From contig DFZT01000036.1 of assembly GCA_002382755.1 (NCBI GenBank), positions 1 through 30,063 on the forward strand: a DNA stretch of 30,063 bases, read 5' to 3'. Numbering within the stretch: the stretch's first letter is position 1; each line of letters starts with the position of its first letter. Under the pieces are notes generated by a model that ran no database searches, was not told where the DNA came from, and worked only from the letters and a program-made list of their open reading frames with translations. The stretch is from Firmicutes bacterium UBA4049 (GTDB lineage: Bacteria; Bacillota; Desulfotomaculia; Desulfotomaculales; Nap2-2B). This document shows positions 1-30,063 of this stretch, one piece after another. Position numbers and translations under genes: made by a program.

Positions 1-439
1 CCTTAGTGGATACCGCAAAGCATGAAGCAGGAAAAGGGGCGACTGCCTTTTCCGACCCCAGTGCAGCTTGTACTCCCAGCAAGGTTAGCCCTTCTAGCAG
101 ACCCCGGCACAAATAGCGGTAGGATTCCTCGACTCCGAGCGGGGTGTCTTCACCAGCCCGGGCTACAATACTATAAGTTAGGTCGTCCTTGTGCAGCACA
201 GCCCGCCCACCGGTAATCCGCCTGACCAGGGATATGCCATATTTGTCCAGGGCCGCCTGGTTGATACTCCCGGTTTTCTGAAAGTAACCCAGGGAAATCG
301 CCGGGGGCGACCACTGGTAAAATCTTAATACAGGGCCTGTTATTCCCCCGGTATGTTTCTTTAGCAGGGCCTCGTCAATGTCCATATTAACTTTCGGGGA
401 CATCGCGCCATGTTCAATTAAACGCCATACTTTATCCAA
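1..439 (-). CDS. Lipoate-protein ligase / octanoyltransferase (LplA/LipM family), 3' end outside window
   Basis: This protein attaches lipoate or octanoate to a carrier protein. Read on the minus strand from a TTG at 439, it opens MDKVWRLIEHG and continues through the family block RRITGGRAVLHKDDLTYS, the lipoyl-AMP or octanoyl-binding loop of the biotin/lipoate ligase fold (PF03099). It runs off the window at SCFAVSTK. A Cys in that place is the acyl-thioester residue of LipM-type octanoyltransferases, so LipM is as likely as LplA. About 146 residues are visible of a usual 250-280. The start overlaps the lipA stop by several bases, so the two genes are probably translationally coupled. It closes the arsenic/lipoyl operon and, with LipA, would lipoylate the GcvH-like carrier upstream. 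Family is confident; the exact substrate is not. Confidence 0.85.
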   Translation of the reverse strand, partial: MDKVWRLIEHGAMSPKVNMDIDEALLKKHTGGITGPVLRFYQWSPPAISLGYFQKTGSINQAALDKYGISLVRRITGGRAVLHKDDLTYSIVARAGEDTPLGVEESYRYLCRGLLEGLTLLGVQAALGSEKAVAPFPASCFAVSTK

Positions 440-1319
440 GTTTGATTACACTCCCGTAATTTTCACCGGCATGGTAGGAACTGCGTACTAGAGGGGCAGA
501 GGCCACGGCCTGGAAACCCATGTTTAAAGCTTCCGCCTCCCACTGTTTGAATTCTTCTTCCGGCAAATAGCGGTTTACCGGATAATGCCGGAGGGATGGC
601 GCCAGGTACTGACCAATTGTGACCATGCTCACCCCTGCTTCATGCAAATCCTTTAAAACCAGGCGTATCTCTTCTTCCTTTTCACCTAGCCCAAGCATGA
701 TCCCAGACTTGGTAATTACAGAAGTATCCGTGAGCTTTACCGCAGCCAACAAATCCAGTGAACGGCCATAATGGGAGCCATGACGAACGGTAGAGTATAG
801 CCGGGGAACAGTCTCCACATTGTGACCAAAAACTTCCGGCCGGGCTTCAATAACGATTTTAAGCGCTTGGGCTGAGCCATTGAAATCTGGTGTAAGTACT
901 TCTATAGAAGGAGGATTAGCCAACTTTCGCAATTCGCGGATCACTGCAGCAAAGTGGCCAGCACCGCCGTCCGGAAGATCGTCTCTGGTTACAGAAGTAA
1001 TCACCACATGAGAAAGTCCCATGTCGAATACCGCCTGCGCTAACCTATACGGTTCCTGGTCGTCTACCAGAACCGGACGGCCTTTTTCTACCGCGCAGAA
1101 ACGGCAACTCCTTGTACAAATACTGCCCAGAATCATAAATGTTGCCGTTCCCCGGGAGAAACAGTTGCCCCGGTTTGGACACCGTGCACTTTCGCAAACC
1201 GTATGCAGCTGACTGCTTTTTATTTGCTCGTTTGTTGCCACAAGCATTTGATTGTCCCGGCCCTTTTTACCCTGACGCACTGCTTCTAACAGCCAGCGGG
1301 GCGCTTGTGGTGATACAAT
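432..1319 (-). CDS. lipA: Lipoyl synthase
   Basis: Radical-SAM enzyme that inserts two sulfurs into a protein-bound octanoyl group. Counting from the GTG at 1280, the auxiliary-cluster cysteines are C29, C34 and C40 (CESARCPNRGNC). The radical-SAM CxxxCxxC is C55, C59 and C62 (CTRSCRFC). The C-terminal RSSYHA carries the Ser that ligates the auxiliary cluster. The GTG at 1280 has no ribosome binding site and would remove the family's PRWL-type N-terminus, which is present just upstream in the same frame. The only good Shine-Dalgarno (AAAAGGA, about 1332-1325) points to ATT at 1319 or a nearby near-cognate codon. I therefore place the start at 1319 with low certainty. Transcribed after lpd and overlapping the ligase gene. 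Confidence 0.9.
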   Translation of the reverse strand: MVSPQAPRWLLEAVRQGKKGRDNQMLVATNEQIKSSQLHTVCESARCPNRGNCFSRGTATFMILGSICTRSCRFCAVEKGRPVLVDDQEPYRLAQAVFDMGLSHVVITSVTRDDLPDGGAGHFAAVIRELRKLANPPSIEVLTPDFNGSAQALKIVIEARPEVFGHNVETVPRLYSTVRHGSHYGRSLDLLAAVKLTDTSVITKSGIMLGLGEKEEEIRLVLKDLHEAGVSMVTIGQYLAPSLRHYPVNRYLPEEEFKQWEAEALNMGFQAVASAPLVRSSYHAGENYGSVIKLG

Positions 1320-1342
1320 AATGTCCTTTTCTATTATGCAAT

Positions 1343-2734
1343 CTACCCCCTTTCCGGAGGAGACATATGGATAGCTCTGCCCAGAACCCCCTGGGCAACT
1401 TCCAACACCGCCTCGGGCAGTGTGGGATGGGCGTGGATAGTTTCTGTAATACCTTTAACGCCAATGTTGTTTCTCATAGCAAGAGAAATCTCAGCAATTA
1501 AGTCGCTGGCATGGGGGCCGATAATATGGCCGCCCAGGACCTGCTCTGTCTTAATGTCAACCACAAGCTTGATCATACCCTCCCAGTCACCCATAGCCTG
1601 GGCCATACCGAGGGATTTAAAGGGAAAGGATACCGCCGTAGCAGTATGCTGCTCCCGGGCCTCTTCTTCGGACAATCCTACGGCAGCATACTCGGGAGAG
1701 CTAAAAATGCAGCGGGGAATAACTCTATAATCCATTGCACTGCTTATACCCATAGCATTTTCAGCCGCAACAATCCCTTCGGCAAAGGCAACATGGGCCA
1801 ACAACATCCCGCCTATAATATCACCGGCGGCATAAATTCCTGGAACAGAGGTGCGCATACACTGGTCAACCTTCAGAGGCCTTCCGTTATGTTTAATTCC
1901 GACGCTTTCTAATCCTATATCCTTAACATTTGCAACCCGGCCTACTGCCAAAAGCATCTTATCGTTCTCAAGCGTTTTACCGTTATCCAGGGTTACCCGC
2001 ACCCCGGAGTCTCCTTCAATATTTAATACCTTTACACCGGTTAGAATTTTAACTTTCCGGCGCTTCAGCATGGTCTGCAGGTATTCCACCATCTGTGCGT
2101 CTTCCCGGGGTAGAATTGTTTTTTCCATTTCAATTAAGGTTACCATACTGCCCAATTCAGCCATAATAGCAGCCATTTCCACCCCTACCGCACCCCCGCC
2201 CAGCACCAGTAAGGAGGGAGGAACTGAAGATATTTCAAGTATATCGTCAGTGGTCAGCACCCCGGTTGTATCTCCGGCTGCTATAACCGGCCTGGCTGGC
2301 CGGGAACCGGTAGCGATTACTATTTTCCGGGCCTGGAGTCGTATAAGTGTATCATTTTGGTTTACTTCCACTATGCCAGGACTATTTAATCGTCCGACCC
2401 CTTCCAAAAGGTCGATGCGGTTTTGCTTAAACAAGTACCTGATGCCCCCGCGAAGAAGTTCCACCACTTTATTTTTTCTGGCAATAATAGCTGCAATGTC
2501 AGGGGTTATGCCTTCAACATTGATGCCGAAGGTCTTGGCTTTCCTGGCCAGGCGCAATACTTCTACCGAGGCCTTGATGGTTTTTGTAGGGATACAGCCT
2601 TTGTTTAAACAAACTCCACCCAGTTGGGCGCTTTCAACAACAGCAACCCGCCCGCCTAACTGGGCAGCGCGGATTGCTCCCTGGTACCCGGCCGGCCCGC
2701 CCCCAAGAAAGATAACATCATAAACTGCTGACAT
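1343..2734 (-). CDS. lpdA: Dihydrolipoamide dehydrogenase (E3-type flavoprotein disulfide reductase)
   Basis: FAD- and NAD-dependent enzyme that exchanges electrons between NAD(H) and protein-bound lipoyl disulfides. It has 463 residues, the normal family length. An N-terminal FAD-binding GGGPAGYQGA is followed by the redox-active pair C42/C47 in GGVCLNKGCIPTKT, an NAD-binding GGGAVGVEMA, and the C-terminal HAHPTLPE catalytic His-Glu dyad. No 2-oxoacid dehydrogenase E1 or E2 gene lies nearby. The only lipoyl-domain partner in the window is the GcvH-like protein at 4888-5349. It sits between osmC and lipA in a minus-strand operon that begins with arsR and acr3, so its likely job is to keep the lipoyl carrier (and perhaps OsmC) reduced. 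The role in arsenic handling is inference; the enzyme family is certain. Confidence 0.95.
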   Translation of the reverse strand: MSAVYDVIFLGGGPAGYQGAIRAAQLGGRVAVVESAQLGGVCLNKGCIPTKTIKASVEVLRLARKAKTFGINVEGITPDIAAIIARKNKVVELLRGGIRYLFKQNRIDLLEGVGRLNSPGIVEVNQNDTLIRLQARKIVIATGSRPARPVIAAGDTTGVLTTDDILEISSVPPSLLVLGGGAVGVEMAAIMAELGSMVTLIEMEKTILPREDAQMVEYLQTMLKRRKVKILTGVKVLNIEGDSGVRVTLDNGKTLENDKMLLAVGRVANVKDIGLESVGIKHNGRPLKVDQCMRTSVPGIYAAGDIIGGMLLAHVAFAEGIVAAENAMGISSAMDYRVIPRCIFSSPEYAAVGLSEEEAREQHTATAVSFPFKSLGMAQAMGDWEGMIKLVVDIKTEQVLGGHIIGPHASDLIAEISLAMRNNIGVKGITETIHAHPTLPEAVLEVAQGVLGRAIHMSPPERG

Positions 2735-2746
2735 GATAAGCCTCCG

Positions 2747-3172
2747 TTACTCGACTATTTCAATGACAGGCTCGATGATTATTTCACTTTTGACCGAATC
2801 GGAAATAGTAGAATATTTCCTTGCGGCCTGTAACGCCCTTTTTACCACTGCTTCTTTAGTATTGCTAACTACCAGGTGGGGTTTTAAAGTAACCCTGTTA
2901 AACCAGGAGGTTTTGTCAATCCTTTCTTCAACCTCGCCCGTAGCTACGCACTCAAAGGATAGCAACTCTATTTTGAAGCGCTCAAACGCCCATAGGACCA
3001 TCATGTGCACGCAGGTGTTTATTGCAGCCATATAGGCATCTTCCGGTGTCATCATTTTGTGGTGGCCGTGCAGAGTAGGCGGGGCCGAGAACTCCATTTC
3101 TGTTCCGTTCTCGCAATACATATAGCCCCGGTGCTCACCTTTCCAGATCACTTTATTAGAATAACTGGGCAT
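2747..3172 (-). CDS. OsmC/Ohr-family thiol peroxidase-like protein
   Basis: Small 141-residue protein of the OsmC/Ohr family, whose members reduce hydroperoxides with two cysteines. Candidate catalytic residues are C54 in TPEDAYMAAINTCVHMM and C75 in LLSFECVATGEVE, in the usual places for the peroxidatic and resolving Cys. A third Cys (C20) is extra. A strong ribosome binding site (AGGAGGA) precedes the ATG at 3172. Members of this family, especially Ohr, are known to be re-reduced by lipoylated proteins and dihydrolipoamide dehydrogenase rather than thioredoxin. That fits the gene immediately downstream (lpd) and the lipoyl carrier upstream. Whether the substrate here is a peroxide, or a thiol or arsenical adduct, cannot be told from sequence. 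Confidence 0.85.
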   Translation of the reverse strand: MPSYSNKVIWKGEHRGYMYCENGTEMEFSAPPTLHGHHKMMTPEDAYMAAINTCVHMMVLWAFERFKIELLSFECVATGEVEERIDKTSWFNRVTLKPHLVVSNTKEAVVKRALQAARKYSTISDSVKSEIIIEPVIEIVE

Positions 3173-3203
3173 ATCTTATCCTCCTCTTAAAACGATAGCT
3201 TTG

Positions 3204-3987
3204 TTATTTTTGTGCTTCGATTATAAAGGATGCCACAAATTCTTCCATGCCGGGGACCCAGCTTTTTATTATATCTTTGCTGCTATCTTTTGGAATCAAT
3301 TGGATATTTTTAAACCCGGCATTTTGGAGCATTATTTTAATATTTTCAGCATGCTCAGCTCCGGCTATACAGCCGGAAATACTTGCAAGGTTATTCTTTA
3401 TATGCTCAGGTAATTCCGCTGTAGCAACAATATCAGATATAGATATCCTGCCTCCGGATTTAAGTACCCTATATATATCATTAAAAACCTGCTGCTTATC
3501 CAAAGATAGATTTATAACACAATTTGATATTACAGCATCAACTGACTTATCAGCCACCGGTATGTGCTCAATTTCTCCCAACCTAAAGTCGATGTTTTTA
3601 TAACCACTTTTTTCGGCATTCTGCCTGGACAGCTTGATCATTTCCGGTGTCATATCCACTCCAATAACAAACCCGGTTTTCCCCGACCTGCTTTCTTGCC
3701 AAAAAACAGTCAAATCCGCCGCCACTGCCAAGGTCAAGCACCACTTCACCTTCCTTAAGCGATGCAATAGCAATTGGGTTTCCGCAGCCCAACCCCATAT
3801 TGGCTTCAATTGGAACATCTTCAAAGTCGCTTTCAGAATAACCAATTTTAATAGCTGTATCCACGATATTCATCTGCGGACCACTACAACTGCAGCCTCC
3901 GTTGCAGCATTCCACTGCGGAACCTTTTAAAGCAACCTCGGAATAATTTTTTCTAATTAAATCTCTAATTTCTTCTTTATTATTCAA
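3204..3987 (-). pseudogene. arsM: Arsenite methyltransferase ArsM, reading frame broken by one base
   Basis: SAM-dependent methyltransferase of the ArsM (As(III) S-adenosylmethionine methyltransferase) family. The first part, from a TTG near 3987, has an N-terminal Cys cluster (ECCNGGCSCSGP) and the SAM-binding VVLDLGSGGGFDCFLARKQVG. The frame then shifts, and the rest (GKTGFVIGVDMTPEMI through the conserved Cys in SNCVINLS and SGCIAGAEHA) follows in another frame down to 3204. Removing one base from the run of four C on the plus strand (3681-3684) rejoins the two halves into a family-like protein of about 260 residues. The neighbouring genes are intact, so either a homopolymer sequencing error or a real recent mutation is possible. 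The TTG at 3987 lies 10 nt after a GGAGG; another TTG is at 3996. Confidence 0.85.
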
Positions 3988-4025
3988 AATGCTCAAGCCT
4001 CCGTTCAGTTGTAAACCTTTATAAT

Positions 4026-4457
4026 TCACTGACCTTCTGCTAGAGTCGAATCGACCTTTTTGACTATTTCACCAGCTACCAAATCTATTGCAGTCTGGTC
4101 TGCATCCATTAAGGTACGGGCGGAACCAGGAGCATTAATACCATGTTCTTTCAATAAATCTGTGATAACTATGGAGTACCGTGGCTTGCCGCTGAGTCTT
4201 TCAGTGCTGATTTGGCTGCAGCGTTTGTCGCAGCCGTCTACTGTGATAGTCGGAAACTTATTTGCAAATTCCCTTTCTTCTTTACCACCGGCTATAAAAA
4301 GGGGCAGGCAGATGGTAACTGTACTGCCGGGTTTGAGTTTATCCAACAATTTACGGCAGGCAAACCTGGTCAGTGTTCCCTCAGGCAGTTCTTCCCCGTT
4401 GCATGGAATAATTCCCACCTTCTTGGGTTTTATTTCTACGAGTTCAAGAAGTTCCAA
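4026..4457 (-). CDS. DGC-domain putative zinc-binding protein (copy 2)
   Basis: 143-residue protein of the DGC-domain family of small putative metal-binding proteins. Visible features are an N-terminal PCNG after a beta strand (VGIIPCNGEELPEGTLTRF), a Cys in TICLPLF, and the signature DGCDKRC. The family's biochemical function is not established, but these proteins recur near arsenic and heavy-metal genes. It is preceded closely by a second, divergent DGC protein and followed by arsM; the tandem arrangement suggests a heteromeric pair. The cysteines would suit binding Zn(II) or As(III), which is inference. The stop lies at the beginning of the region read as arsM, so translation is probably coupled. 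Confidence 0.75.
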   Translation of the reverse strand: MELLELVEIKPKKVGIIPCNGEELPEGTLTRFACRKLLDKLKPGSTVTICLPLFIAGGKEEREFANKFPTITVDGCDKRCSQISTERLSGKPRYSIVITDLLKEHGINAPGSARTLMDADQTAIDLVAGEIVKKVDSTLAEGQ

Positions 4458-4462
4458 ATTTA

Positions 4463-4885
4463 TCAGTCCTCCTTTTTGCCTAGGCAGTCAATTTCCTTTG
4501 CCAGGTCTTCGGCTAAAAACTGTACTAACTTAAAGCCAGGTTCCCCAAGATCAAGCACTCCAGTTGGTCTAAGATCCTTGTGATGCTTGAAGATATTAAT
4601 AACCCTTACAGAATGATCCACTTTTTTACCGGTGGACTCTACATTTTTACGGGCACAATCACTGGCACAGCCGTCTATTGTAAACACTGTATTATTCTTG
4701 ACCAGATTTACAGCATCTGGGTCCCCGATCATTAGTTTTGCCAGGCAAGTGGTTATAACCTGATCAGGGTAGAAGTCTTCTATCAGGGTATAGGCGGCCT
4801 GCCGCGCCATCTCCCCGTATGCTTTGCCGATACCGCTGCACGGCAGGACCAATACTTTGTTGCCTTTTTCAGCTTTATCTTCCAT
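4463..4885 (-). CDS. DGC-domain putative zinc-binding protein (copy 1)
   Basis: 140-residue protein with the DGC signature (TIDGCASDCARKNV), an N-terminal VLVLPCSGIGKAYGEMARQAAY loop and a further Cys in ITTCLAKLM. It is paralogous to the next gene (4026-4457) but clearly diverged, so this is an old duplication rather than a recent one. It sits between the GcvH-like lipoyl protein and the second DGC protein, with only a few bases on each side, which is strong evidence for co-transcription. Function unknown. A metal- or arsenic-binding partner of the lipoyl carrier is a reasonable guess from the cysteines and context only. Confidence 0.75.
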   Translation of the reverse strand: MEDKAEKGNKVLVLPCSGIGKAYGEMARQAAYTLIEDFYPDQVITTCLAKLMIGDPDAVNLVKNNTVFTIDGCASDCARKNVESTGKKVDHSVRVINIFKHHKDLRPTGVLDLGEPGFKLVQFLAEDLAKEIDCLGKKED

Positions 4886-4887
4886 GA

Positions 4888-5349
4888 TTATTCCCCCTGC
4901 TTTTGCATTTCTTTGTCGATTTTTTCCTCCATTTTCGGAAAATATGTTTTGGCCTCCATTAAGCCGGGCTTTTCACTTTCCCAGCTGGAAGGCTTTATTT
5001 TATAGATCCAGCCCTCACCGAAGGGATCTGTATTAATCAACTGCGCGTTTTCCTCTAACTCAGCGTTTACCTCGGCTATCTCTCCGCTGACCGGTGATAT
5101 TAGGGTGAGAGTGGTTTTGATAGTTTCCAGGATGCCAACGTTGTCACCTTGCTTTATCTTGGTCCCGATCTCAAAAGCTTCTATAAAGGCTACATCGCCG
5201 ATCACTTTCTGCTGAAAATCGGTTATACCCACCAGCAGCAAGTTGCCATCCTCTCGCACCCAGCACTCCCCTGGATGATACAGGCAGCCGACACTAACCT
5301 TAAAAATAAACTTATCGTATGTTGCCTCCATAAAATTATGGTCGGACAT
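4888..5349 (-). CDS. GcvH-like lipoyl carrier protein
   Basis: 153-residue protein of the glycine-cleavage H-protein / lipoyl-domain fold. The predicted lipoyl-lysine is K78 in GILETIKTTLTLISPVSGEI, matching the ES(V/I)K...SPVSGE pattern of GcvH. The WIYKIKPSSWE region near the C-terminus also matches GcvH. It differs in its N-terminus, where a CLYHPGECW pair of cysteines appears, and in a charged C-terminal tail. No gcvT or gcvP gene is present. The operon instead provides a ligase/octanoyltransferase, LipA and Lpd, so this is probably a dedicated lipoyl carrier, comparable in logic to the lipoate-binding proteins of sulfur oxidisers. A reduced lipoyl group would bind arsenite tightly, which is established chemistry. 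That it does so here is inference. Confidence 0.85.
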   Translation of the reverse strand: MSDHNFMEATYDKFIFKVSVGCLYHPGECWVREDGNLLLVGITDFQQKVIGDVAFIEAFEIGTKIKQGDNVGILETIKTTLTLISPVSGEIAEVNAELEENAQLINTDPFGEGWIYKIKPSSWESEKPGLMEAKTYFPKMEEKIDKEMQKQGE

Positions 5350-5414
5350 TGAAAAGCCTCCTTAAAAATAATTGTTTTGGCATATCTGTCTTTAAAACAA
5401 AATTAAAATTGAGG

Positions 5415-5756
5415 TTACTGCTCACCTAGAATATCATCAATAGACTGATTTATAGCTTCTGGAGATAATCCTCCGTGAAACCGGGGTTGGCCGTTAATTA
5501 CGGTGAGAGGTAGTCTCACTTTATCAAGTATCTCTATTATATTGGGATAATCTTTAATCTTATCTGAGGAGGTATCTACGAACATAAACTCAACTTTATC
5601 GCCGTGCTTTTCCTCTAATTGCTTGCCTAATTCTAGTGCTTCATCCTTCATAGTCTTTTCAGGCCCGCAACATGTGGCGCCGGTACCGCAGCCTCACCCG
5701 GATGGGACCGGAATATTTAACCCGAATATGGTTACCCGAACTATTTTGTCTGACAT
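5415..5756 (-). CDS. Thioredoxin-like selenoprotein candidate with in-frame TGA (Sec21)
   Basis: A reading that starts downstream of the TGA sees only 78 residues. Read from the ATG at 5756, which has an AGGAGG ribosome binding site 8 nt upstream, the frame gives MSDKIVRVTIFGLNIPVPSG, then TGA (5694-5696), then GCGTGATCCGPEKTMKDEALE. The beta-strand start (VRVTIFG), a redox loop rich in Sec/Cys, and the later LPLTVINGQ cis-Pro-like segment indicate a thioredoxin-like fold, distantly like YuzD/DUF1462. The total is 113 residues with the TGA read as selenocysteine. A paralogue at 9855-10190 has a TGA in nearly the same place. The gene lies between acr3 and the GcvH-like protein, so it probably acts as a reductant or chaperone in arsenic handling. 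I did not find a convincing SECIS by eye. Confidence 0.75.
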
Positions 5757-5768
5757 ATTAGCTTCCTC

Positions 5769-6830
5769 CTACTTTTGATTTTCATTAAGTGTAAAATATT
5801 TACTTTTGAAACCAAGGGCAATATTAACAAGGCCGATCATTACCGGCACTTCAATTAGGGGACCGATTACCGCAGCAAAAGCTTGCCCGGAATTAATCCC
5901 AAAAACAGCTACTGCCACTGCGATTGCCAGCTCAAAGTTATTGCTGGCGGCTGTAAAAGCAAGCGTCGTAGTCTGGCCGTAATTAACCCCAAATGATTTG
6001 CTAAGGAAGAAGGAAAGAAAGAACATTATTACAAAGTAGATGAGAAGCGGTATGGCAATCCTAACCACGTCCATAGGTAAGGCTATAATATAATTACCCT
6101 TCAGAGAGAACATTACAATTATTGTAAACAGCAGGGCAATCAGGGCCAGAGGGCTAATCTTGGGGATAAATTTTTTCTCATACCACTCTTTGCCTTTGAC
6201 TGGCATCAGTGAAAACCTGGTGATAATACCGCCAAGAAACGGTATGCCAAGGTAAATAGCCACGCTCTTGGCCACTTCGGCCATGGAAATATGCACAACC
6301 ATAGATTTAATACCTAACCACTGGGGCAATAGAGTAACAAAAAAGTAGGCGTAAACAGAAAAGAAAAGCACTTGAAAGATCGAGTTTAAGGCTACCAGCG
6401 CAGCCGCGTACTCCGAATCGCCTTTGGCTAAGGAGTTCCAAACAATGACCATTGCTATACAGCGGGCCAGGCCGATGATAATTATGCCTACCATATATTC
6501 CGGGTAATTATGTAATAAGATGATTGCTAGAAAGAACATCAAAACAGGTCCGATAATCCAGTTCTGCACTAATGAGAGCGTCAAAACCTTACCATTCTTA
6601 AATACCTTGCCGATTTCCTCATATTTTACCTTGGCCAGGGGCGGATACATCATTACAATCAAGCCTATAGCAATTGGTATGGAAGTAGTTCCAACCTGGA
6701 ATTTCTTTAATAGACTGGCTACTTCGGGTACCATGTAACCCAGTCCTACTCCAAAAAACATAGCCAGAAAGATCCATAACGTCAAATATCGGTCAAGCTT
6801 AGATAATTTTGCCGTAGCTTTTTCAGACAT
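5769..6830 (-). CDS. acr3: Acr3-type arsenite efflux permease
   Basis: 353-residue integral membrane protein of the Acr3 family (bile acid:sodium symporter superfamily), which exports arsenite. About ten hydrophobic segments are visible. The family hallmark [19 protein letters not shown] contains C124, the conserved Cys essential in other Acr3 proteins. The later block [21 protein letters not shown] is also typical. It starts a few bases downstream of arsR and precedes the selenoprotein candidate, so it is the second gene of the arsenic/lipoyl operon. Regulation by the ArsR encoded just upstream is expected. Confidence 0.95.
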
Positions 6831-6838
6831 ACTTCTTT

Positions 6839-7222
6839 TTACCTCCTTTTTCTGTTATTATTAACCAGCATTTCGCAAACTTCGGGATCAAAACCCATCT
6901 CAATACAAAGATTAGGATTTTGCCTCAGCGGTGAAGGTTTCGGTCTAGAACAGGAAAAGCAAGTAAGATCTTCAAGAAAATCATTCACCTGTTCCAAAAA
7001 TCCCTTAAGACCTTCCTTATCCAAGGTATAAAAAACAATTTTCCCCTCCTTATCACTATTGATCAGACCTGCTTGTTTTAAGATTTTTAAATGGTGAGCT
7101 ATGGCCGGCTGCGACAGACCTATAGCCTTGATGATTTCACAAGCCCCCATTTCCTGGGAGGCCAACAGTTTTAAGATATTTTGCCTGTGCGGATCCCCGA
7201 GCGCTTTCAAGACGTTTAGCAT
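6839..7222 (-). CDS. arsR: ArsR-family metalloregulator (arsR1)
   Basis: 127-residue winged-helix repressor of the ArsR/SmtB family. The N-terminus [17 protein letters not shown] and the recognition helix [20 protein letters not shown] are typical. The classic ELCVCDL metal site in the DNA-binding helix is absent (only C28, in GACEII). Instead cysteines cluster near the C-terminus: C88, C91 (TCFSC), C106 and C116, so the As(III) site has probably relocated, as is known in several ArsR lineages. It is first in the minus-strand operon arsR1-acr3-selenoprotein-lipoyl genes. A ribosome binding site (AGGGAG) precedes the ATG at 7222. Confidence 0.92.
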
Positions 7223-7299
7223 GACAAACTCCCTTTTCTAAATAATATTTTGATCTCATAGAAAATGTTACCATTATAAATATTTAAATTGTTAGATAT

Positions 7300-7328
7300 A
7301 TAATACCGTTTGCTTTTTTTTAAGTCAA
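7300..7328 (-). promoter_or_regulatory. Sigma-A-type promoter of the arsR1-acr3-lipoyl operon
   Basis: On the minus strand a TTGACT (-35, plus-strand positions 7323-7328) is followed after 17 nt by TATTAT (-10, plus 7300-7305), about 75 nt upstream of the arsR1 start. An AT-rich imperfect inverted sequence follows between about 7265 and 7300 and may be the ArsR operator, but it is not clean enough to define half-sites. Confidence 0.55.
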
Positions 7329-7410
7329 ATTTATTTATTGTAAAAATCTTAAAAGGACTTTGATGGAGGGAGAATAGGATTACCAGTATAAAATGTAAGA
7401 ATCGGTCCCG

Positions 7411-7493
7411 AAAGAAAAAAAGCGGAAGTTAAATAAATACATGAAGAAATTAACTTCATGCGGTTTTAAGAAAAACAACCATTTATAACTTCC
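7411..7493 (-). terminator. Rho-independent terminator downstream of the Met-rich winged-helix gene
   Basis: On the minus strand an outer stem GGAAGTTA (plus 7486-7493) pairs with TAACTTCC (plus 7424-7431). An inner 7-bp hairpin CATGAAG/CTTCATG lies at plus 7440-7446 and 7454-7460. A U-rich tract follows (plus 7411-7421, mostly A on the plus strand). Position and polarity fit termination of the arsR2 / Met-rich gene unit before the arsR1 promoter. The nested hairpins are longer than a minimal terminator. Confidence 0.6.
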
Positions 7494-7545
7494 ACCCAGA
7501 CCTATATTGTGGGTTGAGCATGTCTCTATATTTTTTAAAGATGTT

Positions 7546-7914
7546 TTATTTATAAGAAATGCCCTTAATTGATACTTTCCCTTGTTGTGCTAAACGGCTT
7601 ATGAAGAAAATTACACTTCCCTCGCTTATTTTTAACTCCTCAGCAATGTCTTTTGGTTGAACTTCACCTTTTCCTTTAACGAATGCTAGTATCTCTTTTT
7701 CCACTTCTGAAACCCAATCCTCAAATAACGCCCTGACTTCCGGGGTTGCGTAGCTTCCCATTTCAGCTGCCCTGGTTATGGATTCCATCATCTTCCTGCA
7801 CATTTCCATTGGGTTAAATCCTTTTTCCGTCTGTTTCATCATTTCAGACATTCTCTGCATCATTTCCATAGGGTTCATTCCACCCATCATGCCGCCGCCC
7901 ATTGGTTCTCCCAT
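7546..7914 (-). CDS. Met-rich N-terminus fused to a winged-helix domain, unknown function
   Basis: 122 residues. The first 45 residues contain 15 methionines, one Cys (C39) and two copies of an (M)NPMEM motif, with Gly-rich spacing (MGGGMMGGMNPMEMMQRM). Residues about 60-122 look like a winged-helix DNA-binding domain (EVQPKDIAEELKISEGSVIFFISRLAQQGKVSIKG). Met-rich segments commonly bind soft metals such as Cu(I) or Ag(I); a soft-metal or arsenic sensor or storage role is inference. An AGGAGG precedes the ATG at 7914. It lies about 20 nt downstream of arsR2 on the same strand and ends at a strong terminator, so the two form a short operon. I do not recognise a named family. Confidence 0.75.
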   Translation of the reverse strand: MGEPMGGGMMGGMNPMEMMQRMSEMMKQTEKGFNPMEMCRKMMESITRAAEMGSYATPEVRALFEDWVSEVEKEILAFVKGKGEVQPKDIAEELKISEGSVIFFISRLAQQGKVSIKGISYK

Positions 7915-7933
7915 TGTTTGACAACCTCCTTAA

Positions 7934-8323
7934 TTACTTTTTTAAAACCAAATTGCTAAATTTGCCGTACCTACCTGTCAAAATATTATTACCAGTTGGC
8001 GGACAAGGGCAGGAATATTCCTCTTCCCTTATCTCCAAAGGCATTTTACTTACGAACTCATTAAATTTGCTTACTAGATCAAGCAATTCTGCATCTACCA
8101 GCTGATAGTAAATAAATGCCCCTTGCCTTTCTGCTTTTAAGATACACGCCTCCCGTAAAATCCTCAAATGGAATGAAACTAGTGTCTGAGAAAAGCTTGT
8201 GTTTCCTATAATTTCTGATACGGAACATCTATTCTTGCCAATACAAAGTAGAATACGAAGACGTTTGTCATCTCCTAGTATTTTAAAGAGTTTAGCCATA
8301 TGTTCTGCATTCAAACAAATCAC
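7934..8323 (-). CDS. ArsR-family metalloregulator (arsR2)
   Basis: 129-residue winged-helix repressor. The N-terminal segment MAKLFKILGDDKRLRILLCIGKNRCSVSEIIG and recognition helix TSFSQTLVSFHLRILREACIL are ArsR-like, followed by the wing RQGAFIYYQL. Cysteines that could sense As(III) are C27 and C33 in the first helices, C60, and a C-terminal CPCPP pair (C105, C107). It is only distantly similar to arsR1. It is transcribed divergently from the PadR gene, from a clear promoter with an inverted repeat just past the -10. It is followed by the Met-rich winged-helix gene. Confidence 0.9.
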   Translation of the reverse strand: MICLNAEHMAKLFKILGDDKRLRILLCIGKNRCSVSEIIGNTSFSQTLVSFHLRILREACILKAERQGAFIYYQLVDAELLDLVSKFNEFVSKMPLEIREEEYSCPCPPTGNNILTGRYGKFSNLVLKK

Positions 8324-8348
8324 TCCAAACGTGTATTAGCCTATATTT

Positions 8349-8412
8349 ATATGAGCTGTTATTTATATAAATATATACTCATATTATAATTACCTCTTCG
8401 ATTATTTGTCAA
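8349..8412 (-). promoter_or_regulatory. Promoter and probable operator of arsR2
   Basis: On the minus strand TTGACA (plus 8407-8412), an 18-nt spacer and TATAAT (plus 8383-8388) form a near-consensus sigma-A promoter. Directly overlapping and following the -10 is an inverted repeat, ATATGAG (plus 8349-8355) and CTCATAT (plus 8378-8384), separated by 22 nt. Its placement over the start site fits an autoregulatory ArsR operator. Which protein binds it is inference. Confidence 0.6.
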
Positions 8413-8452
8413 TAAAGTTTAAGATAAAAAGCTTTAAATAAAATCATTTTAC

Positions 8453-8516
8453 TTGACAAAAACAAATACATAATTTTATAATACCAATAGGATATATGTA
8501 TTGTCCTGCTATACAT
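8453..8516 (+). promoter_or_regulatory. Promoter of the padR-arsP operon with a PadR-type operator
   Basis: TTGACA (8453-8458), an 18-nt spacer and TATAAT (8477-8482) form a near-consensus promoter. Just downstream, around the expected start of transcription, is the inverted repeat ATGTAT (8496-8501) / ATACAT (8511-8516) with 9 nt between. ATGT-N-ACAT dyads are the usual form of PadR operators, so this is likely the autoregulatory site of the adjacent PadR-like protein. Confidence 0.65.
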
Positions 8517-8523
8517 AGAGGGG

Positions 8524-8874
8524 GTGTTTGATATAAATTACGATTCTCAAGAATACTGGGCTTGCTTAATTAAAATGAGCCTTTCCCGTTTCTTTATCTT
8601 ACAGGTGCTTCACAGGCAACCACTGCATGGTTATGAAATTACCAAACAGGTAGCCGGCCTTACTAATGGATGCTGTGCACCTACTGAAGGAAGCCTTTAC
8701 CCGGTTTTAAAGGAATTCACAGATTCCGGATTAGTTGAATTGAATACGCAAGTAGTTTCCGGACGCGAACGAAAGGTATATACCCTGACATCTTCGGGGG
8801 AACAAGCTTATCAAGTCGCTGCACAAGCATGGGGGGAAGTTGCTAATTATATTCTTGAAGCCATAAAACCTTAG
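8524..8874 (+). CDS. PadR-family transcriptional regulator with a vicinal Cys pair
   Basis: 116-residue winged-helix protein of the PadR family. The signature LSRFFILQVLHRQPLHGYEITKQV is followed by TEGSLYPVLKEFTDSGLVE and the wing RERKVYTLTSSGEQAY. Adjacent cysteines C50 and C51 (NGCCAPTEG) lie at the start of the recognition helix. Vicinal Cys pairs bind trivalent arsenic well, so this could be an arsenic-sensing PadR; that is inference from position and context. The GTG at 8524 lies directly behind a G-rich stretch; an ATG at 8574 would still keep the PadR core. It precedes arsP and is divergent from arsR2. Confidence 0.88.
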   Translation: MFDINYDSQEYWACLIKMSLSRFFILQVLHRQPLHGYEITKQVAGLTNGCCAPTEGSLYPVLKEFTDSGLVELNTQVVSGRERKVYTLTSSGEQAYQVAAQAWGEVANYILEAIKP

Positions 8875-8907
8875 TAGTCCAATACCTTATCTGGAAGGAA
8901 AATTTAA

Positions 8908-9798
8908 ATGAACACGCTTGCTGAAACAATCAAGTATTTCATTATTATAATGATAGAACTAGCAGCACTATTTATTGGAATTAGTACTATTGTCGCATTA
9001 GTTTTCTCATATATAAACCATGATAAACTAAAGAACTGGATGGAAGGCAAGGGCATCTGGGGTAATATCTTAGGAGTAACCTTTGGGGCTATTACTCCTT
9101 TTTGTGCATGCTCCACTGTCCCGATGACTCTCGGGTTCTTACAGGCTGGAGTCCCTTTTGGAACCGTCATTTCTTTTGTAATTGCCTCACCCTTGATGGA
9201 TCCCCTAGTATTTATTATGCTCGGAGCATTTATGGGCTGGAAGGTAGCTATTGCCTTCTTAATTTTGACATCTATTGCTGCAGTTATTTTTGGGGTACTC
9301 CTCGATAAAATGGGCGGAGCAAGTCAAGTTAAAAATGTACGTCTTGTTAGAGGAGAAGGACATGATGAAGAACTGCCAACGGATTTTAGAAACAGGCTAA
9401 TCGTATCCTTTTATAAAGCATGGGGAGATTTCAAGGGAGTATTTATCTACATGATTATCGGTGTGGCAATTGGGGCGGCTATTTACGGATACTTGCCTGA
9501 AGATCTTTTAGCAAGAATTGCTGGCCGCGATAATCCCCTTGCTGTAATCGCCGTAGCTTTAATAGGCATGCCTTTATATATTCGAGTAGAATCTGCTATT
9601 CCAATCGGTCTTGCATTATTGGATAAGGGGGCAAGTATTGGAGCAGTTATGGCATTAATTATTAGCGGTGCAGGGATTGCCATCCCAGAGTTAACCATGC
9701 TTGCCAGCATATTTAAGAAAAACATAATTATTTCGTTTATAGTAATTGTATTCGTTATGGCAGTAGTGACTGGATTAATTTTTAATATGATTATTTAG
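8908..9798 (+). CDS. arsP: ArsP/DUF318-family permease
   Basis: 296-residue integral membrane protein of the permease family PF03773 (DUF318), whose characterised member ArsP exports trivalent organoarsenicals. Around eight membrane segments are seen. The family motif GAITPFCACSTVP carries the paired cysteines C66 and C68, and the second half repeats a similar topology (LIGMPLYIRVESAIPIGLALLDKGASIGAVMALIISGAGIAIPEL). A charged loop at about residues 140-165 divides the halves. An AAGGAA ribosome binding site precedes the ATG. With ArsM and ArsS nearby, export of methylated arsenicals is the likely role. A decayed second copy of part of this gene lies at 12415-12560. Confidence 0.88.
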   Translation: MNTLAETIKYFIIIMIELAALFIGISTIVALVFSYINHDKLKNWMEGKGIWGNILGVTFGAITPFCACSTVPMTLGFLQAGVPFGTVISFVIASPLMDPLVFIMLGAFMGWKVAIAFLILTSIAAVIFGVLLDKMGGASQVKNVRLVRGEGHDEELPTDFRNRLIVSFYKAWGDFKGVFIYMIIGVAIGAAIYGYLPEDLLARIAGRDNPLAVIAVALIGMPLYIRVESAIPIGLALLDKGASIGAVMALIISGAGIAIPELTMLASIFKKNIIISFIVIVFVMAVVTGLIFNMII

Positions 9799-9854
9799 TT
9801 AAGTAACTTTATTGACAAGTAAATTAAGACACAATATAAAGGAGGTTGAAGAAA

Positions 9855-10190
9855 ATAAAAGAAGTCGCTGTCACCGTATTCGGAACTGATGCTCCTATGC
9901 TAGCATCTGGCTGCTGAGGGCCGTCCACTGAGAACGCATGTTGCGGCTCTACAAAGACCATGCAAGAAGAAGCTATAGCTTTAAATAAATCGCTTGTGCA
10001 AAGTTTTGGCGAAGCAATCTGCTATACCTATGTCGATGTGCTAAGCAGCGAGATGAATAATTACCCGGAAATTGCGCAAATCCTGAATCGAGTCAGGCTA
10101 CCCCTGATTGTTCTTAATGGTCAACCCCGCTTCCACGGTGGGATTTCCAAAGAGGTGATCGCGGATGCAGTGAGTGATCTTGTAAAATGA
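9855..10190 (+). CDS. Thioredoxin-like selenoprotein candidate with in-frame TGA (second paralogue)
   Basis: Paralogue of 5415-5756. From about 9855 the frame reads KEVAVTVFGTDAPMLASGC, then TGA (9915-9917), then GPSTENACCGSTKTMQEEA. It continues through LPLIVLNGQPRFHGGIS, which matches the first copy closely (NGQPRFHGG identical). The conserved frame on both sides of the TGA, and a TGA in the same loop of both paralogues, argue for selenocysteine rather than a nonsense mutation. The start is odd. The strong GGAGG (9841-9845) lies 9 nt before an ATA codon, while the TTG at 9846 touches it and would be too close. A redox partner for arsenical export or methylation is likely. No SECIS was confidently folded. 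Confidence 0.72.
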
Positions 10191-10218
10191 TAAACTTATA
10201 GGCTGAAAGAGACAACTA

Positions 10219-10353
10219 ATGGTGGTAAGGATATTGGGCACAGGCTGCTCAAGTGCAATGAACTGTACAAAAGAGTCCTTACCGCAGCAAGCTAGTCGTT
10301 GCATTTATAATTACTATGCTGAATGGCTATACTGGCTGGATGTATTTCTTTAA
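10219..10353 (+). pseudogene. Remnant of a small thioredoxin-like (CxxC) protein
   Basis: A 44-codon open frame begins MVVRILGTGCSSAMNCTKESL. This resembles the N-terminus of small redox-disulfide thioredoxins (typically (I/V)KILGTGCPxCKKxE). The CxxC is altered, a Cys appearing three residues late (GCSSAMNC). After about 20 residues the similarity is lost and the frame ends early at 10353. It may be a decayed or frameshifted thioredoxin in the same operon, or a very short real protein. I consider a pseudogene more likely. Confidence 0.4.
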
Positions 10354-10387
10354 TTTGATATTTTAAAAAGAAGGGGGGTAATCAGAT

Positions 10388-10675
10388 ATGAGCAGTAATG
10401 ATCCTAAAGCATCAAAAATATATAAGATAGACGTTGGCGGAGATATGATAGGATTGGCTGGAGTAGAGCAGGCTTTTCTCGAGGTAATGAAACTTGGCTT
10501 AAAGGGTGATCAAGCTGCAGAAAAACTATTGGAAATAGTCGGGAGAACAAACTTTATCCCTGAAAGTGCGGAAAGAGAATACAAGTGGGCTTTACATTTA
10601 GCATATAGAAACTATATAGCTGATCCATCTAAAGTGAAAAAGGCCATGGAATTTGAGCAGAAACCAGCATGTTGA
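10388..10675 (+). CDS. Small conserved-looking protein of unknown function, 95 aa
   Basis: A strong ribosome binding site (AAGGGGGG) precedes the ATG. The protein begins MSSNDPKASKIYKIDVGGDMIGLAGVEQAF and continues with a helical stretch (GLKGDQAAEKLLEIVGRTNFIPESAEREYKWALHLAYRNYIA), ending in KPAC followed by TGA. There are no membrane segments and the only Cys is the last residue. I do not recognise a family. It must once have been duplicated, because a decayed copy of its second half follows at about 10770-10905. Its place between two TGA-containing genes and a Cys-pair peptide suggests a part in the same arsenic/redox unit. Confidence 0.65.
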   Translation: MSSNDPKASKIYKIDVGGDMIGLAGVEQAFLEVMKLGLKGDQAAEKLLEIVGRTNFIPESAEREYKWALHLAYRNYIADPSKVKKAMEFEQKPAC

Positions 10676-10764
10676 GACACCTGATAATAACCTCTTCTGT
10701 TTTGGTAAAACAGAATTAATTTGTTAGAAGTAGACTCGCTCAACGGAAACAGGTATTCTTGGAC

Positions 10765-10905
10765 ATAAAATAACCTAGCAGCTAAAGAAGTTGCCGAAAA
10801 ATTGTTGGAACAGTAGTAGAAATTTATTCCCGGAATGCTCTCCAGCGGGAATGTAAAAGGGTCTTGATTGCGGAATATAAAGTACATTGCAAAATCTAGA
10901 TCATA
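10765..10905 (+). pseudogene. Decayed copy of the 10388-10675 gene
   Basis: Translated in pieces, this stretch gives VAEKLLEQ, two stop codons, KFIP, and then in a shifted frame NALQRECKRVLIAEYK. These line up with AAEKLLEIV..NFIPESAEREYKWALHLAYRNY of the gene just upstream. Stops and at least one frameshift show it is dead. It documents a tandem duplication followed by decay. Confidence 0.6.
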
Positions 10906-10938
10906 ATAAGACATACAATGCTGTAGGAGGTTTTAAAA

Positions 10939-11103
10939 ATGAGTAAAGAAAAAAAGAAAGGTTTGTTTGACTTTTTAAAAAAACCAAAATCGGGATGTTG
11001 TGACATGGAAATAATCGAGATAGGCAAAGAGAAAAAAGTTAAAAAAGGGTGCTGCGATTTTGAGATTGTTCCTAATGATGTAAAGGAAGAAAGCAAAAAA
11101 TAA
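10939..11103 (+). CDS. 54-aa peptide with two GCCD(M/F)EI repeats, putative arsenic/metal-binding
   Basis: A short gene with a clear AGGAGG 8 nt before its ATG. The product starts MSKEKKKGLFDFLKKPKSGCC and is very lysine-rich. It contains two copies of a unit reading GCCDMEIIEIG and GCCDFEIVPND, about 20 residues apart. Each unit has a vicinal Cys pair followed by an acidic residue and a beta-strand-like hydrophobic stretch. Four cysteines in two pairs would suit As(III) or other soft-metal binding. No membrane segment or signal peptide. I know of no named family, and the function is inferred from the cysteines and the arsenic neighbourhood. Confidence 0.7.
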   Translation: MSKEKKKGLFDFLKKPKSGCCDMEIIEIGKEKKVKKGCCDFEIVPNDVKEESKK

Positions 11104-11252
11104 CTTTTTAATTTCCAACAAACGAGTGGATAGGCCTAAGAAGCTTTGATGATGCTCGTAATTGCAAATAGGAATTTATCCTTAAACATGCTATCGATCA
11201 AGGACTATGATATCATAACAGAATAGCAATTTAAACCAGGGGGAAATGTTCA

Positions 11253-11576
11253 ATGGATAAAGGTAATGAAGGTTTAGATATACAAATTACCTACTGCGTT
11301 GAATGAGGTTATTTAAATCCGGCCTCCAGTATGGCGACCGCCATTGAAGACAATACCGGATTAAAGGCTCAATTAATTGAGGGACATAACGGTATTTTTC
11401 TTGTAAATGTTAACGGGCAGACTATTTATGATAACCGGGGAGCGTGCGGTAAGCTTCCAGTAATCGAAGATATTTTAATAAGTTTACAAGTTTATCTGAG
11501 TTCTTCTTCATCTAAAATTCTAAAAAATAAAATGCAGTCCTACATAACGGATAAAAAATCTAGCACAGATTGCTGA
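11253..11576 (+). CDS. SelW/Rdx-like selenoprotein candidate with CxxU motif
   Basis: From the ATG at 11253, preceded by AGGGGGA, the frame reads MDKGNEGLDIQITYCVE, then TGA (11304-11306), then GYLNPASSMATAIEDNTGL. It continues with a Rdx/SelW-like core (LIEGHNGIFLVNVNGQTIYDNRGACGKLP). The IxYCxx(U/C)GYxxxA pattern is the hallmark redox site of the SelW/SelT/SelH (Rdx) thioredoxin-like family, where the fourth position is often Sec. Here C15 and the TGA at codon 18 form CxxU. The TGA therefore very likely encodes selenocysteine. The protein has 107 residues, slightly longer than typical bacterial members because of a C-terminal tail. Likely a thiol-redox protein serving the arsenic unit. Confidence 0.82.
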
Positions 11577-11705
11577 TAACCCAATACACCCAGTCGGATA
11601 CGACCGGACTAGGCAGCAGTTGTTGCTTTCTATCAGGCAAAGAACATAATTTTATAGACCAATATAGTTATGGAATAACCTATTTGTAAACTATAAAATA
11701 GGGAT

Positions 11706-12185
11706 TTGCTGCTCAAAACTATTAAAGATTTAAGTGAGAAGGTATTTATTATTGGCAAATTAGAAACAGCTTTGGCACGTTTTAATGATGGATTTGCATG
11801 TTCCCAGGTTGTCCTTGCCGCATTTGCTCCGCAACTGGGTATGAGTGAAGAAATAGCTATAAAAATTGCCGGTGCATTTGGTGGTGGAGTAGCCCGTAGA
11901 GGAGATACATGTGGTGCTGTTAATGCTGCATTTATGGTAATAGGACTAAAATATGCAGATAATTGCTTAAATCGTCAAGCTACAAAAAAAGCATATACTA
12001 TTGTACGTGAATTTGTTAACAGCTTTGAAACATTGAACGGATCTATAGTTTGCAGGGATTTAATAAACTGTGATATTAGTACTTCTCAAGGATTTACTTA
12101 TGCTAAAGATAATCAGCTCTTTAACAAATTGTGTCCCAAATTCATACAGGATTCTATTGAAATCTTAGATCGCTTAATTGAATAA
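11706..12185 (+). CDS. C_GCAxxG_C_C family redox protein
   Basis: Protein of up to 159 residues from the C_GCAxxG_C_C family (putative redox-active or metal-binding proteins). The signature is complete: FACSQVVLAAFAPQLGMSEE, then AGAFGGGVARRGDTCGAVNAAFMVIG, and later cysteines in SIVCRDLINCD and LCPKF. The usual GCA is here TCGAVNAAF. The start is unclear: the TTG at 11706 has a weak ribosome binding site and several downstream starts are possible. A second family member lies at 13743-14192 in the arsenosugar cluster. Function unknown; a role in electron transfer or arsenic/selenium redox is plausible from context. Confidence 0.8.
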   Translation: MLLKTIKDLSEKVFIIGKLETALARFNDGFACSQVVLAAFAPQLGMSEEIAIKIAGAFGGGVARRGDTCGAVNAAFMVIGLKYADNCLNRQATKKAYTIVREFVNSFETLNGSIVCRDLINCDISTSQGFTYAKDNQLFNKLCPKFIQDSIEILDRLIE

Positions 12186-12239
12186 AATTCACACAAACTG
12201 TTATATTTTCAGAAAGTCGGTGAGTATTTTGCCTCACGT

Positions 12240-12345
12240 TTGGGGTAGGTGGAACTGCTATTATTTTATGTAAGAGACTTTGAAAGAATATATCTCGGCC
12301 TTAAACGACCAGTTTCATCCAGTTGCAGTTGTACTTTTTTAATTT
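12240..12345 (+). pseudogene. 3' fragment of an arsR gene
   Basis: The sequence closely matches the end of the intact arsR at 29428-29721. The translation GRWNCYYFM, then an in-frame stop, then ETLKEYISALNDQF equals the C-terminus GRWNYYYFKEETLKEYLSALNDQF. The similarity carries on past the gene end into the structured leader sequence (12358-12410). The 5' part of the gene is absent. It is a duplicated and decayed copy of the arsR3-leader block. Confidence 0.7.
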
Positions 12346-12354
12346 AAGAAGTAA

Positions 12355-12412
12355 GACTGGGGAGCGAGCTGTTTAAAAGGTTATAATGTGTCAACAACCC
12401 CTCCCTCTTATC
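12355..12412 (+). repeat. Degenerate copy of the structured leader found at 29741-29797
   Basis: This region shares GGGGAGCG, TTTAAAAGGTT and a TCAAC core with the leader downstream of arsR3. The outer stem GGGAG (12360-12364) / CTCCC (12401-12405) is still possible even though flanking bases differ. The inner hairpin is weak. Confidence 0.5.
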
Positions 12413-12414
12413 AC

Positions 12415-12560
12415 AAGAGCACTGCGACTAAACAAGTGGATTCGCGGCCGGCAACCCTTGCCTGACAATCTTCAGCAAGTACCCGTAAATAGCCTCCCCA
12501 ACTTGCCATACCTGTAATCATATAGATAAAAACTTCCCTTGAAATAATCCCCATGCATAC
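12415..12560 (-). pseudogene. Fragment of an arsP-type permease gene, inverted
   Basis: The reverse complement aligns with arsP positions about 9418-9550. Shared blocks include GCATGGGGA, TTTCAAGGGA, TTTTTATCTA, GCTATTTACGG, TACTTGC, GAAGAT and CCGGCCGCGA, in the same order. It is on the opposite strand to arsP, has no full frame and lacks both ends of the gene. It lies directly against the arsR3-like fragment, so this spot has collected pieces of two arsenic genes. Confidence 0.65.
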
Positions 12561-12783
12561 CTAAAGGAGTAAAAAATTCAGTAAAAAAGGTTTTAAGCAG
12601 GTACTAAGGATAGGGTTTGTTCCAAATTTTAATCTCTTCTTTATTTTCCATGTAAAACCATCTATTCTTAACTTATTGTTTCTATCATAAAAATAATATA
12701 TCACTAAATAGCTATTTTATAGAATATCTTTATAGTTGATGAAAACAATTGTTATTGTTGTAATCTAGCTATAATATAGTTTT

Positions 12784-13749
12784 ATGATATGGTTCTATGG
12801 CAATCTTAAAAACAGCCTGGAAAGTATTATCCAGTTAAGAAACAATTTATGGCATAATTCATACGCAAAGACATTACTGAAAGTCATCTTCAGCGCCGGC
12901 CTTTTAGCATTTATTCTGACCAAAATTAACCTATCCATATTAGTTAATTCAGTATCAAAATGCCAATCTTCGTATCTGTTGGTTTCCTTCCTTTTTGTAA
13001 ATCTTTGCATGATCGTCAGCACTCTGAAGTGGCGCCCGTTGTTGACAGTTCAAGGGATTAGGATACCTTTCACAAGTCTTCTGTCCTTGTACTACGTTGG
13101 GCTTTTCGCCAACAATTTTCTTCCCTCCGGTATCGGGGGAGATGCTTTAAGAATATATGGCTCGGCAAGAATATCGGGTAAGACAACAGAAGCGGCCGCT
13201 TCGGTTATCTTTGAGCGCCTGCTGGCTTCCCTGGTGTTGGGGCTTACCGCTTCCCTGGCGCTATTATTTGTTTCCTTGCCGAACAGTATAAAATATCAAG
13301 TATATTGGTGCGTTGGGATTATTGTAGGGGTTTGCTTTTTTATCCCGGCGGCATTGTTTTGCTGTTCTTTCCGGGAAAATACAATGGCAGGCCGCTGGTT
13401 GTCCCAGCTAAGCAAATATAAGGCGACACCCACAGTATTAATAAAGGTTCTGGCGTTATCTTTCTTATTTCAAGCTTTAATGGTACTGGCAAACGTGTTC
13501 ATTTTCAGTTCTGCTGGCATAAACCTGCCGTTAGCCGTTCATTTTCTAAACATACCGGTTATCATGGCAGTATCAATGCTGCCCGTTTCAATCAACGGTC
13601 TCGGTATCAGAGAAGGAATGTATATTATACTCTACGGTTACGCAGGTGTTGATTCAGCCAGAGCAGTTTCATTCTCACTGTTATTCTTCATCATGGTCAC
13701 TCTGGCCAGTCTGGCAGGGGGAATTGCTCTTTTACAGAGGAAGTGGTAA
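12784..13749 (+). CDS. Flippase-like integral membrane protein (lysylphosphatidylglycerol synthase TM region / UPF0104)
   Basis: 321-residue protein with about eight membrane segments, matching the LPG synthase TM / AglD-like family (PF03706). Key blocks are NNFLPSGIGGDALRIYG and MLPVSINGLGIREGMY, the usual conserved motifs. Members of this family flip or handle lipid-linked substrates, and many sit beside glycosyltransferases. It begins an operon with ArsS and related genes, overlapping the next gene by 7 nt. No ribosome binding site is seen, but TATAAT lies at 12770-12775, only 8 nt before the ATG, so the transcript may be leaderless. Possible function: movement of lipid-linked or arsenosugar intermediates (inference). 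Confidence 0.85.
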   Translation: MIWFYGNLKNSLESIIQLRNNLWHNSYAKTLLKVIFSAGLLAFILTKINLSILVNSVSKCQSSYLLVSFLFVNLCMIVSTLKWRPLLTVQGIRIPFTSLLSLYYVGLFANNFLPSGIGGDALRIYGSARISGKTTEAAASVIFERLLASLVLGLTASLALLFVSLPNSIKYQVYWCVGIIVGVCFFIPAALFCCSFRENTMAGRWLSQLSKYKATPTVLIKVLALSFLFQALMVLANVFIFSSAGINLPLAVHFLNIPVIMAVSMLPVSINGLGIREGMYIILYGYAGVDSARAVSFSLLFFIMVTLASLAGGIALLQRKW

Positions 13750-14192
13750 GGGCGACAACAATAAATAATAATTTAATAGAAGAAGTAGGGGAAAAAGCCG
13801 CTCTTTACTTTGAACAGGGCTATAACTGCGCCCAGGCTGTTGCGTTGAGCAACGCTGAGCTGATGGGTTGTTCTACGGAAGGGATTAGGCAAATTGCCGC
13901 CGGTTTTGGCCTCGGCCTCAATTCAGGATGTACTTGTGGCGCATTGGCAGGAGGGGTAATGTCCATAGGCATGCTGTTGGCCGGTCCTGAAACAAAAGGC
14001 TTTGATAAGATAATCGGTGAAATGGCTTCGGAACTGCAAAAGAGGTTCATCGGCAAGTTTGGTTCGACTTGCTGCAGGGTTCTCAGAAAGAAATTTTCTC
14101 CTTTAAAGAATACACACTGTAAAATGATTACTGCTACAACTGCTGTGATCACAATGGAACTGCTGATGCAAAGTAAAGAGCCTTCTCATTAA
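13743..14192 (+). CDS. C_GCAxxG_C_C family redox protein (second copy)
   Basis: 149-residue member of the C_GCAxxG_C_C family. YNCAQAVALSNAELMGCSTEGIRQIAAGFGLGLNSGCTCGALAGGVMSIGMLLAG shows the signature, followed by STCCRVLRKKF and HCKMITATTAV. It differs strongly from the protein at 11706-12185. The GTG start overlaps the end of the flippase-like gene, and ArsS follows directly. This placement in an ArsS operon suggests a redox role in arsenosugar synthesis. Confidence 0.85.
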   Translation: MVRATTINNNLIEEVGEKAALYFEQGYNCAQAVALSNAELMGCSTEGIRQIAAGFGLGLNSGCTCGALAGGVMSIGMLLAGPETKGFDKIIGEMASELQKRFIGKFGSTCCRVLRKKFSPLKNTHCKMITATTAVITMELLMQSKEPSH

Positions 14193-14218
14193 CACTTTAA
14201 ACTATGAGGAGTTGTTTT

Positions 14219-15247
14219 ATGAGCTCAAAAAGGCAACCGGCGGAACAATCTAAAAATCAGATATTGAATTGTTTGAAAAACACCGCTGTTCCCCCGTTTA
14301 AGCAAAGACTTGAACAGTTGGGATTGCATCCTCTGGAAAGCTCCGGCATTTCCACTCTTCAGGTGAATGTAGGCAATAACTGCAGCCTTTCCTGCAGTCA
14401 CTGCCATGTTGACGCCGGACCTAATCGAACAGAAATCATGGACAGGCATACGATGTCCAAATGTCTGGATGCACTAGTGATTAACGGAATCACCACTTTG
14501 GATATCACTGGCGGCTCGCCCGAGTTGAATCCCGATTTGCCTTTTCTTATTGAAGAGGCTTCCAGGATGGGAAAGCAGGTTATCATACGGACCAATTTGG
14601 CTGTACTGGAACTTGATGATTTCGCTTACCTGGCGGATTTTTACGCAAGCAACAGAGTTTGGTTAATAGCTTCTCTGCCCTGCTACACTGAAGAAAACAC
14701 AGACAGGCAGCGCGGGCCGGGTACATTCAAAGCGGTCATCCGGGTTCTCAGGCGAATGAATAATCTTGGTTATGGCCTTGAAGGAAGCCAGTTAACTATC
14801 GACCTTGCCTATAATCCTGGCGGACCATATCTTCCACCTTACCAGTATACTCTTGAAGAAGAATTCCGCAGCGTCCTGACGAGCGAATATGGAGTATCTT
14901 TTAACAGGCTGTATTCTCTCACAAACGCGCCAATTGGACGTTTCCTTGATTCTCTGCTTTATACCGGAGATTTTGAACCGTATCTCAAGTTATTATCGAA
15001 TGCTTTTAATCCATCCACTGTAGAAAAGGTAATGTGCCGCGATCAAATCTCGGTCGGTTGGGACGGCCAACTTTATGACTGTGATTTTAATCAGGTGTTA
15101 GGTTTAAACTGTACCCCTGAATCACCAGGCAGCATTGCCGGATTTGATTATGAATCTATGAAAAAACGGCGGATAATTACAGGGAACCATTGTTACGCTT
15201 GTACAGCAGGCGCCGGGTCCAGCTGTAAAGGTATTTGCGTTGCTTAA
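14219..15247 (+). CDS. arsS: Arsenosugar biosynthesis radical SAM protein ArsS
   Basis: 342 residues from the ATG at 14219, chosen because GAGGAG lies about 8 nt upstream; an in-frame ATG at 14204 is less well placed. The radical-SAM triad C55, C59, C62 appears in NNCSLSCSHCHVDAGP. The C-terminal domain carries MCRDQISVGWDGQLYDCDF and the ending NHCYACTAGAGSSCKGICVA, the Cys-rich tail typical of the ArsS family (named 'radical SAM/Cys-rich', with Sec in some members). ArsS turns dimethylated arsenic plus a 5'-deoxyadenosyl unit into the arsenosugar precursor, downstream of ArsM. Here the tail has Cys only. It is within a long plus-strand operon with flippase, TVP38 and rhodanese genes. Confidence 0.93.
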   Translation: MSSKRQPAEQSKNQILNCLKNTAVPPFKQRLEQLGLHPLESSGISTLQVNVGNNCSLSCSHCHVDAGPNRTEIMDRHTMSKCLDALVINGITTLDITGGSPELNPDLPFLIEEASRMGKQVIIRTNLAVLELDDFAYLADFYASNRVWLIASLPCYTEENTDRQRGPGTFKAVIRVLRRMNNLGYGLEGSQLTIDLAYNPGGPYLPPYQYTLEEEFRSVLTSEYGVSFNRLYSLTNAPIGRFLDSLLYTGDFEPYLKLLSNAFNPSTVEKVMCRDQISVGWDGQLYDCDFNQVLGLNCTPESPGSIAGFDYESMKKRRIITGNHCYACTAGAGSSCKGICVA

Positions 15248-15277
15248 TAAAGCATTAAGTTTAGGGAGGCTTTGCAG

Positions 15278-15976
15278 TTGACCTTCTTTAAATCTTCGGT
15301 ATGGATAAAAATAGCCATCATTCTTATTTTGGGATGCGTCTATATTTTTATAAAACCTTTTCAGGTCTCTGTTAAACAGGTTATCTTTATTCTCTCAACG
15401 GTGGACGTTACAGCGTTAAAGGGCTATATCCTGTCTTTCGGTATTTATGCCCCAATCATCTCCTTCTTTCTAATGGTATTCCAATCTGTTATTGCGCCGC
15501 TGCCGGCTTTTGTCATCACTTTTGCCAATGCCGCCCTTTTTGGATGGATTAAGGGCGCCATTCTTTCGTGGTCAAGCGCAATGTGTGGAGCGGCATTATG
15601 CTACTGGATAGCAAGGTTTTACGGCAGGACAGTAGTTGTAAAACTTACCAACAGGTTTGCCCTGGAGGAGATTGACCGCTTTTTTGAGCGATACGGCAAA
15701 TATGCTGTTTTGGTGGCGCGTCTGCTTCCCTTCATATCTTTCGACATTGTCAGTTACGCAGCCGGGCTGACTTCCATGGGCTTTTGGGAATTCTTCTGGG
15801 CTACTGGTTTGGGACAACTCCCGGCGACAATAGTCTATTCATATGTTGGCAGTCTGCTGGCAGGCAGCGCAAGAATGTTTGTTCTTGGGTTGCTGTGCCT
15901 TTTTGCCTTAAGTGTTGTTGTGGTTGCCGTTAAAAAGATTTTGAATGATAGAAAAAATGCTCAGATCATTAAGTAG
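15278..15976 (+). CDS. TVP38/TMEM64 family membrane protein
   Basis: 232-residue membrane protein of the TVP38/TMEM64 (DedA/VTT-like) family. Core motifs are ITFANAALFGWIKGAILSWSSAMCGAALCYWIARFYGR and RLLPFISFDIVSYAAGLTSMGFWEFFWATGLGQLPATIVYSYVG. The start is the TTG at 15278, 8 nt after AGGGAGG; the TTG at 15272 is too near. VTT proteins handle lipids, and members of this family regularly neighbour ArsS genes. Membrane lipid or arsenolipid transport is a guess. Confidence 0.88.
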   Translation: MTFFKSSVWIKIAIILILGCVYIFIKPFQVSVKQVIFILSTVDVTALKGYILSFGIYAPIISFFLMVFQSVIAPLPAFVITFANAALFGWIKGAILSWSSAMCGAALCYWIARFYGRTVVVKLTNRFALEEIDRFFERYGKYAVLVARLLPFISFDIVSYAAGLTSMGFWEFFWATGLGQLPATIVYSYVGSLLAGSARMFVLGLLCLFALSVVVVAVKKILNDRKNAQIIK

Positions 15977-16047
15977 TTTTCGAAGGAGGTGTGAGCTAAA
16001 ACTTTTCGTTATTTCAGTTAATCAAACTTCAGGAGGGGAAAAATCAA

Positions 16048-16971
16048 ATGAGAAGTTATAAAAAATTAATTTTAGCACTGGCGGCGCTGCTCTTGATCGC
16101 CAGCCTGGCAGGCTGCGGCCAGACTAAAACGCAGAACTCAAACGCTCCCATAGACAATGCCAAAAGCGCATATTTTGTGAATGTTTCCTGGCTGAAGGAT
16201 AACCTCGGCAGCGTGATTCTGGTTGACGCAAGGACCGCGGATGAATATAAAAAAGGCCATATTCCCGGAGCTATCAACGCTGCCTGGCAGGAATTCGCCA
16301 ATGTCACGGGGAAGCCCGGCCAGCCGGACTGGGGTACACTTCTGCCCAAGGATAAACTTGCGGAGAAGATAGGCTCTATCGGAATTGACGAAAAAAAAGC
16401 GGTTATCGTATATGCGGACCCTAAAGGATGGGGAGAAGACGGCAGGATTGTCTGGATGCTTAGAATGGCCGGCGTTGCTGATTCAAAAATGCTTGACGGC
16501 GGATGGAAAGCATGGAATGACACCAATTATGAAACGAGCGCTGATACTCAAACAACCACTCGGGTCAATTTCAGCATAAATAATCTGGATGAAAGTCTTA
16601 ACGCCAGCACAGAATGGGTTGCTGAAAACATAAACAAAATTAAAGTTGTTGATTCCAGATCCGAAAAAGAATACGGCGGCGCCACTGATTACGGTGAAGC
16701 AAGGGGAGGACACTTACCAGGCGCCATAAACATTCCTTTTGGAAGCGCCTTCAACTCTGACGGGACAGTTAAAAGCACGGATGAATTAAAAGCCTTATTT
16801 GAAAAAGCCGGTTTAAAACCCGGGGATGAAATTGTTACCTACTGTACAAAGGGAATACGTTCTGCCCACATGTCGCTCTTATTGCGTATGGCAGGCTTTG
16901 AAAAAACAAGGAATTACGATGCGTCTTTTTATAGCTGGGCAGGTAACTCTTCACTGAAAGTGGACAAATAA
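16048..16971 (+). CDS. Rhodanese-type sulfurtransferase lipoprotein, two domains
   Basis: 307 residues. The N-terminus is a lipoprotein signal peptide (LILALAALLLIASLAGC, lipidated at C23), so the protein is exported and membrane anchored. Two rhodanese domains follow. The first (VDARTADEYKKGHIPGAINAAW) lacks a catalytic Cys at the expected place (VYADPKGWGED), as in mercaptopyruvate sulfurtransferases. The second has the active-site loop C266-TKGIR. AGGAGGGG precedes the ATG. It is the last plus-strand gene of this stretch, followed by a bidirectional terminator. Extracytoplasmic sulfane-sulfur chemistry is the likely role; why it belongs to this cluster is unclear. Confidence 0.88.
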   Translation: MRSYKKLILALAALLLIASLAGCGQTKTQNSNAPIDNAKSAYFVNVSWLKDNLGSVILVDARTADEYKKGHIPGAINAAWQEFANVTGKPGQPDWGTLLPKDKLAEKIGSIGIDEKKAVIVYADPKGWGEDGRIVWMLRMAGVADSKMLDGGWKAWNDTNYETSADTQTTTRVNFSINNLDESLNASTEWVAENINKIKVVDSRSEKEYGGATDYGEARGGHLPGAINIPFGSAFNSDGTVKSTDELKALFEKAGLKPGDEIVTYCTKGIRSAHMSLLLRMAGFEKTRNYDASFYSWAGNSSLKVDK

Positions 16972-17051
16972 TGATCATTTAATAAAAAATAATAAATACT
17001 AAATTATACTCCCGGCGCCGGAATATTATTGGTTAATCCAATAAGTATGAT

Positions 17052-17091
17052 AAGATGGGAGATTTTTTTAATGAGAAAAATCTCCCATCTT
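17052..17091. terminator. Bidirectional terminator between convergent genes
   Basis: AAGATGGGAGATTTTT (17052-17067) pairs perfectly with its complement at 17076-17091 across an 8-nt loop. The A and T runs inside the stem and flanking it allow termination in both directions. The neighbouring genes converge here (rhodanese on plus, glycosyltransferase on minus). Confidence 0.9.
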
Positions 17092-17107
17092 TAGACAAAG
17101 TTTAACC

Positions 17108-17797
17108 CTAACGTCTGTCGGCGTACATCTTTTTAAGATCAGCCGGACTTGCCCCCAAAAGATAGAGTGTCTTTATCTTGTGCATCAACCAGGCAGTTTT
17201 CCACTTCCCATGTATAAGCCACCGCCTGGCGGAAGTCCTGACCGGTCCTGGCAAAAGCGTTGTTTTTCCAACCTGCTGCATCTTTCGGGAGATCTCCCAA
17301 TCCTCCATCAATTCGATGGGGGGAAAACCGCCGATCTTTATAAAGACATCCCTTCGGGCAAAGATCGCCTGATCCCCGAAATAGATGCCTGTAGATAAGG
17401 CTCTCAGGTTTGATCCGACCGATGCAAGATAAAAAAACAACCCGGGTTGGTCAATTTTCATTTTGAATGCTCCACCAACTAAACTGCTGTCGGCCAGGGC
17501 TAAATTCAGCTGGTCCAGAAAATTTTGGGGCAATCTGGTGTCACTGTGTAAAAACAGCAGCACATTACCTGAAGCAATTTGGGCGCCGGCATTCATTTGA
17601 ACGGCTCTGCCCCTGGGGGCTGTTATTACCCTGACTTCCGATTCAACCAGGTCTGGTGTCCCGTCATCACTGCCACCGTCTACAACAATGACTTCAACAA
17701 CCCCGGAAAAAGGTCTCAGGTGTTCGATCGTGTCCCTGACCGTCCAGGCCTCGTTGAAGGTTGGTATAATGATACTGACAGGTTTACTATTGGCCAT
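17108..17797 (-). CDS. Family 2 glycosyltransferase, rSAM/selenodomain-associated transferase 2 type
   Basis: 229-residue GT2 enzyme. The A-type fold is shown by SIIIPTFNEAWTVRDTI, VIVVDGGSDDGT and the metal-binding FLHSDTRLP. The substrate block GDQAIFARRDVFIKIGGFP, LMEDWEISRKM and TSARRW match the TIGR04283 subfamily, which habitually neighbours the ArsS radical SAM protein. It is divergent from the TIGR04282-type gene (17888), sharing a 90-nt gap. It may glycosylate or process the arsenosugar intermediate; this is inference from genomic association. Confidence 0.88.
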   Translation of the reverse strand: MANSKPVSIIIPTFNEAWTVRDTIEHLRPFSGVVEVIVVDGGSDDGTPDLVESEVRVITAPRGRAVQMNAGAQIASGNVLLFLHSDTRLPQNFLDQLNLALADSSLVGGAFKMKIDQPGLFFYLASVGSNLRALSTGIYFGDQAIFARRDVFIKIGGFPPIELMEDWEISRKMQQVGKTTLLPGPVRTSARRWLIHGKWKTAWLMHKIKTLYLLGASPADLKKMYADRR

Positions 17798-17887
17798 AAT
17801 AATCTGTTCTTGGTTATTTTCCTAAAATCCTTCAAGGTTTTTAGATAACCTCACAGTTTTGATCAGGAGAAAGGGTGTATATATCCA

Positions 17888-18568
17888 GTGAAACCAGCTT
17901 TGGCTGTTATGTCAAGGGTACCTTCACCTGAAGGGAAAAGCCGCCTGCACGGCATATTATCATCAGAACAACGGGAGGCTCTTCAATGGGCCCTTCTGGA
18001 GGATACAATGGATAAAGCGGCACAACTTCCGGAACTGGTGATTTTTTTATCTTTAACTCCGGCAAGTCAGATTTGTAAAATGAAGATGATTAACCTTGAA
18101 GGAGCGCAAATTATCGTACAACCGGAGGGTGACCTGGGCGAGCGAATGCTTGCCGCTGTACAGCTGCTGTTTGGACGAAACTATGCTCCGGTTATCTTGA
18201 TTGGTACAGATTCACCGGCTCTGGCGCCTGAGCATCTGGTTAAGACTCTTGACCTTCTTGAAGACTATCAGCTGGTTATCGGGCCGGCAAGAGACGGAGG
18301 TTACTACCTGATAGGAATGAAATACCCGGAAGACAGGATCTTTAAAGATATCTCATGGGGCAGCCACAAAGTATTAGAAGAAACTCTGACTTCCTGTGAC
18401 AAGTTTGGCATTAAATATTGTTTGCTGGACTTGATTGGAGATATCGACAGGCCCGAAGATTTACTGGAATTTATAGACGACATCGATCAAGAAGAGAAGT
18501 TGTTTTCCATAAGTAAGAAAAACAAAACTAATAAGTTGTTAAAACTCTGGAAAGGTGAAATTCAATGA
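17888..18568 (+). CDS. DUF2064 / rSAM/selenodomain-associated transferase 1
   Basis: 226-residue nucleotidyl/glycosyl-transferase-like protein (TIGR04282, DUF2064). Blocks: AVMSRVPSPEGKSRL (nucleotide-binding type start), VILIGTDSPALAPEHL, VIGPARDGGYYLIGM and LIGDIDRPEDL. The family is named for its co-occurrence with ArsS-type radical SAM proteins. It probably activates a sugar or adds a sugar-linked group. GTG start after an AAAGGGTG. A short 16-codon frame (18565-18615) bridges it to pgsA with ATGA/TAATG overlaps, so the three are likely translated in coupling. Confidence 0.88.
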   Translation: MKPALAVMSRVPSPEGKSRLHGILSSEQREALQWALLEDTMDKAAQLPELVIFLSLTPASQICKMKMINLEGAQIIVQPEGDLGERMLAAVQLLFGRNYAPVILIGTDSPALAPEHLVKTLDLLEDYQLVIGPARDGGYYLIGMKYPEDRIFKDISWGSHKVLEETLTSCDKFGIKYCLLDLIGDIDRPEDLLEFIDDIDQEEKLFSISKKNKTNKLLKLWKGEIQ

Positions 18569-18614
18569 ATAAATCAGATGCACGCGATCAGAACTTATTG
18601 GCAGGTTTGGATTA

Positions 18615-19157
18615 ATGAACCTGCCAAATAGCCTGACATTAGCCCGGTTGTTCTTAGTTCCTTTTATGCTTCTGGCCGCTTCAATACAATTACCTTTTAT
18701 TAAATATGTTATTGCTGTTTTATTTATTGCCGGCGCTGTGACAGATTACTTTGACGGGTTCATTGCCAGGAGGAATGAACAAGAAACAATTTTTGGCAAG
18801 TTTTTAGATCCAGTTGTTGATAAGATACTTGTTTCGACCGGGCTTGTTATTTTAGTCAGTATCGGCTGTCTTCAGCCCTGGATAGCTGTGTGCATAGTAG
18901 GAAGAGAGTTATTAGTAACAGGGCTAAGAGCCCTTGCCGCAATCAAGGGAGTTCTAATACCCGCCGGTTCTCTTGGAAAAATAAAGACAGTTACGCAGTA
19001 TGTTGCTATTATAGCCATGCTGTTAAGAGATTCACTTACTCATCTGGTTAACTTTCAAATAAGCAGTCTGGCGATGTATTTAGCGCTGGTAATGACCATC
19101 TGGTCCGGTTTGAATTATTTTATAGAAAACCGGGATATTTTAAAATCCAAGCTATAA
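18615..19157 (+). CDS. pgsA: CDP-alcohol phosphatidyltransferase (PgsA-like)
   Basis: 180-residue membrane enzyme. The full CDP-alcohol phosphotransferase motif DYFDGFIARRNEQETIFGKF, continuing LDPVVDK, is present, with the four Asp in the correct spacing. Opening NLPNSLTLARLFLVPFML is typical of phosphatidylglycerophosphate synthases. It lies immediately after the TIGR04282 gene, at the end of the arsenosugar-type cluster. It may be the housekeeping PgsA or a paralogue that makes a phosphatidyl-arsenosugar; neither is decided by sequence. Confidence 0.88.
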   Translation: MNLPNSLTLARLFLVPFMLLAASIQLPFIKYVIAVLFIAGAVTDYFDGFIARRNEQETIFGKFLDPVVDKILVSTGLVILVSIGCLQPWIAVCIVGRELLVTGLRALAAIKGVLIPAGSLGKIKTVTQYVAIIAMLLRDSLTHLVNFQISSLAMYLALVMTIWSGLNYFIENRDILKSKL

Positions 19158-19275
19158 TTTATATACTAGCTGTATACTGTTACTGCCTGAACATAATGTC
19201 CAGCGATAGACGGTATTAAATGTCCCTAACCTGACGGGATTGCTGCCAAAATCCCCTTTAAGGGGAAGGGAGAAT

Positions 19276-20085
19276 TTAGCTCAATTCTCCCTGAACAACA
19301 AACTTGACCATATGATCATCAATAATCCGACGCTTATTTTGAGATCCATAAATCAGCGAATGAGTGCAGACCTTGTTTACCAAACGGGCAGTACCACTGG
19401 AATACCGAAAAATTTCATCGACCGCATTGTCTGAAAAGATATCCTGTTCAACACCGGCATATGTCAGGTGTTTTTTTACATACTCACCCATTTGGGCGCG
19501 ATCCATATGTGGTAGTTTGCATTGGATGTCGATGCGCTGCCGGATGGCGGCGTATGTCTGGAGCTGAAATCTTTCCCAGAGTTCACTTTGACCCACAAGG
19601 ATTAGGGACATAGGACTCCGGGCATCCATTTTAGTATTAAGCAGGAATCTGACTTCCTCCAGCATTTCTCTGTCCAACAGGTGAGCCTCATCCACAATTA
19701 CAACCGGCTGCAGGTGGTGAATACCTTGCATGAGTTCAATCTCTTTATGCAGTTGGCGTTTAGCATCCCCACGATAGAACTTGGCTTCACAGCCTAATTG
19801 TTCCAGAAGACCTTTGTAAAAATGACGCGGGGTTAGCTTGGAATCTGCCAGGTACATTACCGTGAATTTAGCTTCATCCAGGCATTCTTTAAAATAACGA
19901 ATGGCGGTGGTTTTTCCAGTACCGCAATCTCCTGTTACCACCGCGAACATCTGCCGCTGCGCCGCATAATTCAACCGCCCAAAGGTTTCTTCCAGCATGG
20001 TTGACTGGTATAAATGGTCTGTCGGAATATCCCTTGAAAAGGGAGTCCGGGTCATCCCGTAGAAGCTTTCAAACACGATCGGCAA
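19276..20085 (-). CDS. ExeA/TniB-like AAA ATPase of the transposon
   Basis: 269-residue AAA+ protein. Opening FESFYGMTRTPFSRDIPTDHLYQS is typical of ExeA-like ATPases. Walker A is VVTGDCGTGKTT, Walker B VVIVDEAHLL, and the C-terminal GTARLVNKVCTHSLIYG is the usual end. Such proteins choose or mark targets for a DDE transposase. Its start overlaps the transposase end by 17 nt, which shows co-translation. Confidence 0.9.
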   Translation of the reverse strand: MPIVFESFYGMTRTPFSRDIPTDHLYQSTMLEETFGRLNYAAQRQMFAVVTGDCGTGKTTAIRYFKECLDEAKFTVMYLADSKLTPRHFYKGLLEQLGCEAKFYRGDAKRQLHKEIELMQGIHHLQPVVIVDEAHLLDREMLEEVRFLLNTKMDARSPMSLILVGQSELWERFQLQTYAAIRQRIDIQCKLPHMDRAQMGEYVKKHLTYAGVEQDIFSDNAVDEIFRYSSGTARLVNKVCTHSLIYGSQNKRRIIDDHMVKFVVQGELS

Positions 20086-21424
20086 CCTCCTTTTCTACCT
20101 TCCGGTAGGTTATAGCGGGCGCCGTTTGTTCTTTGCGCAACTGGTTTTGTTTAGACGCAGCATTGAGCAGCCTTGAAGATTCCGCCGGTTTAGTCAGCAG
20201 GTGTTCCGGTAACGGGGGCCTTTGACCGGAGCGTTCGCCGATGATTAGCTGTTTTGCTTTCCAGGGAGAGTGTCCTTCGTATTCAATAGTCAGTTCGGTA
20301 ATGTCCGCGGGATCATAGATAACATTTACGGTACAACCGATAAAGAGCAGCCCTGCTTCGTATTTTTTACCGGCGAAGCTGATACAGCCTGACTTGTCAA
20401 CTTTTCTTTCCTCGCAGTTTAGAAAAGCATCGGCGACGGTCTCGGAAGGCAGGAAACGCAAGGGCTGTTTGTCGCTGCGATAGGCGACGGCTGGGCTTAG
20501 CCCGTCCGCCAGTCCGGAATGAGGGCGGTTGTTGTAGCACTCTTCTAACCAGACCCGGAACAACTGGTTAAGCTTATCCAGAGTTGAAGGTTTCTCTAGG
20601 GCGGCTTCCGCCAGGAAGCTGTCTACCACCCGGTTCAGACGTTCTGATTTGCCGTGGGCTTCCGGAGAAAAGGGCTTGGTGTAAAGCAGCCGGACACCCA
20701 GCTTGGCGCAGGCCCGGGCCATCCATTTGGTGCGGTACTGCCGCCCATTGTCAAAATACAGCGCCCTGGGCGCTCCGTACTTCTGGATAACCTGGCGGAA
20801 ACAGTCCTGGACGATACCCTGTTCCAGATTATTATAGAACTGTCCGTGTAAAACATAACGCGTTGCGTCATCAATGAAGGTTACCAGATAGACCTGTTTC
20901 ATGGCGCCGTCTTTACCAATGGGCAGATAGGGGCCGTATTTGATATCCGAATGAACAAGCTGGTTGCGGTACCGCTTCTGAAATCTTCGGGCAGCTACCC
21001 CGGTCTCGGCATACATTCTCATCTGCCTGGCGCTGTAGCCTTGTTCCGCAAGCTTTCCCTGCAGGGTACTGCGCTTGATCTGTCCTGGTTGGGCCAGCCC
21101 TTCCCATTCGAGGATCTTTATGATTTGGGCAATGCTGCGGCCCGGTACCTGTCGCCGCAATAGAATAGCCTGTTCCAGCAGTGCAGGAGGAATAGTTTCC
21201 TCGGAACTGTGTTGTTGTTTGCTTTTGGGTTTAAGACCGTTAAATCCCTCTGCTTGATACTGTGCCAGGTATCGTCGCAAAGTGCGTTCGGAGATACCGT
21301 TCTGTGCACAGATACCGGCTTTGATCTGTTTGGCCCGGGCTGTGTCCAGTCCCTGGTCCAGCAATGGTAATAACAGCTGTACCCGCTTAGTGGCAATCTC
21401 GTCTGCTTTTTTCTGGTCTCTCAT
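20069..21424 (-). CDS. DDE transposase (rve integrase core, Mu/TniA-like)
   Basis: 451 residues. An N-terminal helix-turn-helix (NGISERTLRRYLAQYQAEGFNGLKPKSK) is followed by an rve core with the three catalytic acids in HSDIKYGPY, YFDNGRQYRTKWM and SPEAHGKSERLNRVVD. A C-terminal beta-barrel-like region follows (KKYEAGLLFIGCTVNVIYDP). The frame is intact, so the element may be active. Overlaps the ATPase and lies 57 nt after the DUF6431-like gene. Confidence 0.93.
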   Translation of the reverse strand: MRDQKKADEIATKRVQLLLPLLDQGLDTARAKQIKAGICAQNGISERTLRRYLAQYQAEGFNGLKPKSKQQHSSEETIPPALLEQAILLRRQVPGRSIAQIIKILEWEGLAQPGQIKRSTLQGKLAEQGYSARQMRMYAETGVAARRFQKRYRNQLVHSDIKYGPYLPIGKDGAMKQVYLVTFIDDATRYVLHGQFYNNLEQGIVQDCFRQVIQKYGAPRALYFDNGRQYRTKWMARACAKLGVRLLYTKPFSPEAHGKSERLNRVVDSFLAEAALEKPSTLDKLNQLFRVWLEECYNNRPHSGLADGLSPAVAYRSDKQPLRFLPSETVADAFLNCEERKVDKSGCISFAGKKYEAGLLFIGCTVNVIYDPADITELTIEYEGHSPWKAKQLIIGERSGQRPPLPEHLLTKPAESSRLLNAASKQNQLRKEQTAPAITYRKVEKEVADRV

Positions 21425-21480
21425 ATTGAATACCCCCTCCTTGAAAAATCCATATTCAACATGAGCCTACAAGATGGTCA

Positions 21481-21984
21481 TCAGGACAGGAATGCGAAAC
21501 GGGTATGCACCCATAAATTTGCATTTACTACCGGCCGGACAATTCTGCTCAGCCACCCGGAACCATTGCCGACATAATGCCAGATCCTTTTGAGCTTGGA
21601 CTTGGGAAGGCAGGAAGGTTCTTCCGCAGTTTCTTTCCCGTAGCGGATATGAATTGATTCCAGGCATCCTTGCAAGTAATCAGCCATCTTACGAAACCAG
21701 CTTCGCCACCGTATTAAGGTGGACTCGTCAACTGCGACACTTAAATCTGACGAACCTGTTATCACGGCCTCAATACTTCCCCCAATATGGCGTTTATATG
21801 GTACCAGCAGGTCAGGAAGTTCGTGGTGAATTCTTCTACAACCACTACATCTTAATCTGCGTATACAAAGGGCAATCTTTTCTCCCAGACTATCGATACA
21901 ACTTCTTTTACGGCTGCCGATCACTTTTAATTGGCCGCTACAGCAGGGACAAAAAATCTGCTCCAAGCTCCTCACAAAAAACAC
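21481..21984 (-). CDS. DUF6431-like zinc-ribbon protein of the transposon
   Basis: 167 residues. Two CxxC knuckles (FCPCC and RCSGC) and the HHELPDLLVPYKRHIGG stretch after them match a family of small zinc proteins (DUF6431) often found beside such transposases. The start is a GTG at 21984 (or 21975) behind AAAAGGG. It is first in the element's operon. The role in transposition is unknown. Confidence 0.7.
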   Translation of the reverse strand: MFFVRSLEQIFCPCCSGQLKVIGSRKRSCIDSLGEKIALCIRRLRCSGCRRIHHELPDLLVPYKRHIGGSIEAVITGSSDLSVAVDESTLIRWRSWFRKMADYLQGCLESIHIRYGKETAEEPSCLPKSKLKRIWHYVGNGSGWLSRIVRPVVNANLWVHTRFAFLS

Positions 21985-22069
21985 CCTTTTCAGGGTTTTC
22001 TATTAGCTCATAATCTGATACAATAACCATACTTGTTGGGTTGACGCTTCTGGCGCTTCTGGTTGGACA

Positions 22070-22246
22070 GTAGCACCTTTAAAAAGAAGCGTCTTTCCTT
22101 TCCTCAAGATATGGCCATTATATCCAGCTATTCTCGGTCAGGCAATTACATCAGCATTCGGACTTCTTAGCTTGGTAGCAACAGTATACGAAAAAATGCG
22201 ACTGAACGCCGTTAGAGTTAGCATACGCCTTCTCACCTTTAAATAA
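22070..22246 (+). pseudogene. Possible remnant of a membrane-protein gene
   Basis: An open frame of 58 codons without a proper start runs from the transposon edge and includes a hydrophobic section (WPLYPAILGQAITSAFGLLSL). It could be the tail of a permease cut by the transposon. I see no family motif. Confidence 0.25.
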
Positions 22247-22330
22247 TAGCGCTTCCGCATGCTTCCGGAAGCAAATAGTACGGCCCCCATGCTTTCGGAA
22301 TGAGGTTAAGAATTAAAAGCACAACCAACA
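22247..22330. repeat. Short direct repeat and palindrome in an otherwise empty intergenic stretch
   Basis: CATGCTTCCGGAA (22258-22270) recurs 30 nt later as CATGCTTTCGGAA (22288-22300) with one mismatch. The first copy contains the perfect palindrome GCTTCCGGAAGC (22261-22272). No gene is seen here. Function unknown. Confidence 0.5.
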
Positions 22331-22356
22331 ATGAAAGAATTTTGCTCATTATACTC

Positions 22357-23295
22357 TTATATCTCGGCTACAACCTTGCCCATTTCATTTGTATCATATC
22401 CACCGATATGCCCAAATTCATTTTTAAATGCCTCCGAACGGATTATTTTTAAAAGTATCTCAATCTCCTTAGTTTGCAAATCTTCTTTACGGATAACAAG
22501 GTCATACCGTTCTTTCTTTAAGGGGATAAATTCAATATTGTCCACCTGTCTTGCTATTTTTTCATTTCCGACTGCCACGTCTGCCCTTCCGCTACTTACA
22601 GCGCTTGCGACTGCAAGATGTGACGATATTTCGTTTGCATATCCTTTAATAGAGTTTGTGTTAATTCCAAGGATCTTCAGGTTTTCATCAAGAAGCACCC
22701 TCGAACCTGCGCCCTTCTCCCTATTAATCATGACAATGTCACCATGCCCAAAATCCGCCCATGTAGTAATGCCCTTGGGATTACCTTTTGCAACATACAG
22801 TCCCTGCATACGGCAGGTTAAATGCACGATAACCGTCGGAATCCCTGGTAGTAATCTTCTTACATAAGGGATATTATATGAATTAGTATCGCTATCCCAC
22901 AAATGTACGGACGCGACATTTACTTTCTTTCTATATAGTAAAACAAGACTATCGTAGCTTCCAATATAAGCCCGGAGCGCAGGAACGCCGTGCAATCTCA
23001 TATAGTTAGAAAGAACATCTAATATCAAATCCTGGCCGCAGATGATAAATCCATCCGTTTTTAGATCACTTTCTAATAGGCTAAAACTTGATGCATCAGA
23101 TGACGAAATCATGGTAGCCTGATTTTTTTTTGAATTTGAAATATATTCTTTTACATCTTCTTCTGTAAATCGCACTTTTCGCCCTACCTTATAAGAACGA
23201 ATTTCACCTCTTTTAATCAAATCGTATATTGTGCTCTTGCTTACGTTTAGCAGGTCAGCAACTTCCTGTGTAGTTAATGCATTTCTTCCTTCCAT
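22357..23295 (-). CDS. Excisionase-type HTH fused to a substrate-binding domain; probable molybdate/tungstate regulator
   Basis: 312 residues from the ATG at 23295, chosen because AGGAGGG lies 6 nt upstream; a longer frame to 23331 lacks a site. The N-terminus is a MerR/excisionase helix-turn-helix (LTTQEVADLLNVSKSTIYDLIKRGEIRSYKVGRKVRF). The rest is a periplasmic-binding-protein-like sensor of PF12727 type (GVPALRAYIGSYDSL..., LYVAKGNPKGI, MINREKGAGSRVLLDENL, VASAVSSGRADVAVG). Such fusions control molybdate or tungstate uptake and cofactor genes. It is divergent from modA. Confidence 0.88.
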   Translation of the reverse strand: MEGRNALTTQEVADLLNVSKSTIYDLIKRGEIRSYKVGRKVRFTEEDVKEYISNSKKNQATMISSSDASSFSLLESDLKTDGFIICGQDLILDVLSNYMRLHGVPALRAYIGSYDSLVLLYRKKVNVASVHLWDSDTNSYNIPYVRRLLPGIPTVIVHLTCRMQGLYVAKGNPKGITTWADFGHGDIVMINREKGAGSRVLLDENLKILGINTNSIKGYANEISSHLAVASAVSSGRADVAVGNEKIARQVDNIEFIPLKKERYDLVIRKEDLQTKEIEILLKIIRSEAFKNEFGHIGGYDTNEMGKVVAEI

Positions 23296-23515
23296 AGGTA
23301 TCCCTCCTGTATAGTTACAATCGACATACAATCGAATTTATTATTGAAATTATGCACGAAACAAGATATAATCTGTTCTAAAAGCCTTTTTCGATGATAT
23401 ATCATATTATATCGTACGATTTGGTATGTTTCAAGTGTGAATTAATACGAAAAGGAATATAGGAATTTCGGATAAGGGCAAAAATGTTTTTATTAAAAAA
23501 AGGAGGAATGTTTAT
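23296..23515. promoter_or_regulatory. Divergent regulatory region with palindrome and ACAATCGA repeats
   Basis: A perfect 12-bp palindrome ATGATATATCAT lies at 23394-23405. Two direct copies of ACAATCGA lie at 23317-23324 and 23328-23335, close to the regulator start. These are candidate binding sites for the HTH-sensor protein. The region separates the regulator from the ABC-transporter operon. Confidence 0.45.
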
Positions 23516-24436
23516 TTGTTTGTTTCTAAACTGCTTAATGTTTTTAAAAAGTCAGCTGCCATTTTATTGCTTATGGCAGTAGTTACCAGCATTGCATTAA
23601 CTGGATGTTCACAAAACATGACGTCAAAAAAAGACACTTCAACACCTAATCCAACACAGAAGAGCTTACTTGTTTATGCCGGAGCTGCCAGTAAACCACC
23701 TACAGAAGAGGCAGCCAAACTATTTGAAGAAAAAACCGGAGTAAAAGTTGATCTTGTTTTTGGCGGTTCAGGAACTGTTTTATCTCAGATGAGTCTGAAC
23801 AAAAAAGGTGATTTATATTTCCCTGGGTCCTCCGATTTTATGGAGAAGGCAAAGCAAAAAGGCTTAGTTTATCCGGAGACAGAGTCAAAGATTGTTTATT
23901 TGGTTAATGCCATAAATGTGCAAAAAGGCAATCCAAAAAATATACACAGCCTGAAAGATCTTTTGAAGCCGGGAATAAAAGTGGCTATAGCCAATCCTGA
24001 AACTGTTTGTGTAGGGCTGTATGCTACAGAAATCATAGATAAAAGCTTGACCCAAGAAGAAAAGCAAGCATTTAAAAAGAATTTAATTAACTATACTGAA
24101 AGCTGTGATAAAACAGCTGCAGCCATTTCACTGAAAACAGTCGATGCTGTAATCGGCTGGAGCGTATTCCAGAACTGGGATCCTAAAAACATAGAAACAA
24201 TTCCTCTACAGAAAAACGAAATCCAACGTATAGCTTATATTCCTATTGCAATTTCAAAATACACAGAAAACAAGGAAGCGGCTCAAAAATTCATTGATTT
24301 CTTGAACTCCGAGGAAGGAAAGGCTGTTTTTAATAAATATCATTATTTTATTACTCCTGAAGAGGCAACTGCCTTTATTGGAACGGAAAAGCCTATCGGC
24401 GGTGAATATAAGTTAAATGAAGATTGGATTAAATAG
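23516..24436 (+). CDS. modA: ModA/WtpA-type substrate-binding lipoprotein
   Basis: 306 residues from a TTG with AGGAGGA 8 nt before. A lipoprotein signal (AAILLLMAVVTSIALTGC, C31) is followed by a binding-protein domain: LLVYAGAASKPPTEEAAKLFEEKTGVKVDLVFGGSG, then GDLYFPGSSDFMEKAKQKGL, and the AVIGWSVF hinge strand. This is the molybdate/tungstate oxyanion family. Whether molybdate, tungstate or another oxyanion such as arsenate is preferred cannot be told. First gene of modABC. Confidence 0.88.
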   Translation: MFVSKLLNVFKKSAAILLLMAVVTSIALTGCSQNMTSKKDTSTPNPTQKSLLVYAGAASKPPTEEAAKLFEEKTGVKVDLVFGGSGTVLSQMSLNKKGDLYFPGSSDFMEKAKQKGLVYPETESKIVYLVNAINVQKGNPKNIHSLKDLLKPGIKVAIANPETVCVGLYATEIIDKSLTQEEKQAFKKNLINYTESCDKTAAAISLKTVDAVIGWSVFQNWDPKNIETIPLQKNEIQRIAYIPIAISKYTENKEAAQKFIDFLNSEEGKAVFNKYHYFITPEEATAFIGTEKPIGGEYKLNEDWIK

Positions 24437-24456
24437 GGCTAAAAATAGGTTTAAAA

Positions 24457-25239
24457 ATGAGTATTAAAAAAATATCCATATCTTTTGCAGTTTTCACTTT
24501 AATATTTTATCTAACCCTGATTTCTTCGTTGTTTTCTTTTTTCTCGAAGGACAGGTTCTTTGAAATACTGTTTTCTGAAAGAACAATGTTCTCTATTCAA
24601 TTAAGTATGACAGCGGCTTTTGTTGCTGTCATGCTATCTTTTATTATAGCGCTGCCGGCAGCTTATGCGTTGTCGCGTTATGATTTTGTTGGCAAGAAGT
24701 TCGTTGATTTAATTCTTGAACTGCCCATGATTGTATCACCAGCAGCTTTGGGCGCAATCCTGTTATTATTTTTTTATAATACTATCGGAACTTGGATTCA
24801 GGGTCATATACAACAATTTGTTTTTACTTTTTACGGTGTGATATTGGCCCAATTTACAACCATTTTAGGTGTAACAATTCGCATGATCAAAACCGGTTTC
24901 GATGATATTCCACCGAGGTATGAAAATACGGCAAGGACACTGGGAGCAAACTCTTTTCAGGCATTTCTTTCGGTATCGCTACCTTTATGCAGCAGGAGTA
25001 TATTATCTGCGCTTATCTTCGCATGGGCCAAAGCTGTCGGTGAATTTGGAGCAACTATTATGCTTGCCGGAACTATGGCAATGCGTACGGAAACTCTTCC
25101 GATAGCTATCTTTATGCGTCTTTCTGTTGCCGATATCGAAGGCGCTGTTGTGTTGATTACAATTCTGCTGGCTATCGGCCTTCTTGTACTGTTTATAGTT
25201 CGTCAGATTATTGGTGGGAAATCAAGTGCTTCAAATTAA
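24457..25239 (+). CDS. modB: Molybdate/tungstate-type ABC permease
   Basis: 260-residue permease with about six membrane helices. The EAA loop, which contacts the ATPase, is ENTARTLGANSFQAFLSVSLPL, followed by SALIFAWAKAVGEFGATIMLAG, which matches ModB/WtpB. It overlaps modC by about 14 nt, suggesting coupled translation. Confidence 0.9.
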   Translation: MSIKKISISFAVFTLIFYLTLISSLFSFFSKDRFFEILFSERTMFSIQLSMTAAFVAVMLSFIIALPAAYALSRYDFVGKKFVDLILELPMIVSPAALGAILLLFFYNTIGTWIQGHIQQFVFTFYGVILAQFTTILGVTIRMIKTGFDDIPPRYENTARTLGANSFQAFLSVSLPLCSRSILSALIFAWAKAVGEFGATIMLAGTMAMRTETLPIAIFMRLSVADIEGAVVLITILLAIGLLVLFIVRQIIGGKSSASN

Positions 25240-26341
25240 AAATCTAGAGATGTCAGCCGGTAATTTTTCCATTAATAATATAAGCTTATCGGTGCCGGAT
25301 GGATGCTGTCATGTTCTCCTTGGTAGAACAGGCAATGGCAAAACATTAATATTGGAGTCAATTGCCGGGCTGAGGCCAATTAAAAATGGTGATATTTCGA
25401 TAGATAATCGCATTATAACTAAGGAGCCTTCTGAAAATAAATTTATAAGTTATGTGCCACAGGATTTAGCGCTATTCCCTCATTTGAATGTAGAAAAAAA
25501 TATCTTTTATTCCCAGAGGTTTAAGAGGAATCAATCAAGGGACAGGAAAGAAATATCAGAAATTATTGAACGCCTGCAATTGGGAAGCCTTCTGCATAGA
25601 TCTATCCACAATTTAAGCGGAGGCGAGCAGCAGCGTGTAGCTTTGGCAAGAGCCTTTGCGTCAGGTAACAAAGTATTGCTGTTGGATGAGCCATATTCGG
25701 CCTTACACTTTACTATGAAGAGGACTCTATGGAGTTTGCTTTCGGATATAAAAAGAAGGTATACCCTGTCTATATTGATGGTTACACATGACTTGGAAGA
25801 AGCCTTTTTTTTAGCCGATAACATCAGCGTGCTGCACAGAGGAATGATATTACAAACGGGAAAGAACGAAGATGTCTTTAGTAATCCAGCCAATATCGAA
25901 GTTACAAAAATAACTGGACATTACAACTATTTCTCAGGAAATGTGGTAAGCATAAACGGTGAGCAGTGTTTGGTTTATTTTGATAAGCTGTGTAATAAAT
26001 TTACGACTAAAAATGTCGGATTTACCCCTGGCGATAAAGTAATCATGGCCATCCGTACAAGCAATATTGAGATCCTGCCTAAAGGTGATAAAACCATACC
26101 CGCTTGCAGCACCCTCTCTGATGCACACAATACAATTTCCTGTAAAATCAAAAATATTCACTACACAACACATTATCAACAACTCGTAGTAACTGTTGAG
26201 CAACAAGATAACCAAACCCAGGATGAAGTTTTTATTGATGTTTATGATAAAAAAAGCATCCGGAACTTCGAGATTGGGCAGAAAGTAACAGTTTCTTTCC
26301 CGAAAGATGCAATTATCATTTTTAAAGACGATATTAACTGA
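25226..26341 (+). CDS. modC: Molybdate/tungstate-type ABC transporter ATPase
   Basis: 371 residues from GTG at 25226; a TTG at 25211 adds five residues but lacks a spaced ribosome binding site. Walker A is LLGRTGNGKTLIL, the signature LSGGEQQRVALARA, and Walker B LLLDEPYSALH. The D-loop normally reads SALD, so the Asp is here His. A C-terminal TOBE-like part (KVIMAIRTSNIEILP) follows. The D-loop change is unusual, but the protein otherwise looks intact. Confidence 0.9.
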   Translation: MLQIKNLEMSAGNFSINNISLSVPDGCCHVLLGRTGNGKTLILESIAGLRPIKNGDISIDNRIITKEPSENKFISYVPQDLALFPHLNVEKNIFYSQRFKRNQSRDRKEISEIIERLQLGSLLHRSIHNLSGGEQQRVALARAFASGNKVLLLDEPYSALHFTMKRTLWSLLSDIKRRYTLSILMVTHDLEEAFFLADNISVLHRGMILQTGKNEDVFSNPANIEVTKITGHYNYFSGNVVSINGEQCLVYFDKLCNKFTTKNVGFTPGDKVIMAIRTSNIEILPKGDKTIPACSTLSDAHNTISCKIKNIHYTTHYQQLVVTVEQQDNQTQDEVFIDVYDKKSIRNFEIGQKVTVSFPKDAIIIFKDDIN

Positions 26342-26435
26342 TATTTGTTTATCAATACTTGTTTTTACATGATAACGGAATTATTGCTGGCAAATGCTTT
26401 GAAAAAATTATTTATTTTATTGGAGCGGATAATTT

Positions 26436-26937
26436 ATGAAAAACAAAAAGTCTTTATATGCCTTACTGACAGGCGCTCCTATAGGTTGTTTGGGCGGTTT
26501 AATCGGTTTAGGCGGCGCTGAGTTTCGGCTTCCGGTGCTGGTTGGCCTATTTCAATACTCAGCCCGTCAGGCTGTATCGCTAAATTTAGCCGTAAGTCTG
26601 ATAACACTTTTATCATCCCTGATTTTTAGAATTCCTAGTGCGCCTTTTCCCAAATTGGCGCCTCTTGTGCCAATAATTATAGCCTTTATTGCTGGAGGGA
26701 TGAGCGGCGCTTATATTGGAGCGCTTTGTGTTAAAAAAATATCTGAACATACTCTGGAAAAAGTTATCCTTATTCTGTTACTATTTATTGGGTTGTTGCT
26801 CATAGGAGAATCGTTTTTCCCATTTGTAACAGGGGGGATTTCGGCGCCCTTCCTGATCCTGCTTTTAATAGCCCTGGCGTTTGGCATAGGAATCGGCATG
26901 ATCAGCAGTATGCTGGGAGTTGCCGGTGGTGAGTTAA
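26436..26937 (+). pseudogene. TauE/SafE family permease, 5' part, split by an IS element
   Basis: The N-terminal 167 residues of a TauE/SafE (sulfite/anion exporter) permease. GGLIGLGGAEFRLPVLVGLF and FGIGIGMISSMLGVAGGE are the two family glycine motifs. The frame is cut after GVAGGEL by the IS at 26938 and resumes at 28807. Rejoining after removing the IS and one TTAA copy gives a 283-residue protein, the normal length. Confidence 0.88.
26934..26937. repeat. Target-site duplication TTAA, left copy
   Basis: TTAA here and at 28803-28806 flank the IS. The duplicated site lies inside the TauE/SafE reading frame. If GAGTTAA is counted, the matched sequence is 7 bp, so the exact duplication length is slightly uncertain. 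Confidence 0.75.
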
Positions 26938-28802
26938 CTCGACTTTGAAACTTTCGACCAATTTTCAGTCCTTTTGAGGCAAGAAACCCAGTAAAATCAA
27001 GGATCGTCTTTTGAAAATCCAAAATCAGTAGTGCCACGTATTATAAAATAATAGTTGCCATACGGAATCATGGTATAGTATAATATACATGCCATGTACA
27101 CAAGAACTAAAACATTCACCAATAAAGACGGCTCAACAAGAACCTACCTTCAAATAGTTGAAGCTGTTCGGGAAAATGATAAAGTCCGCCAAAAGGTACT
27201 TTTAAACTTAGGCCGCTTAGAAGAGCTCCAAAAAGAGAGTTTAGACCGTCTGATTGTAAGCCTGGCCAAGTATTCGAAAAAGAAATGGATCCAGGCTGAG
27301 GCGGAAAAATTCATGGTGCACAGCGCCAAGGAATGGGGAATAGAATTAATTTTTCGCTGCCTCTGGAACCGTTTCGGATTAGATAGTATTTTATCCGATT
27401 ATTTTTCTCAGGCTTATACCGGCGAGTTATTAAAAGAAGCTGTTTACGCTATGGTTTTAAACAGGATCTCTGATCCTCTTTCCAAAAGAGGCGTCAGCAG
27501 TTGGATTAAAGAAATCTACCGACCTGCTTTTGAACAACTGGAACTGCATCATTTCTACCGGGCGCTTGACTTTTTAGCAGAGCACAAGCAAAAGATTGAA
27601 TTAGATCTTTTTAATAATGTCAGGACGATTTTTGATTTTGAAGTCGATATGGTCTTCTGGGATACCACCTCTACTTATTTTGAAGGGACAGGTCCGGAAG
27701 AATTAGGCGCTTACGGCTATTCTAAAGACCATCGTTCAGACAGGATCCAGATTATGATCGGTATAGCCATGACAAGACAGGGAATACCCATAGCCCATGA
27801 AGTCTTTCCCGGCAATACATCCGACGTAGATACCTTTTTACAGATCATCAACAGCTTGCGCAATAGATTTAATCTCACCCGGGTTATCTTTGTCGGCGAC
27901 CGCGGTATGGTCAGTAAAAAGATACTCATCGAACTTGAAAAAAGAAAAATCGAATACATCGTAGGCATGCGCATGCGTTCGGTTAAAGATATCAGCGATG
28001 TCTTAAAGACCGGCGGCAGATACAAGATCGTTAAAGATAACTTAAAGGTGAAAAAAGTCTGGTATGACGCTGACCGCTATATAGTCTGCCATAACCCAGT
28101 CCAGGCCGAATATGACAAAAAAGCCAGAGAAGAGATGATCGCCAAACTGCAGAAAAAGATTAAGGATGGCGGAATCAAGTCTTTAATCGGTAACAGCGGA
28201 TACAGGCGTTTTCTTTCAGTAAACAAAGACACCGTAGTCATTAACCAAAAAGCTCTCCTGGAAGAATCTCGCTACGACGGCAAATATGTTCTGCGTACCA
28301 ACGCTGACCTTGACACTGATGTAACAGCTCTGGCCTACAAAGATCTCTGGCGTGTAGAAAGAGCCTTCAGAAACATGAAGTCCATTCTTGATCTAAGGCC
28401 CGTCTACCATTACAAGGACAGCCGGGTACGCGGCCACATCATGGTCTGTTTTCTGGCGTTGGTTCTTGAATCCGCCCTGCAAAGAAAAATCAAAGAAAAA
28501 GGTTTAGATCTTGAATATACCTATCTACTCCGTGATTTAGCCCAGTTAAAGGCAGTTGAGTTAACTATTGACGAAGAAAAATACTTGTGCCGGACTGAAT
28601 TGGCCGGCAATGCTTATGAGGCTTTTAAAGTTCTGGGTATCCGCCCACCGATGCAGATTGCACCCTTGGGCAGAAAGGCTAAACTTAAATATGACAGCCC
28701 GACTCTTTTCTAAATAATGGTAATTGTAGTGGTACGTCTGTTTTGAAGCAGTTCAAACCCTTGATGCTAAAGGATTTTTAATTTTAAAGTTTCAAAGTTG
28801 AG
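26938..28802 (+). mobile_element. IS1634-like insertion sequence
   Basis: A 1865-bp element with 17-bp terminal inverted repeats: CTCGACTTTGAAACTTT (26938-26954), against CTCAACTTTGAAACTTT read inward from 28802 (one mismatch). It carries one intact transposase gene and is flanked by TTAA. The size and transposase type match the IS1634 family. It has split a permease gene and looks recent because the two halves still join in frame. Confidence 0.9.
27094..28713 (+). CDS. IS1634-family transposase
   Basis: 539 residues. The DDE residues sit in FWDTTSTYFEG, VGDRGMVSKK and DLWRVERAFRNMKSIL. The beginning (TFTNKDGSTRTYLQIVEAVRENDKVRQKVLLNLG) is typical of IS1634. Intact frame; its promoter probably includes the TATAAT just upstream near 27080. 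Confidence 0.95.
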   Translation: MYTRTKTFTNKDGSTRTYLQIVEAVRENDKVRQKVLLNLGRLEELQKESLDRLIVSLAKYSKKKWIQAEAEKFMVHSAKEWGIELIFRCLWNRFGLDSILSDYFSQAYTGELLKEAVYAMVLNRISDPLSKRGVSSWIKEIYRPAFEQLELHHFYRALDFLAEHKQKIELDLFNNVRTIFDFEVDMVFWDTTSTYFEGTGPEELGAYGYSKDHRSDRIQIMIGIAMTRQGIPIAHEVFPGNTSDVDTFLQIINSLRNRFNLTRVIFVGDRGMVSKKILIELEKRKIEYIVGMRMRSVKDISDVLKTGGRYKIVKDNLKVKKVWYDADRYIVCHNPVQAEYDKKAREEMIAKLQKKIKDGGIKSLIGNSGYRRFLSVNKDTVVINQKALLEESRYDGKYVLRTNADLDTDVTALAYKDLWRVERAFRNMKSILDLRPVYHYKDSRVRGHIMVCFLALVLESALQRKIKEKGLDLEYTYLLRDLAQLKAVELTIDEEKYLCRTELAGNAYEAFKVLGIRPPMQIAPLGRKAKLKYDSPTLF

Positions 28803-28806
28803 TTAA
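28803..28806. repeat. Target-site duplication TTAA, right copy
   Basis: Second copy of the four bases that flank the IS, see 26934-26937. Confidence 0.75.
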
Positions 28807-29156
28807 TTATTCCGGCCCTCATACTCGTTTTTGGCGTTGACATTAAACTGGCCGGTACAGCGAGCATCCTGATCAGCCTGCCGACAGTGATTATAGGTCT
28901 GGGCAAGCATTATACCAATGGCGTTTTTACTAACAAAAAAGACCTTTCTGAACTGGTCCTGCCAATGGGAATCGGTTCAATAATCGGTTCATTTATTGGC
29001 GGCATGTTAATTATTTATATTCCGGGTAATTGGCTGAAATTTATTTTGGGATTGATCTTGATTATTTCTGCGGTAAAAATATTCAATAAAGTACGGAAAA
29101 AAAATAATATATCCGATTCTATTCAAGAACCTCGCTCACTTAAAACACGGGCTTGA
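28807..29156 (+). pseudogene. TauE/SafE family permease, 3' part
   Basis: The C-terminal half of the split permease continues as IIPALILVFGVDIKLAGTASILISLP and then GIGSIIGSFIGGMLIIYIPGNWLKFILGLILIIS. The frame is open from the IS edge to the stop at 29156. A start within this part would give only a non-functional half. Confidence 0.85.
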
Positions 29157-29378
29157 ATTTATCAATTAATTAAAAAGTGTAAGAGTTTAAATTATTGCCG
29201 GTGAAAAAGACCCCGAAATACTTATGCGAAAGTGTATTGCCTGAAATAAGCAACAACAATAAAAAACAGTTTTTATTTGTCCCAAAAAACAGGAAACACC
29301 TTTTATCTCTAGCGTAGCTGAACAGGATTAGAAAGATAATAAGTACCTGAACAGATAGGCTTTAACCTTTTTTATGTA

Positions 29379-29406
29379 TTGACACATCAAATATATTTGA
29401 TATTAT
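29379..29406 (+). promoter_or_regulatory. arsR3 promoter with a perfect palindromic operator
   Basis: TTGACA (29379-29384), a 16-nt spacer and TATTAT (29401-29406) make the promoter. The 16-bp palindrome ATCAAATATATTTGAT (29386-29401) fills the spacer. Dyads of the ATCAAA...TTTGAT type at this place are typical ArsR operators, so binding would block the polymerase. Confidence 0.8.
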
Positions 29407-29427
29407 CTAAAATAGTAGGTGAAATAA

Positions 29428-29721
29428 ATGGACGTTTTAAAAATTGCCAAAGCCTTGTCTGATCCCCTGCGCCTGGAGATACTCAGGCGAATCGCCGGCA
29501 AAAAATGCTGTGAAGATAAGTGGCTGTGTGTCTGCCACTTGGTTGACGATACGGGACTGCTTCAGTCAAGAGTTTCCTACCATATCAAAGAATTAAAGGA
29601 AGCCGATCTTATCCGGGAAGAAATCAGGGGCAGGTGGAACTACTATTATTTTAAGGAAGAGACTTTGAAGGAATATCTCTCGGCCTTAAATGACCAGTTT
29701 CAATTGCAGTCGCAGATTTAA
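29428..29721 (+). CDS. ArsR-family metalloregulator (arsR3)
   Basis: 97-residue winged-helix repressor. DPLRLEILRRIAGKKCCEDKWLCVCHLVDD has the canonical (E)LCVC-type As(III) site with C34 and C36, plus C27/C28 just before. The recognition helix is LLQSRVSYHIKELKEADLI. This is the most classical arsenite-sensing ArsR of the three. It precedes a structured leader and the HgcA-like gene. Confidence 0.92.
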   Translation: MDVLKIAKALSDPLRLEILRRIAGKKCCEDKWLCVCHLVDDTGLLQSRVSYHIKELKEADLIREEIRGRWNYYYFKEETLKEYLSALNDQFQLQSQI

Positions 29722-29740
29722 AATTTTAGTTTGTGATATA

Positions 29741-29797
29741 AGGCTGGGGAGCGGGCCGCTTAAAAGGTTGAAATGTATCAACAGTCTGCCGTTCCCT
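29741..29797 (+). promoter_or_regulatory. Structured leader between arsR3 and the HgcA-like gene
   Basis: Outer stem GGGAGCGG (29747-29754) / CCGTTCCC (29789-29796) has 8 pairs with one G-U. Inner hairpin GTTGA (29767-29771) / TCAAC (29778-29782) is enclosed, with the segment TTAAAAG between. A degenerate copy is at 12355-12412. It may be a regulatory RNA of an unknown class, or an attenuator. I matched it to no known riboswitch. Confidence 0.45.
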
Positions 29798-29822
29798 TGT
29801 CACAGATAAAGGGGTGAGAAAA

Positions 29823-30063
29823 TTGGCAGTTGAAGAAGATACTTTGCGTGAAACGTGTTGAGGATCCGATCTGCAGGAAGAGGTTCCTCTTCTTCAAACC
29901 GACGCCGAGTGGATTACCGGATTTAAGACTACTTTGGCAGGGAAAATTCCGATTATCTCAACAAAACTTTCCATAAAGGACATTATAGGTTCGTGGAAAG
30001 TCGAGGTGCAGACCGTCACCCTCAACAACACCAGCACGCATAAAGGACATTATAGGTTCGTGG
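29823..30063 (+). CDS. Corrinoid-protein-like selenoprotein candidate (HgcA-like N-terminus), incomplete
   Basis: A TTG at 29823 after AAAGGGGTG begins MAVEEDTLRETC, then TGA (29859-29861), then GSDLQEEVPLLQTDAEWITGFKTTLAGKIPIISTKLSIKDIIGSWKV. The stretch W(I/V)TG.....G.IP...T.L...D..G.WKV resembles the opening of the corrinoid domain of HgcA (mercury methylation) and related CdhD-like proteins. The Cys-Sec pair before it is a plausible redox or metal-binding tail. The gene runs out of the window and the last 67 nt may be an assembly artefact, so only about 58 residues are reliable. Family call is tentative. Confidence 0.5.
29972..30063. repeat. 25-bp direct repeat at the window end
   Basis: Bases 29972-29996 are repeated exactly at 30039-30063, 67 bp apart, which is not a multiple of three. 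The second copy ends the window. The intervening 42 bases have a higher GC than the surroundings. Confidence 0.9.

Follow-up and report, generated by a model that had tools for sequence, protein, structure and literature searches.

Lipoyl groups are textbook targets of arsenic. Lipoyl carriers with dedicated assembly enzymes have been described in other contexts, as the accessible portions of the respective papers report: LbpA, a protein of Hdr-like sulfur oxidation, is a GcvH-like carrier with a single lipoyl domain, its own ligase genes adjoining and a role outside glycine cleavage (PMC6067878), and GcvH-L is a lipoyl carrier specific to its operon and served by a dedicated ligase, LplA2; it occurs with SirTM and a macrodomain protein and is linked to a stress response (PMC4518038). 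A lipoylated protein together with Lpd also acts on Ohr, of the Ohr/OsmC family (PMC5962072). The operon described here likewise contains a GcvH-like, single-lipoyl-domain carrier with a ligase gene of its own and a probable role outside glycine cleavage, as well as an OsmC-family protein beside a lipoyl protein and Lpd, but in this case the genes lie in an arsenic-resistance operon.

Gene content of the operon

The window, that is, the whole stretch of DNA analysed (30,063 nucleotides), is the left portion of a 38,495-base contig from an anaerobic bacterium, and carries an arsenic-resistance operon on the minus strand from position 7222 to the contig end. The original prediction described a single minus-strand gene set at 1-7222, and family profile matches recovered all of the genes it named. 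Reading from 7222, these are arsR, acr3, a TGA-containing thioredoxin-like gene, the GcvH-like carrier, two DGC genes, arsM, osmC, lpd, lipA and lplA, with overlaps of at most 8 bp and gaps of at most 65 bp. The first two encode an ArsR/SmtB regulator with a cysteine close to its C-terminus (6839..7222; PF01022) and an arsenite efflux permease (5769..6830; TIGR00832, 464 bits vs a cut-off of 283), an ArsR-family regulator followed by Acr3 being the arrangement of an Acr3-type ars operon. The promoter-like match upstream of arsR (7328-7300) is a consensus match only, with 19 such matches in the region against 14.6 expected. The arsenite methyltransferase gene arsM (3204..4029) is present as predicted, but is split by a frameshift in the assembly into ORFs 4029-3598 and 3845-3204; these pieces score 119 and 216 bits against NF008823, whose cut-off of 263 applies to the whole protein. 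ArsS, for arsenosugar synthesis, is encoded on the same contig (408 bits vs a cut-off of 300), which makes the setting one of arsenic metabolism.

The lipoyl system had been called complete. This holds for the carrier, for the dihydrolipoyl dehydrogenase gene lpd (1343..2734; TIGR01350, 497 bits vs a cut-off of 409) and for the lipoyl synthase gene lipA (432..1340; TIGR00510, 354 vs a cut-off of 310), the start codon of which is uncertain, but the lplA/lipM-type gene for a lipoate ligase or octanoyltransferase (1..439; PF21948, 80 bits vs 27) is truncated at the contig end, and the operon may therefore continue past it. A full-length relative of this lplA, in locus L044, has 269 aa. The carrier itself (4888..5349; PF01597, 116 bits) has two cysteines, Cys22 and Cys29, and its lipoyl lysine, K78, lies within ILETIKTT and so in the ExxK motif (ETIK) of the GcvH domain. 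K78 is kept in 106/106 database proteins (P0002-P0107).

Immediately downstream lie DGC1 (4463..4885; AlphaFold pLDDT 89.5), with cysteines 16, 47, 73 and 77, and DGC2 (4026..4457), also with four cysteines; the four of each protein are invariant in 25/25. Both proteins match PF08859, at 59 and 62 bits, as the prediction of two DGC proteins had it, and we know of no function for the DGC family.

The small thioredoxin-like protein (5415..5756) probably contains Sec, in the motif GUGCG, at an in-frame TGA (5696-5694). This is the selenoprotein candidate of the original prediction. It has a TGA-bearing paralogue at 9858-10187, Cys-bearing relatives occur elsewhere, and a SelB is encoded in the genome (385 bits vs 242). 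A bacterial SECIS signal was looked for at this gene and not found. The window protein had no match in Pfam, where two relatives score as DUF1462, and the candidate, its paralogue and two relatives had no match at E <= 0.001 in NCBIfam, including the known selenoprotein families (Sao, Tso and others). The OsmC-family protein (2747..3172; PF02566) has a cysteine, Cys54, that is kept in 18/18 cluster OsmCs. None of these 18 rows has a cysteine in the columns of residues 119-123, where the second (resolving) Ohr cysteine would presumably fall, and the peroxidatic plus resolving pair of Ohr was thus not seen there.

Recurrence of the gene set and branching of the carrier

The original prediction was to stand or fall with the conservation of the gene order and with the separation of the carrier from true GcvH. 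Indeed, the order is kept in other genomes. Using a distance of 10 kb, we counted 28 loci of the carrier subfamily in 25 other genomes, and recurrence of the gene set argues for more than chance. The count leaves out a second, contig-end copy in one genome (L046, in G012) and a 36% carrier fragment with DGC genes (L057, in G011), and includes two broken carrier copies (L049 and L056, both in G090). Acr3 was found within 10 kb at 21/28 loci (18/25 genomes), the DGC pair at 19/28 (some DGC2 distances being cross-matches to DGC1), Lpd at 18/28, OsmC at 17/28, the Sec/Cys thioredoxin-like protein at 14/28 and ArsM at 9/28. As a close partner, the DGC pair is much more regular than ArsM.

At 1.5 kb, Acr3 accompanies 15/26 subfamily loci, one of them (L017) with only a 27% SBF-family match, vs 0/36 other GcvH-family loci; the latter have Lpd at 3/36 and LplA at 2/36. 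In the 10-kb count, the search with the window's truncated LplA missed full-length LplA genes that adjoin the carrier at L045 and L052-L055 (confirmed for L045). At seven of the 28 loci no close Acr3 occurs within 10 kb, and two of these, L047 and L123, are away from contig ends; the best that L047 offers is an Acr3 match of 35% and an SBF match of 27%. Six carriers have a disrupted ETIK motif. All six altered-carrier loci keep Acr3 and are without DGC1, DGC2 and OsmC within 1.5 kb, pointing to the carrier as the hub of the gene set. In the window's subfamily the carrier is linked to Acr3 in each of the two phyla searched, and remains so where the DGC pair is lost.

Against the curated gcvH model the window carrier scores 106.3, below the cut-off of 115.85, whereas the relative in genome G210 scores 126.8 and lies above it. 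In a quick tree of 89 rows, built without bootstrap, one branch (SH-aLRT 99) splits 46 ordinary GcvH rows from the carrier and fusion rows; the carrier was not found among ordinary GcvH. Three fusion rows, L066-L068, were in wrong frames and are absent from alignment A3. Together with a DGC-GcvH fusion protein of Clostridia, the carrier thus appears to stand apart from ordinary GcvH as a separate branch. The model NF045810, 'GcvH-related protein', gives the window carrier 51 vs a cut-off of 150. The adjoining number, NF045809, is the selenoprotein TsoX according to the available part of PMC13188914, and from the adjacent numbering we infer that the two were seen together.

The fusion proteins occur in Dehalobacter, Desulfitobacterium hafniense, Clostridium ljungdahlii and other Clostridia; the DGC pair follows the fusion gene, and in the tree the fusion falls together with the carrier. 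No acr3 was found within 1.5 kb at any of six fusion loci, and the ancestral substrate may therefore have been something other than arsenic. At L094, a fusion-type relative, Acr3 is about 5.5 kb off. Adjoining genes in the relatives L095 and L096 encode an Lpd-like protein, a ferredoxin-like protein and a small protein that matches HdrA weakly (21 bits). By inspection only, cysteine-desulfurase-like and HesB-like genes were also seen in L094 or L096.

Possible roles of the lipoyl group

The operon had been said to lack a glycine-cleavage or 2-oxoacid dehydrogenase partner, and this extends to the whole genome, which is 92.9% complete: the best PF02347 match for GcvP, at 22.6 bits, is under the cut-off of 26, and no 2-oxoacid-dehydrogenase E2 was detected. 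The lipA of the operon is the sole copy detected. Besides the carrier, two proteins, of 79 and 86 residues, match GCV_H weakly (30 and 27 bits); their motifs, AMKM and ATKM, are of the biotin type. Apart from the operon, nothing that uses lipoic acid was detected in this genome. Of the 25 other carrier genomes, 14 have neither GcvP nor E2 and 11 have at least one of them (GcvP in six, E2 in eight). In G210, a single contig of 2,405,559 bp, both are missing and the carrier is the sole GcvH-family match at E <= 1e-20.

An ars operon with its own lipoyl carrier and the carrier's enzymes, in a genome where no other lipoate user was found, suggests that a cofactor poisoned by arsenic may in this case serve to handle arsenic. 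The original prediction to this effect is supported in part, by the genetic linkage and by a genome in which no further lipoyl client was detected, but it is qualified by ArsM being near far fewer carriers than the DGC pair is and by the fusions without acr3. Our preferred, albeit tentative, reading, to which we give somewhat less than an even chance, is that the dihydrolipoyl arm of the carrier carries As(III), as part of a self-contained lipoyl module in the ars operon. Judging from the protein families, LplA/LipM and LipA would attach and mature the lipoyl group on K78, Lpd with NADH would reduce it to the dithiol, and the dihydrolipoyl arm would take As(III) as a cyclic dithioarsenite. The next recipients of the As(III) would most likely be the cysteine sites of the DGC pair; in the end it would reach Acr3 and be exported, or ArsM in operons that have it. 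The fuller version, with protein-bound lipoyl as a metalloid carrier whose swinging arm is loaded and unloaded by the four-cysteine DGC pair for delivery to Acr3 or ArsM, is more speculative still. The available part of PMC7072575 gives a binding constant of 5.47e9 per molar for dihydrolipoamide and melarsen oxide, a trivalent arsenical. In favour of As(III) carriage are the carrier's linkage to Acr3 and DGC, its place as hub of the gene set and on a separate branch, and a genome in which no other lipoyl complex was detected. The 14 other carrier genomes without GcvP and E2, the invariant DGC cysteines, the existence of a DGC-GcvH fusion, ArsS on the contig and the binding of melarsen oxide by dihydrolipoamide point the same way. 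Counted against it are the loci without close Acr3, the six disrupted ETIK motifs, the fusions without acr3, the G210 carrier above the gcvH cut-off and the GcvP or E2 of 11/25 other carrier genomes. OsmC or Lpd would not obviously be needed by a pure As(III) carrier.

A possible but less probable explanation would be that the arm moves electrons and not arsenic: Lpd would take them from NADH, and the lipoyl carrier would deliver them to OsmC, to the DGC pair and to the Sec/Cys thioredoxin-like protein. These together would either repair thiols or reduce an arsenical in oxidised form (arsenate, methylarsenate or a thioarsenate), after which Acr3 would export As(III). Such a relay is consistent with the frequency of Lpd, OsmC and the thioredoxin-like protein near the carrier (18, 17 and 14 of the 28 loci), and with the cysteines of the cluster OsmC: a peroxidatic-type cysteine is present and the second is not at its presumed place, so that an outside thiol would be needed. 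As reported in the accessible part of PMC5962072, lipoylated proteins reduce Ohr, and the assay uses lipoamide and Lpd. However, an ArsC-like protein is encoded elsewhere in the genome (150 bits, under the cut-off of 174), and arsenate reduction need not rest on the operon. Moreover, in the available DNA L050 and L051 have no Lpd, OsmC or DGC and yet keep Acr3, the carrier, LipA and LplA (in L051 the sequence stops 2.6 kb downstream), though in both the carrier loop is altered. We favour As(III) carriage over this relay.

It is unlikely, in our view, that the lipoyl-DGC system serves another thiol-active substrate, for example by relaying sulfur or persulfide in the manner of LbpA systems, and has come to lie next to arsenic genes in a single lineage. 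The Clostridia fusions with their DGC pair and no acr3 within 1.5 kb fit such a substrate, as do the Lpd-like, weakly HdrA-matching and ferredoxin-like genes at L095 and L096, and GcvH-like carriers can serve sulfur oxidation, as reported for LbpA in the available part of PMC6067878. Against this, the subfamily's link to Acr3 spans both phyla and outlasts the DGC pair, and the scanned operon proteins include no hdr family match. For the window's genome, the idea that the carrier is the H protein of ordinary glycine cleavage, or that it shields lipoyl enzymes from arsenic as a decoy or spare, is largely refuted and very improbable: the carrier belongs to PF01597, its G210 relative passes the gcvH cut-off and GcvP or E2 is present in some carrier genomes, but the carrier branches apart in the quick tree, and with no GcvP over cut-off and no E2 in its own genome, and neither in G210, there are no such enzymes there to serve or protect.

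In summary, a conserved arsenic-linked operon appears to provide for both the synthesis and the recharging of a lipoyl carrier of its own, and in several of the genomes that have it no glycine cleavage or 2-oxoacid dehydrogenase complex was detected. If As(III) carriage is correct, a cofactor classically poisoned by arsenic would have been turned into a detoxification device, in organisms seemingly without other use for lipoate. This would be another kind of task for lipoate besides carbon metabolism and sulfur oxidation, and would give the DGC family its first biochemical partner.

Comparison with described systems

We found no description of such an arsenic-lipoyl operon in the open-licence PMC literature; in the available portions of the LbpA and lipoate-assembly papers there the word arsenic is absent, and DGC terms do not occur among the matches listed. 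One paper retrieved there concerns the Pseudomonas proteome under arsenic and cyanide. LbpA clusters contain hdr-like genes, and LbpA has a conserved cysteine near each end, some archaeal LbpAs excepted (PMC6067878, available part). The window carrier, in contrast, has only Cys22 and Cys29 and has DGC, OsmC and Acr3 as neighbours. Neither an hdr nor a sirtuin or macrodomain family match was obtained among the operon proteins scanned, the left end of the operon being off the contig. The main text on GcvH-L/LplA2 with SirTM contains, in its available part, no word starting "arsen" (PMC4518038).

From the Ohr system the operon differs in that the second cysteine of its OsmC is not at the expected place and in that Acr3, ArsR and the DGC pair are added. 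The Clostridia proteins differ from the window carrier in being fused to DGC and, at six loci, in being without acr3 within 1.5 kb. No ArsD family match was found among the ten operon proteins scanned. The arsR-acr3(-arsM) core is common to this operon and to Acr3-type ars operons, and what sets the present operon apart from them is the addition of a lipoyl carrier, its biosynthesis, Lpd, the DGC pair and OsmC.

Layout and setting of the arsenic operon

All genes of the arsenic and lipoyl set that the original prediction had placed on the minus strand were found, with arsM split by a frameshift in the present assembly and lplA incomplete at the window start because the window begins at the end of contig C19. 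From position 7222 to the contig end, the minus-strand order is arsR, acr3, a small TGA-containing thioredoxin-like gene (5415–5756), the gene for the GcvH-like carrier (4888–5349, lipoyl lysine K78), two DGC genes, arsM, osmC, lpd, lipA and an lplA-type gene. Given that neighbouring genes overlap by at most 8 bp or are separated by at most 65 bp, and that no terminator-like match was found within the gaps, the genes from arsR to lplA likely form one transcription unit.

The surroundings of the operon are those of arsenic metabolism, since ArsS, the radical-SAM enzyme of arsenosugar synthesis (14204–15244, plus strand; 408 bits vs a cut-off of 300), and a second arsR-acr3 pair share the contig of 38,495 bases. 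This second pair lies outside the window, at 12407–13897 of the contig stretch L058 (G000:C19 about 32406–33896); its Acr3 is 93% identical to that of the operon, and no match to lipoyl genes was found near it within L058. By inspection of the sequence, the genes after ArsS look DedA-like, rhodanese-like and glycosyltransferase-like, and with ArsS they perhaps form an arsenosugar or arsenolipid cluster. Also on the plus strand are a SelT/SelW/SelH-like gene with a CxxU motif encoded by an in-frame TGA (11253–11573; NF041051, 45 bits, below the cut-off of 88), a redox protein of the C-GCAxxG-C-C type (11706–12185; 69 vs a cut-off of 47) and a further candidate of that type (13743–14192). Sequence inspection also picked out IS-type transposase-like ORFs rightward of the arsenic genes (20069–21424 and 27094–28713).

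Conservation and descent of the lipoyl carrier

We looked for the carrier in three genome sets: 113 from the class, 398 from the phylum and 395 from the phylum to which a Desulfobacula genome belongs. Ten other genomes of the class matched at E ≤ 1e-36, ordinary GcvH reaching about 1e-27 at best; in the phylum, 7/398 genomes exceeded 190 bits, including the genome of the window and G019, and the next match had 150 bits; the third search gave 10/395 genomes at E ≤ 1e-42. Pooled, and with two partial loci left out, these comprise 25 other genomes and 28 loci. Gene order, on whose conservation the original prediction had staked its proposal, recurs as Acr3-carrier-DGC1-DGC2-OsmC-Lpd-LipA-LplA, full or nearly so, in five other loci (L044, L089, L091, L117, L118). 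Within 10 kb of the carrier, Acr3 was found at 21/28 loci, ArsR at 19/28, ArsM at 9/28, DGC1 and DGC2 at 19/28 each, OsmC at 17/28, the thioredoxin-like protein at 14/28, Lpd at 18/28, LipA at 13/28 and LplA at 13/28, the last count being too low because the query was the cut gene. Per genome, Acr3 is near the carrier in 18 of 25, and a contig end lies within 5 kb in five of the remaining seven. For comparison we used 36 control loci, the next-best GcvH-family matches chosen by score irrespective of gcvP. In 1.5-kb flanks, Acr3 occurs at 15/26 subfamily loci (L017 only at 27%) vs 0/36 control loci, DGC at 19/26 vs 0/36 and Lpd at 13/26 vs 3/36. Upstream of two carrier clusters without a close Acr3 are ECF sigma factor and DUF2703 genes (L045, 6833–8558; L047, 12042–13362), perhaps indicating different regulation or a different substrate.

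The carrier does not cluster with true GcvH; such clustering would have counted against the proposal. A quick maximum-likelihood tree (89 rows) has one branch (SH-aLRT 99) that parts 46 ordinary GcvH rows from 27 carrier rows and 6 rows of a DGC-GcvH fusion protein; of ten unlabelled database rows, nine group with the carrier side, and support for the carrier rows alone is weaker (94). This fusion protein has about 290 residues, with the DGC domain N-terminal and the GcvH domain C-terminal; it is present in named Clostridia, e.g. Dehalobacter, Desulfitobacterium hafniense and Clostridium ljungdahlii, and the same DGC pair comes after its gene. That both domains occur fused is good evidence that DGC and the lipoyl carrier act together. 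Fusion-type clusters hold a weakly HdrA-like protein and a ferredoxin-like gene and, by inspection, cysteine desulfurase-like and HesB-like genes, so sulfur chemistry may be the ancestral function. Redox neighbours vary among the fusion clusters L094–L096, and L096 holds an additional DGC pair, after which come two small proteins, lipoyl- or biotinyl-like in appearance. One carrier relative, in G210, exceeds the curated gcvH score (126.8 vs 115.85), and automatic annotation will therefore name some of these carriers GcvH.

The operon, as the original prediction had stated, has no partner from glycine cleavage or 2-oxoacid oxidation, and none was detected beyond it: the genome of the window (1.8 Mb, 92.9% complete) has no GcvP over the cut-off (best 22.6 bits vs 26) and no 2-oxoacid dehydrogenase E2 was found in it, and its single lipA lies inside the operon. 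The genome also has two weak GCV_H matches (30 and 27 bits), both of them small proteins with motifs that we take to be biotin-type. Among the 25 other carrier genomes, GcvP occurs in 6, E2 in 8, one or both in 11 and neither in 14; the last group includes G210, a single contig of 2,405,559 bases with Acr3 through LplA at its locus L089. As judged from the families covered and, in the case of the window, from one incomplete genome, this module may be the sole reason for lipoate synthesis in genomes that have neither GcvP nor E2.

Carrier types and partner proteins

Two carrier types are found at the 26 short-flank loci: type A (20/26) has a canonical lipoyl loop with ETIK, and type B (6/26; L019–L024) has lost ETIK and gained an insertion. 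DGC genes adjoin 19/20 type A carriers, the exception being L110, whose DNA stops 202 bp past the carrier, and 0/6 type B carriers within 1.5-kb flanks. Since type B falls at two separate points of the tree, type B and DGC absence may reflect only two events. Acr3 is kept at all six type B loci, and in four of these LplA adjoins the carrier in a genome without GcvP or E2. The carrier thus keeps its tie to each of Acr3 and DGC where the other is missing, from which we infer that it is the hub of the module. Directly downstream of acr3 in G090 are broken carrier copies (L049, 9678–10138; L056, 9783–10053), with an intact copy in L048; we read these as decay of duplicated modules.

Both DGC proteins and the selenoprotein candidate that had been proposed are present. 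Each DGC protein has four cysteines invariant in 25/25 sequences, fusion-type clusters included. The DGC1 model is confident (pLDDT 89.5) and has an alpha/beta fold for which comparison with the PDB gave no clear relative; Cys16 and Cys73 each lie just past a beta strand, Cys47 and Cys77 at helix starts, a modelled placement that would suit one shared thiol site. In the thioredoxin-like family, U and C interchange at the same positions across relatives, and SelB is encoded in the genome; the thioredoxin-like protein of the operon matched no NCBIfam model, and two relatives score as DUF1462. A second TGA-containing gene of this family (9858–10187, plus strand) adjoins a permease (8908–9795) that is weakly like SaoE and Cu/Zn efflux transporters, far under the cut-offs. 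OsmC keeps a peroxidatic-type cysteine in 18/18 sequences, and in these 18 a resolving cysteine is absent from what we presume to be its expected position. Lipoylated proteins reduce Ohr, a member of the same superfamily (PMC5962072).

A possible role in As(III) handling and comparison with known systems

In the mechanism we propose, K78 of the carrier would become lipoylated, Lpd would reduce the lipoyl group, and the dithiol arm would capture As(III), which would then pass via DGC to Acr3. As(III) carriage by the lipoyl arm is the most likely reading and the one that draws on chemistry known for the lipoyl cofactor, and we put it forward as tentative; dihydrolipoamide and melarsen oxide bind with a constant of 5.47e9 per molar (PMC7072575). 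Its closest rival, an electron relay from the arm to the Sec protein, DGC and OsmC, seems somewhat less likely. OsmC and Lpd suit such a relay better; Acr3 stays with the carrier after loss of DGC and OsmC, and at L050 and L051 Acr3 and carrier persist without Lpd as well, both of which fit As(III) carriage better. The broader claim, a role of the module in arsenic handling of any kind, is considerably more secure and appears probable.

Within the open-licence literature, no account of an arsenic operon with a lipoyl carrier turned up, and any claim to priority would be provisional. Sulfur oxidation (LbpA; PMC6067878) and the SirTM operon (PMC4518038) already provide examples of operon-specific lipoyl carriers. 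The carrier described here resembles both in being operon-specific, but membership tests on its sequence and on the operon proteins scanned set it apart from LbpA and set its operon apart from the SirTM operon.
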